DNA of 44,376 nucleotides from Phycisphaerae bacterium (GTDB lineage: Bacteria; Planctomycetota; Phycisphaerae; Tepidisphaerales; Tepidisphaeraceae): positions 1 through 44,376 of the forward strand of contig JAICIO010000042.1 of assembly GCA_025924315.1 (NCBI GenBank). Direction: 5' to 3'. The translations under genes were made by a program, and so were the position numbers. The first letter of the stretch is position 1. Each line of letters begins with the position of its first letter. This document shows positions 1 through 44,376 of this stretch, one piece after another. The notes under the pieces were generated by a model. That model worked only from the letters and a program-made list of their open reading frames with translations. It ran no database searches and was not told the origin of the DNA.

Positions 1-506
1 CGAAGCCTGTGGGAAAGTTGCCTGCTGCGAACCGTGCTCCGCCAAGCCCCCCGAACCAGATTAACCGCCTCCGCCAAACGCAAGCTCATCACGTATCTGG
101 CCGAGGCAGCGTGAGACAAAAGTGCAGAAGTCGAGGTTGACGCAGGTTGTCAAAGGTTGACGAACGTTGACGCTTGTTGACGCGACCCGCGAAATCCAAA
201 ACGAAGCCACCGGGGGAAACGGCCAATGACCAAGTCCCAATGACCAATGCTGGAAAGGGCCAATGACCAAATCCCAATGGCCAATCAATGTCTCAATTTC
301 CTAATGACCAGTGCAGAGGGTGTGAACCGCGCGGTCCTGCGCCTTGGTGCTTGGTCATTGGCCCTTGGCCACTGGTCATTCCGATTTACCGCCATTGACC
401 GTGGTTGACCGCCGTTTACCGCTGTTGACCAGCGGAAGGAATTGGCGGAACGAACCCAGCAAAGGCGATTGGTCCACGAATCGCACGAATCTTCACGAAT
501 TGAATT
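1..506. other. Gene-poor left edge with word repeats
   Basis: No convincing complete gene is visible. Bases 1-114 are open in the plus direction to a TGA at 112-114, and another frame is open to a TAA at 62-64 with a Cys-rich tail. Either could be the 3' end of a gene cut by the window edge, but the two cannot be told apart here. The rest is repetitive DNA described separately. Confidence 0.5.
115..470. repeat. Word-array inverted repeat
   Basis: The left half (about 135-305) repeats GTTGACG-like words and then AATGACCAA/CCCAATG-like words. The right half (about 340-435) carries the complements CTTGGTCATTGG and TTGACCG. The two halves can pair loosely across a non-repetitive centre. The copies are short, variable and unevenly spaced, unlike CRISPR. 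This is one of about a dozen such elements in the window, each with different words. Confidence 0.6.
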
Positions 507-540
507 TCATTCGTGTGCATTCGTGAGGTTCGTGGCCAAT
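469..540. repeat. Inverted repeat of CACGAAT/ATTCGTG words
   Basis: The left arm (ATTGGTCCACGAATCGCAC..., 469-499) and the right arm (GTGTGCATTCGTG...GGCCAAT, 512-540) are imperfect complements around an AT-rich centre. The right arm overlaps the 3' end of the zinc-ribbon gene at 507-1145 and supplies its last nine or so codons and its stop. Confidence 0.7.
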
Positions 541-1145
541 ACCTTCGTCCCGCATTCCGGACATCGCTCCGGCGTGGCGCGGAGGTCATACCCGCAGCGC
601 GGGCACAGACCGCGGGATCGGGTGCGGTGACGTGAGAACGCTTTCAGCGCGTATGCGAGCCAGGGCGAGAGGGCGATCGCGATGAGCAGCCACGAATTCA
701 CGAGGAACACCTTTGCTTCGGTGAACTGCAACATGCCCACATCGTCGATTTCGCAGGAATAGGCGGCATGAAGAATTTCCCACGCTACGTCCGTCGGAAC
801 GAGATCGTCGGGAATTCCGCCGTGATACGTGGGCAGATCGCCCGAGCGCGTCCATACAAAGCCGATCTGGTCGGGCTCGGGAGTGGCGGGGGGATCGTCT
901 GCCTCGACGTTGCCGCTTCCCGACTCGACCCAGGCGAGGCCCACACGCCCCGCGTGTGAGTAGATCCCGATTGAGCCGATGCCCTCAGATCCCACATGCC
1001 GGCGCTGGTCATCCTCTCGGCGGAAAGAGTAACCGTATCGAATCCAATCGGTGGTGCGCACGCAGAGCGCGAGCGTGGCGATGAAAACGATCAGCGAAAG
1101 CGTCATCGTCGCAACGAACATCAGCCGGCGGAGGTATTTGAACAC
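507..1145 (-). CDS. Membrane protein with C-terminal zinc ribbon
   Basis: About 212 residues. One membrane segment lies near the N-terminus (FVATMTLSLIVFIATLALCV), followed by an exported-looking middle region. A second hydrophobic segment (SWLLIAIALSPWLAYAL) precedes the C-terminal zinc ribbon CPRCGYDLRAT...RCPECG, with two CxxC pairs. This layout is common in Phycisphaerae membrane proteins of unknown function. I chose a GTG start at 1145 because it gives the usual short basic leader (MFKYLRRLM) before the first membrane segment; the next ATG is at 1121. No clear ribosome-binding site is seen. The last residues after the ribbon (ATNLTNAHE) are encoded by the arm of the palindrome at 469-540, so the tail may be repeat-derived. 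Role unknown. Confidence 0.75.
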   Translation of the reverse strand: MFKYLRRLMFVATMTLSLIVFIATLALCVRTTDWIRYGYSFRREDDQRRHVGSEGIGSIGIYSHAGRVGLAWVESGSGNVEADDPPATPEPDQIGFVWTRSGDLPTYHGGIPDDLVPTDVAWEILHAAYSCEIDDVGMLQFTEAKVFLVNSWLLIAIALSPWLAYALKAFSRHRTRSRGLCPRCGYDLRATPERCPECGTKVLATNLTNAHE

Positions 1146-1196
1146 GTCGAGTATTGTATCGCTCGAGCGCGAAAAGGTCTTTGCGGAGAGATTATC

Positions 1197-2693
1197 TTGA
1201 GATGGAGTTGCTCGATTGCTGTTGTGCTCGTGATGTGCTTTGTGGGCTGCGCGAGCGCCCCGAAGCGCGTCACGGTTCATCCGCAGGAAGATTCCATCGC
1301 GGTATTGCACAACCCGGGGATGGGGTGGGTGCTGTACGAGAATTATCCGCTCGATCCGCACGGCAGCTCGACGCTTGTGACGCTGCCGAACGAAATGTTT
1401 CCCGAAGTAGATGCGGTGGCGGTGATGTTCGCGTGGTCGGATGTGGAGCGCGCGGATGGCGCGTTCGACTGGTCGAAGGTCGATCACGCGTACGACTACT
1501 GGAAGGCCCGCGGAAAGGAGATCCAGCTGCGGATGAGCACGGAGTCGCTGCTGTATTGGAACAAAGCGAATCCGCCCGGCGGATTGGGCGTGCCGCAGTG
1601 GGTGCTCGATCGGATGCCCGCGAGTGCGAAGCAGACGCGGACGTCGCCCGATCACATCGACTACAATGTCGTAGATGCACGCGATCCGGCTTATCGCGCA
1701 TACCTCACGCGTTTTCTGAACGAAGTGAATCGGCACTTTGATCGCAAGCGTCCCGTGACGCTGATCGACCTCCGCGGATTTGGACTGTGGGGCGAATGGC
1801 ACCAGGGGTTTCGATACCCGTCTCTCGCGGCGAAATACCAGGCGCTCGTCGGCGTGATCGATCTGTGGTGCAAGGCGTTTCCATCGCACAAGCTGGCGCT
1901 GAGCGCATCGTACGACCCCGACGCGCCCGAAGCATTGCACGATGGGCCGACGGATCGTTACGACGAAGCGTTCACGAAGCACTACGATGAATTCCTGCAC
2001 TATTCGGCGTTCGACTACGCGTTGAGCAATCCGCAGATCACCTGGCGCCGCGACGGCGCGGGCGGGGCGGTGCACACGAAGGAGCGCAAGCTGCTGAACG
2101 ACGCGCACGCGATGGGCCGCGGCCCCTTCGTCGCGGAGTTTGTGGGTGGGTATGGCGATTTCAAGAAAGGCGGCCAGCCCGCCGTCGAGTCCGCGCTCAA
2201 CGACGCGCTCACACTGCATCCGAACTATATCAACGTCCTGGGCTGGTGCTGCGGCGACGCGCTCGCGTTCATCAAGGAGCAGCCCGAGCCGTTCCATCGC
2301 GCGCTCCGCACGATGGGATATCGCCTCGTGCCGACGTCGATCGAGTATTCGAACGAGGCAAGTCGTGCCTCGCGCTTAGAAGTCAAAATGAGCTGGGTGA
2401 ATCGAGGCGTCGGCTGTGTCACGAATGCACAAAACGTGCAGTTCCTCCTGATGAATCGCGACAAACGAGTTGCTTCCATCGATGCGCGCGAAGTGTTTCC
2501 TTCGAACGATTGGATCGATGGCAAGGAGCACGTGTGGAAAGCGACGGTCGAATTCGCGGGTGTGAAAGCCGGTGATTACACGCTGTGCTTCACCTTGCTC
2601 GACCAGCCGACCCAGCGGCACGTGAGGCTGCCGATTGACCCAGACCTCGGCGATGGAGTGTATGAGATCGGCCCGTTACACTTGAACCCGTGA
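1197..2693 (+). CDS. Exported lipoprotein, DUF4832/glycosidase-like
   Basis: 498 residues from a TTG at 1197, preceded by GGAGAG at 1184-1189. The N-terminus is a lipoprotein signal with lipobox CFVG before Cys18. The mature part begins with an NPGMGW motif (residues 39-44), then WSDVERADGAFDW, which resembles the start of TIM-barrel glycosidases. GLWGEW (196-201) looks like a strand-4 segment with a candidate acid/base Glu200. The C-terminal quarter looks like a beta-sandwich (VNRGVG...CVTNAQNVQFLL). These features fit the DUF4874/DUF4832 group of putative glycosidases. It lies 23 bp before a sialate O-acetylesterase gene on the same strand, suggesting joint work on acetylated glycans. Substrate and activity are not shown. 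Confidence 0.72.
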   Translation: MRWSCSIAVVLVMCFVGCASAPKRVTVHPQEDSIAVLHNPGMGWVLYENYPLDPHGSSTLVTLPNEMFPEVDAVAVMFAWSDVERADGAFDWSKVDHAYDYWKARGKEIQLRMSTESLLYWNKANPPGGLGVPQWVLDRMPASAKQTRTSPDHIDYNVVDARDPAYRAYLTRFLNEVNRHFDRKRPVTLIDLRGFGLWGEWHQGFRYPSLAAKYQALVGVIDLWCKAFPSHKLALSASYDPDAPEALHDGPTDRYDEAFTKHYDEFLHYSAFDYALSNPQITWRRDGAGGAVHTKERKLLNDAHAMGRGPFVAEFVGGYGDFKKGGQPAVESALNDALTLHPNYINVLGWCCGDALAFIKEQPEPFHRALRTMGYRLVPTSIEYSNEASRASRLEVKMSWVNRGVGCVTNAQNVQFLLMNRDKRVASIDAREVFPSNDWIDGKEHVWKATVEFAGVKAGDYTLCFTLLDQPTQRHVRLPIDPDLGDGVYEIGPLHLNP

Positions 2694-2716
2694 GCACGTT
2701 TCGTGCGGAGGAATGA

Positions 2717-4126
2717 ATGCTGAAATCGCGTTGTCGATGGTTCGCGCTCGCCGTGATCGTCTGCTGTTCGCGCGGTGCGCTGGCGGCGCTGACGGTCGCG
2801 AGCATGTTTTCCGATCACGCAGTATTGCAGGCGGATATGCCTGTGCCCGTGTGGGGACGAGCGGCCGCAGGCGCGAAGATCACCGTGACGTTCGCGAGCG
2901 CGTCGGTCGATGCGACCGCGGATGATTCCGGCAAATGGCGAGCGACGCTTCCCGCGATGCATGCGAGCAAGGACGCCGGCGAGCTCGTCGTCAAATCGGG
3001 CGATGAGTCGAAGAAGTTCAGCGATATTCTCGTCGGCGAAGTGTGGCTCGGGTCGGGGCAATCCAACATGGTCCTGACCATGCCGAAGACATCGGATGCG
3101 GACAAGTACATCGCTCAGGGCGACAATCCGCAGATCCGGTTGTTCATCGTCGGTCGAGTCCCGTCTACTGATCCCGCGGAAAACGTGAAGGGAGAATGGG
3201 TCGTGTGCTCGCCGAAAACACTCCCGCCGTTCTCTGCTGTGCTCTACCACTTCGGACGAAACCTGAACGATCAACTGCATGTGCCGATCGGATTGATCGA
3301 CAGCGCGGTGGGCGGCACGCCGATTCAGGCATGGATGCCCGCGGACACGCTCGGCCCGTCGCCTGCAACACAGCTCAACCCGAAAGGTGTCGCGGTGCCG
3401 GCGCTTCAGCCGGATCATCTCTTCAACGGCATGATCCATCCGCTGATCCCGTACGCCATTCGTGGCGTTGTCTGGTACCAGGGTGAGAACAACGTGCAGC
3501 AGGGCGACCAATCTCAATACGCACACGACTTAAAGCTCATGGTCGATGCGTGGCGCTCGCGATGGCACGAGGGGGATTTCCCCTTTCTGTTCGTTCAGCT
3601 ACCGCCGTTCGGTAAATATCGCTCGGTGCGCACGGCTCTGCCGGAAATGTGGGAGCAGCAGACGCGCGCGCTCACAATGATCCAGAACAGTGCGATGGCG
3701 CCGACGGGCGATCTCGGCGAGCTCGACAACATCCATCCGAAGAACAAGCACGAAGTCGGCCGGCGGTTGTCGCGCATCGCGCTGGTGCGCGTTTATGGGA
3801 AGCCGAGCGAGGTGATCGAAGGCCCGATGTACAAGTCGCACGAGATTGAAGGCAGCACGATTCGGGTGCATTTCACCGGCGTGGGAAGTGGGCTGAAGTC
3901 GCGGGACGATAAGCCGCTGACAAACTTCGAGATCGCGGGCGCCGATGGGGCGTTCGTGCCCGCCGACGCAAAGATCGACGGCGACGATGTCGTCGTGTCG
4001 AGCGACAAGGTGAAGGATCCGACGATGCTTCGATTTGCGTGGGACGAGGCCGCGGTGCCGAATCTGGAAAACAAGGAAGGGCTACCGGCAACGGCGTTTC
4101 GTATTCCTCAGCCGGAGATCCATTGA
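2717..4126 (+). CDS. Sialate O-acetylesterase, SGNH type
   Basis: 469 residues with a signal peptide ending near ALA (residues 21-23). The nucleophile block GQSNM (114-118, Ser116) is followed by WYQGENN, the SASA-family signature. A late DNIHPKNKHEVGRRL segment carries the expected catalytic Asp/His. Beta domains flank the catalytic core, as usual in the family at this length. The enzyme should remove O-acetyl groups from sialic acids or other acetylated sugars outside the cytoplasm. GGAGG lies just before the ATG. The gene follows the glycosidase-like lipoprotein gene by 23 bp and probably shares its transcript. Its 3' end overlaps that of the opposing ABC ATPase gene by 19 bp. Polysaccharide rather than sialic acid may be the real substrate in a planctomycete. 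Confidence 0.88.
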   Translation: MLKSRCRWFALAVIVCCSRGALAALTVASMFSDHAVLQADMPVPVWGRAAAGAKITVTFASASVDATADDSGKWRATLPAMHASKDAGELVVKSGDESKKFSDILVGEVWLGSGQSNMVLTMPKTSDADKYIAQGDNPQIRLFIVGRVPSTDPAENVKGEWVVCSPKTLPPFSAVLYHFGRNLNDQLHVPIGLIDSAVGGTPIQAWMPADTLGPSPATQLNPKGVAVPALQPDHLFNGMIHPLIPYAIRGVVWYQGENNVQQGDQSQYAHDLKLMVDAWRSRWHEGDFPFLFVQLPPFGKYRSVRTALPEMWEQQTRALTMIQNSAMAPTGDLGELDNIHPKNKHEVGRRLSRIALVRVYGKPSEVIEGPMYKSHEIEGSTIRVHFTGVGSGLKSRDDKPLTNFEIAGADGAFVPADAKIDGDDVVVSSDKVKDPTMLRFAWDEAAVPNLENKEGLPATAFRIPQPEIH

Positions 4127-5037
4127 AGCGAGCCGGTGCTGCCGATTGCGATGGGTGAATTGCTCAAGGCGATCGCGCGCTCGCCATGGGGCAACTCCGC
4201 TTCGATCTGCCAGAACCCGCCATTGAAATGACAGCCGCGCACGCGCGCAGCCCCGGAATCGCATGGCACGAATCGCAACTGTTGCGGTCGAACGATCACG
4301 CGGTCGGCCCGATGCGGACAGCCTCGAATGGATTCCGAGCGCATTTCACTCGCCGGCCCGAGCAGCTTCGCGACCGTCAGATTAACCGGCTTGTTATAGA
4401 CGTCCGCCGGCGGACCGATCTGTGCGATGACACCGTCGTGCAGGACGGCGATCTCGTCGCTCAGGCGCATCGCAAGGTCGACCTGATGCGTCGCGAGAAA
4501 AATGCCCGCCGAGGTCGATCGCAATTGAGCGCTGAGCAGGTCGATCAGTCGATCTCTGGCCGGCCCGTCGAGCTGCGAGGTCGGCTCGTCGAGAAAGAGC
4601 CAATGCGGGCGAACGACCAGTGCGCGAGCGAGTGCGAGACGCTGTCGTTCTCCTCCGGAAAGTTCGCCCGGACGGCGCGTCGCGAGATCTTTCAGCCCGC
4701 TTCGGTCGAGCGCATCCCCGATTCGCTGCGCGATTTCGTCGCGAGAGAGCGCGCTCCCGCGCAGAACTGTTTCAAGATGCCGCCGGACCGATAGATGCTC
4801 CCATAGGCCCCCATCCTGAAAGACCATGCCGAAGGACGGTTTGGCTGCTTCGTACGCGATCGTTCCACGATTTGGTTTGAGCAACCCGGCGAGCAGCCAG
4901 AGCAGCGTCGTCTTTCCGCAACCGCTCGGACCAAGGAAAGTAAGGATCCGACCCGCGCGATGTTCGAGCGTGATCCCGCGAAGAATCGGCCGCGGGCCAC
5001 GAGCGAACTGCAGATCGTTCACGGTCACGCGCGACAT
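4108..5037 (-). CDS. Iron-type ABC transporter ATPase
   Basis: 309 residues. The nucleotide-binding domain has Walker A GPSGCGKT (36-43), Q-loop Gln74, signature LSGGE (126-130), Walker B WLFLDEP with D150/E151, and the switch His184 in LATHQ. A TOBE-like C-terminal domain starts around residue 240 (RVIVRPQQLRF). This is the FbpC/PotA/ModC layout. It is the last gene of the HEAT-VWA-transporter operon. Its ATG shares one base with the stop of the permease gene (TGATG at 5035-5039), so translation is probably coupled. It energises the fused permease upstream. Iron(III) is the best substrate guess from the partner proteins; thiamine, phosphonate or another anion remain possible. Confidence 0.88.
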   Translation of the reverse strand: MSRVTVNDLQFARGPRPILRGITLEHRAGRILTFLGPSGCGKTTLLWLLAGLLKPNRGTIAYEAAKPSFGMVFQDGGLWEHLSVRRHLETVLRGSALSRDEIAQRIGDALDRSGLKDLATRRPGELSGGERQRLALARALVVRPHWLFLDEPTSQLDGPARDRLIDLLSAQLRSTSAGIFLATHQVDLAMRLSDEIAVLHDGVIAQIGPPADVYNKPVNLTVAKLLGPASEMRSESIRGCPHRADRVIVRPQQLRFVPCDSGAARVRGCHFNGGFWQIEAELPHGERAIALSNSPIAIGSTGSLQWISG

Positions 5038-6551
5038 CAGCGGATGCTCCTTCGCAGCAGTGCCTGTAGGGTGAGAAAAATGACGACGACCCCAATGACC
5101 ATCAGCAGCAGGTCAACCGCGAGCGCCGACACCACGGCATCCGGTGCGAGGTGAATCAGCGTGTAGAGCCGCACGCCGAGCGTCGTCGGTCCGGGGCGCA
5201 CGAGAATGAGCGAAATGTCGAGCTCGGCAGCGATGAGAAGGGCCGCGAGTCCCATCGAGGCGACTAGTGCGGGGGCGCGCGGGGGAAACGCGATCGACAC
5301 CATGCGGTCGAACCACCGCACGCCGTGCAGTCGCGCCGCGAGATCTGATAATGGAGAGATACGCATCCACGCCAGAAACAGGACGAGCACGATCACGGGT
5401 GTGAAGCGTGCGACGTAGCCGAGGATCAGCGGAAGTTCCGTGTCCAAGATTCCTTGAACGGGTCGCGGGCTGAACAGCGTGATCAGGCCGAGTGCGAGCA
5501 GCGATCCGGGCACCACGAGATTGATCAGCAGCGACCAGATGCTGGCGGATCGTCGCGCTGTCGTCGCGAGTGGGATGCTTACGAGAAGTGTGATCGCTGC
5601 GCCGATCGTCGAAAGCCACACGCTGTGGAATGCCTCCTGCTGACTCTCCATAAAAGAAGCCGCGAGGTTCGACCACGTTGCCGATCGCACGACAAGGCCT
5701 GTCAGCGGAATTCCGACCGCGATCGCGATTGTGACCACGGCGACGGGCCAGGCGCGCCCGCTCGGCTCGGAATCACTTTCGCGAGAGAGAGTCCATGATC
5801 GACGCTGAAGCAATCGCGTGATCACCATCGCCAGAACGAGCGAAACAACAGCCGGCAGAATCGCCAGCACTGCGGCGCCTGCGGGATTCATCAGGGCGTT
5901 GTATTGGATCAACACTTCTGTGCCGAAGGTGTGAATGAGGAACAGGCCGGGAAGAATGTGATCGGAGAAGACGAGAATCAGCAGTAGCGCGGCGGTTGCG
6001 ACGAGCGGCGCCGTGAGCGCGGATCGCGTCAGTCGCAAACGCTCTCGCCACGAGAGGTCGAAGATCGACTCGGCAGCGCGCGACGAGCGAGTTGCGGTGT
6101 GAACGTTCGCCAGGATCAACGCCGCGATTCCGAAGTAACGGAGACCCGTGGCCCCGGCGGCGATCGGCCAGTTGTAGATCGTCGGTGTGTGCGAGCCGAG
6201 GACCCTGCGAAGTTGGTTGGTGACAACCGCGTCCGTGCCCATCGCCATGAGCCAGCCAACCCCCATCAGCGACGACGGGACGAGGATCGGCAGACACGCG
6301 AGCATCAACAGAATCCGCGAACCGAATCGATTGCGTGGGAGAGAAAAGGCGACGATGACGCCGAAGACAAGCGCGACGGTCGCCCCGAATGCGGAGAATC
6401 CGACGCTCGTGGCGAGGATCTTCCATCCGCGGACATCTCGCCACCAGTAGGCCCATTCGCCGAGCCCGCTCTGCGTCAACGTCATCGCGAAGCTTGCGAG
6501 CACAGGAAGGAGGATCAGGACAAGCAACATGCGCGTGAGCCAGCGGTTCAT
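5037..6551 (-). CDS. Fused two-domain ABC permease, FbpB-like
   Basis: 504 residues from the ATG at 6551, which overlaps the stop of the binding-protein gene by four bases (ATGA). Two homologous permease halves, each with about six membrane segments, are fused. The first covers about residues 1-250 and contains the cytoplasmic loop AAESIFDLSWRERLRLT. The second covers about 270-504 and contains the loop SDLAARLHGVRWFDRMVSIAFPP as its EAA-like motif. Such duplicated permeases are typical of iron(III) (FbpB/AfuB) and thiamine (ThiP) importers. A much longer upstream reading frame exists but lies inside the binding-protein gene and is discarded. Operon position and overlaps tie it to the ATPase and the lipoprotein on either side. 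Confidence 0.87.
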   Translation of the reverse strand: MNRWLTRMLLVLILLPVLASFAMTLTQSGLGEWAYWWRDVRGWKILATSVGFSAFGATVALVFGVIVAFSLPRNRFGSRILLMLACLPILVPSSLMGVGWLMAMGTDAVVTNQLRRVLGSHTPTIYNWPIAAGATGLRYFGIAALILANVHTATRSSRAAESIFDLSWRERLRLTRSALTAPLVATAALLLILVFSDHILPGLFLIHTFGTEVLIQYNALMNPAGAAVLAILPAVVSLVLAMVITRLLQRRSWTLSRESDSEPSGRAWPVAVVTIAIAVGIPLTGLVVRSATWSNLAASFMESQQEAFHSVWLSTIGAAITLLVSIPLATTARRSASIWSLLINLVVPGSLLALGLITLFSPRPVQGILDTELPLILGYVARFTPVIVLVLFLAWMRISPLSDLAARLHGVRWFDRMVSIAFPPRAPALVASMGLAALLIAAELDISLILVRPGPTTLGVRLYTLIHLAPDAVVSALAVDLLLMVIGVVVIFLTLQALLRRSIR

Positions 6552-7588
6552 TGGCCCACCTTGGACTGTTGCAGAAGATCGATGAGTTCCTTGCGATGCG
6601 CCGCGATGGATTTCACATCGAGCGGTTGAGGCGTGGCTTCGGCGAGCAGCTTCGCCCAAGGTGTGTGAACATCTTTCAGATCCGATCCAAGCGGAATCTG
6701 CGCCCCGGGCATCGCCGCGAGCTTTCGCTCGACTTCCGGCGAAAGCAGATAATCGATCAATGCCTTCGCCTCCGCTGGATGCGCCGCGTTTTGAGTGAGC
6801 GCGACGGTGTTCGGAATGAGCACGGCGCCGGTTGCCGCGTCCGGGATGAGAATCGCGATTGGCTTGTGTTCGAGGATGGCGTTGTTGGCATCGTCGGTGT
6901 CGGTGAGGCCGAAGCTTCGCTCGCCCGAAGCGACGAGATCGCGCACCGCGCCGTTTCCCGGCGCGATGGCGCATGCGTTGTCGGCGAGATCATCGAGCCA
7001 GCGTTTCAGCTTCTCATCACCCCACCGTTCGCGAAGTACGCCGACGTGCGTGAACGTCGTGCCGTAGTATGGCTGTGCAATCGCGCCTTGACCGTGATAT
7101 TTCGCGTCCGTGAACGTGGACAACTCCGCGGGCGGAGGCGACGCCGGGAATCTTTTGGTGTTGTAAATGAAGACGCGCAGGCGCGCGGCGAAGCCGGTCC
7201 AGCGAAGCTGGGGATCGCGGTATTGCGCCGGGATGCGGTGCGCCGCGGGGCTGTCGTACGCGGCGAGCAGGCCCATCTGCGCGAGCGACTCCGTCTGCAC
7301 GATTTCATTGTTCCACAGGACATCGCACTCGGGATTGTCCTTTCGCGCGATGAGCCGATTGATCAGCCCAGTCGTCTTCGCGGATTCAGCATCGTAGACG
7401 GGCTCGACATGAATACCGGTCTGCTGCTCGAATGCTTGAAGAATGGGTTCGGAATAAATGCGATCGAGTGCAGTAAAGATCACGACGCGGCGCTCGGGTG
7501 ACGCGTGCGCGGATTGTTCGCGGCGCGAGCAGCCTGTGAATGTCGCGAGCGCAATCAGGCAAAATGCGATGCGGAAGCGGTGAATCAT
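6548..7588 (-). CDS. Iron-type ABC substrate-binding lipoprotein
   Basis: 346 residues. A lipoprotein signal with lipobox FTG before Cys20 anchors it in the membrane. The mature protein starts with RRVVIFTALDRIYSEPIL, the first strand and helix of family 1 binding proteins. Later blocks include DVLWNNEI, the PYYGTTFTHVG segment, and GNGAVRDLVASGE followed by GLTDTDD, all seen in the FbpA/FutA/AfuA iron-binding group. The adjacent tyrosines in PYYG are candidate metal ligands, by inference only. The ATG overlaps the stop of the VWA gene (ATGA at 7585-7588) and the TGA overlaps the permease ATG. It should capture the transported ligand for the fused permease. Confidence 0.85.
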   Translation of the reverse strand: MIHRFRIAFCLIALATFTGCSRREQSAHASPERRVVIFTALDRIYSEPILQAFEQQTGIHVEPVYDAESAKTTGLINRLIARKDNPECDVLWNNEIVQTESLAQMGLLAAYDSPAAHRIPAQYRDPQLRWTGFAARLRVFIYNTKRFPASPPPAELSTFTDAKYHGQGAIAQPYYGTTFTHVGVLRERWGDEKLKRWLDDLADNACAIAPGNGAVRDLVASGERSFGLTDTDDANNAILEHKPIAILIPDAATGAVLIPNTVALTQNAAHPAEAKALIDYLLSPEVERKLAAMPGAQIPLGSDLKDVHTPWAKLLAEATPQPLDVKSIAAHRKELIDLLQQSKVGQ

Positions 7589-9093
7589 TTCTTGGGCTGC
7601 GCGTATTGATCGACGATCGCCTGGACGTCCTGCTCGTAGCGCTGGCCGAACATCGAGACGATGAGGTGACGCCAGAAGGCCTGGTCTTCCGCGAGGAGAA
7701 ACGCGGAGCCGTTGCCGTTCTCCGCGATGTGTTTCAGGTCCGGCAGGACATTTTCGCGGACGCGCTTTCCGCCGGCGAACCCGCCGGTGTCGATGACATT
7801 GATTTCCCCGCCGACTTGTTTCGCGAACGCGCTCGCGAGGCTGTAAGCGGCGTCGCGCCCGGTCCCGTGAACCGGCGCGTCAGTGACAAGAATGATGACG
7901 TTGTGCCGGCGGCGGTTCCAGCCCATGTGACTGTCGGTCGCGACGCGAAGGGCCTGGTCGATCGGCTCGGGAATGTCTCCACCTCCGCCGGCCATGACTT
8001 CATCGAGCGCGGATTGCAGCTTCTTCGTGTCGTTCGTGAGCGGAAGTGCCTTGGTCGCGCCGACGCCGTAGTCGTCGCCGTAGTCTTTAAATGCGACGAG
8101 GCCGAAACGAATCGGTGCGAGATGCGTCGCATTGTTTGTGGCACCGCTTGCGCCAAGCATTGTGTTGACGATCGACACGATCTCGCCGAAGCGTTTCTTG
8201 CTTTCCTCGATGTACGGCCCCATCGATTCGGTCGCGTCGAGTACGAAGCAGACATCGAGCCCGCGGGAGCGGATGTCGCGAAGCACGTCGTCCATTCCTG
8301 AATTGACGACCTGGATCGAAGAAGCCGCGGCGGAAGGAGCGTCGGCGACGAGCGAGTTCGCGATTGCAAGGATCGGATCGACTTGATCGCAAGAGGAGTC
8401 GACGATCGACGCGGTCGTTGGTTTGGCGGCCGCGTCATGGCCGAGCGGGCTGGCGGAGAACTGCTTCGCCAAATCCTGGTATTGCTGCGGGTCGCGCACG
8501 CGTGTGTTTTCCAGGCGCTCCAGCCAATAGAGTCGCTGCAGTGACATGAGTGTAGGAGAAAGATTCCTCAGCTTGGCGCTGTTCAGGTCGAGGATGACGG
8601 GATCGAGCACCTGATCCGCCCGTGGGACCATTCCCATGTCGCGAAGAACGCGCGATTCGCCCGCGTAACCCGCGGCGGCGGCGGGAATCTCGCGGTACAC
8701 GACACGCACCGACCGATAGAGCGCCGCGGACTTCTGAAGGAAGTTCTGCCTCGCCTTATCGTTCGCGGGAAGCGCGGCGCCGGCTCGGTGATTCAGCTCT
8801 GCTTCGAGCAGATCGAGGCGACACGCGATCGCGCGCTTGGCAGGATCGGTCGGCGCGGATTTGTCCAGCCCCGCCTGTTTCCTCAATGCGGAGATCGCTT
8901 CCATCGCGTTGGTGAAGATGGTTTGGACTTCTTTCGCGCTGTTCGATGTGCTGCTCAAACTGGAAATGGCCGAGGTAATCGCATCGTTGAGCGCCGATGC
9001 GGCGGTGACGCGCTGCGCATGCACAGGCAGGGCGAATGCTCCCGCCACAATCGCAATGCAAATCGCGATGTGAAGAAGGCGAGTGTGTTTCAA
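7585..9093 (-). CDS. Exported von Willebrand factor A domain protein
   Basis: 502 residues from a TTG at 9093. This start gives a clean signal peptide (basic KHTR, then a hydrophobic stretch to VHA) and a TTGA overlap with the upstream stop, matching the overlaps elsewhere in this operon. A GTG at 9114 is the alternative. After an alpha-helical region (about 30-270) comes a VWA domain with the MIDAS motif DATES (286-290), a GGGGDIPEP segment supplying the Thr/Asp region, and LVTDAP. The conserved set suggests metal-dependent ligand binding, though Ser2 of the usual DxSxS is Thr. VWA proteins act as adhesion or assembly modules. Coupling to a HEAT protein and an iron-type importer suggests an envelope complex. 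Confidence 0.85.
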   Translation of the reverse strand: MKHTRLLHIAICIAIVAGAFALPVHAQRVTAASALNDAITSAISSLSSTSNSAKEVQTIFTNAMEAISALRKQAGLDKSAPTDPAKRAIACRLDLLEAELNHRAGAALPANDKARQNFLQKSAALYRSVRVVYREIPAAAAGYAGESRVLRDMGMVPRADQVLDPVILDLNSAKLRNLSPTLMSLQRLYWLERLENTRVRDPQQYQDLAKQFSASPLGHDAAAKPTTASIVDSSCDQVDPILAIANSLVADAPSAAASSIQVVNSGMDDVLRDIRSRGLDVCFVLDATESMGPYIEESKKRFGEIVSIVNTMLGASGATNNATHLAPIRFGLVAFKDYGDDYGVGATKALPLTNDTKKLQSALDEVMAGGGGDIPEPIDQALRVATDSHMGWNRRRHNVIILVTDAPVHGTGRDAAYSLASAFAKQVGGEINVIDTGGFAGGKRVRENVLPDLKHIAENGNGSAFLLAEDQAFWRHLIVSMFGQRYEQDVQAIVDQYAQPKK

Positions 9094-11201
9094 CGCCAGG
9101 TATCCCCAAAGCACGGAATCAGATACGCGAAGAGAAACTCATTCGCATATTCTTTCAATGGTACCGCTGGATCGTCACGAACGGTGAAGTTCGTCTCCGC
9201 GATGAGGCGCGTCAGTCGCGTCGGCTGCTCCTTCGCAAGAAGTTCGCCCAGCGCCTGTGCCATGTACGCCTGCTCCTTGGGATCTTTCGAGGTGCGCAAT
9301 CGATCCATGATCGGCTTGGCCGTTCCGGTCGCCCCGACGAGCTTGAGCGCGATGATCACCTCGCGGTTGACCCAGTAGTTGAGATGCCATGCTTGCGTGA
9401 GGATCGGCACGACGGCGCTGCTTTTCATCACGCCAAGTGCCAGCACTCCTGCGCGGCGCGAGAGAATCCCGGACGTTGATGTCTCATCGCCTTGGCGCAC
9501 GAGCAAACCGGTCGCCGGCTCCAGCAGATTGTGATCGCCGGCGAGCGCTCGGCCGAGGAGTAGAAAGCCGTAGAGCAGCTCGTCGGTGTTGCGCTGCTTC
9601 AGGTTGAGCTTTTGCGTCGTCTTGATCATCGCCGGGAGCGCTTCGGTGCGATGGCTCAGACCAAGAGCGACGGCGCAGGCGCACCGCGTTTCGAGGTTGT
9701 CCTGTTGATCGTCGAGCCGCTCGGCCAGCGCGATCAGTGCGTTCTGATAATCCGGACGATCCGCCGGGCCGGAGGGCGTGTCGTAGGTCTGGGCGTACAT
9801 TCCCAGCGCGAGCGCAGCGAAGCCGCGCGTGGGATCGCCGGGCGCGCCTTCGAGCTGCATTTTGCCTTGCTGATCTTTCTTGCCGAGCAGCAGGATCAGT
9901 TTGTCGCGCGTCTGCTCGTTCGCGTACGTCGGCAGCGCCATGATCGAGAAATCGCGCGGGGCGAACATGTACTCGTCGGCGGAGGGGTCGAGAAATTGCA
10001 CGAGCGCATCGCGCGCGTCCTCACGATTGGTATGCCCAAGCGCAATCGCCGCCGACGTGCGCAGCTCGCCTGTGAGAATCTGCTCTTCGCCAATGAACGT
10101 CGGTGGAAGCGCGACGACTTGGCCCCTTTGCAGCGGCGCCGCCGCGTTCGGATTCCGCTTTTGGTAAGCCTGATATTGTTTGAGGTAGCTGTTGTAAGCG
10201 CGGTCGTACTGCTGCTGCCGTGTGCCTTGGGTCGCGCGATTATTCGCCGCCGCGGACTTCTGCCGGGAGACCTGATCGAGAATGTTCCACGATGCGATCT
10301 CGTTAATTGCCGTCGCATCACCGTTGAGCATTTTCGCCAGCGCGGGCGTGGAATCGGGTGAAGCGCCGAGCGCCGTGATCGCTTCGGATGCGACCCACGG
10401 ACTCTCGTTGTTCCAGATGATGCCCTGATAAAACTTCATATCGTCGGGCACGGGATGCTGCCGCAGCGCCCAGCAGAGCATCGTCGCGGTTTGCGCATCG
10501 GCGGTGGTGACTCTGTTTTTCTGGATCGCGCCGTGAAGCTGATTGTCATTGCCCTGCGTGCCTTGGTTCACCGGAGCCTGCATCGCGGGCGCAAGCGCCG
10601 CCTGCAGACTCGCGATGGTTGAAGGCTGAATCGTCGGCAACAGTCCCAGCGCGGTGATGGCGGCGAGGCGATCGTCTGTCGTCGTTGGGTTGAAGGCGAG
10701 AATCTGAATCTCGGCTTCCGGTCCCCCAATCAAACCGAGGGCGACAAGAGCCGCGCGCCGAACGCGCTGCGATTTGCTCTTAGCCGCCTCGGCCGCGAGC
10801 AACGGAATCGCGGTGCGATATTGAATCTTTCCGATCGCGAGCGTCGCCTGTTCGACGAGCGATTCGTCGCTGCCCTTCTCAATCACCTCGAGCAGCAATC
10901 GGACGGCCTCTATGCGCACGGGATCGGACTCTTGCGTCGCGGGAACTTGCTGCGTGGTTGCGATGGGTTCGGTCGTTGAACGAACGGATTGCGCCGGCGG
11001 CGGTTGGAGAAACCGATCGCGGTTTGCTTCCCACCAATGCACCCAAGACCACCGCGGAGGAGGAATCGTGCGGAAGGTATCGCCTGTCAGGATGTGCGGA
11101 ATCGGCGGAGGAACCGGAGTTTCACCGTTGTGCGCAAGAACTGGCCGGCCGACGCACAGCAGCACCGACAACGCAAGCAGGGTGCGATTCGCGGGCGACA
11201 T
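9090..11201 (-). CDS. Exported HEAT-repeat protein
   Basis: 703 residues with a signal peptide ending near VLA (residues 20-22). A proline-rich, Trp-rich segment follows (RWSWVHWWEANRDRFL, about 49-64). From about residue 95 onward the protein is made of helical HEAT-like repeats (for example RIEAVRLLLEVIEKGSD, RAALVALGLIGG, SAAIALGHTNREDARDALVQFL, CACAVALGLSHR). There is a Gln/Tyr-rich insertion near the middle. It is probably a periplasmic protein-binding scaffold. It is the first gene of the operon, and its TGA overlaps the TTG start of the VWA gene. Its partner is not known; the divergent cytochrome also has a HEAT-like segment. Confidence 0.83.
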   Translation of the reverse strand: MSPANRTLLALSVLLCVGRPVLAHNGETPVPPPIPHILTGDTFRTIPPPRWSWVHWWEANRDRFLQPPPAQSVRSTTEPIATTQQVPATQESDPVRIEAVRLLLEVIEKGSDESLVEQATLAIGKIQYRTAIPLLAAEAAKSKSQRVRRAALVALGLIGGPEAEIQILAFNPTTTDDRLAAITALGLLPTIQPSTIASLQAALAPAMQAPVNQGTQGNDNQLHGAIQKNRVTTADAQTATMLCWALRQHPVPDDMKFYQGIIWNNESPWVASEAITALGASPDSTPALAKMLNGDATAINEIASWNILDQVSRQKSAAANNRATQGTRQQQYDRAYNSYLKQYQAYQKRNPNAAAPLQRGQVVALPPTFIGEEQILTGELRTSAAIALGHTNREDARDALVQFLDPSADEYMFAPRDFSIMALPTYANEQTRDKLILLLGKKDQQGKMQLEGAPGDPTRGFAALALGMYAQTYDTPSGPADRPDYQNALIALAERLDDQQDNLETRCACAVALGLSHRTEALPAMIKTTQKLNLKQRNTDELLYGFLLLGRALAGDHNLLEPATGLLVRQGDETSTSGILSRRAGVLALGVMKSSAVVPILTQAWHLNYWVNREVIIALKLVGATGTAKPIMDRLRTSKDPKEQAYMAQALGELLAKEQPTRLTRLIAETNFTVRDDPAVPLKEYANEFLFAYLIPCFGDTWR

Positions 11202-11296
11202 GTGGAGTACAACGGTTTGGACCCGCCTCCCTTAGAATTTTTTCACAGTGCCTAAGAAATGCTAGACTTGGCTCGTCAACCACGCAAGGGAATTCC
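11202..11296. promoter_or_regulatory. Shared divergent promoter region
   Basis: This 95 bp gap separates the divergent HEAT-VWA-transporter operon and the cytochrome gene, so it should hold both promoters. It contains TTTGG then ACCCGCCTCCCT then TAGAAT (11216-11238), closely matched by the sequence just upstream of the PyrK-like gene at 19770-19794. Downstream, AAGGGA at 11285-11290 is a good ribosome-binding site for the GTG at 11297. No confident -35 box was found. Confidence 0.45.
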
Positions 11297-12760
11297 GTGT
11301 CGCCACCTCGCGTTCGCGCCGCCATCGTTCTGTTCGTGATTGCGATTGTGGCGGGGTCGTTTTTTCTAATTGTATTTCGTCGGTCATCGGGACGAATGGT
11401 CCAGCCGCCGCGCGGGATCGATGCGCTTCTCGTCGATGCGGAGGCCGGCAATGAGCGCGCGGTGCGCGAGCTGATCGACGAATTGAACGATCACGCGCAA
11501 GCGGCGAACGAAGCGCTCCTCGGGCGGATGCTGCAAAGCAACCAGGCGCTGGTGCGCGCGGCGGCGTGTACAACGATCGGCCGCGAGAACGATAAAGAAT
11601 TCTCTGCGGCGCTGTTCTGCCGGTTGAGCGACGACGACTGGCGCGTTCGCGCTGCCGGGTTTGAAGCCCTGCACAACCTCGGCGGCGAAGCGCTCAAGTT
11701 CGATTCTCCGCTCCGCGATACCCCGGTCGAAGTACGCGAAAACACAATCCTGGGCATCCTTTCCCAGTGGCGCAGGAAGTCGGATTCGCTCCCGAAGCTT
11801 CCGCAGAGTTGCGAGCTCTATCCGACACTGAAGCACTGGCTCGCGGGGCCGGTGCTGACGGAAACGTGTCTCTCGTGTCACGCACCAACGCAACAGACGT
11901 ACAGCTCTGCGACGCGGTGTATGAGCTGCCATGCACCGATTCATAAGACATGGTTTGCCTCCGCCCATTCGCGAAGTGTGTCGCATCTGCCGCTGGCGCG
12001 CGTCGATCCGGTGACGAAGCACGTGGTGCTGTGGAACTACGGAGCGCGCGAGGGGATGGATTGCCTCGTTTGCCATCGCGAAGCAAGCGCGAGTCTGACG
12101 AGCGCTAACGTTTCGCCGGTTGAACCTCCGCTCGCGCCGTCGCGGCATCGGTTCGATCGATCCAAGCCCGCGTCGCAGTCGTGTGCGGCTTGTCATTCGG
12201 AAACGCAGCAGCAATGGGAAACGTGGCAAAGCCATCCGCGACCGCAGAAGGCGGCTTGGCCGCCGGGGGCGCTCGAGTGGGTGACGACTACGGAGGCGCC
12301 GGCTTGCGTCGATTGTCACATGCGGCAGATCGTGACGCCGATCGATCGAGCGCTGCCGCATAGCTTCAACGCTCGGCGAAACACGGACATGCTCAAGGGC
12401 GGACTGGATGTTCGCGTCGATCCACCGAACCACGAGCATCCCGCGCGCGTCGTTCTCACCAATCTCGCCGGTCACAGCTATCCTGCGGGGACGCATCGGC
12501 GATCGCTCCGCGTGGAGGTTCAGTACGACGATGATCCGAAGACGCGAGTGTTGCTCGCGCGTCTGAAGGTAAAAGATCCCGTTCCCGCGACGCAACCGTA
12601 TCAACCCGTGCTCGGTTCGGGTGAAGAGCGAACGATCGAAATCCCAGCGCGCGAGAACGCTTCGACGGTGACATGTGATGTGACGTACGAGCGGAACGCG
12701 TACGTGGACGTCGGTTACGAAGTGACCCTCGCGCACGTGACGCAGAGGCTTCACGACTAG
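11297..12760 (+). CDS. Membrane-anchored HEAT and pentaheme cytochrome c
   Basis: 487 residues from a GTG at 11297 (AAGGGA six bases upstream). One membrane segment spans about residues 8-27. HEAT-like helices (about 40-160, for example RVRAAGFEALHNLGG) follow. Five CxxCH heme-attachment motifs lie at 191, 208, 256, 296 and 337. The C-terminal part is a beta-rich domain (RVVLTNLAGHSYPAGTHRRSL) also found in multiheme cytochromes of the c554/NrfA-like group. Extra histidines (AHSRSVSH, HSFN) are candidate axial ligands. It should be an envelope electron carrier. Placement opposite an iron-type importer hints at a link to metal redox, but nitrite or other acceptors are equally possible. It ends in a palindrome facing dinB. 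Confidence 0.85.
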   Translation: MSPPRVRAAIVLFVIAIVAGSFFLIVFRRSSGRMVQPPRGIDALLVDAEAGNERAVRELIDELNDHAQAANEALLGRMLQSNQALVRAAACTTIGRENDKEFSAALFCRLSDDDWRVRAAGFEALHNLGGEALKFDSPLRDTPVEVRENTILGILSQWRRKSDSLPKLPQSCELYPTLKHWLAGPVLTETCLSCHAPTQQTYSSATRCMSCHAPIHKTWFASAHSRSVSHLPLARVDPVTKHVVLWNYGAREGMDCLVCHREASASLTSANVSPVEPPLAPSRHRFDRSKPASQSCAACHSETQQQWETWQSHPRPQKAAWPPGALEWVTTTEAPACVDCHMRQIVTPIDRALPHSFNARRNTDMLKGGLDVRVDPPNHEHPARVVLTNLAGHSYPAGTHRRSLRVEVQYDDDPKTRVLLARLKVKDPVPATQPYQPVLGSGEERTIEIPARENASTVTCDVTYERNAYVDVGYEVTLAHVTQRLHD

Positions 12761-12767
12761 TTTCACC

Positions 12768-12836
12768 TGTTTAGCCGCCGCACGTATGCGGCGCTTTTCC
12801 TGTACGAACCCGCCTCGCACGCGAGGCGGCTAAACA
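12768..12836. terminator. Palindrome between convergent genes
   Basis: Outer 12-base arms TGTTTAGCCGCC (12768-12779) and GGCGGCTAAACA (12825-12836) are perfect complements. Two smaller hairpins lie inside (GCCGC...GCGGC and CGCCTCGC...GCGAGGCG). The element fills the gap between the 3' ends of the cytochrome and dinB genes, so it may end transcription from both sides. It lacks a clear T run. Confidence 0.6.
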
Positions 12837-12844
12837 ATGAGGGA

Positions 12845-13999
12845 TCACTTCGGTCGCACGCCGCGACCGATTGTGCGCTTTTGGAACTTCTGGTTGATCT
12901 GATCCGCGACCGCGTCGAGCTTCTTTTGCCGCTCGCGCTCGGGATCGGTGAACAGCGGCATCTGCTCGTCACCACTCGAGAGTCGCTCGGCGCTCACGCC
13001 GATCAATCGCACGGGTTGAAATGGCCATTCGTTAAATACATCCCGCGCCGCCTGCCACAATTCCTGCGTGCTGTTCGTGCTCGTGGCGAGCGTTCGCGAG
13101 CGCGTGATCGTTTGGAAATCACCGTAGCGGATCTTCAGCGAAATCCCGCGGGCCTGAATGCCGTGCTTGCGCAACCGCTGCGCGACGTGTTCAACCTGGT
13201 CCATCAGCACGACGCGAATCTCGTCCGGATCGGCGACGTTGACCTCGAAGGTTTGTTCGTGGCCAATGCTCTTCGCATCGCGATCGGGTGTAACGACGCG
13301 GTGATCGATGCCATGCGCGAGGTTCCAATATCGCTCCGCCTCGGAACCAAGATGTCGCTCGAGTAATTCACGCGGAACACGGCGAAGATCCGCAATCGTG
13401 CGGATGCCGACCGATTCAAGCTTCGCTTCCGTCACACGGCCGATGCCCCAGAGCTTCGACACCGGCAGCGGCGGAAGAATGTGATCCACGTCCTCTGCGT
13501 GGACAATGGTTAATCCATCCGGTTTCTCAAGATCGGATGCGAGCTTTGCGAGGAACTTGTTCGGCGCGACGCCAATCGACGCTGTGAGCTTGGTCTCGTC
13601 GCGAATGCGCTTCTTCATCCGCCGCGCGACTGCTTCAGGCGCGCCTTGCAGTCGCTCGGTTCCATTGAGATCGAGAAACGCTTCATCGACGCTGAGCGGT
13701 TCGACGAGCGGTGAAAACTCATCGAAGATCGCGAAGACGCGATCGGACATTTCGAGATAGCGATGCATGCGCACGGGGACGATAATCGCCTGCGGGCATA
13801 AACGCTTGGCGATGGCCATTGGCAGGGCGGATCGACAACCAAACTTTCGCGATTCGTACGAAGCCGCCGCGACGACCCCGCGCGGGCCGTCGTGGCCAAC
13901 GAGTACCGGCTTCCCGCGCAACGACGGATTGTCGAGCTGTTCGACCGACGCAAAGAACGCGTCCATGTCCACATGAAGAATGCTGCAGGCCGAATCCAC
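12845..13999 (-). CDS. dinB: DNA polymerase IV (Y family)
   Basis: 384 residues from a GTG at 13999; the first in-frame ATG lies inside the catalytic motif and is too late. The palm motif DMDAFF (11-16) and SVDEAFLD (103-110) supply the three catalytic acidic residues. A YESRKFG segment lies in the fingers (48-54). LWGIGRVTEAKL is the helix-hairpin-helix of the thumb, followed by the little-finger domain. Near the C-terminus, QMPLF (346-350) matches the beta-clamp binding motif. Length and motifs are those of a complete Pol IV, which copies past lesions with low fidelity. No LexA-type operator was recognised upstream. Confidence 0.95.
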   Translation of the reverse strand: MDSACSILHVDMDAFFASVEQLDNPSLRGKPVLVGHDGPRGVVAAASYESRKFGCRSALPMAIAKRLCPQAIIVPVRMHRYLEMSDRVFAIFDEFSPLVEPLSVDEAFLDLNGTERLQGAPEAVARRMKKRIRDETKLTASIGVAPNKFLAKLASDLEKPDGLTIVHAEDVDHILPPLPVSKLWGIGRVTEAKLESVGIRTIADLRRVPRELLERHLGSEAERYWNLAHGIDHRVVTPDRDAKSIGHEQTFEVNVADPDEIRVVLMDQVEHVAQRLRKHGIQARGISLKIRYGDFQTITRSRTLATSTNSTQELWQAARDVFNEWPFQPVRLIGVSAERLSSGDEQMPLFTDPERERQKKLDAVADQINQKFQKRTIGRGVRPK

Positions 14000-14074
14000 G
14001 GCGAGGATTATACCGATCGTGCGACGAGCCGGATGGAAATACGTTTTGGAAGTCTAAGACACAAAAATGATTTC

Positions 14075-14142
14075 TGTAGGTTGCGCTTCAGCGGACCGGT
14101 TATTCTTCGGCCGGAGGAAATAACGCCGAAGCGCACCCTACA
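14075..14142. repeat. Inverted repeat TGTAGG...CCTACA
   Basis: The left arm TGTAGGTTGCGCTTC (14075-14089) matches the complement of GAAGCGCACCCTACA (14128-14142) at 14 of 15 bases. Further weaker pairing continues inward through TTATT/AATAA. It sits five bases before the start of the Tat-signal gene and would fold in its mRNA leader. GTAGGGTGCGCTTC-type dispersed repeats are familiar in planctomycete genomes. Confidence 0.7.
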
Positions 14143-14146
14143 CGAC

Positions 14147-15547
14147 ATGAACCGCCGAACTTTTCTTAAGCTCTCGGGAGCAATTGTGGGATCGCAGCTA
14201 TTGAAGTCGTCAGCAGTCGCAGCAGACGCGCCTGCCCAACCCATTACACTGAATCCCGGTCCGCAACTTTTCCTCGATGATTTCCTGATCGAGTCGCAAA
14301 CGAATCTTCAGCGCGTCGTCACTCCGCCGCCGCGTCTGCCCGAGCCCGTCATCACCGGCAAGGAAGATCACAACTATCAACCATACGTCTCGGTCATCCG
14401 CGATCCGCAAGCGAAAAAGTTCCGCGTGTGGTACGGCGTCCCGTCCGAAGGTGGTCAAGGCGATCGATCGCATCTCGCGACGATGGAATCGGACGATGGC
14501 ATTCATTGGAAGCGCCCGCACCGCGTGCTCGACGATCCTGGCGGACTCGGCGTGCGCTTTGGCTCAAGCGTGATCGACGAAGGGCCGGCATTTTCCGATC
14601 CACAGAAGCGCTACAAATTCGGCTGGTTCAACGGGCCGTGTTCCACGCCACCCGTCGGCGGGCTCATGATCGCGACATCGCCCGATGGACTCGCGTGGAA
14701 ACCAATCGCCGATCACGCGCCGCTGCTCCCACACAACCACGACATCAATGGCATCTTCCGCGATCCGATTCGCAAGCGCTATGGCGCAATCGTCTCCATG
14801 ATCGCGAGCGAGCCGGGGCATTATCACGCGAAGCGAATTACGTTTCAGAGCGCGAGTGACGATTGCATTCACTGGGCGACGCCATGGCCGATCCTCGTGC
14901 CGGATGAGCGCGATGAAGCGGACGTGGAGTTCTACGCGATGGCCGGGATCATCGCGCGCGGTGATCTGCTCATCGGCCTCGTCAAAGTGCTACAGGACGA
15001 CAAGCCCGCGGATGCTGGCGGCGACCGCCGCGGGATCGGTTACACCACGCTCGCGTACAGCCGTGACGGCACCACGTGGACGCGCGACCGCGAAGCGTTT
15101 TTGCCACGCAATCCGACGCCAGGGTCGTGGGATCACGCGATGACATGGGCCGATTGTCAGTGCCCGGTGGATGATGAGGTGTTCATCTATTACGGCGGAT
15201 ATGCGCGTGGGCACAAGGTCGAGCGGTTCACCGAGCGGCAGATTGGACTCGCGCGGATGAAGAGAGATCGTTACGTCGCGCTGCGCGCGGCATCGGAAAG
15301 TGCGAAGCTTCGCACCAAGCCGGTGAAATGGAAGGGTCTTTCCCTGACAGTGAATGCGACTGTGCGTGGTGCGATGACGGTCGAACTGCTTGATATCGAC
15401 GGGAAATCCATCGGCGCGCCAGTGTCTATCGACGGCGATTCGACCGTTCATCCGGTCGATTTTCCAAACTCTGACGTTCATTCCGGCCCGGTGCTGTTGC
15501 AGTTCACGATGCGAGATGCGGATCTCTTCGCAATCGACGTGACTTGA
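14147..15547 (+). CDS. Tat-exported beta-propeller-like protein
   Basis: 466 residues from the ATG at 14147. The start MNRRTFLKLSG is a twin-arginine signal, so the protein is probably folded before export. The mature part begins with LNPGPQLFLDDFLIES, a common opening of planctomycete proteins related to glycoside hydrolase families 32/43. Blade-like repeats with DG[IT]xW motifs follow (ESDDGIHWKRP, TSPDGLAWKPI, YSRDGTTWTRD), typical of five-bladed propellers. The C-terminal region (LSLTVNATVRGAMTVELLD) looks like a beta-sandwich. A sugar-hydrolase or sugar-binding role is likely but catalytic residues cannot be assigned. The leader is filled by a palindrome and no ribosome-binding site is clear. 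It converges on the next gene with a one-base gap. Confidence 0.82.
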   Translation: MNRRTFLKLSGAIVGSQLLKSSAVAADAPAQPITLNPGPQLFLDDFLIESQTNLQRVVTPPPRLPEPVITGKEDHNYQPYVSVIRDPQAKKFRVWYGVPSEGGQGDRSHLATMESDDGIHWKRPHRVLDDPGGLGVRFGSSVIDEGPAFSDPQKRYKFGWFNGPCSTPPVGGLMIATSPDGLAWKPIADHAPLLPHNHDINGIFRDPIRKRYGAIVSMIASEPGHYHAKRITFQSASDDCIHWATPWPILVPDERDEADVEFYAMAGIIARGDLLIGLVKVLQDDKPADAGGDRRGIGYTTLAYSRDGTTWTRDREAFLPRNPTPGSWDHAMTWADCQCPVDDEVFIYYGGYARGHKVERFTERQIGLARMKRDRYVALRAASESAKLRTKPVKWKGLSLTVNATVRGAMTVELLDIDGKSIGAPVSIDGDSTVHPVDFPNSDVHSGPVLLQFTMRDADLFAIDVT

Positions 15548-15548
15548 G

Positions 15549-16415
15549 TCAAACAGACTTTTCCGACAAGCGTGCGATCATTTGCTCGGCGACTCGAATC
15601 GGATCATTCCACGCTTCACGGACGACTTCGACCCGCTTCGGATTCACCTGCATCATCAAGCGCGTGAAGTTCCAGAACTCCTCCGATTCATTTCGCCCGA
15701 TGATCAGCATCGGTGCCCCAACCGCGGCGGCGAGGTGCGACGCGCCGCTGTCTGTGCCGATGAACAAGTGGCAGTTCTGCAGCAGTTCGATTGCGGCATC
15801 TGTGTCGTAATCGCCGGAGTGCGCAACCTGCCCCGGAAGATCGAAGCTCGTTTCCTTCGCGGCGACAATCGCGAACGATAAGCCGGCCGTCTGAATCGCC
15901 TTCGCGAGGCGCCGCCAGTGCAGCCAATTTCGATGCGGTGCCAAGTCGCGCTTCCGCACGCCGAAGAGCACGTCGGCCTTCAGCCCGCGTTTCCTGGGGC
16001 GAAACGGGATCGGCGCTTGTGGTGAAATGACGTACAACTCCTGTTCGAGCGAAAGACCGGCCAAAGAAACAACGTGATGGGTCGAAAATCGTGCGCGAAT
16101 CGCGGGCCATTCGCGCACCATGTCCATCGAAATCGTTCGCGACGTGCCGGTGCGAATGGCGTCGGGAATGAGATCCGTCCAATCGGTGACGTACGCGCTG
16201 GCGGACGGATACAACACCTCATGTCCGGGCCGGCAGCAGACAATCTTTTCACTGGCGCGATGAAAGTGGATCAATCGCACGCAGGTGATGATTTCATGCC
16301 CGAACTCCGCGCCTACGGGTGGTTCAAACAAACACGGTCGTCCAGCGCCGTCGTCGAGACGTGCCAGCAATCCGCGAATCGCGGGTGAGTTTTCGTCCGG
16401 GTTCGCGTGAGGCAT
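15549..16415 (-). CDS. Glycosyltransferase family 9-like protein
   Basis: 288 residues from the ATG at 16415, with GGAAGG six bases upstream; an earlier ATG at 16442 lies within a palindrome and is less likely. The C-terminal half has FIGTDSGASHLAAAVGAP (218-235), the sugar-nucleotide binding signature of heptosyltransferase-like (GT9) enzymes, followed by MLIIG. The N-terminal half is shorter and less conserved than in WaaC/WaaF, with no obvious first Rossmann signature beyond GHEIITCVRLIHFHR (39-53). It probably transfers a sugar to a cell-surface glycan. Donor and acceptor are unknown, and the gene stands alone. Confidence 0.72.
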   Translation of the reverse strand: MPHANPDENSPAIRGLLARLDDGAGRPCLFEPPVGAEFGHEIITCVRLIHFHRASEKIVCCRPGHEVLYPSASAYVTDWTDLIPDAIRTGTSRTISMDMVREWPAIRARFSTHHVVSLAGLSLEQELYVISPQAPIPFRPRKRGLKADVLFGVRKRDLAPHRNWLHWRRLAKAIQTAGLSFAIVAAKETSFDLPGQVAHSGDYDTDAAIELLQNCHLFIGTDSGASHLAAAVGAPMLIIGRNESEEFWNFTRLMMQVNPKRVEVVREAWNDPIRVAEQMIARLSEKSV

Positions 16416-16428
16416 CGAGCGCCTTCCG

Positions 16429-16531
16429 GGTGGCACAGACATTCTTGTCTGTGATGCGACGATGTAATCATCGACGCACTATCGGCCGCCGAGTACGGCG
16501 TCCGATCACCGACAGGAATGTCGGTGCCACC
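16429..16531. repeat. Inverted repeat GGTGGCACAGACA...GGTGCCACC
   Basis: The left arm GGTGGCACAGACATTCTTGT (16429-16448) and the right arm ACAGGAATGTCGGTGCCACC (16512-16531) are near complements, enclosing smaller pairings (CGACGATG/CATCGACG-like). It lies between two same-strand genes and contains a spurious upstream ATG for the glycosyltransferase. Confidence 0.75.
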
Positions 16532-16556
16532 GGTTCTCTGGGGATTAGGGACCGGA

Positions 16557-17516
16557 CTACTTCTGCGGCAGCGGGCCGCGCGACGTCGGCCAGAGCGTCT
16601 CGACTGTTTTCTTTTCAATCTTCCCATCGGGCCTGCGATCCCACTTTTCATACGAAGCGATCACCCAGCCGTAGAGATCTTGCTTGCCGGTCGAGACTCG
16701 ACCGTACACGGCCGTCACCCAGCCGTTTTGTTCGTTGTTCAGGCCGTACGACACCATCTTCAGCGGCTCGACATTGCAGCGGTCGAACTTTATTCCGCGC
16801 GGAAGCACCGCGCGCACATATCCGCCGCCGGGGACGTGATTGACTTTTTCGTCCGTGCTCGGGCTGCCGTTCTGCACGCAGTTCCAGACCATGTACATTC
16901 CGCCGTGCGTTTTGGCGCCGTAGTTCGCGTAGCGCGCGCCCGATTCTTTGCCGTTCGGTTTCTTGTACCACATGTCCTGATCGATCGCGGTTGGCAGGAC
17001 GTAGTACTCGCCGTAGTTCGTGTCACCGGGCTTCGCGATCGGCGCCGGCAAACCATTTCCCGAAGGTTTGCCGTCATACGGATCCGGCGCCGCCGGCACA
17101 TTCTTCAGGTCCGACAGCAAGATGTGCCCGTAGTTCCCCCACTTTTCCGATCCGCCGGGATAACCCTCGTATGAACCGCCGCCGGGATGAAAGATCATCT
17201 TCCCCGCCGGCGAGTCCACGATCTCGCGCGCGTCGATTTCGGTGAATCCTTTCGGACAACCTTCACGATTCGGCGCCTCCTCATTGAGCTGCCGCTTCTT
17301 CACGGGATAGTCGCCGCAAACGTAAAACCCTCGCGGTGTCCCATCGGCATTCCGCAGCGGGATCAGCTTGTGTGGATCCGCAAGCTGCACACAGTGACTG
17401 GTTCGCCCCTGGTGCGAATGATTGAATTCACTCGCCGGACGAATGCCCGGCGAAGTTGATGCGGCGGCCGTGAACAGAAACGCCAGGAATGTCAACGCAG
17501 CTTTCATGGCGGTCAT
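16557..17516 (-). CDS. Exported protein of unknown function
   Basis: About 319 residues. The start is uncertain: ATGs lie at 17516 and 17507, and the signal peptide (KAALTFLAFLFTAAAS) follows both closely. No strong ribosome-binding site is visible. The mature protein is rich in Gly, Tyr, Trp and Asn, with several Cys (CVQL, VCGDY, GCPKGF, WNCVQN, DRCNV) that could form disulfides. Motifs such as IFHPGGGSYEGYPGG and YGRVSTGKQDLYGWVIASYEKWD suggest a beta-rich fold. I do not recognise the family. It diverges from the cardiolipin synthase-like gene. Confidence 0.7.
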   Translation of the reverse strand: MTAMKAALTFLAFLFTAAASTSPGIRPASEFNHSHQGRTSHCVQLADPHKLIPLRNADGTPRGFYVCGDYPVKKRQLNEEAPNREGCPKGFTEIDAREIVDSPAGKMIFHPGGGSYEGYPGGSEKWGNYGHILLSDLKNVPAAPDPYDGKPSGNGLPAPIAKPGDTNYGEYYVLPTAIDQDMWYKKPNGKESGARYANYGAKTHGGMYMVWNCVQNGSPSTDEKVNHVPGGGYVRAVLPRGIKFDRCNVEPLKMVSYGLNNEQNGWVTAVYGRVSTGKQDLYGWVIASYEKWDRRPDGKIEKKTVETLWPTSRGPLPQK

Positions 17517-17592
17517 TTTAATCAATCGACGCGCGCCAATCGATGAGACTCGCCGTTGTCTTCAACAGCGATCTCATCGTACAGTCCGAGCC

Positions 17593-18891
17593 ATGCATCC
17601 TGCGCTCTTCGTCTACGCGATCATTTCGATGGTGGTCGTCGCAATGCTCGTGTTCCTGATTCTCTTCGAGCCGGGGCTCGAATACTGCGTGAAGTCACTG
17701 GGATTGCCGTTGGACGGCAAAGTGTTCGCACGCGTGCTGGGCGCGCTGGCGGATGCCGAGCCCCACGAGGACATGCGGGTGAAGGTGCTCACCAATGGCG
17801 ACGTGTTTTACGCCGCCGAGCTTGACGCGATTCGGAATGCAAAGCAGACGATTCACCTCGAGCGCTACATCTTCCGCGGGGGTGATGAGATCGGCCGACG
17901 TTACATCGAAGCGCTGACGGAGCGGGCGCGGGCGGGCGTGAAGGTCAAAGTCGTTCTCGATTACATCGGCAGCTTTACGACGTGGGACTCGCTCCTCGGG
18001 CCGCTGCGCGATGCCGGGGCGCGAATCAAATGGTATCAGCCGATTCGTTGGTACACCTTTAAGCGGTTCAATAACCGCACGCACCGCGATCTGCTCATCG
18101 TAGACGGCCGGATCGGATTCGTCGGCGGAGCGGGCGTCGCTGACTGGTGGGCAAAAGCGACTAAGAAGGATCCGCAATGGCGCGACACGATGGTGCAGAT
18201 TGAAGGCAAACTGGTGACCGGCCTTCAGGCGACGTTCGCTGACAATTGGCTCGAATCGTCCGGAGAGATTCTCAGCGAAGGAGCTGAAGATTTTCCCGAA
18301 TGCGATCGTGACGAGCCCACGGGTGATTCCGCCGGCGAGGTAGGGATCGTCGTGATCAGCTCGCCGTCGATCGGCCGGGCAACCCGCGCGCGAATTCTAT
18401 TCCAGGTGCTGCTCGCCAACGCCACCAAGACGATCGATATCACGTCGCCGTATTTTCTGCCCGACCGCAGCGCCAGACGCGAGATGATCCGCGCGGTCAA
18501 AGAGCGCGGCGTCCGCCTGCGCATCCTCGTTCCGGGTAAGCACGCCGATCATCTCCTCACCCGCAGTGCCGGTCGCCGACGCTTCGGTGAACTCCTCGAA
18601 GCCGGCGCGGAGATTCACGAATACCAGCCGTCAATGATCCACGCGAAGGTGCTGATCATCGATGAACTTTGGTCTGTGGTGGGAACGACGAACTTCGACA
18701 ATCGCTCATTCGGCATCAACGACGAAGTGAACGTCGCGTTTCAAAACGTCAAGTTGGCCCAACGACTAAAGGAAGATTTCGAGCGCGACCTATCGCAAAG
18801 CAAGCGCATCACCATTGAAATGTGGAATCGCCGCCCGATCACGGAACGAATTACCGAAGGATTAAGTCGAATAGTAGAACGCCAATCGTGA
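17593..18891 (+). CDS. Cardiolipin synthase-like phospholipase D protein
   Basis: 432 residues from the ATG at 17593. One N-terminal membrane segment (about 6-25) is followed by two phospholipase D domains. The first motif is HRDLLIVD (164-171), where the usual Lys of HxKxxxxD is Asp. The second is canonical, HAKVLIID (350-357), followed by GTTNFDNRSF. Members of this superfamily join two phosphatidylglycerols into cardiolipin or transfer phosphatidyl groups. The changed first motif leaves the exact activity open. The region ITSPYFLPD (283-291) is typical of cardiolipin synthases. The gene is monocistronic, with a divergent neighbour and a tRNA on the other strand just after it. Confidence 0.82.
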   Translation: MHPALFVYAIISMVVVAMLVFLILFEPGLEYCVKSLGLPLDGKVFARVLGALADAEPHEDMRVKVLTNGDVFYAAELDAIRNAKQTIHLERYIFRGGDEIGRRYIEALTERARAGVKVKVVLDYIGSFTTWDSLLGPLRDAGARIKWYQPIRWYTFKRFNNRTHRDLLIVDGRIGFVGGAGVADWWAKATKKDPQWRDTMVQIEGKLVTGLQATFADNWLESSGEILSEGAEDFPECDRDEPTGDSAGEVGIVVISSPSIGRATRARILFQVLLANATKTIDITSPYFLPDRSARREMIRAVKERGVRLRILVPGKHADHLLTRSAGRRRFGELLEAGAEIHEYQPSMIHAKVLIIDELWSVVGTTNFDNRSFGINDEVNVAFQNVKLAQRLKEDFERDLSQSKRITIEMWNRRPITERITEGLSRIVERQS

Positions 18892-18929
18892 CGGGCTCGC
18901 CACGCGGTTCCTAATTTGGCAGGGACAGT

Positions 18930-19002
18930 GGGCGATGAGGGGCTCGAACCCCCGACCTCACGGGTGTGATCCGTGCGCTCTAGCCAGCTGAGCTAATCGC
19001 CC
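18930..19002 (-). tRNA. tRNA-Val (CAC)
   Basis: Read on the minus strand, the acceptor arm GGGCGAT pairs with ATCGCCC. The D arm is GCTC/GAGC and the anticodon stem CACGG/CCGTG encloses the loop ATCACAC with anticodon CAC. The T arm loop is TTCGAGC. Total length is 73 bases with no encoded CCA. The anticodon reads GUG, so this is valine. Confidence 0.95.
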
Positions 19003-19037
19003 GAACGCGGGTACTGTACGGGTCGCGTCGGGGGAAA

Positions 19038-19460
19038 TCAACCTTCGTCGTTCCCCGATCGGTTTTCTTCCATCAGATGCTCAATGATGTCTTCGATCAG
19101 CTGATCGTTCGCGGGGGGGAAGCGGTAATCGCGGAGCTGGATCGGTTCGATCCAGATCGCCTTCTGACATTCAATGAGCTGTGGCTCGCCGGCGTGGTGA
19201 TCGCAGACGAACGGGTGCAGGCGAACGTGCGTTTGTGGGTAATGGTGTTCGATGGGGGGAAGGTTTCGCACCGGTTTGGCTTCGATCGCGAGCTCTTCGC
19301 GAAGCTCGCGGGCGAGGCATTCGTGGAGCGTTTCGCCGCACTCCTGCTTTCCGCCGGGGAACTCCCAATATCCGCCGAACGTGTCGTCGTCTTTGCGCTG
19401 GCAGATCAGAACTTTTCCCCGCCGGGTGACGATCGCAATGGCGGCGTCGATGACCTTCAT
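19038..19460 (-). CDS. MutT-like Nudix hydrolase
   Basis: 140 residues from the ATG at 19460, which gives the usual start MKVIDAAIAIV; an ATG at 19511 would add 17 residues. The Nudix box spans residues 37-59: GGKQECGETLHECLA then RELREEL. The metal-binding Glu residues are present, but the Gly near the end of the box is Ala (LAI). The following ANDQLIEDIIEHL tail is also seen in MutT. The likely role is cleaning oxidised nucleotides such as 8-oxo-dGTP, or CTP pyrophosphohydrolase activity. It lies just downstream of nothing on its strand except the divergent region before the PyrK-like gene. Confidence 0.85.
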   Translation of the reverse strand: MKVIDAAIAIVTRRGKVLICQRKDDDTFGGYWEFPGGKQECGETLHECLARELREELAIEAKPVRNLPPIEHHYPQTHVRLHPFVCDHHAGEPQLIECQKAIWIEPIQLRDYRFPPANDQLIEDIIEHLMEENRSGNDEG

Positions 19461-19625
19461 TTGGGGCGGTTTTGTAGCGTTTTGGTTAGCGTGAAGCAAC
19501 TTTTTCGCCATGCAAAACGAGCGAGCGCGCGCCCTGCCGGCCCAAATTCGGCGCTAACATATAACCCCATACGGCGGCAAAAGTTGCGCTCTGCCATTAT
19601 TTCAATTTCGTTATCGGACTGCTGA

Positions 19626-19654
19626 TTGACAGTGTATTTGGGCAAGGGTATAGT
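19626..19654 (+). promoter_or_regulatory. Consensus sigma-70 promoter
   Basis: TTGACA at 19626-19631 is the exact -35 consensus. A 17 base spacer and TATAGT at 19649-19654 follow. The predicted transcription start is near 19661. It is the best promoter match noticed in the window. Confidence 0.8.
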
Positions 19655-19660
19655 CCACCG

Positions 19661-19772
19661 CGTTGCGTCGATTTTCACGGTCGATGTGACACCTAACCAT
19701 TGAGTAAGCGGCTTCTTGCCGTGGCGCACTTCCGGAGGTGGATAGGAGCCACCCCTCCGGAAGTCTTTTTTT
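19661..19772 (+). ncRNA. Candidate small RNA or attenuated leader
   Basis: A transcript from the consensus promoter would run about 110 bases and stop at the strong terminator at 19728-19772, with no convincing open frame in between. A small hairpin CGGCTTCTTGCCG lies in the middle. It does not resemble 6S, SRP RNA or tmRNA to my eye. It is either a free-standing small RNA or a leader that controls read-through into the PyrK-like gene. Confidence 0.45.
19728..19772 (+). terminator. Strong intrinsic terminator before PyrK-like gene
   Basis: ACTTCCGGAGG-TGG pairs with CCA-CCCCTCCGGAAGT (19728-19741 with 19749-19764) around a short loop and is followed by seven T residues (19766-19772). It stands between the promoter at 19626 and the ATG at 19805, in the position of an attenuator. 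Confidence 0.85.
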
Positions 19773-19794
19773 GGTACCCGCCTCCCTCTAAAAT
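19770..19794 (+). promoter_or_regulatory. Possible second promoter of PyrK-like gene
   Basis: TTTGG, ACCCGCCTCCCT and TAAAAT stand in nearly the same arrangement as in the divergent region at 11216-11238. TAAAAT ends 10 bases before the ATG, so a transcript from here would have almost no leader and would escape the terminator just upstream. Confidence 0.4.
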
Positions 19795-19804
19795 CGCGCG
19801 ACTC

Positions 19805-20764
19805 ATGGCCTCAACCGCCCGCGGATCTTTCCTCGCTGTCGTCCGGCAAAACATCCCGCTGTGTCGCGAACATTTCCGGCTCGTGCTCGAGCTGGAGCAC
19901 TTTCCACAAACCTCGCCGGGACAATTCGTTCAACTCAGCTGCCGCGATGTCAGCCTGGCGAGCGACGTTGGGGAAGAGTTCGAGTCGACGGACAAGCGGC
20001 GACCGCAGTTGCAGGCAGAAGAGCTGACGCGTCCGGTTGCGATGCTGCGCCGGCCGTTCTCGCTCGCGGGGCGGCGCGATCGCGGATCGAACACCGAGAT
20101 CGACATCATTCATCGCGTCGTCGGCATCGGCACCGATTTTCTCGCGCATCTGAAAGAGGATGATGAAGTTGGCGTGCTCGGCCCCTTGGGAAATAAGTTC
20201 ACGTTGCCGAAAGAGAATCAGGAAGCGATCCTCGTCGGCGGAGGCGTTGGCATTCCGCCGATGTTGTACCTCGCGGAGAAACTCTCTGGAAAACGCGCGG
20301 TCGCCTTCGCCGGCGCCCTCACGCGCGATCTTCTGCCACTCACGATCGTCGATCCCGAAGCCCGCGGCTTGGACGACATCCGTGCGCTGAGCGACATCGC
20401 CGAATTCGCAAAGCATGGCGTCCGCTCGGTCATCACGACAGACGATGGAATCTACGGCTTCCGCGGATTCGTGACGCAGGCGCTGGAGCGATACCTTGAC
20501 GAAGCAAAACCGAACGCCGTCATCTACACTTGCGGCCCAGAGCCGATGATGAAGCGCGTTGCCGACATCGCGCTCGCCCGCGGGATCGAATGCCAGATCG
20601 CGGTCGAGCGCGCGATGGCCTGCGGGATGGGAACGTGTCAATCGTGCTGCATCAAAGTGAAGAAGCCGGATCCCAACCAGCCGCCACTCGTCGGCCGCGA
20701 TTGGTGCTATCGCCTCGCGTGCACCGATGGCCCCGTCTTTCGTGCGTCGGATCTGCTTTGGTGA
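19805..20764 (+). CDS. pyrK: PyrK-like dihydroorotate dehydrogenase electron transfer subunit
   Basis: 319 residues. The FAD domain has RRPFSLAG (82-89), then GPLGNKF (126-132), and the NAD domain starts with GGGVGIPP (145-152). The C-terminal [2Fe-2S] site is CGMGTCQSC followed by the last Cys in ACTDGPVF, the PyrK signature. The protein would pass electrons between NAD(H) and a PyrD subunit in pyrimidine synthesis. An extra segment of about 30 residues (near 48-78) lengthens it relative to the usual 250-265. No pyrD lies next to it, since the next gene is on the other strand. The leader contains a promoter and terminator consistent with regulation by transcription attenuation. Confidence 0.88.
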   Translation: MASTARGSFLAVVRQNIPLCREHFRLVLELEHFPQTSPGQFVQLSCRDVSLASDVGEEFESTDKRRPQLQAEELTRPVAMLRRPFSLAGRRDRGSNTEIDIIHRVVGIGTDFLAHLKEDDEVGVLGPLGNKFTLPKENQEAILVGGGVGIPPMLYLAEKLSGKRAVAFAGALTRDLLPLTIVDPEARGLDDIRALSDIAEFAKHGVRSVITTDDGIYGFRGFVTQALERYLDEAKPNAVIYTCGPEPMMKRVADIALARGIECQIAVERAMACGMGTCQSCCIKVKKPDPNQPPLVGRDWCYRLACTDGPVFRASDLLW

Positions 20765-20784
20765 GAATTCGGCACATTCCTGGC

Positions 20785-21480
20785 TTACTTCGCTGACACT
20801 TCCCAAGGATCTATTCCGGCGCGGGCGTCGTTTGGCAGTCGCGTGGCGACGCGGCCGTCGAGGTAGAGGTAGTTGGACCCGGCGCCGGAGCCGTGGCGCA
20901 GCGGATCGACGACGCGGTCGTAGTCGCCGTATTCCATGTAGTAATCGCGCTGGTTGCCGAACTTTTCACCCGCGACGACGATGTCGGACGAGCTGACCCC
21001 GCGGATGGTTTTGCCGGCGCGGATGCCTTCGTCGGCGAGGTGGTTGTTCAGGACATACGAGTGGGCCATTGAAGGATTTTCATCGGCAGGGCAGGTAAGC
21101 ACCGGCGGGGTGTAAGGCGCGGGGTCGTATTGGGGCGCGTCGTCGTCGGCCATGTCGTACGCGGCCGAGTTGTACGTCGGCGGCATCGGCGCGCTCTCAA
21201 TCTTGAAGACCTTCATCGGCCAGCGTTCGTGCGGCGGGACGTTGAGGCCCAGCCCGATCACGCCAAATGCATCGTTCATCACCGGATAAATCCATCCGCG
21301 ATTGTTGTTCTGGTAGATCACCAGCATCTGGCCGATCGTTCGCAGGTTCGCCTGGCAGGCGATCGATTTGCTGCGGCGGCGAATGCCGGTGATCGTCGGG
21401 ACGAGGATACCGATCAAAATTGCGATGATTGCAATCGCGATCAAAAGCTCGAGAAGTGAGAATGCGTGCCGTCGCTTCAT
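20785..21480 (-). CDS. Type II secretion-like pseudopilin
   Basis: 231 residues from the ATG at 21480, which overlaps the sigma factor stop by four bases (ATGA). The N-terminus MKRRHAFSLLELL is a prepilin signal followed by a hydrophobic helix (IAIAIIAILIGILVP). Cleavage would follow Ala6, where Gly is usual, and the conserved Glu at mature position 5 is present. The C-terminus RHGSGAGSNYLYLDGRV is the H...DG tail of the large planctomycete pseudopilin family. Such proteins assemble into short pili or secretion pseudopili. Coupling to a sigma factor gene is unusual and is listed as a finding. Confidence 0.85.
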   Translation of the reverse strand: MKRRHAFSLLELLIAIAIIAILIGILVPTITGIRRRSKSIACQANLRTIGQMLVIYQNNNRGWIYPVMNDAFGVIGLGLNVPPHERWPMKVFKIESAPMPPTYNSAAYDMADDDAPQYDPAPYTPPVLTCPADENPSMAHSYVLNNHLADEGIRAGKTIRGVSSSDIVVAGEKFGNQRDYYMEYGDYDRVVDPLRHGSGAGSNYLYLDGRVATRLPNDARAGIDPWEVSAK

Positions 21481-23111
21481 TTGCCACCTGCGACTTCGCG
21501 GACGACCCACGCGTCGACCGTGCGAACTTCGCGCTTGAGCGTCAGACCCGTTTGACGGGAAATGTTCGCGAGGATCATGTCGATCTTCGCCGCGGCGCGC
21601 TGCGGCGGCATCGCACCCATCAGAGCGGATGTGTGAAGACAGGTGGGCAGAGGCGTCTCTGCCGAAGTTGTGCTCTCGTTGACGACGCGCTTGTGCAGGA
21701 TGAGTCGGAGAAGCGGCGCAAGGTTGGCCAGCCTGTTGGGCTCACCTTTTCCGGGCTTGCCGTCGGTCATTTTATCCGAATAGATCTGCACCGCGCCCGC
21801 CGGCGGGACGAGCGTGCCACTGATCGTGATGACCTCCATCGGCGTCCTCTTCCACTGGATGCTGACGTTCAGACCGAGTTGATCGCGCACGAGCTTTCGA
21901 AGCGCCTCGGCGCGGGCCGCCGGCTTGGCATCCGGGCGGAAAACCCAGTCGCCATCGAGCCGGTAACGCATCAACTTTTCCGGCGCGTCGATGTCGCCTT
22001 CGCGCGCATCGAGAATCCCCCACATCGCGAATTGCAGATCCGGCTCGCCGAGCCGAAATGACCACACCTGCAGTGGATCGTTGTCCTTCGGCATCCATTT
22101 GAAGACGAGCGATGTGCCGTTCGGATCAGAAACTTTCAGGCTGTCGCCCATCGTCATCTTGTTCATGAATGGCATCCGCTCCTTCAGAAACGGCGGGGCG
22201 ATGCGTTTGAGGATCTCGCCGTCGCCCAGCGCGTAGAGCTTTCGCAACGAGTCCGGCAATGAGACGGGCTCGGGTTGAGGACGAAGCGTCGGAGCGGTCG
22301 TTGATGCGACGGGGGCGGCGCGAGATGTGCCGATCATTTTGTACGTCACACCTCCGCCGAGCAGGAGTAGCATGACTGCGACGATCGCGACAGCGGATTG
22401 TTTCCCGATCGACATGGCGAGCAGCGCTCCTTTGATCCATGAAAGTGAAACCGCAGGTGACGCGGCGGTTCCGAGCGCGCTCGCGACCGACGTGGCGCCA
22501 AGCGCTGTTGGCGCAGGCATGACCGCATGCGCTGCGAGTGCCGTCACGATTGCACTCGTGGGGAGAACGACGCCGCGACCACCGAGGATGGCGCGCAGTT
22601 TCTCGACTGCGCGGGACACGCGCATCTTCGCAGCGTCTTCTGAGATGCCGAGCGCTCGACCGATCTCTTCGTGACTCTTTCGGTCGAAGAACCGCAGCAG
22701 GATGGCGCGGCGATCGCTCAGACGAAGCTGCGCAACGGCCGCGTCGATCGCGGGGGCGATCTGGTTCCAGTCTTCGGCGTGCTCGTCGCGCTTTGCTTGC
22801 ATGATCGCTCCCAGCTCTTTCTCGTGATGCTTGCGGCGCCATTTGGCCTTCATTGCGTCGGCGGCGAGATAACGCATCGCGCGAAACAGCCATGCGCTGA
22901 GCACCACGTTTCGATCAAACGACTTCGCCTTCTTCGCGAGCAGGATGAACACTGCCTGCGTGACGTCCTCCGCTAAATGCGCATCGCGGGTTTGACGGAC
23001 GGCCGACGAATAGAGCCAATCGACGTGCCGGCGAACGAGCTCGGCGAACGCGGATTCCGACCGCTCTTTCGCATATTCCTGCAGAAGCTCTCCATCGGTT
23101 GATGGGTGCAT
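21477..23111 (-). CDS. ECF sigma factor with membrane anchor and exported domain
   Basis: About 544 residues from the ATG at 23111 (a GTG is three bases earlier). Sigma region 2 covers about 17-95 (HLAEDVTQAVFILLAKKAKSF, SAWLFRAMRYLAADAMKAK). Region 4 covers about 122-175 (RRAILLRFFDRKSHEEIGRAL, AAKMRVSRAVEKLR). An Ala-rich linker leads to a membrane segment (about 239-258). An exported domain of about 280 residues follows with no known motif, ending in DAWVVREVAGGK, reminiscent of the soil-associated TIGR03435 tail. The exported part could sense an envelope signal and hold or release the sigma part, replacing a separate anti-sigma factor. It is coupled to the pseudopilin gene. Confidence 0.85.
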   Translation of the reverse strand: MHPSTDGELLQEYAKERSESAFAELVRRHVDWLYSSAVRQTRDAHLAEDVTQAVFILLAKKAKSFDRNVVLSAWLFRAMRYLAADAMKAKWRRKHHEKELGAIMQAKRDEHAEDWNQIAPAIDAAVAQLRLSDRRAILLRFFDRKSHEEIGRALGISEDAAKMRVSRAVEKLRAILGGRGVVLPTSAIVTALAAHAVMPAPTALGATSVASALGTAASPAVSLSWIKGALLAMSIGKQSAVAIVAVMLLLLGGGVTYKMIGTSRAAPVASTTAPTLRPQPEPVSLPDSLRKLYALGDGEILKRIAPPFLKERMPFMNKMTMGDSLKVSDPNGTSLVFKWMPKDNDPLQVWSFRLGEPDLQFAMWGILDAREGDIDAPEKLMRYRLDGDWVFRPDAKPAARAEALRKLVRDQLGLNVSIQWKRTPMEVITISGTLVPPAGAVQIYSDKMTDGKPGKGEPNRLANLAPLLRLILHKRVVNESTTSAETPLPTCLHTSALMGAMPPQRAAAKIDMILANISRQTGLTLKREVRTVDAWVVREVAGGK

Positions 23112-23223
23112 CACCTAATCATGGCGGGTATTCGTCAAAGGTAACAACCAATTTCCTACAAGCTTGTGCAGCGATGAAAGGCGGTTAGAGTTTTCATCTC
23201 CAAACCAGAAAGGACCTGTTGTT

Positions 23224-24261
23224 ATGGCGTCGAAAGTGAATGGGGTAGTTCGTGTCGGTTTGATTGGCTCGGGCGGCATTTCGGGCGCCCATGGGCTGGG
23301 GTTCATTAAGTATTCCGACAAGATCAAATGCGTGGCGCTGTGCGATGTGTCCGCGGACAATCTCAAGAAGCGCAGCGATCAGCTCGGTGGCGTCTCAAAG
23401 CAGTTCAATGACTGGAAGGTGATGCTGAAGGAGATGGGCAACGAGATCGACGCGGTCGATATCTGCCTGCCGCATAACCTGCATGGCCCTGCGATTCTCG
23501 ATGCCGCGGCCGCGGGCAAGCACATCCTCTGCGAGAAGCCGATGTGCACGAGCCTCGCGGAGGCGGATCAGATCGCGGACGCGGTGAAAAAGTCCGGCGT
23601 GACGTACATGTCCGCGCACAATCAGCTGTTCATGCCTGTCGTGCAGGAAGCGAAGCGCATGATCGATGCGGGTGTGATCGGAAAAGTTCTATGGCTGCGC
23701 AGCCAGGATTGCTTCCGCGCCGGCGGAGAGGGCGGCGATCCGTTCAAGGGGTCGTGGCGCGCGAATGCGAAAACGCAGGGCGGCGGCGAGCTGATCGATA
23801 CCGGGTATCACCCGTCGTATCGCCTGCTCTATCTCGCGGGCGCGCCGGTTGAATCCGTGCATGGCGCGATGGGCCGATACGTTCAGCGGATCGAAGGCGA
23901 AGACACCGCGTCCGTGCAAGTGAAATTCACGAACGGCGTGATTGGCGAGATCCTGACGAGCTGGGCCTTTCCGCTGCCGCACGGTACGCATCACATTCAC
24001 ATCATGGGCGAGAAGGGCGAGATCTTCGGATCGAGCAACACGCTCTACCATCTGCCGCGGGGATACGATCAACCGAGCCGGCGAAACTTTTCAGACGTGA
24101 ACACGTTCGAAGCCGAGATCGGCCACTTCGCTGACGTTCTGCGCGAAGGCAAGCGACCGATTCACAGCGTCGAAGAAGGGCGAGCTGTGCTGGAGCTCAT
24201 CTTGAAAGCAGGGCAGAGCGCCGAGGGTTGGCAGACGACGGCGCATGTGAAGCCGGCTTAA
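23224..24261 (+). CDS. Gfo/Idh/MocA family oxidoreductase
   Basis: 345 residues from the ATG at 23224, with AAGGA about nine bases upstream. The NAD(P)-binding site is GLIGSGGISGAHG near residues 12-24. CEKPM is the conserved EKP motif that places the cofactor. TGYHPSYRLLYLAGAP (around residues 199-214) carries the His of the catalytic region. The enzyme should oxidise or reduce a sugar or inositol-like substrate, which cannot be fixed from sequence. It diverges from the ECF sigma gene across about 110 bp and is followed by a palindrome. Confidence 0.9.
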   Translation: MASKVNGVVRVGLIGSGGISGAHGLGFIKYSDKIKCVALCDVSADNLKKRSDQLGGVSKQFNDWKVMLKEMGNEIDAVDICLPHNLHGPAILDAAAAGKHILCEKPMCTSLAEADQIADAVKKSGVTYMSAHNQLFMPVVQEAKRMIDAGVIGKVLWLRSQDCFRAGGEGGDPFKGSWRANAKTQGGGELIDTGYHPSYRLLYLAGAPVESVHGAMGRYVQRIEGEDTASVQVKFTNGVIGEILTSWAFPLPHGTHHIHIMGEKGEIFGSSNTLYHLPRGYDQPSRRNFSDVNTFEAEIGHFADVLREGKRPIHSVEEGRAVLELILKAGQSAEGWQTTAHVKPA

Positions 24262-24269
24262 AAACAATT

Positions 24270-24350
24270 GGCCACAGAGACACAGAGAGCACAGAGAGAC
24301 AGAGAGTTTTTGAATTGTTCTTCCTCGGTGCTCTCTGTGTCTCTGTGGCT
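24270..24350. repeat. Inverted repeat of CACAGAGA words
   Basis: Arms of 23 bases at 24270-24292 and 24328-24350 match as complements at 22 positions. Both are made of CACAGAGA/TCTCTGTG words. The centre is AT-rich. The right arm ends at the extended -10 box of the following gene. Confidence 0.8.
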
Positions 24351-24358
24351 GATATAAT
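24350..24358 (+). promoter_or_regulatory. Extended -10 promoter, possibly leaderless
   Basis: TGATATAAT (24350-24358) is a perfect extended -10 box (TGn then TATAAT). It lies six bases before the ATG at 24365, so transcription should begin at or very near the start codon. No -35 box is seen at the usual distance. Confidence 0.5.
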
Positions 24359-24364
24359 TTCGCC

Positions 24365-25270
24365 ATGAAACCACGCGTCGCGCTCGTCAGCTTATTGAGC
24401 ATCCTCGCCTGCGTTCGTGCCTTCGCCGCCGCTCCAACTTCGCAACCCGCGACCGAATTCATCCGCTTCGTCGAAGAACGGAACGGCGACGCGCGGCTCG
24501 AATCCGCCGACGCGACCTACAAGAACCGCAACAACGTTGTCGTGCATCTCATCGCCGCCGTGCACATCGCCGATCCCGAATACTTCCGCGGGCTGGATGA
24601 ATCATTCAACCACTACGACGCGCTGCTTTATGAAATGGTTAAGCCCAAAGACATGGGCGCTCCCGAGCAAGGCGCGCCGAGCCGGGGAATGGTGGGGATG
24701 TTTCAGCACTTTCTCTCCAACACCCTGAAGCTGCAGTTCCAGCTCGATGCGATCAACTACAAGCGGGCGAACTTCGTGCATGCGGATCTCGATTACGAAA
24801 CGTTCGAAGCGATGCAAAACGAACGCGGCGAATCGATGCTCACGCTCATGCTCAACTCGATGCTGTATTCGATGGGCAAAAGCGACGCGCCGCAGATCGG
24901 CTTGCCCGATCTCCTCGGCGCCCTAGGCAGCCCGGACCGCGATCGCCAGCTTCGCCTTCTTCTCGCGCGACAATTCAATGATATCGACGAAGAAATCGCT
25001 GCCATGCAGGGCAAGGACGGCACCGTTCTTCTCACCGAGCGCAACAAAGCCGCGATGAAAGCGCTTGATCAAACCATCATGAAGGGCAAGAAAAACATCG
25101 GCATCTTCTACGGCGGCGCGCACCTGCGCGATATGGAACAGCGGCTCTACAAGATCGGCTTTACGAAGGTTGGAGTAACGTACCGCACCGCGTGGAATAT
25201 GCCCGCCCTGGCGGCGACGCAACCGACGACGAACGCGACAACGCGGCAAACAACGACGACTGCTAAGTAG
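24365..25270 (+). CDS. Exported TraB/GumN-like protein
   Basis: 301 residues with a signal peptide ending near AFA (residues 19-21). VVHLIAAVHIADPEYF (about 59-74) and YDALLYEMV carry the His and Glu typical of the first half of TraB/GumN/Tiki-type proteins, and IGIFYGGAHLRDMEQRL near the C-terminus gives the second GxxH-type motif. Members of this superfamily are putative metalloproteases. The middle is alpha-helical. The tail is Thr/Gln-rich (ATQPTTNATTRQTTTT), low in complexity and probably flexible. The gene seems to stand alone. There is no ribosome-binding site, in keeping with a leaderless transcript. Confidence 0.75.
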   Translation: MKPRVALVSLLSILACVRAFAAAPTSQPATEFIRFVEERNGDARLESADATYKNRNNVVVHLIAAVHIADPEYFRGLDESFNHYDALLYEMVKPKDMGAPEQGAPSRGMVGMFQHFLSNTLKLQFQLDAINYKRANFVHADLDYETFEAMQNERGESMLTLMLNSMLYSMGKSDAPQIGLPDLLGALGSPDRDRQLRLLLARQFNDIDEEIAAMQGKDGTVLLTERNKAAMKALDQTIMKGKKNIGIFYGGAHLRDMEQRLYKIGFTKVGVTYRTAWNMPALAATQPTTNATTRQTTTTAK

Positions 25271-25290
25271 CACGGGTTTTCAACCCGTGC
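25270..25290. terminator. Hairpin between convergent genes
   Basis: GCACGGGTT and AACCCGTGC form a perfect nine-base stem around a three-base loop, starting at the last base of the TraB-like gene's stop. It lacks a T run on either strand. It separates this gene from the cassette ending at 25307. Confidence 0.5.
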
Positions 25291-25306
25291 ATTTGATCTC
25301 GCCAAC

Positions 25307-25633
25307 TCACTTATCGCCAGATTCGATTTTGCAGAGGCGATACATCGCCTGTTCTCGAAGCGGCGTTTCGTTCGAAGTCGCAAACTCTCGGATCACGGCG
25401 AGGGCGTCGGGCGTGCCAATCGCCCTTAATGCCCAAAAGCATTTCTTGTAGTAAGCGCCGTAGTCGTCATACGCGAGGTAATCCAGCCGCGGTTTGAGAA
25501 GAATTGCCTGCCTCAAAAACGAGATCGCATAGGGATCAGCTGTACGCTGCAAAAATCCAATAATCTTCTCGTGCTCGTAATGATCTTCTCGAATGAGCTT
25601 CGCGCACGATTCGACAATTTGCCTGGATGTCAT
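25307..25633 (-). CDS. Small HEAT-like protein, cassette gene 4
   Basis: 108 residues from the ATG at 25633, 17 bases after the stop of the preceding gene; the frame stays open further upstream but would overlap that gene by about 95 bases. The sequence is helical with HEAT-like pairs: IVESCAKLIREDHYEHEKIIGFLQRTADPYAISFL, then KKCFWALRAIGTPDALAVIREF. RAIGTPDAL is a typical HEAT turn. No signal peptide. It is probably a cytoplasmic protein-binding module. It is last in a four-gene minus-strand cassette that begins with another HEAT protein at 27006. Confidence 0.68.
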   Translation of the reverse strand: MTSRQIVESCAKLIREDHYEHEKIIGFLQRTADPYAISFLRQAILLKPRLDYLAYDDYGAYYKKCFWALRAIGTPDALAVIREFATSNETPLREQAMYRLCKIESGDK

Positions 25634-25649
25634 GGGTTCTACATTCTCA

Positions 25650-26141
25650 TCAATCGGCTTCGCCGAGTCTCCGACGGATGCTTGCCGATTTGTATTCGCC
25701 GCGGGTGCAGAATGAACAGGCGCACGGCCTTTTGCCGTGCGCACCGGGATAGTAGCGCCAGCCGAAAATCTGTCGAAGGACGCGCATCCAATGAATCTCG
25801 TCGGCTGCGATGCGTCGCGGAATGATGACTTCCCAGCCTTCTTGCGCTTCGCCGGACATGAACGCCGCGACCGCCTGCGCCGCGGTCATCCAGCGATGCG
25901 CACGTCCATAGTGACCGACCCAAACGCGCTCCTCGTCCCGAATGCGGAAATAAACGCCGGCAATCGGCCCTTTTCCGCGCCGCTTCAGCTCGCGAAGCCA
26001 CTGATGCGAGAGGAAGAAATTCCGCGTAACCGGAACGGCGAAGACTCCGCCGGGAAAGTCACCGCTCGCTTTCCGCAGCCGCGAAATACCCGAACGCCGG
26101 ATGCGGGCGACCGTCGATTCAGGCGCGAGATGGACGAACAT
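25650..26141 (-). CDS. Possible ADP-ribosyltransferase-fold protein, cassette gene 3
   Basis: 163 residues from the ATG at 26141, nine bases after GGAGG; an ATG at 26147 is too close to that site. The sequence opens MFVHLAPESTVARIRRSGI, then GGVFAVPVT, and later EVIIPRRIAADEI. A His near the start followed by an ...I..SGI helix, a GV[FY] strand and a C-terminal E-V-x-x-P strand resembles ART folds such as DarT-like or KptA-like proteins. This is inference from pattern only. HYGRAHRWMTAAQA and a C-terminal CACSFC Cys cluster are further conserved-looking blocks. It overlaps the HAD gene by 23 bases. Confidence 0.6.
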   Translation of the reverse strand: MFVHLAPESTVARIRRSGISRLRKASGDFPGGVFAVPVTRNFFLSHQWLRELKRRGKGPIAGVYFRIRDEERVWVGHYGRAHRWMTAAQAVAAFMSGEAQEGWEVIIPRRIAADEIHWMRVLRQIFGWRYYPGAHGKRPCACSFCTRGEYKSASIRRRLGEAD

Positions 26142-26634
26142 TGCCATTGCCCTCCTCGTTTCGTTTGACCTCGGTAGCAGACTCGGAGTGCTCATCGACG
26201 GCATGAAGAATCCGTCCGACCCAATCCGCGGACGATCGGTCAACAACCACAACTTGGAATCCGTGTCGTTCGCCTTCGATCGCGACACCCGGCGAGTCAT
26301 CGACATGCACATCAATGCCAAAGGCAGCGGGGTTCTTGCTGGGTGCGGCACCGTGGCCAAAGCGTTTCATGTGCTCGGATTGGTTCACCACACGAGCTAC
26401 TCGGATGCCGTGGGCGCGCATCCAGCATTTGACTGCGAAAGGGCGTCGATAGGAGGTCGTGTAGATCCAAAGCTCGTGTCCGCGACTGTGCAGATCGCGC
26501 GCGAGCTGAGTAGTGCCGCGGCGGAGAGGTTCGTCGTGGATGAACAGCCGCAGCAACCACGAAAGGCGCGGCTCGCAGGGAACGTCGCCTCCGTAGCAGA
26601 TCAAAGTGTCGTCAAGGTCGAACGAGATGCGCAC
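26119..26634 (-). CDS. HAD-family phosphatase-like protein, cassette gene 2
   Basis: 171 residues from a GTG at 26634. HAD motif I is DLDDT (6-10) with nucleophile Asp6. Motif II is the Thr in IYTTSYR (57-63). A Lys at 100 is the likely motif III. Motif IV is VDDSPG (111-116). The set is complete, so phosphatase activity is plausible. There is no large cap domain, only a short helical insertion after motif I (CEPRLSWLLRLFIHDEPLRRGT). Its 3' end overlaps the next gene, so the cassette is probably translated as a unit. Substrate unknown. Confidence 0.78.
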   Translation of the reverse strand: MRISFDLDDTLICYGGDVPCEPRLSWLLRLFIHDEPLRRGTTQLARDLHSRGHELWIYTTSYRRPFAVKCWMRAHGIRVARVVNQSEHMKRFGHGAAPSKNPAAFGIDVHVDDSPGVAIEGERHGFQVVVVDRSSADWVGRILHAVDEHSESATEVKRNEEGNGNVRPSRA

Positions 26635-26652
26635 GCTGAGTGATTGTACGAG

Positions 26653-27006
26653 CTACAGCGCATTAATCCTTCGGCCACGGCGGTGGGCGGCGAGGAGTTT
26701 TCTCGCGCGTCGGCGGAGGCGCTCGTCGGGGTCTTGTTGCAGTTTTTCGATCGCGGCGACGACATCCGGTTCGCGCTCGCGCGGCGAGCCGTCGGCGAGC
26801 AGATGAAAGACGTGGCTGCGCACCCGCGGCGAAGGATCGGCGACGAGCGAGAGAATTCGATCCCATACGCGTGGCTCGTTGCGTTTTACGTGGCAGGGGC
26901 AGAGCGATTGGAGGGCCTTCGCACGGATCGAGGGGTCGGTACTTTCAGTGCGGAGGAGTAGTTCGCCGATGTCGTCGCGTGAGGTTCGTTGGTTGCAGAG
27001 TCGCAT
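26653..27006 (-). CDS. Small HEAT-repeat protein, cassette gene 1
   Basis: 117 residues from the ATG at 27006; a GTG at 27036 is less likely because it lies in a palindrome. HEAT-like helices include DPSIRAKALQSL, EPRVWDRILSLVADPSPRVRSHVFHLLADGSPREREPDVVAAI and DERLRRRARKLLA. CPCHVKRN forms a Cys-x-Cys turn between repeats. Soluble, no signal. It ends 18 bases before the HAD gene and starts the four-gene cassette. The Arg-rich C-terminus could bind nucleic acid, by inference. Confidence 0.75.
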   Translation of the reverse strand: MRLCNQRTSRDDIGELLLRTESTDPSIRAKALQSLCPCHVKRNEPRVWDRILSLVADPSPRVRSHVFHLLADGSPREREPDVVAAIEKLQQDPDERLRRRARKLLAAHRRGRRINAL

Positions 27007-27021
27007 GTGTGAATGTCGGGT

Positions 27022-27193
27022 GAGCCACCAAGGCACAAGGACGCCAAGAAAATATCACGCACAAAGATCGCAAAGCTCGCAAAGAAAACAAAGACAAAGC
27101 TGAATTTCTTCTTTGTGCTCTTTGCGATCTTTGCATTCTTTGAGCTGAATGCTTCGACTTCTACTTTGCGTCGTGGCGCCTTCGCGGTTAATT
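27022..27193. repeat. Inverted repeat of AAAGATCGCAAAG words
   Basis: The outer arms (GAGCCACCAAGGCACAAGG from 27022 and the GGCGCCTTCGCGGTTAATT side to 27193) are loose complements. The inner arms are better: CAAAGATCGCAAAG (27061 region) pairs with CTTTGCGATCTTTG (27119-27132). The element lies just before the first cassette gene start and after the acetyltransferase-like gene's 3' end, 27240. Confidence 0.7.
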
Positions 27194-27239
27194 AATTCCA
27201 ATTCGACGCGGGGAAGCCGCCCGGGCCAAGTGTTGGACC

Positions 27240-28691
27240 TCACACCTTCACAAAGATCCTACCTGCGTACATCACCTCCATCACGAGCAGGATCACGACG
27301 ACGTAGCTCAGCGCGAAAATGAGTGACGCGTTTTCCGGCGTGCCGATGTGGGGGATGTGTTTCACCGCGTCCGTGATCACGTGTTGATAGGCGGACCAGA
27401 GCGAAAGCGGCTTTCCGCCATCGACCGTCATTTTGGTCTTCACGACGATCGTGATGCGGACGAGCATGCCGGAGAGGACGAAGGCGGCGATCGCGTTCAT
27501 GCCGTAGATCTTGAAAGGGAGGAACCAACGTCGCTTCTCAAGCACATCGATACAGTAGAAGAGCGCGCCGAGGCAGAGCATCGCCATGCCGGCGGTGAAG
27601 ACCGTGAATGATGGCGTCCACATGTCCTTATTGATCGGCAACAGCCAGCGGTCGAGCGCCAGGCCGGTGAGTAAGACGAAGAGGCCGAAGACGAGCAGGC
27701 CTGAGCAGCGCTCCGCGAGCGGGCGCGTCGTGCGAAGCCAGAAGCCGACGAGGATGCCGATCAGTACCGAAGCGATGGCGGGGAGGGTCGAAAGGGCGCC
27801 TTCGTTATCGGGATAGTAATACGCGTGGTTCCATCGCCCTTCACGAATCAGGAGCCACTCGTCGATGTGGCGAGCGAGATTGTCTTCCTTCGTGATCGAG
27901 CCGGTCTTGTGTCCCGGGAACGGCGCTTTCAGCATGAGGGCAGAGTAAATCGCCATGAACGCGATCGCGGCGACGATGATCGTCCGCCAGCCGACGAACA
28001 AGCCGATCGTGGCGGCGATGCCGTAGCAGATGCCGATGCGCTGGAGCACGCCGGGGATGCGGAAGGTCGTCGGCGAGAGCAGGCCGTTGCCCCATGTGAA
28101 GTCGCCGGACAGGCCCTGCGTTTTGTGAATCACGACGTTCATCACGATCGCGAAGACGTAGAAGAGGATGAGGAACGAGCCGGTGAGAATGGCGGTGAAC
28201 TTGATCGACTTCCACGGGACGAGGATGAGCACGACGCCCAGGCAGCAGAACACCCACGCGGCGATGCGCACCGCGAAGATCCACGCGTGATCGGAAGGGA
28301 TCGTCGCGAGGCGGATGTACGGGATGCCTTGCAGCAGCTGGCCGAGCGTGAAGAGCGCGAGAGCGCGCGTCCACACATGACCGAGAAGTTCTTTCCGCGT
28401 CGCGCCGGATGCGAGTCGCTTCGCCATCGAAAATGGCGTCGCGACGCCAACGATGAACAGAAAGAACGGAAAGATCAGGTCGGTCGGCGTCCAACCCGCC
28501 CAGGTGTACGCGTCAGCGTGTTCCAGCGGCCAATACTTCGGATCCGGCTGTTGATTCACCAGCACCATCGCCGCGATGGTGATCCCACGAAAGACGTCGA
28601 GTGACGCGAGGCGCGCCGATTTCGGCGCTTCCAGCGATCCATCGATTTTGGGAGCGAATTCAACGTCTGGGTTTGCGAGAGTGGTGGTCAT
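27240..28691 (-). CDS. Heparan-glucosaminide N-acetyltransferase-like membrane protein
   Basis: 483 residues from the ATG at 28691; an upstream ATG at 28715 lacks support. The protein has about ten membrane segments. The N-terminal block RLASLDVFRGITIAAMVLVN is the signature of the HGSNAT/DUF5009 group, and WTPTDLIFPFFLFIVGVA follows as the second conserved segment. A later FKIYGMNAIAAFVLSG matches the same family. These proteins move acetyl groups across membranes onto sugars and are common in glycan-degrading bacteria. The likely substrate is an exported amino sugar or polysaccharide. The gene is followed by a palindrome and then the four-gene cassette on the same strand. Confidence 0.88.
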   Translation of the reverse strand: MTTTLANPDVEFAPKIDGSLEAPKSARLASLDVFRGITIAAMVLVNQQPDPKYWPLEHADAYTWAGWTPTDLIFPFFLFIVGVATPFSMAKRLASGATRKELLGHVWTRALALFTLGQLLQGIPYIRLATIPSDHAWIFAVRIAAWVFCCLGVVLILVPWKSIKFTAILTGSFLILFYVFAIVMNVVIHKTQGLSGDFTWGNGLLSPTTFRIPGVLQRIGICYGIAATIGLFVGWRTIIVAAIAFMAIYSALMLKAPFPGHKTGSITKEDNLARHIDEWLLIREGRWNHAYYYPDNEGALSTLPAIASVLIGILVGFWLRTTRPLAERCSGLLVFGLFVLLTGLALDRWLLPINKDMWTPSFTVFTAGMAMLCLGALFYCIDVLEKRRWFLPFKIYGMNAIAAFVLSGMLVRITIVVKTKMTVDGGKPLSLWSAYQHVITDAVKHIPHIGTPENASLIFALSYVVVILLVMEVMYAGRIFVKV

Positions 28692-28722
28692 CACGCGGGC
28701 AGTGTAGCACATCATGCCAGCG

Positions 28723-28859
28723 AAGGGTTCAGGGTTCGGGGTTCAGGGTTCCGTTGAAAAAAGTTGGCAGTCGTCAGTTAGCAGTTGTCTCCACACGGTC
28801 AACAGACAACTGCGAACTGACAACTTTCCTGAACCCTGAACCCCGAACCCTGAACCCTT
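28723..28859. repeat. Two-layer inverted repeat (GGGTTCA and CAGTTGTC words)
   Basis: The outer arms repeat GGGTTCA words (28723-28752) and their complements TGAACCC (28827-28859). Inside, AAGTTGGCAG...GCAGTTGTCT (28761-28790) pairs with AGACAACTGCGAACTGACAACTT (28804-28826). Two unrelated word families are nested. No CRISPR-like equal spacing. Confidence 0.8.
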
Positions 28860-28876
28860 GTTATCGGCCTCTGACA

Positions 28877-28921
28877 ACGATTAAGGCATTTCTTGACACG
28901 ATTTAGGCACGCGGGTACCGT
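28877..28921 (+). promoter_or_regulatory. Possible promoter with two operator-like repeats
   Basis: TTGACA (28893-28898), a 17 base spacer and TACCGT (28916-28921) form a promoter with a good -35 and a weak -10. ACGATTAAGGCA (28877-28888) and ACGATTTAGGCA (28898-28909) are direct repeats 21 bases apart, two helix turns, placed on either side of the -35 box. They suggest binding of a dimeric activator or repressor for the transport locus. Confidence 0.45.
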
Positions 28922-28924
28922 TCG

Positions 28925-29127
28925 TCACGCGCCTCGAAAGCCGCGCGGCGCGGGGAAATCTTGCCGATGTTTCACGGCTTGAGTGCGGTCGGATCCACCG
29001 TACTCGACGCGCGAAGCGGAATGAGGATAAGCACCTGCAGCGCCCGCTGTGTCAGGCGACATACCTGATGGCGAACCGATTCTCATGACGATGAGAGATT
29101 GGTGTGGGCGTCTCGGAGAATCTCCTG
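28925..29127 (+). other. Structured 200 bp leader of transport locus
   Basis: No gene is seen. Possible hairpins are TCAGGCGACATACCTGA (29055 region), CCGATTCTCAT/ATGAGAGATTGG (29078-29104) and GGAGAATCTCC (29115-29125), the last covering the ribosome-binding site. It does not match a riboswitch I know, but the length and structure would suit regulation. Confidence 0.35.
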
Positions 29128-30489
29128 ATGAACGGCCGTCCTTCTGTTGTATATCAATCGCTTCTGAGCCTTGGGTTGCTCGTGTTCGCCAGCGTGGCTT
29201 CGCATGCATCGGCGGCGCTCATTGATGCTGCCGTGAAGGCATCGACCGACGGCGCGACGATCCGCGCGGTGATCGTTCCGTTCATTCAGCAACAAGTCGC
29301 GAACTTGCAAAAGGACGACCCGGCCGCGCAGTCCGCCGCGCGAGATGCGCTTGCGGCCGAGGCCGGCGGTGGAAATCAAAAAGGCCCATCCGTTTTCTAT
29401 CTCGACAGCTACGCAGACGAGCTTAACAAGCAGCTTCTTCCGGTGATGAAGAACCCGAACTGGCGCGTTCGCCTCAGCGCCGCCATTACCGCCGCACGCG
29501 TTGCTCAGGCGGCGCAGACTTCGCGTCTGGCCGACGTCGCGTCCGCGGCGCTCGACGATCAGTCCGACGCCGTCGTCGTTTGCGGACTCGAAATCGCCCG
29601 CTACACGATCCCGAGCATCGCGAGCAACCCAGGGGCGAAAGATTCGCTGATGCCGAAGGTCGTCGCGCTCGTCACCAAGCGCCCGACCGCGACGTTCACG
29701 CAATACGGCTACAACGCGCTGTCGCTCGATCTGATCGAGATGGCGAAGGTTCGCCCATGGACGCCGCAGCAGTGGACGACAGCGCTGTCGCATGTGATTC
29801 CTGGCATACAGGAGATCTTCCGAAAACGGCTGGACGAGTACGCCAATGGGGTGCCGGATGATCCCCAGCAGGAACGGCGTGCCGCACTGATCCTCACGCA
29901 TCAGCTCGCATGGGCGGCGCAGGCGCTGCATCCGCCGGAGCAGCAGGTGACGCTGCAGTTGCTCGTGGATCTGATGTCGTTCGCGTCGCAGCGCGCGGTG
30001 ACCGCGAAGGATAACCAGACCCGCGATCAGCTGATCGAACTCGTGTCGTACACCGCCAGCGCGATTGGCGTGACGGGCGACCCGCAGCTTACGGCTGCGG
30101 TTTCGCCGCTGGAGAGATTCCCGCGCGGCACGCCCGCCGAGACTGTCGCTCAGTCAGTACAGGCCGCCATTCAGGCGATCCGAACGAACCAGCCCGGGGT
30201 GAAAGCTCCGCCGGCGGTTCGCGCCGTTGCCGTCGAGATCAAGCCGAAGACCGGGCCGTCTACCGAGCAATCGATTCTGCCGCAATCGTCCACCAAGCCG
30301 GTGATGTCCTCGCCGATTGGACCGACAACACTGCCCGCGGGCACCGGTGGCGCCGCGCCGCGCACGACGCCGACGACACCGCCGCCGGGCTCGCACCCGA
30401 CGAACGCGCCCAAGACCGGCGCGGGTGGCGCCGGTCACGCCGATGCTTCGCGCGCCGGCTTCTTCCGTTCACCTGACCCGCTCGGTTAA
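29128..30489 (+). CDS. Exported ARM/HEAT-like protein, unknown
   Basis: 453 residues from the ATG at 29128, with GGAGA about nine bases upstream; a GTG at 29104 is the alternative. A signal peptide ends near ASA. The body is Ala-rich and helical, with HEAT-like pairs such as WRVRLSAAITAARVAQAA, LADVASAALDDQSDAVVVCGLEIARY and QLLVDLMSFASQRAV. The C-terminal 120 residues are low-complexity, rich in Pro, Thr and Gly (TTPTTPPPGSHPTN), and end FFRSPDPLG. Nine bases after its stop comes the first peptide-binding protein gene, so it heads the transport locus. Function unknown. Confidence 0.75.
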   Translation: MNGRPSVVYQSLLSLGLLVFASVASHASAALIDAAVKASTDGATIRAVIVPFIQQQVANLQKDDPAAQSAARDALAAEAGGGNQKGPSVFYLDSYADELNKQLLPVMKNPNWRVRLSAAITAARVAQAAQTSRLADVASAALDDQSDAVVVCGLEIARYTIPSIASNPGAKDSLMPKVVALVTKRPTATFTQYGYNALSLDLIEMAKVRPWTPQQWTTALSHVIPGIQEIFRKRLDEYANGVPDDPQQERRAALILTHQLAWAAQALHPPEQQVTLQLLVDLMSFASQRAVTAKDNQTRDQLIELVSYTASAIGVTGDPQLTAAVSPLERFPRGTPAETVAQSVQAAIQAIRTNQPGVKAPPAVRAVAVEIKPKTGPSTEQSILPQSSTKPVMSSPIGPTTLPAGTGGAAPRTTPTTPPPGSHPTNAPKTGAGGAGHADASRAGFFRSPDPLG

Positions 30490-30498
30490 AGTCTGGCA

Positions 30499-32196
30499 AT
30501 GCTTCGTCTGCTGGTCATTCCTCTCGCGCTGCTGATCCTTCTCGCGGGCGCGATGGCATGGTCCGGCTCGGCCGCGGAAAAACGCGCCGACTTCACCTTC
30601 GTTTCCATCCGTGATGTCTACACCCTTGATACGAACCAGATGTCGTATCTGCAGGATTTTCGCCTCGCATATTGCATCTGGGAAGGTCTCTACTCGTACG
30701 ACGGCATGACGCTCAAACCGATTCCCGGCGTCGCGTCCTCTTGCGACGTCAGCGCGGACAAGCGCGTCTTCACATTCCACCTGCGACCCGAAGCCGTATG
30801 GAGCAACGGCGATCCCGTCACCGCGCACGACTTCGCGTTCGCGTGGCGGCGCATGCTCGAATCGCCCGGTGAGTACACGTACCTGCACTACTACATCAAA
30901 GGCGCCGAGCCGTACCTTCAGGCGTACCAGGCATATCTCAAAGATCCGCAGCACACTCCAAAGCCTGACTTCAAAACCGTCGGCGAACAGGTGATCGACG
31001 ATCACACGTTCAAGGTGACGCTCAGCGATCCGGTGACGTTCTTCTTCGATCTCATGGCCTTTCCGCCGTTCTTTCCGCTGAATCAAAAATCGATGGAGCC
31101 GTTCGCGAAGCGCGATCCTGTCACCGGGAATGTGACCTACGACGGCCGATTCACCCGTCCCGGCGTCGTTGGCAACGGCCCGTTCATCATGACCAAGTGG
31201 GACTTCAAGCGTCGGGTGCGCCTCGCGAAAAGTCCCAGCTATTGGGACCGCGCGAACGTCAAAAGCAATTCAATCGAGATGGTCGTCGTCGAAGATCCGC
31301 TCGGCCAATTCCTCCGCTACGAAGCCGGCGAAGTCGATTGGCTGCCGAACGTTCCATCCGACGTCGGCCCCGAGCTCATCGCCCAACACCGCGAAGATCT
31401 CCGTCTCTTCGGCGGATTCGGAAGCTACTTCCTCTCCTGCATGTCGCAGCCGAAGCTGCACAACGGCCAACCAAACCCGCTTGCAGATATGCGCGTTCGT
31501 CAGGCGCTGGCTATGGGTTTCGATCGCGAGCCGATCGTGAAGAACGTCACGCGCATGGGCGAGAAGCCCGCGTCGACCTACATCCCGCCGGACATTTTCC
31601 CGGGATTCAAAGTCGAACCGGGCTTCACATTTGATCCGGTTCGCGCCAAGAAGCTATTGGCCGAAGCGGGCATCACGGGCAATCGTCTGCCGGGTGTGAG
31701 TTTCCTCGTGCGAAGTTCCAGCCCGGTCGAAGCGAACACGGTTCAAAGCATCGTCAATCAGTGGAAGGCGAACCTCGGCCTCGACATCGACATCGAGCTA
31801 ATCGAATCGAAGATCGCACGGCAGCGCCTCAACGACAAAGATTACGAGATCGCCATCGCCGACTGGATCGGGGATTATCCCGATCCATCCACGTTCACCG
31901 ACAAGTACCGCTCGAACAGCGTGAACAACGATTCCGGCTGGGTGAACCAGGAATACGATTCGCTCCTCGATCAGGCGCAGAAAGAAGCGGATGCGCAGAA
32001 GCGCTATGCGCTGCTCGAGAAGGCGAATCGAATGCTCGACGTCGAAGTGCCGATCATTCCGCTGTACTACATCACCAATCAGTATCTCTTCCGCGACAAC
32101 GTGCGCGGCATCAACCTGAGCCCGCGGAACATGACGATGCTGAAGGGCGTGTGGGTGGATCACGATGAGAAGCTCGTGAGTGGGGGGAACGGCTGA
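30499..32196 (+). CDS. Peptide ABC transporter substrate-binding protein 1
   Basis: 565 residues. An N-terminal hydrophobic segment (LLVIPLALLILLAGAMAW) acts as signal or anchor, and no lipobox Cys is seen. The SBP_bac_5 fold is shown by YCIWEGLYSYDG (about 56-67), FHLRPEAVWSNGDPVTAHDFAFAWRRML and the lobe II segments RQALAMGFDREPIV and YEIAIADWIGDYPDPSTF. It should bind oligopeptides or related ligands. Its TGA shares one base with the ATG of the permease gene (TGATG at 32194-32198). It closely resembles OppA rather than dipeptide-binding DppA in the WSNGDPVTA block. Confidence 0.9.
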   Translation: MLRLLVIPLALLILLAGAMAWSGSAAEKRADFTFVSIRDVYTLDTNQMSYLQDFRLAYCIWEGLYSYDGMTLKPIPGVASSCDVSADKRVFTFHLRPEAVWSNGDPVTAHDFAFAWRRMLESPGEYTYLHYYIKGAEPYLQAYQAYLKDPQHTPKPDFKTVGEQVIDDHTFKVTLSDPVTFFFDLMAFPPFFPLNQKSMEPFAKRDPVTGNVTYDGRFTRPGVVGNGPFIMTKWDFKRRVRLAKSPSYWDRANVKSNSIEMVVVEDPLGQFLRYEAGEVDWLPNVPSDVGPELIAQHREDLRLFGGFGSYFLSCMSQPKLHNGQPNPLADMRVRQALAMGFDREPIVKNVTRMGEKPASTYIPPDIFPGFKVEPGFTFDPVRAKKLLAEAGITGNRLPGVSFLVRSSSPVEANTVQSIVNQWKANLGLDIDIELIESKIARQRLNDKDYEIAIADWIGDYPDPSTFTDKYRSNSVNNDSGWVNQEYDSLLDQAQKEADAQKRYALLEKANRMLDVEVPIIPLYYITNQYLFRDNVRGINLSPRNMTMLKGVWVDHDEKLVSGGNG

Positions 32197-33125
32197 TGGC
32201 TCGCTTCCTCGCCTGGCGGCTCGCGCAGTTTCCGCTCATCCTCGCGATCATTTATCTGATCACGTTTTTCTTCGTATGGGTCGCGCCCGGCAGCCCGTTT
32301 GGGCAGGGCGAGCGACAGCTCAACAAGGATGCGCGCGAAGCGCTCGAGCAGAAGTTTCACGCGCGATCGGCTGCGCAGTTTCTCGAGTACTATCCGAAAG
32401 AAGTAATCTTCCACGGCGACTTCGGCCCGAGCATGCAGTACGCCGAGTGGTCCGTGAACGACATTCTCAAGAGCGCGCTACCGATCTCCGTCGCGCTTGG
32501 ACTCTTCGCCCTCACGATCGGCACGTTGCTCGGCGTATTGATCGGCACGCTCGCCGCCGTCTATCGCGGCGGGCTTTTTGATTGGACGAGCCTTTCCATC
32601 GTCCTCATTGGCATCAGCATCCCGAGCTTCGTGACCGCCGCTTTACTCCTGTCGATCTTCGCGGGCGCATTGCACTGGTTCCCCATCGGCGGATGGGGTT
32701 CGATCCGCGATATGATTCTGCCCGGAATTGCGCTTTCACTCGCGCCGATGGCATACATCGCGCGGCTCACGCGCGTGAGTATGATCGACGTGATCAGCAG
32801 CGATTTCGTCCGCACCGCCCGTGCGAAAGGTCTCTCGCGATCGATCGTGATCTGGAAGCACTGCCTTCGAAACGCGTTCCTCCCCGTCCTGAGCTATCTC
32901 GGTCCCGCGGCCGCGGGAACGCTCACCGGATCGTTCGTCGTCGAAAAAGTCTTCAGCATCCCCGGACTCGGCCAGCATTTCGTCAACAGCATCCAAAACC
33001 GCGACCGCACGCTGATCCTTGGCACGGTGATGGTGTATTCGTTGTTTTTACTAACGTTCAATCTACTTGTGGATATCGGATACGCGCTGGTCGACCCGCG
33101 CGTCGATGTGACGGCGAAAGGTTGA
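32196..33125 (+). CDS. Peptide ABC permease 1, OppB-like
   Basis: 309 residues, usual OppB length. The first membrane segment (LAQFPLILAIIYLITFFFVWV) is followed by a periplasmic loop, then five more segments. The cytoplasmic EAA-type loop is RTARAKGLSRSIVIWKHCLRNAFLPVL, the contact for the ATPases. Together with the OppC-like protein after the palindrome it forms one channel. The start shares a base with the previous stop. A 366 bp nested palindrome separates this gene from its partner permease gene, which is unusual inside an operon. Confidence 0.92.
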   Translation: MARFLAWRLAQFPLILAIIYLITFFFVWVAPGSPFGQGERQLNKDAREALEQKFHARSAAQFLEYYPKEVIFHGDFGPSMQYAEWSVNDILKSALPISVALGLFALTIGTLLGVLIGTLAAVYRGGLFDWTSLSIVLIGISIPSFVTAALLLSIFAGALHWFPIGGWGSIRDMILPGIALSLAPMAYIARLTRVSMIDVISSDFVRTARAKGLSRSIVIWKHCLRNAFLPVLSYLGPAAAGTLTGSFVVEKVFSIPGLGQHFVNSIQNRDRTLILGTVMVYSLFLLTFNLLVDIGYALVDPRVDVTAKG

Positions 33126-33141
33126 GGATGGAAGGAATTTG

Positions 33142-33507
33142 CCCCCTCTCCCTGAACGGGAGAGGGTAGGGGTAGGGGTGAGGGTGAAGCGTGGTAGACG
33201 AGTTGCGCTACTTTCGAACGTAGCGGCAGACGTCATCCTGAGCGAAGCGGAGGATCTCGATATCGAGAGCGAGATTCGATCCCGGGATCCTTCGCTTCGC
33301 TCAGAGCATGTGATCTTTTGGGTGGCGAGGGCATCGTGCCCTCGCATTTGCGGCTATAGCCGCGCTTGCGAGGGCAAGATGCCCTCGCCACCACGTTGAA
33401 AAAATCACACGCTCTCAGGATGACGACCGGAGCGAACTCGCGAGACCGCGCCACTCGACTACCACGCTCGACCCTCACCCTAACCCTCTCCGTTTCGGGG
33501 AGAGGGG
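33142..33507. repeat. Three-layer nested palindrome between permease genes
   Basis: The outermost layer runs from CCCCTCTCCC (33143) to GGGGAGAGGGG (33507), with GGGTAGGGGTGAGGGTGAAGCGTGGTAGACGAG-like left words answered by complements on the right. The second layer has arms CTGAGCGAAGCGGAGGATC (33238-33256) and GATCCTTCGCTTCGCTCAG (33286-33304), plus a distant GTCATCCTGAG/CTCAGGATGAC pair (33232-33242 with 33414-33424). The third layer, 33321-33392, has perfect 14-base arms GGTGGCGAGGGCAT and ATGCCCTCGCCACC. No gene is visible in it. The ribosome-binding site of the next gene begins 14 bases after its end. Confidence 0.8.
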
Positions 33508-33532
33508 ACGAGGAAGACGAAGAGGATTTGAT

Positions 33533-34498
33533 TTGACCGCGATTTCACCAGTTCTCGCTGCGGAAGCTGCTTCGGAAGCGGCGCCGCCGCCCGTGGATCA
33601 CATCTGGCGTCGGGTGCTCAGGAGCGGCCGCGTGCTCATCGGCGGTGGCGTGCTTCTCGCGATTTTTGTGCTCAGCATCGCCACGCTTCCCTTGTGCTTT
33701 CGCGAGGGCAGCCGGTGGTATTTCGATGATCAACGGCAGAACCTGGCGCGCGAAGCGCCGTCATCGCAGGTCAGCGAATGGTTCGGCACCGATTCGCTCG
33801 GCCGCAGTATTCTCTCGCGCTGTCTGCTCGGAGGCGCGGCCAGCCTTTCAATCGGTCTCGCATCCGCCGCCATCTCGGTCTTTCTGGGTGTGACCGTCGG
33901 CCTGCTCGCGGGCTATCACGGCGGATGGGTCGACTCGGTGCTCATGCGCATCGTCGACGTGCTCTACGGCCTGCCGTACATCCTGCTTGTCATCCTGCTC
34001 AAGATCGGCTTCGAACAAACGCTCGCGACTTGGTTCAGTCCCCGGGCCGGGAACTTCATCGTGCTCTTCGTCGCGATTGGCGCCGTCAGCTGGCTGACGA
34101 TGGCGCGCGTCGTCCGTGGGCAGGTGCTGTCGCTTCGCGCTCAGCCATTCATCGAAGCCTGCAAAGCCGCCGGCCTTCCGCAGTGGCGGATCTTTATCAA
34201 GCACCTGCTGCCGAACTTGATCGGCCCGATCATCGTCTACGCGACGCTGATCGTGCCGAGCGCCATTCTCAACGAAAGCTTCCTAAGCTTCCTCGGCATC
34301 GGCATCCAACCGCCGGTGCCGACCTGGGGTGCGCTGGCCAGTGAAGGGATGCTGCCCGCGCTGAATCCCGTAAACCATCTCTGGTGGATGCTGCTGTTCC
34401 CGTGCGTGCTGCTCGCGATTACGCTGCTCGCCCTGAACTTCGTCGGCGACGGCCTCCGCGACATCTTCGATCCCAAGCGCGAAGCGGCTAAGATTTAA
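33533..34498 (+). CDS. Peptide ABC permease 1, OppC-like
   Basis: 321 residues from a TTG at 33533, with GAGGA about eight bases upstream, just outside the palindrome. The N-terminal cytoplasmic stretch leads to a membrane segment at about 33-52. WFGTDSLGRSILSRCLLGGAASL (83-105) is the OppC signature, and the EAA loop is EACKAAGLPQWRIFIKHLLPNLIGP. About six membrane segments in all. Length fits OppC. It pairs with the OppB-like gene before the palindrome and would share the ATPases encoded at 38817-41089. Confidence 0.9.
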   Translation: MTAISPVLAAEAASEAAPPPVDHIWRRVLRSGRVLIGGGVLLAIFVLSIATLPLCFREGSRWYFDDQRQNLAREAPSSQVSEWFGTDSLGRSILSRCLLGGAASLSIGLASAAISVFLGVTVGLLAGYHGGWVDSVLMRIVDVLYGLPYILLVILLKIGFEQTLATWFSPRAGNFIVLFVAIGAVSWLTMARVVRGQVLSLRAQPFIEACKAAGLPQWRIFIKHLLPNLIGPIIVYATLIVPSAILNESFLSFLGIGIQPPVPTWGALASEGMLPALNPVNHLWWMLLFPCVLLAITLLALNFVGDGLRDIFDPKREAAKI

Positions 34499-34532
34499 GC
34501 AACTGATTGACGAGTTCTGAATAAGGACATTC

Positions 34533-36368
34533 ATGGACAGTCGCTTCGGCATCAAAGACTTCTTCCTGTTCCTGTTTCTCGGCGCGCTGATCGTCATCGT
34601 GCTGCTGGCGATGAAACAGTACGATCGGCAGTGGGATCAGCTGCAGAAGATCGAAAGCAAAGTGAACGATCAGGCGCGCGATCTGCGGACGATCCAGGCC
34701 TCGCTCGCCAATGGCGTCGCGATCGCGGGCCAGGGTCGCGCGCCCGCGACGACGCAGGCGGATTCGAAGGATCCGTTCTCGCGGATTCGCGCCGCCAAGG
34801 CGATGCCCGATTACGCGATGGGCGACTGGCTTGTGCAGGCAGCGAATGGTGGCGTCGCGAAGATCACGCCGCTGCTTTCGGGCGATGCCACAGCGGCGGA
34901 TATTCAGGGTGAAGTGCTCGAATCCCTCGTCGCCCGCGATCCGGAAACGCTCGATTACAAGCCTTATATCGCCAAGAGCTGGCAGATCGACGAGAAGGCC
35001 CTCACGATCACATTCCAGATGCGCGACGACGTCAAATTCTCCGACGGCGAGCCGCTCACCGCCGATGACGTCGTCTTCTCGCATGAGTTCGTCATGAACC
35101 CCACGATCGCCGCGCCGCGCGATCGCGCCTATCTTGAACGCATTCAGAAGGTCGAGAAGAAAGCCCCGTTCGAGGTCGTCTTCCACTTCAAAGAGCCATA
35201 CTTCCAGATGTTCGATCTCGCCAGCGGAATGGCGATTTTGCCGAAACACTTTTACAGCAAGTTCACACCTGAAGATTTCAATGCGTCGGTCGGGTATCTG
35301 CTCGGCTCGGGTCCATATCGGATGGAAAACCCGACGTCGTGGAAACCCGGCGCGCAGATTCAGCTCGTGCGAAACGAGCGCTACTGGGGCGTGCAGCCCG
35401 GCTTCAACCGGCTGGTGTGGCGCGAGATCACGAACGACAACGCGCGGCAGATCGCCTTCCGCAATGGCGAAGTCGACCTCTTCGTCGCCTTTCCGGAACA
35501 GTATCGCGACATGATCAAGGACGCGCAGCTCATGTCGCGCTCGAATGCATTCAACTACGACTGGCCGCGCGAAGGGTATCGCTACGTTGCATGGAATGAG
35601 CTGCGCAACGGCAAGCCGACCCGCTTCGCGGACAAGCGCGTTCGTCAGGCGATGACGATGCTTCTCAATCGCCAGCAGATGATCCAGGAGATCATCCTGG
35701 GATTGGGTGTGCCGGCGACCGGCCCATTCAGTCCGATGAGTAAGCAGTGCGATCCGAGCATCAAGCCATGGCCGTTTGATGTCGCGCGCGCGAAAAAGCT
35801 GCTCGCCGACGCCGGCTTCTCCGATCGCAACGGCGATGGCGTGCTCGAAGGTCCGGACAATCAGCCGTTCAAGTTCAAGCTCACCTATCCTTCCGGCAAT
35901 GCGAATTACGACAAGATGGTGATCTTCATGAAGGACTCATTCGCGCGGGCGGGGATCGTGCTCGATCCCGATCCGCTCGAATGGGCGGTCTTCACCGATC
36001 GCCTCAAGAACAAGAACTTCGAAGCCATCACGCTCGCCTGGGAGAGCGGGATCGAAAGCGACATCTTCCAGATGTTTGACTCGAGCCAGACCGTCGAAGA
36101 CGGCGACAACTTCATGTCCTACAAAAACCCCGAGCTCGACAAGGTCATCGCCGAAGCTCGCCGCACGATCGACGAAGGCAAGCGCATGGAGATCTGGCAC
36201 AAAGCGCATCAGATCCTTCACGAAGATCAGCCGTATACTTTTCTTTTCTTCCGCAAAGAGCTTCGGTTCCTCAACAACCGGATCAAGAACATTCAGCTCA
36301 CCAAACTCGGCATGAATCCGCTGGAAGAGTGGTACGTGCCGGCGGATAAGCAGAAGTACACGCAGTAA
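34533..36368 (+). CDS. Peptide ABC substrate-binding protein 2, membrane-anchored
   Basis: 611 residues. A membrane segment at about 8-27 has charged residues on both sides and no cleavage site or lipobox, so it probably stays as an anchor. A coiled-coil-like stretch follows (QYDRQWDQLQKIESKVNDQARDL). The SBP_bac_5 domain begins near residue 115 (ITPLLSGDAT, then FQMRDDVKFSDGEPLTADDV) and continues through LLGSGPYRMENP, VRQAMTMLLNRQQMI and WESGIESDIFQMF. It binds a ligand different from the first binding protein's, judging by their low similarity. It is the first gene of the second binding protein-permease set. Confidence 0.88.
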   Translation: MDSRFGIKDFFLFLFLGALIVIVLLAMKQYDRQWDQLQKIESKVNDQARDLRTIQASLANGVAIAGQGRAPATTQADSKDPFSRIRAAKAMPDYAMGDWLVQAANGGVAKITPLLSGDATAADIQGEVLESLVARDPETLDYKPYIAKSWQIDEKALTITFQMRDDVKFSDGEPLTADDVVFSHEFVMNPTIAAPRDRAYLERIQKVEKKAPFEVVFHFKEPYFQMFDLASGMAILPKHFYSKFTPEDFNASVGYLLGSGPYRMENPTSWKPGAQIQLVRNERYWGVQPGFNRLVWREITNDNARQIAFRNGEVDLFVAFPEQYRDMIKDAQLMSRSNAFNYDWPREGYRYVAWNELRNGKPTRFADKRVRQAMTMLLNRQQMIQEIILGLGVPATGPFSPMSKQCDPSIKPWPFDVARAKKLLADAGFSDRNGDGVLEGPDNQPFKFKLTYPSGNANYDKMVIFMKDSFARAGIVLDPDPLEWAVFTDRLKNKNFEAITLAWESGIESDIFQMFDSSQTVEDGDNFMSYKNPELDKVIAEARRTIDEGKRMEIWHKAHQILHEDQPYTFLFFRKELRFLNNRIKNIQLTKLGMNPLEEWYVPADKQKYTQ

Positions 36369-36381
36369 TTCGAGCCCGCGC

Positions 36382-37455
36382 ATGCTCAGCTACATCATCC
36401 GACGACTTCTGCTGATGATCCCGACCCTGATCGGAACGACGTTGCTCGTCTTTCTGATCATGGCGCTTTCGCCGGGTGGATTGACGGCGTCGCTCAAGAA
36501 CACCGAAGGCAACCTTCGGCCGGAGGAACGGCAGAAAATCGAAGCGTACTATCGCCAGCGCTACGGACTCGACAAGCCATTGTGGCAGCAATATGCGCGG
36601 TGGCTGAATCAGGTCTCGCCGATTGGTTTTAAGACAAACGAGGATGGCACGTTCGGCCGTTTCGCATTCAAAGCGCCGAACCTCGGCGAGAGCTTCATTC
36701 GCAAACGGCCGGTGGTCGACGTTTTCAAAGAAACGATTCCGATCACGCTGCTGCTGAATGCGATCAGCATTCCGATCATCTACTCCATTGCGATCGTCAC
36801 GGGCATTTACTCCGCGAAGAAGCGGGGGAAATCGTTTGATGTGACGACGAACATCATTTACCTGGCGCTCTGGTCGCTGCCGGTGATGTGGGTCGGTGTG
36901 ATGATGCTCGGCTACCTCTGCAATCGCGATAAGCTCGAGTGGTTTCCGACCGGCGGACTGCACGACACGCTCGCGGATTCGATGCCGTTCTTCGCGCATT
37001 GGACGACCGACGGATTGCAGCGCGGTTGGCTCTTCGATTCGATGTGGCATCTGGTTCTGCCTGTGATCTGCGTGAGCTACGCCGGATTTGCATTCCTCGC
37101 GAAGCTGATGCGCGCCTCGGTGCTCGAAAACCTGAATGCGGATTTCGCCCGCACCGCCCGCGCGAAAGGCCTTCCCGAAAACCAGGTCCTATTCCGCCAC
37201 GTGCTGTCGAATAGTTTGCTCCCCCTGATTACCGTCGCCGCCGAAATCCTTCCCGGCATGCTTTCCGGCGCCCTCATCACCGAAGTCATCTTCAGCATCA
37301 ACGGCATGGGCCGGCTGATGGTCGACGCGATCTTCATGAAGGATCGCGAGATCGTGATGTCCGAGACGCTTATCGTCGGCGTGATCGCCCTCGTCAGCCT
37401 GCTGATCACGGACGTTCTCTATGCGGTGGCCGACCCACGGGTGACGTATGACTAA
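36382..37455 (+). CDS. Peptide ABC permease 2, OppB-like
   Basis: 357 residues. The N-terminus MLSYIIRRLLLMIPTLIGTTLLVFLIM is the usual OppB start. A longer periplasmic loop than in permease 1 (about 28-115) carries the segment RQRYGLDKPLWQQY, found in many DppB/YejB-like proteins. The EAA loop is RTARAKGLPENQVLFRHVLSNSLLPLI. Six membrane segments are predicted. The stop lies eight bases inside the next gene, so the two permeases are translated together. It is more like YejB/AppB than permease 1. Confidence 0.9.
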   Translation: MLSYIIRRLLLMIPTLIGTTLLVFLIMALSPGGLTASLKNTEGNLRPEERQKIEAYYRQRYGLDKPLWQQYARWLNQVSPIGFKTNEDGTFGRFAFKAPNLGESFIRKRPVVDVFKETIPITLLLNAISIPIIYSIAIVTGIYSAKKRGKSFDVTTNIIYLALWSLPVMWVGVMMLGYLCNRDKLEWFPTGGLHDTLADSMPFFAHWTTDGLQRGWLFDSMWHLVLPVICVSYAGFAFLAKLMRASVLENLNADFARTARAKGLPENQVLFRHVLSNSLLPLITVAAEILPGMLSGALITEVIFSINGMGRLMVDAIFMKDREIVMSETLIVGVIALVSLLITDVLYAVADPRVTYD

Positions 37456-38683
37456 CATCGCCATCCCACCGCCCGCATCCGGCGTCGCCGATGGAGGCGA
37501 AGTGCGCGACGAGCGCACCGTTCCGCGGTCGTGGCTCGCCCGCGCGATGCTCGACACCGTGGGCAAAACCAGCGCGCGCCTGGGCCTTATCTGGATCAGC
37601 GTGATCGCGTTCTGCGCCGTCTTCGCGCCGTTCCTCGCCAACAGCTATCCGATTCTCGTGAAGATGAACGGCCACTGGTCAAGCCCGATGGCCCAGCACT
37701 TCACGCCGACCGACGTCACGCTGCTCGTCGTCACGTTCGCCGCGATTGTGCTGTTCGTCTTTCTGCAACGCTTCCGCCTTTTCGCGCGGTTGAGTGCATT
37801 TGCGGCGATCGTCGTGTTGACGATCACACTTTCGCTTCTGTTCGTTCATCCGCCGCTGACGAACGTGTTCGAGCAATATCGCGATCTCGCGAAGTCGGGC
37901 GACGTACAGTGGGCGCTCGATGCGCCGATTCCCTATTCGCCGGGCGATCATCTGCGCGATCAATTCGATCCCGACCGCCCGCACCCCTGGTCACCGAACA
38001 GCGCGCATCGAATGGGCACGGATCAATTCGGCGCGGACATCTCCAGCCACATGATCCACGCGTGCCGCGTTGCGATGGCGGTCGGGTTCATCTCGACCGG
38101 CATCGCGATGTTCATCGGCATCTTCATCGGCGGATTGATGGGCTACTTCGTCGGGCTCGTCGATCTGCTCGGCATGCGATTGGTGGAAATCTTCGGCGCC
38201 ATCCCCACGCTCTACCTGCTGCTGGCGTTCGTCTCAGTCTTCGAGCGGAACATCTATGTGATCATGGCGATCATCGGCGCGACGAGTTGGGTCGGCAACG
38301 CGCGATTCGTCCGCGCCGAGTTCCTCAAGCTCCGCGGGCAGGATTTCGTTCAGGCCGCGATCGCTTCGGGATTGAAACTTCGCTCCGTGATGTTCCGGCA
38401 TGTGCTGCCAAATGCGCTCGCGCCGCTGCTCGTGAGCGCGAGCTTTGGGATCGCTTCGGCGATTTTGGCCGAGAGCGTGCTGAGCTTTCTCGGACTGGGT
38501 TTGCCGGTGGGTGAAGCGAGCTGGGGCGCCCTCCTGAACCAGGCGGTCGGCGCCGGCGGGGCGTTTCAGTGGTGGCTGGGCACCTATCCCGGAATCGCTA
38601 TCTTTCTGACGGTTTTCGCGTACAACTTGATCGGCGAAGCGCTGCGCGACGCACTCGATCCGAAGCTCCGCGGCGCGGGATGA
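37448..38683 (+). CDS. Peptide ABC permease 2, enlarged OppC-like
   Basis: 411 residues, about 100 more than usual for OppC. After the first membrane segment (RLGLIWISVIAFCAVFAPFLA) comes an insertion of about 100 residues with two additional membrane segments (LLVVTFAAIVLFVFL, LSAFAAIVVLTITLSLLFV). The standard core then resumes with MGTDQFGADISSHMIHACRVAMAVG, and the EAA loop QAAIASGLKLRSVMFRHVLPNALAPL. This start overlaps the OppB-like gene by eight bases. The insertion makes its topology unusual and is reported as a finding. Confidence 0.88.
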   Translation: MTNIAIPPPASGVADGGEVRDERTVPRSWLARAMLDTVGKTSARLGLIWISVIAFCAVFAPFLANSYPILVKMNGHWSSPMAQHFTPTDVTLLVVTFAAIVLFVFLQRFRLFARLSAFAAIVVLTITLSLLFVHPPLTNVFEQYRDLAKSGDVQWALDAPIPYSPGDHLRDQFDPDRPHPWSPNSAHRMGTDQFGADISSHMIHACRVAMAVGFISTGIAMFIGIFIGGLMGYFVGLVDLLGMRLVEIFGAIPTLYLLLAFVSVFERNIYVIMAIIGATSWVGNARFVRAEFLKLRGQDFVQAAIASGLKLRSVMFRHVLPNALAPLLVSASFGIASAILAESVLSFLGLGLPVGEASWGALLNQAVGAGGAFQWWLGTYPGIAIFLTVFAYNLIGEALRDALDPKLRGAG

Positions 38684-38685
38684 TT

Positions 38686-38803
38686 TCGCCACGGATGGGG
38701 CACCGATGTGCACCGATGAAAGAATAGGAAAGAAATTTGAATTGCACGCCTTTTCATGATCTTCGCTGTTCATCGGTGTGAATCGGTGCCCTATCGGTGG
38801 CAA
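38686..38803. repeat. Inverted repeat of GCACCGAT words
   Basis: The left half TCGCCACGG...GGGGCACCGATGTGCACCGATG (38686-38719) pairs loosely with the right half CATCGGTGTGAATCGGTGCCCTATCGGTGGCAAG around an AT-rich centre. It lies between the second permease pair and the ATPase genes, and its end falls 13 bases before the next ATG. Confidence 0.75.
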
Positions 38804-38816
38804 GAAATGAATTCAG

Positions 38817-39965
38817 ATGACTCCGTTACTCGAAATCAAAAACCTCAACGTCGCGTTCAACACCGAGCGTGGGCAGATCCGGCCCGTCCGCGACGTGTCG
38901 ATGTCGATCTTCCCCGGGCAAACGCTCGCGGTCGTCGGTGAATCGGGATGTGGGAAATCGGTGACCGCGCTGTCGATTCTGCGATTGATCCCGCAACCGC
39001 CGGGCAAGATTCTGGGCGGACAGATTCTGTTTGAGGGGCGCGATCTCGTGGCGCTGCGCGAGGAGGAGATGCAGCGCGTCCGCGGCAAAGAGATCGCGAT
39101 GATTTTCCAGGAGCCGATGACCTCGCTGAATCCGGTTTACACGATCGGCGATCAGATCGTCGAGGCGGTCAAGCTGCACCAGGGCGTGACCAGCCGCGAG
39201 GCGTATCAGATCGCGGAGCAGTCGCTCAACGACGTCGGCATTTCAGATCCACATCGGCGGATTCATGAGTATCCGCACCAGATGTCGGGCGGAATGCGGC
39301 AGCGCGTGATGATCGCGATGGCGCTGTCATGCCGGCCGAAATTGCTGATCGCAGACGAGCCGACGACCGCGCTCGACGTGACGATTCAGGCGCAGATCCT
39401 CGAGCTGCTGCGAAAGCTGCAACGAGAGACCGGCATGGCGATCATGCTGATCACGCACGACCTCGGCGTCGTCGCGGAAAATGCCGATGCCGTCGCGGTG
39501 ATGTACGCGAGCCGCGTGGTTGAAACCGCGACGGTGGAGACTCTGTTCGATCAGCCGCAGCATCCGTACACCGAAGGATTGTTTCGGTCGGTGCCGAAGC
39601 TGAACGAGAATGCGGCTCGGCTTACGACCATTCCCGGCAGCGTGCCGAATCCCGCGAAGTTTCCCAGTGGATGCAAGTTTCATCCTCGCTGTGCGCGCAC
39701 GCGAAAACTCGCCGCCAGCGCACCTGCCGACCAAACGACTGAACTCAAAAGTGGTGGAGAAATCATTCGCGTGCTCACGCGATGTGTGAACGAAGAACCG
39801 GAGCTTCGCGAGATTCAACCGCGACAATGGGCAGCGTGTCACCAGATCGCTTCGTACAATTCCGCCAAGGTGACGCCCCCCGTGGTCGACCATAAACGCG
39901 AAGTGACGACTGAGCATTCGACCGAAGCGATGCAACTCGAGGCAGCAAAAGGACAGACCGCGTGA
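38817..39965 (+). CDS. Peptide ABC transporter ATPase, OppD-like
   Basis: 382 residues. Walker A is GESGCGKS (41-48), the Q-loop is in [11 protein letters not shown], the signature is MSGGMRQRV, Walker B is [12 protein letters not shown], and the switch His is in LITHDLG. The C-terminal oligopeptide domain has SGCKFHPRC and later Cys residues, a pattern linked to an iron-sulfur site in this group. A tail of about 35 residues beyond the last Cys (ending [10 protein letters not shown]) is longer than usual. The stop overlaps the next gene's GTG by four bases. With the OppF-like partner it should power both permease pairs. Confidence 0.92.
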
Positions 39966-41089
39966 GCGCTTTCGAACCGGTGACAAAATCTCCACCAGCG
40001 ACCGAGACGATCATCGACGTCCGCGATCTGCGCACGTACTTTCCGATTCGCAAAGGAATCTTCTCGCACACGGTCGGCTACGTGAAAGCCGTCGATGGCG
40101 TGACATTCAGCGTCGATCGCGGCAAGACGCTCGGCCTCGTCGGCGAATCCGGTTGCGGGAAGACGACAGTGGGGCGCACGATTTTGCGACTCATCCCCGC
40201 GACGTCGGGCGAGGTGCTTTATCGCGGCAAGAGTTTCTTTGGCTACCACGGCGAAGAGCTGCGCAAGCTTCGGCGGCACATGCAGATCATCTTCCAGGAT
40301 CCGATGAGCAGCCTGAATCCGCGCATGACGATCGGCAATATCATCGGCGAGCCGATGCAGGTGCACGGGATCGCAAAAGGTCGCGAGCGCGATGAGCGCG
40401 TCGCGCAGTTGCTGCAGCGCGTCGGGCTCGATCCGAGTTACGCGCTTCGATATCCGCACGAATTCTCCGGCGGACAGCGCCAGCGCATCGGCATCGCTCG
40501 CGCACTCTCGCTTTCACCGGATTTCATCGTCTGCGACGAACCGGTTTCGGCACTCGACGTCTCGATCCAATCGCAGATCCTCAATCTGCTGCAGGACCTT
40601 CAGCAGGAATTCCAGATCTCGTACCTTTTCATCGCTCACAACCTTGCCGTGGTCGAGCATTTCTCGGACGAAGTCGCGGTGATGTATCTGGGGCGGATCG
40701 TCGAAAAAGCAGCTTCGCGCGAGCTGTATTCGAACCCGAAACATCCGTACACCATGGCGCTGCTGAGCGCCGTTCCTGAGCCCGATCCGCGGCCGAAGCA
40801 CAAACGCATCGTGCTGCAGGGTGAAGTTCCTTCACCTTCCAATCCGCCGAGCGGTTGCCCCTTCCACCCGCGCTGCCCGCTCACGCGCGAAGCGGCGAAG
40901 CAGGCGAGCGACACCGACACGGTCGTGCTCGCGCCTAAGGGTAGCATGGCAACCAACGGCCATCCGTTGCCGGTCCTCGGCAACGAGAAACCCGACCGCG
41001 TCCTCCGCAAATGCGTCGAACAAATGCCACCGCTCGAACAAAAGCAAGGCGAACCAGGTCACATCGCGGCGTGCTGGGTGACCAAGTGA
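39962..41089 (+). CDS. Peptide ABC transporter ATPase, OppF-like
   Basis: 375 residues from a GTG at 39962 (GTGA overlap with the OppD-like stop). Walker A is GESGCGKT (61-68), then [15 protein letters not shown], signature FSGGQRQRI, Walker [14 protein letters not shown], and the switch His in IAHNLA. The sequence [22 protein letters not shown] before Walker A is typical of OppF/DppF. The C-terminal domain has SGCPFHPRC followed by further Cys residues (RKCVEQ, AACWVTK). It pairs with the OppD-like ATPase. It is followed by a small membrane protein gene eight bases on. Confidence 0.93.
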
Positions 41090-41096
41090 GGGCCCG

Positions 41097-41273
41097 ATGC
41101 CTATGCCAATTGCCGAAATAGTCTGGAAGCCACACTGGGTTCTGCTGCTCACGGGAGTCGCCGTGCTCTTGTTGATCTGGCAAGGCGCTCAAATGCGATT
41201 GAAGATCGAGCGGTTGGAAAAGAAGATTGATCGGCTTGAAGCGCAAAATGGCAAAACGGGCGAGCGCGCGTAA
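41097..41273 (+). CDS. Small membrane protein with coiled-coil tail
   Basis: 58 residues. A single membrane segment (WVLLLTGVAVLLLIWQG) is followed by a Leu/Lys-rich coiled-coil stretch (LKIERLEKKIDRLEAQ). GAGGG lies five bases before the ATG at 41097, and the start is only eight bases after the OppF-like stop, so it is probably the last gene of the transport locus. A regulatory or assembly subunit is possible. Its homology is unknown to me. Confidence 0.6.
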   Translation: MPMPIAEIVWKPHWVLLLTGVAVLLLIWQGAQMRLKIERLEKKIDRLEAQNGKTGERA

Positions 41274-41303
41274 TTCTTCGCCGCACGCAACGTCGAATCG
41301 ATC

Positions 41304-41501
41304 ATGGAGAAAGCCGCGAAAAAGAGGATCCTCAACACGATCATTCCGCTCTCTCGGCTTACGACAGCCCGTCGACTCCCCACGCTCGGCCCAGACATCC
41401 CCGCGTGCCTGCTTTATCCGGACGATGCCAACATCGTATTCAAAGTCAAACATGTCTCTTCGATGCTGGTGAACGAGGCGTGGCTGCTTCACGCTCGCTA
41501 A
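41304..41501 (+). CDS. Possible small gene
   Basis: 65 residues with coding-like third positions and no known motif. It lies between the small membrane protein and the PilZ gene, with no visible ribosome-binding site. A longer antisense frame also covers it, so it may not be real. Otherwise the stretch 41274-41608 holds only the hairpin at 41507-41534. Confidence 0.25.
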   Translation: MEKAAKKRILNTIIPLSRLTTARRLPTLGPDIPACLLYPDDANIVFKVKHVSSMLVNEAWLLHAR

Positions 41502-41506
41502 CGCCG

Positions 41507-41534
41507 TCAAGAAATCGGATGCCGATTTTCTTGG
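41507..41534 (+). terminator. Hairpin after the transport locus
   Basis: TCAAGAAATCGG and CCGATTTTCTTGGA pair around the loop ATG with one mismatch or bulge. It may stop transcription after the peptide transport locus. There is no T run, and it may instead be another member of the palindromic repeat group. Confidence 0.4.
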
Positions 41535-41608
41535 ACGCTGTATTCACTTCAGTTCGCTCGCTCACATTCCGATAGCAAATTTATGGCACCGCTTGCGGGG
41601 GCAAACGA

Positions 41609-41977
41609 ATGAGCGATTCTTCCGGAACCAAGATCGACACCGACCTCTTCGCGGAGCTACAGAAGATCGTGGGGGATCTGCCCGGCGAAGATCAGCGCAA
41701 GCACGTCCGCCATCAGAAGGAAGGCCCACTCCGTCTTTACGTTGCCCATCAGCGCCAGCCGCTCGTCGCGGAGCTGCGCGATGTCTCCGCGGGCGGGATC
41801 GGCATCGTCTTCCGCGAGGGGATGGAGCCGGGATCGACGTTTACAATTCAACTTGCGACCGCCAGCGGCGGCCGATCGATCAAATACAAGGTCGTCCGCT
41901 GCCGAAGGCTCGACCGCGGCCGGTTCGAGATCGGCGCGGTGATCATTCACGTCACGCGCGAGCGGAAAGAAAAGTAA
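41609..41977 (+). CDS. PilZ-domain c-di-GMP-binding protein
   Basis: 122 residues, one domain. The PilZ motifs are RKHVR (30-34, RxxxR) and DVSAGG (58-63, DxSxxG), both complete, so cyclic di-GMP binding is expected. The rest is a short beta-barrel with IGIVFREGM and KYKVVRCRRLDRGRFEIG. A run of G residues gives a ribosome-binding site before the ATG at 41609. Such small PilZ proteins act as cytoplasmic switches for motility, polysaccharide export or surface attachment. It may be outside the transport operon because of the 335 bp gap. Confidence 0.88.
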   Translation: MSDSSGTKIDTDLFAELQKIVGDLPGEDQRKHVRHQKEGPLRLYVAHQRQPLVAELRDVSAGGIGIVFREGMEPGSTFTIQLATASGGRSIKYKVVRCRRLDRGRFEIGAVIIHVTRERKEK

Positions 41978-42075
41978 TACGGAACAACTGAGCGCGGTCG
42001 GAATTTTCCGTGCGCCCAGGAGAGACCCAACGGCTACGCCGCGGGTTCAACTTGCGCCAAGAGTTGTCGTTCGGC

Positions 42076-42939
42076 CTAAACGTCCAGCGAAACGTACTTG
42101 CGAAGATTCTCCACAAGCTCGTCCATCGTGTATTCATGATTCAGCTCGATCGGCAGGAACACACCCTGATTGTGATCGGACGCGATGATGAGGTGGCGAT
42201 CGCCGTTCACGAGATAACCCGCATCCTGCGGTTGATGGCCGGTGATGATGATCTTCGCGTCCATGTGATCCGCGAAATCGTTCACGCCTTCCGGCGTGAA
42301 GTGGCGTCCCCAGATCAGCTGATACACCGGCCCAGTGCGACGACGATAATCCGCCGGGCTGAGCGGCCGATCGAACACCGTGTAATCGAATGTCTTGATC
42401 TGATCGTCCGTCGGCAAACTGTGGCAGAAGAACAATCCGTTCGGGCAGCGAATCGCCAGCGGGAGCGTGAGCAGGAATTCCGTGATCGCGACATTCACCA
42501 GCGTGCCACGCGCGCCGAAGTCGCGCTCCACCGCCGCGGTGAACGCTTCGCACACGCTGAGCCCCGCCTTCATGATCCCTTCACCGTGAATCTGCGCGAG
42601 ATCGTGGTTCGCCAGCAGGAAGTGCACCTGGTTGGGAAACTTGCACTTCAGCTCGGCCGCCTCATACAGCATCTTCCAGCTGTCCTCAGCGCCCTTGGCG
42701 TCGAAATGATCGCCGTGAATCAACTCATGCAGCACGAGATGCCGCTGCGGGTTGTTCTCCAGATCGGCCGCGCGAATTAGCTTGGAAAAGTTCGTGCGAT
42801 GATCGTGGATGTCGCCGGTCATCCAAACTTCCCCCTCCGCCGGCAACTGAACGACCTGTTCCTGCCGGAGCGGAGAAAGCTTGTTCTCGTCCCCAGCCGC
42901 CCCAAACGTCTCAACAACGGTATCCGCCTCCAAAGTCAT
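42076..42939 (-). CDS. Metallophosphoesterase
   Basis: 287 residues. The calcineurin-type motifs are GDIHDH (42-47), GDHFD (76-80), ANHDL (110-114; the Gly of GNHD is Ala), FFCHSLP, and TGHQPQ. Spacing suggests a complete two-metal site, though GDHFD replaces the usual GDxxDRG. No signal peptide, so it is probably cytoplasmic. Substrate is unknown: a diadenosine polyphosphate, protein phosphate or nucleotide is possible. It converges on the PilZ gene across a 98 bp gap in which I see nothing notable. Confidence 0.85.
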   Translation of the reverse strand: MTLEADTVVETFGAAGDENKLSPLRQEQVVQLPAEGEVWMTGDIHDHRTNFSKLIRAADLENNPQRHLVLHELIHGDHFDAKGAEDSWKMLYEAAELKCKFPNQVHFLLANHDLAQIHGEGIMKAGLSVCEAFTAAVERDFGARGTLVNVAITEFLLTLPLAIRCPNGLFFCHSLPTDDQIKTFDYTVFDRPLSPADYRRRTGPVYQLIWGRHFTPEGVNDFADHMDAKIIITGHQPQDAGYLVNGDRHLIIASDHNQGVFLPIELNHEYTMDELVENLRKYVSLDV

Positions 42940-42991
42940 GCGGGCGAAATGATCATCGAGCAGGCAGATTCCGTCAATCAGGAGATTATCG

Positions 42992-43084
42992 ATGAGCGAG
43001 GAGCGTCACATTTGGACACGAGGATCAGACTCCATGCATAATCGCCGCGATGGGATGAGGCTTTACCAGGTAGAGGCCGGATGA
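42992..43084 (+). CDS. Possible 30-residue leader gene
   Basis: The frame MSEERHIWTRGSDS...QVEAG runs from the ATG at 42992, with GGAG seven bases upstream. Its stop TGA overlaps the ATG of the following lipoprotein gene (ATGA at 43081-43084), as in a translationally coupled leader. The peptide itself has no known motif. Good spacing and overlap are the only support. Confidence 0.3.
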   Translation: MSEERHIWTRGSDSMHNRRDGMRLYQVEAG

Positions 43085-43698
43085 TCGACCAACCACAACC
43101 GCGGCGGATGCTGAGTGCGGAAGAAAGCGGGGCGCGTTCTATCCCGCGAGCTCGGAAGTGCTCATTGATGTTGTTGGCAATTCTTCTGGTCGCGGGCTGT
43201 CACGACCGCGAACCCGACATTTATGCGCCCGTCCGCGAATTGAACTGGAATAATCCCAAGCTGGTGGCGATGCGAGACATGCTGGAGCCGCTCACGCGCG
43301 AATTGATTCGAGAGGAGGAGCAAGCACGAGGCAGGCCGAAGGTGGTCAAGTACATGATCTCGATCGAGCCTCGACTGTCGAAAGGTTATGCGATAAGCGG
43401 AGACGGACGCACCAACGCGTGGGGCACGGGAATCTACGTTGGCTGGTCGTTCCAATGTACGGCAGAAACGATTGACCGATCCGACACCGCAGTGGTCGAC
43501 TATGCGTTGATCGGCGCGAACGGAGACCTATACATCGGCAGCGACCTCTATCTCTGGCGCGATGGCCGGTGGATATCCGCCGCTGACTACTCCGGTCAGT
43601 GGCTGGACGAACACGATCCCGCAACAGCGCGCAAACTCCGTGAGCTCCAAGGCATTTCTCGCAAACCGACGTCGGCGACGGCTCAATCCGCCGACTGA
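43081..43698 (+). CDS. Hypothetical lipoprotein
   Basis: 205 residues from the ATG at 43081, with AGAGG four bases upstream. The lipobox LVAG before Cys40 follows an unusually long N-region; an internal ATG at the LMLLAIL segment would give a normal lipoprotein signal and may be the true start. The mature part has helical and beta segments with no known motif (VRELNWNNPKLVAMRDMLEPLTREL, GIYVGWSFQCTAETIDRSDTAVVDYALIG, YLWRDGRWISAADYSGQW). Function unknown. Confidence 0.65.
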   Translation: MIDQPQPRRMLSAEESGARSIPRARKCSLMLLAILLVAGCHDREPDIYAPVRELNWNNPKLVAMRDMLEPLTRELIREEEQARGRPKVVKYMISIEPRLSKGYAISGDGRTNAWGTGIYVGWSFQCTAETIDRSDTAVVDYALIGANGDLYIGSDLYLWRDGRWISAADYSGQWLDEHDPATARKLRELQGISRKPTSATAQSAD

Positions 43699-43740
43699 AG
43701 AGTGAAACGACGAGGGTGGCGGAGTAGCGGGGAGTCTCCT

Positions 43741-43992
43741 CTAGATGGGCTCAGATTCCTGACGCACTGCGCGATAGCGTTGGATTGCGAAATAGGTTTC
43801 GAAGCAAGCGAGCAGTACCCAAGGCAGCAGATTAATTGCCAACGGAAAAATCAAATAACCCCAAACCGCGCCGCCGGGGACGATGAGTTTCGATTCATAC
43901 GCGACGGTCGTGAGTGCGCAACCGAGGGCGGCGCCCATGGCCAGTCCGCGAAAGCTGTAGTACCAATTCGGGTAGTCCGGTTTCGAAGTCAT
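43741..43992 (-). CDS. Small membrane protein
   Basis: 83 residues with two hydrophobic segments (GLAMGAALGCALTTVAY and WGYLIFPLAINLLPWVLLACFETYFAI), both likely membrane-spanning, and short hydrophilic ends. No known family. It faces the lipoprotein gene tail to tail. Codon third positions look coding, and the start ATG at 43992 lacks a strong ribosome-binding site. Confidence 0.55.
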   Translation of the reverse strand: MTSKPDYPNWYYSFRGLAMGAALGCALTTVAYESKLIVPGGAVWGYLIFPLAINLLPWVLLACFETYFAIQRYRAVRQESEPI

Positions 43993-44240
43993 CAGTCGTG
44001 AAGCTTAAGGCGCGAATTCAGAATATCCAGCAATCTCGTCGGCCGGATGTGGAACGACGCGGGTGGCCGAGTAGCCGCGCTTTAGCGAGGCTTGCGGCGG
44101 CGCTGGGCGTCTTGGCGATTTGTCTCCGCGAGCCACTGCTCCCTTGTTTGCCGGGTAAGAAATAAAGCAGACAGGACGGGCAGTGTCCTCTATTCTGTGG
44201 GCGTAATCCTGCGACTGCGGCTCCGATCTCGCACGTAGAG
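43993..44240. other. Gene-free stretch with degenerate repeat
   Basis: No credible gene is seen. GGAACGACGCGGGTGGCCGA (about 44051-44070) resembles GAAACGACGAGGGTGGCGGA (about 43703-43722) downstream of the lipoprotein gene, a possible dispersed repeat pair flanking the small membrane protein gene. Confidence 0.4.
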
Positions 44241-44342
44241 ATGCCGCCCGGACTTCGGCGAGCTCAGTCGAGTCGCGCTTCGCTCTGGGACGGCCGTGAG
44301 TATGACCTCCACGGCCGTCCCAGCGCGAAGCGGCGGGCGGCA
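44241..44342. repeat. Inverted repeat ATGCCGCCCG...CGGGCGGCAT
   Basis: Outer ten-base arms (44241-44250 and 44333-44342) are complementary. Inside, GGGACGGCCGTG (44287-44298) pairs perfectly with CACGGCCGTCCC (44310-44321), and CGCTTCGC with GCGCGAAGCG near it. Reading frames through this stretch are repeat artefacts. Confidence 0.7.
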
Positions 44343-44376
44343 TTCTTCATTCTTCTTGAATCAGGCAGATTTACTC

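Follow-up and report, generated by a model that had tools for sequence, protein, structure and literature searches.

A six-gene importer locus in a Phycisphaerae genome as a probable motor-less derivative of a conserved ten-gene envelope cluster

The window analyzed here, a stretch of 44,376 nucleotides from a Phycisphaerae bacterium, carries a six-gene locus that probably descends, with loss of the motor, from a conserved ten-gene planctomycete envelope system. Distantly related genomes of its class carry the longer cluster, which consists of a divergently transcribed pentaheme cytochrome gene and a run of genes in the order HEAT-TPR-ExbB-ExbD-ExbD-VWA-binding lipoprotein-permease-ATPase. The complete system encodes an ExbB/ExbD proton-channel motor beside an inner-membrane-anchored VWA protein, as indicated by gene order, domains and motifs; its other parts are periplasmic TPR/HEAT solenoids, a binding lipoprotein, a permease, an ATPase and a membrane-anchored pentaheme cytochrome.

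In the window, five minus-strand open reading frames (4108-5037, 5037-6551, 6548-7588, 7585-9093 and 9090-11201) overlap by 1, 4, 4 and 4 nt (TGATG, ATGA, ATGA and TTGA), and these overlaps are exactly as claimed in an earlier sequence-only reading. The same reading described a membrane-anchored cytochrome, with a HEAT-like segment and five CxxCH motifs, diverging from a shared 95 bp region. This description was borne out: the HEAT gene starts at 11201 and the cytochrome gene at a GTG at 11297, and the cytochrome possesses an N-terminal transmembrane (TM) segment, a HEAT_2 segment at residues 73-131 and the five motifs. The Pfam families in the locus are ABC_tran, SBP_bac_8/6, VWA_2/VWA_4, HEAT_2 and Cytochrome_C7/MtrC-like; TOBE_2 in the ATPase stays below the cut-off, and the permease has no Pfam match of its own. 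The features are as follows:

4108..5037, minus strand: ABC ATPase (P0001) with Walker A GPSGCGKTT, the LSGGE signature and Walker B LFLDEP; Pfam ABC_tran
5037..6551, minus strand: two-domain permease (P0002), homologous to the complete-cluster permease over almost its entire length
6548..7588, minus strand: binding lipoprotein (P0003) with an FbpA/AfuA-type fold and TDTDDA where FbpA has N-x-Y-Y
7585..9093, minus strand: fused TPR-N::VWA protein (P0004) with a signal peptide and without the TonB-like TM anchor
7597..8277, minus strand: VWA domain (P0004 residues 273-499), about 45-53% identical to relatives, with the DATESM MIDAS-like motif retained
8278..8427, minus strand: linker of P0004, which must hold the deletion junction; relatives have about 3.9-4.3 kb there
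8428..8931, minus strand: P0004 residues ~55-222, homologous to the TPR-protein N-terminus of relatives (67 bits, 12-sequence TPR profile)
9090..9093, minus strand: TTGA overlap of P0005 and P0004, identical to the 4-nt HEAT/TPR overlap in complete clusters
9090..11201, minus strand: exported HEAT-repeat protein (P0005) with the RWSW(V/I)HWWEANRD signature past the signal peptide
11202..11296, no strand: divergent intergenic region of 95 bp
11297..12760, plus strand: membrane-anchored HEAT/pentaheme cytochrome (P0006)
11867..12319, plus strand: five CxxCH heme motifs of P0006, invariant in relatives

All ten genes are present in seven loci (L066, L067, L103, L104, L105, L111 and L112), and the same families in the same order, interrupted by contig ends, are found in three others (L106, L113 and L126). 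Recurrence of this arrangement in at least nine distant genomes is more than chance would produce. The order is kept end to end, mostly with overlaps of 1-4 nt, across families of the class, and the TTGA overlap at the HEAT/TPR junction is conserved. Conservation of order and overlaps among Planctomycetota relatives, which the earlier reading had suggested checking, holds for clusters that are longer than the window locus. The relatives' motor proteins match PF01618 and PF02472, the proton Asp is kept in every ExbD1 and ExbD2, and a TonB-like anchor with S-x3-H in the TM segment occurs in 14/14 full-length VWA proteins. The suggestion that HEAT and VWA proteins form a scaffold around an importer alone falls short, since the relatives add TPR-ExbB-ExbD-ExbD and their VWA protein is a membrane-anchored transducer.

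Among 397 genomes of the class, a related binding protein was detected at E<=1e-60 in 171 and the VWA protein in only 11. The VWA survey excluded matches above about 1e-40, which represent different VWA proteins. Seven of the eight cytochrome-bearing genomes also carry the VWA protein (p about 9e-12, uncorrected for relatedness), and the cytochrome gene lies divergently beside the HEAT gene in 10 of the 11 loci showing that side. Because of this position and co-occurrence, the cytochrome is regarded as part of the unit. HEAT, VWA, importer and divergent cytochrome genes had been read as belonging together, and on gene content and order they almost certainly form a conserved composite unit. The link between motor and import is not obligatory, since the TPR-ExbB-ExbD-ExbD-VWA module stands alone, without an importer, in L107, L109 and L110. 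In strain syqfu, too, the motor module is all that is present. Apart from one generic oxidoreductase, the surroundings of the 11 loci share no gene, and no outer-membrane receptor is encoded there.

The difference between the window and these clusters lies within P0004. This protein of ~500 residues combines two parts that the intact relatives encode in distinct genes: its N-terminal part resembles the TPR protein, its C-terminal part resembles the VWA protein and the TTGA overlap with the HEAT gene is kept. The fusion is in frame and joins ~220 codons from the start of the TPR gene to the VWA domain. At the linker position the relatives carry the C-terminal part of the TPR protein, ExbB, ExbD1, ExbD2 and the VWA anchor, so the window has ~4 kb less than its relatives and is without ExbB, both ExbDs, the anchor and most of the TPR protein; the S-x3-H TM anchor is absent from P0004. 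No system-type ExbB was found elsewhere in the window's genome. Relocation of the motor was considered and rejected: the sole ExbB match (C191) sits in a different ExbB-ExbD-ExbD-TPR cluster. Motor loss is thus nearly certain for the sequence as given.

In the binding-protein tree, the proteins of the cluster group together in a single clade (100/99). The window falls within this motor-bearing clade, as sister to L067 (99/88); the loss of the motor is therefore derived. Discovery of the importer without HEAT and VWA genes in relatives had been named as evidence against the proposed system. Related importers of this kind are indeed common, but the binding proteins of those examined belong to other clades, and the orthologous clade always occurs with the cluster. 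The cluster is absent from the 25 other family members sampled and closest to that of G046, which suggests horizontal transfer. Contamination of the bin was rejected as an explanation: the contig looks genuine, since the polymerase IV gene that flanks the cluster has its nearest match in the host family (73% to G015).

The fused gene was seen in one genome only, and the window copy could instead be decaying or wrongly assembled, with the true or ancestral locus retaining the motor and the fusion being a non-functional deletion or mis-join. We consider this possible but less likely than a genuine motor-less variant. The source genome is fragmented (262 contigs), an in-frame join has a 1 in 3 chance, and internal deletions clearly break the same operon in two other genomes (loci L140 and L124): in G501 the N-terminal part of ExbB is fused to the C-terminal part of the permease and the TPR gene is frameshifted, and in G524 the binding protein is missing and the permease is broken. 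Against this, all remaining window reading frames are open, the 1-4 nt overlaps and the ATPase and MIDAS-like motifs are retained, and the host-family polymerase IV gene speaks against a wholly foreign contig.

The motor module of the relatives corresponds to the vWA force transducers of the PVC group, put forward in 2025 on the basis of sequences and predicted structures (TPR, TolQ-like, two TolR-like and vWA genes, with no known function; PMC12204202, Mol Biol Evol 2025). The features shared with the published description are gene set and order, the TonB-like TM segment with its SHLS-type motif S-x3-H, the C-terminal VWA domain, two different ExbDs and the TPR partner. The section and figure legend on these transducers name no importer, HEAT or cytochrome partner; what the complete clusters have beyond the published systems is a HEAT protein, a pentaheme cytochrome and an entire ABC importer. 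The TPR-tolQ-two tolR-vWA synteny is present in the intact relatives and absent from the window, which retains a VWA domain of the same subfamily. The locus had been put forward as an undescribed system; this appears to hold for the whole, as no described counterpart of the complete ten-gene machine was found in the literature, but not for the motor module. The cluster places the vWA transducer in one unit with an ABC importer and a pentaheme cytochrome, and so offers a concrete, testable idea of the motor's task. Likeness to TonB-ExbB-ExbD and TolA-TolQ-TolR in the relatives extends to the ExbB/TolQ and ExbD/TolR homologues with the proton Asp and to helix Ser and His residues four apart. In contrast to those systems, a VWA domain occupies the place of the TonB/TolA C-terminal domain in the anchored transducer, and no receptor gene is nearby; in the VWA proteins of the window and L067, Pfam recognizes a VWA domain but not a TonB domain.

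The importer resembles FbpABC/FutABC in its binding-protein fold and in its combination of a two-domain permease with one ATPase, and it had been read as an FbpABC-like iron importer. The AF2 model of P0003 (pLDDT 92) matched FutA1, cFbpA and HitA at Z about 35, and FbpA-type matches reached Z 30-35 over ~300 residues. This fold is not specific to FbpA: AfuA and P5PA tie with the ferric binding proteins, and a 2-aminoethylphosphonate receptor is nearly as good. The His ligand of FbpA/FutA aligns with Asp42 of P0003, and at the position of N-x-Y-Y the window and almost every system member have T-D-x-D-D, the Asp, Asp-Asp pattern occurring throughout the clade. An FbpA-type ferric iron site was rejected on these residues, and ferric iron binding by P0003 in the FbpA manner appears unlikely. 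Among NCBIfam equivalogs, P0003 scores best with 2-aminoethylphosphonate receptors and the ATPase (PF00005) with PhnT2/PotA, all far below cut-off. The neighbors of stand-alone importers gave no substrate clue.

A self-contained ferric-iron importer, in which a periplasmic HEAT and VWA scaffold passes Fe(III) to the lipoprotein with help from the cytochrome, is accordingly improbable. In its favor, P0003 comes closest to ferric binding proteins in both sequence and fold, and iron reduction by a multiheme cytochrome is conceivable; set against this are the replaced ligands, the nearly equal fit of other receptors, the NCBIfam matches and the lack of a Fur box above shuffles in the divergent region of the window and of five relatives. 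It is somewhat less improbable, though still unlikely, that the importer serves a small organic ligand (amine, phosphonate or sugar phosphate) and that cytochrome and motor perform another envelope task, such as surface force or gliding, and are adjacent for regulation. The motor-only loci favor such a separation, receptors for 2-aminoethylphosphonate, pyridoxal phosphate and hexose phosphate belong to the same fold family, and gliding is suggested for vWA transducers in PMC12204202. The closely overlapping gene order across families and the single clade of cluster binding proteins argue instead for a joint function.

Motor-assisted, redox-linked uptake is the most likely function of the complete system, motor assistance itself being put forward tentatively. 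The proton motive force would work the VWA arm, which would pull on or open an outer partner and so give the ligand access to the binding lipoprotein. The HEAT/TPR proteins would keep the parts together, the cytochrome could oxidize or reduce the ligand or its carrier, and the ABC transporter would then import the ligand. Such a cluster suggests a motor-assisted uptake route other than TonB in planctomycetes. In the window, a deletion of ~4 kb compared with the relatives would have brought the TPR start and the VWA domain into one gene. The importer and the cytochrome would remain, together with the HEAT protein and a VWA protein that is soluble in the periplasm. This remnant is most likely an importer with periplasmic HEAT and TPR-VWA accessories and without force transduction; that it functions as a motor-less importer is plausible, and it would provide a natural motor-loss variant for comparison. 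More speculatively, the clusters may represent a new class of uptake machine, in which a proton-driven VWA transducer stands in for TonB. Helped by HEAT/TPR scaffolds and a pentaheme cytochrome, this transducer would catch a redox-active ligand at the cell surface and pass it to an ABC importer of the system's own, and some lineages would have become motor-independent via the TPR-VWA fusion.

The C-terminal part of P0006 resembles the pentaheme cytochrome c552 of Thermochromatium tepidum (5ze8) and the ExtKL/MccSep family (profile matches of 1.4e-19 to 5ze8 and 1.4e-10 to MccSep), and differs from them by the N-terminal TM segment and HEAT-like repeats ahead of the heme part. Five CxxCH motifs are present in the window cytochrome and seven relatives, in contrast to the ten hemes of the OmcA/MtrC decaheme cytochromes. 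The structural model is of low confidence (pLDDT 66) with 5ze8 as its one convincing fold match, and a detailed fold assignment was dropped. PADLOC gave generic ATPase matches only, with none for the ExbB, ExbD, VWA, TPR and HEAT proteins; a Zorya or other defense system was dismissed for lack of support there, and no phage family matches were found. No sigma-70-like site was detected in the 95-bp divergent region. A Rfam scan near the cluster, which revealed no riboswitch or other element, identified only a tRNA at 18929-19002.

The sequence-only reading of the cluster at 4108-12760 (five overlapping minus-strand genes for a HEAT protein, a VWA protein and an iron-type importer, facing a divergent cytochrome) was accurate in all its coordinates. 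Pfam matches were obtained for five of the encoded proteins (ABC_tran; SBP_bac_8/6; VWA_2/VWA_4; HEAT_2; Cytochrome_C7/MtrC-like with HEAT_2), while the permease had no Pfam match and TOBE_2 in the ATPase scored below the Pfam cut-off. All NCBIfam equivalog matches were sub-threshold; the top ones for the binding protein, at 84 bits vs a cut-off of 310, were to 2-aminoethylphosphonate receptors. A search of 60 related genomes with the window VWA, binding and HEAT proteins recovered this cluster from just two, G044 and G046, which belong to two other families of the class; there, the counterparts of the N- and C-terminal parts of the window VWA protein P0004 (7585..9093, minus strand) lie ~4.3 kb apart. 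At their loci, L066 and L067, a divergent cytochrome faces the gene order HEAT-TPR-ExbB-ExbD-ExbD-VWA-binding lipoprotein-permease-ATPase; the additional genes encode a TPR protein of ~850 aa, ExbB (PF01618) and two ExbD proteins (both PF02472), and the VWA protein has a transmembrane (TM) helix at its N-terminal end.

When 84,980 species genomes were scanned with a VWA alignment, 12 loci emerged, and loci were annotated by profiles built in this analysis. All ten genes occur in one order in seven loci (L066, with its ATPase gene interrupted by an assembly gap, L067, L103, L104, L105, L111 and L112), and the same cluster is cut by contig ends in L106, L113 and L126. The module TPR-ExbB-ExbD-ExbD-VWA stands alone in L107, L109 and L110: its neighbours there are unrelated, and the annotated loci lack the importer, HEAT and cytochrome genes. 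Of the 11 loci showing that side, 10 have the cytochrome gene divergent from HEAT; G445 (L113/L141) carries it on a separate contig. An ExbD-ExbD-VWA locus with no ExbB or TPR upstream (L125, G650:C77, 8143-10345) looks like a partial motor module, and the complete cluster in L111 has a second binding protein and permease pair, from a different clade, immediately downstream (16304-19897).

In the window, P0004 is a fusion: its residues ~55-217 correspond to the N-terminal part of the TPR family (67 bits), and residues 273-499 to the VWA domain. ExbB, both ExbDs, ~600 TPR residues and the VWA membrane anchor are absent from the cluster, which lacks ~3.9 kb of sequence compared with L067 and 4.3 kb compared with L066. 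A 4-nt HEAT/TPR overlap is possible in every locus holding both genes, with a TTG start of TPR in L067, L103, L104, L105 and L112; judged by sequence, the window TTGA between HEAT and 'VWA' corresponds to this junction, and its retention is an independent sign that the window cluster is a reduced form. Internal deletions were also found in two further genomes. In G501 (L140, C139, 8792-15750), the cytochrome faces HEAT, a frameshifted TPR and an ExbB N-terminal part fused in frame to the permease C-terminal part, with ExbD, VWA and the binding protein all missing; in G524 (L124, C113, 8018-9973), VWA is followed directly by a permease broken by an internal deletion and a frameshift, with no binding protein. 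Hence, either deletions and losses readily arise in this operon or its assembly from metagenomes has repeatedly gone wrong. Among the deleted copies, only that of the window has every remaining reading frame open.

In a tree of 35 binding proteins, the 11 cluster-associated sequences form one clade (support 100/99), and the window protein is sister to that of L067 (99/88) within the motor-bearing group, so the motor loss is derived. None of the 25 other genomes sampled from the host family has the cluster, whereas the flanking polymerase IV gene (12845-13999) clearly belongs to that family (73% identical to G015), which makes horizontal acquisition of the cluster probable. Across 397 class genomes, members of the binding protein family are common, being present in 171 at E<=1e-60. 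The VWA protein and the cytochrome are rare, with 11 genomes at E<=1e-40 and 8 at E<=1e-20, respectively, and 7 genomes have both (hypergeometric p 9e-12, a value that ignores kinship and includes several genomes used as seeds).

The motor module of the cluster is of the vWA force transducer kind described in PMC12204202. The motif S-x3-H is present in the TM helix of 14/14 full-length VWA proteins of relatives, and the proton Asp is kept in all their ExbDs. In the open-licence literature, no paper was found tying such a module to an ABC importer, a HEAT protein or a multiheme cytochrome. Building on the observed gene content, order and motifs, and on the derived motor loss in the window, a mechanism can be proposed in which force from the ExbB/ExbD motor would pass through the VWA arm to an outer partner, the HEAT and TPR proteins would organise the periplasmic parts, the cytochrome would handle electrons for the ligand or its carrier, and the importer would take up the ligand as the last step. 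The S-x3-H helix was not found in P0004, and the window's genome (96.8% complete) holds no other ExbB of the system type, its single match lying in a different cluster on contig C191. The TPR-VWA fusion is predicted to be soluble and unable to engage a motor in the established manner, which would leave it only a motor-independent, periplasmic role. That C191 cluster (L123, 3408-8261) has the order ExbB-ExbD-ExbD-TPR and no VWA.

The fold of the binding protein, as modelled (pLDDT 92.3), does not choose the ligand, since ferric binding proteins (Z about 35) and P5PA, AfuA, the 2-aminoethylphosphonate receptor and MctA (Z about 30-35) fit similarly; P5PA binds pyridoxal phosphate, AfuA sugar phosphates and MctA metal citrate. 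An FbpA-type iron site is contradicted by the alignment, in which a nearly invariant T-D-x-D-D places Asp-Asp where FbpA/FutA have the iron-binding adjacent Tyr pair, and Asp42 aligns with their N-terminal His. H9, E57, Y195 and Y196 are the iron ligands of FbpA. Mutants of its iron site at these residues are named in PDB titles. Compared with Fe(III) and its synergistic anion, a divalent metal or an amine would be the better match for the three carboxylates at this position. Neither a Fur box nor a sigma-70-like promoter was found in the divergent region of the window, and Rfam gave no riboswitch near the cluster, the sole match in the first 20 kb being a tRNA gene (18929-19002, minus strand, RF00005, 61 bits).

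The nine cytochrome members share five invariant CxxCH motifs, along with several unvarying Trp, His and Arg positions. The cytochrome resembles pentaheme cytochrome c552 both in profile (5ze8, 1.4e-19; MccSep was also matched) and in fold, 5ze8 being the one convincing match of a poor predicted model.

Another binding-protein clade includes a second copy in the window's genome (L068, G000:C44, 6794-16001), where the order is binding protein, permease, NHL beta-propeller protein and large membrane protein(s) with VWA and GATase1_like domains. Such clusters also occur at L142, L143, L144, L146, L147 and L149, in several families of the class, with no ExbB/ExbD seen at these loci. These binding proteins are thus found alongside VWA proteins in two distinct arrangements, which suggests that this importer type and VWA proteins are functionally linked. 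Elsewhere in the window (29104-41089), a gene for an exported HEAT-like protein (29104-30489) is followed by a double oligopeptide-type ABC cluster with two binding proteins (30499-32196 and 34533-36368), four permeases and two ATPases.
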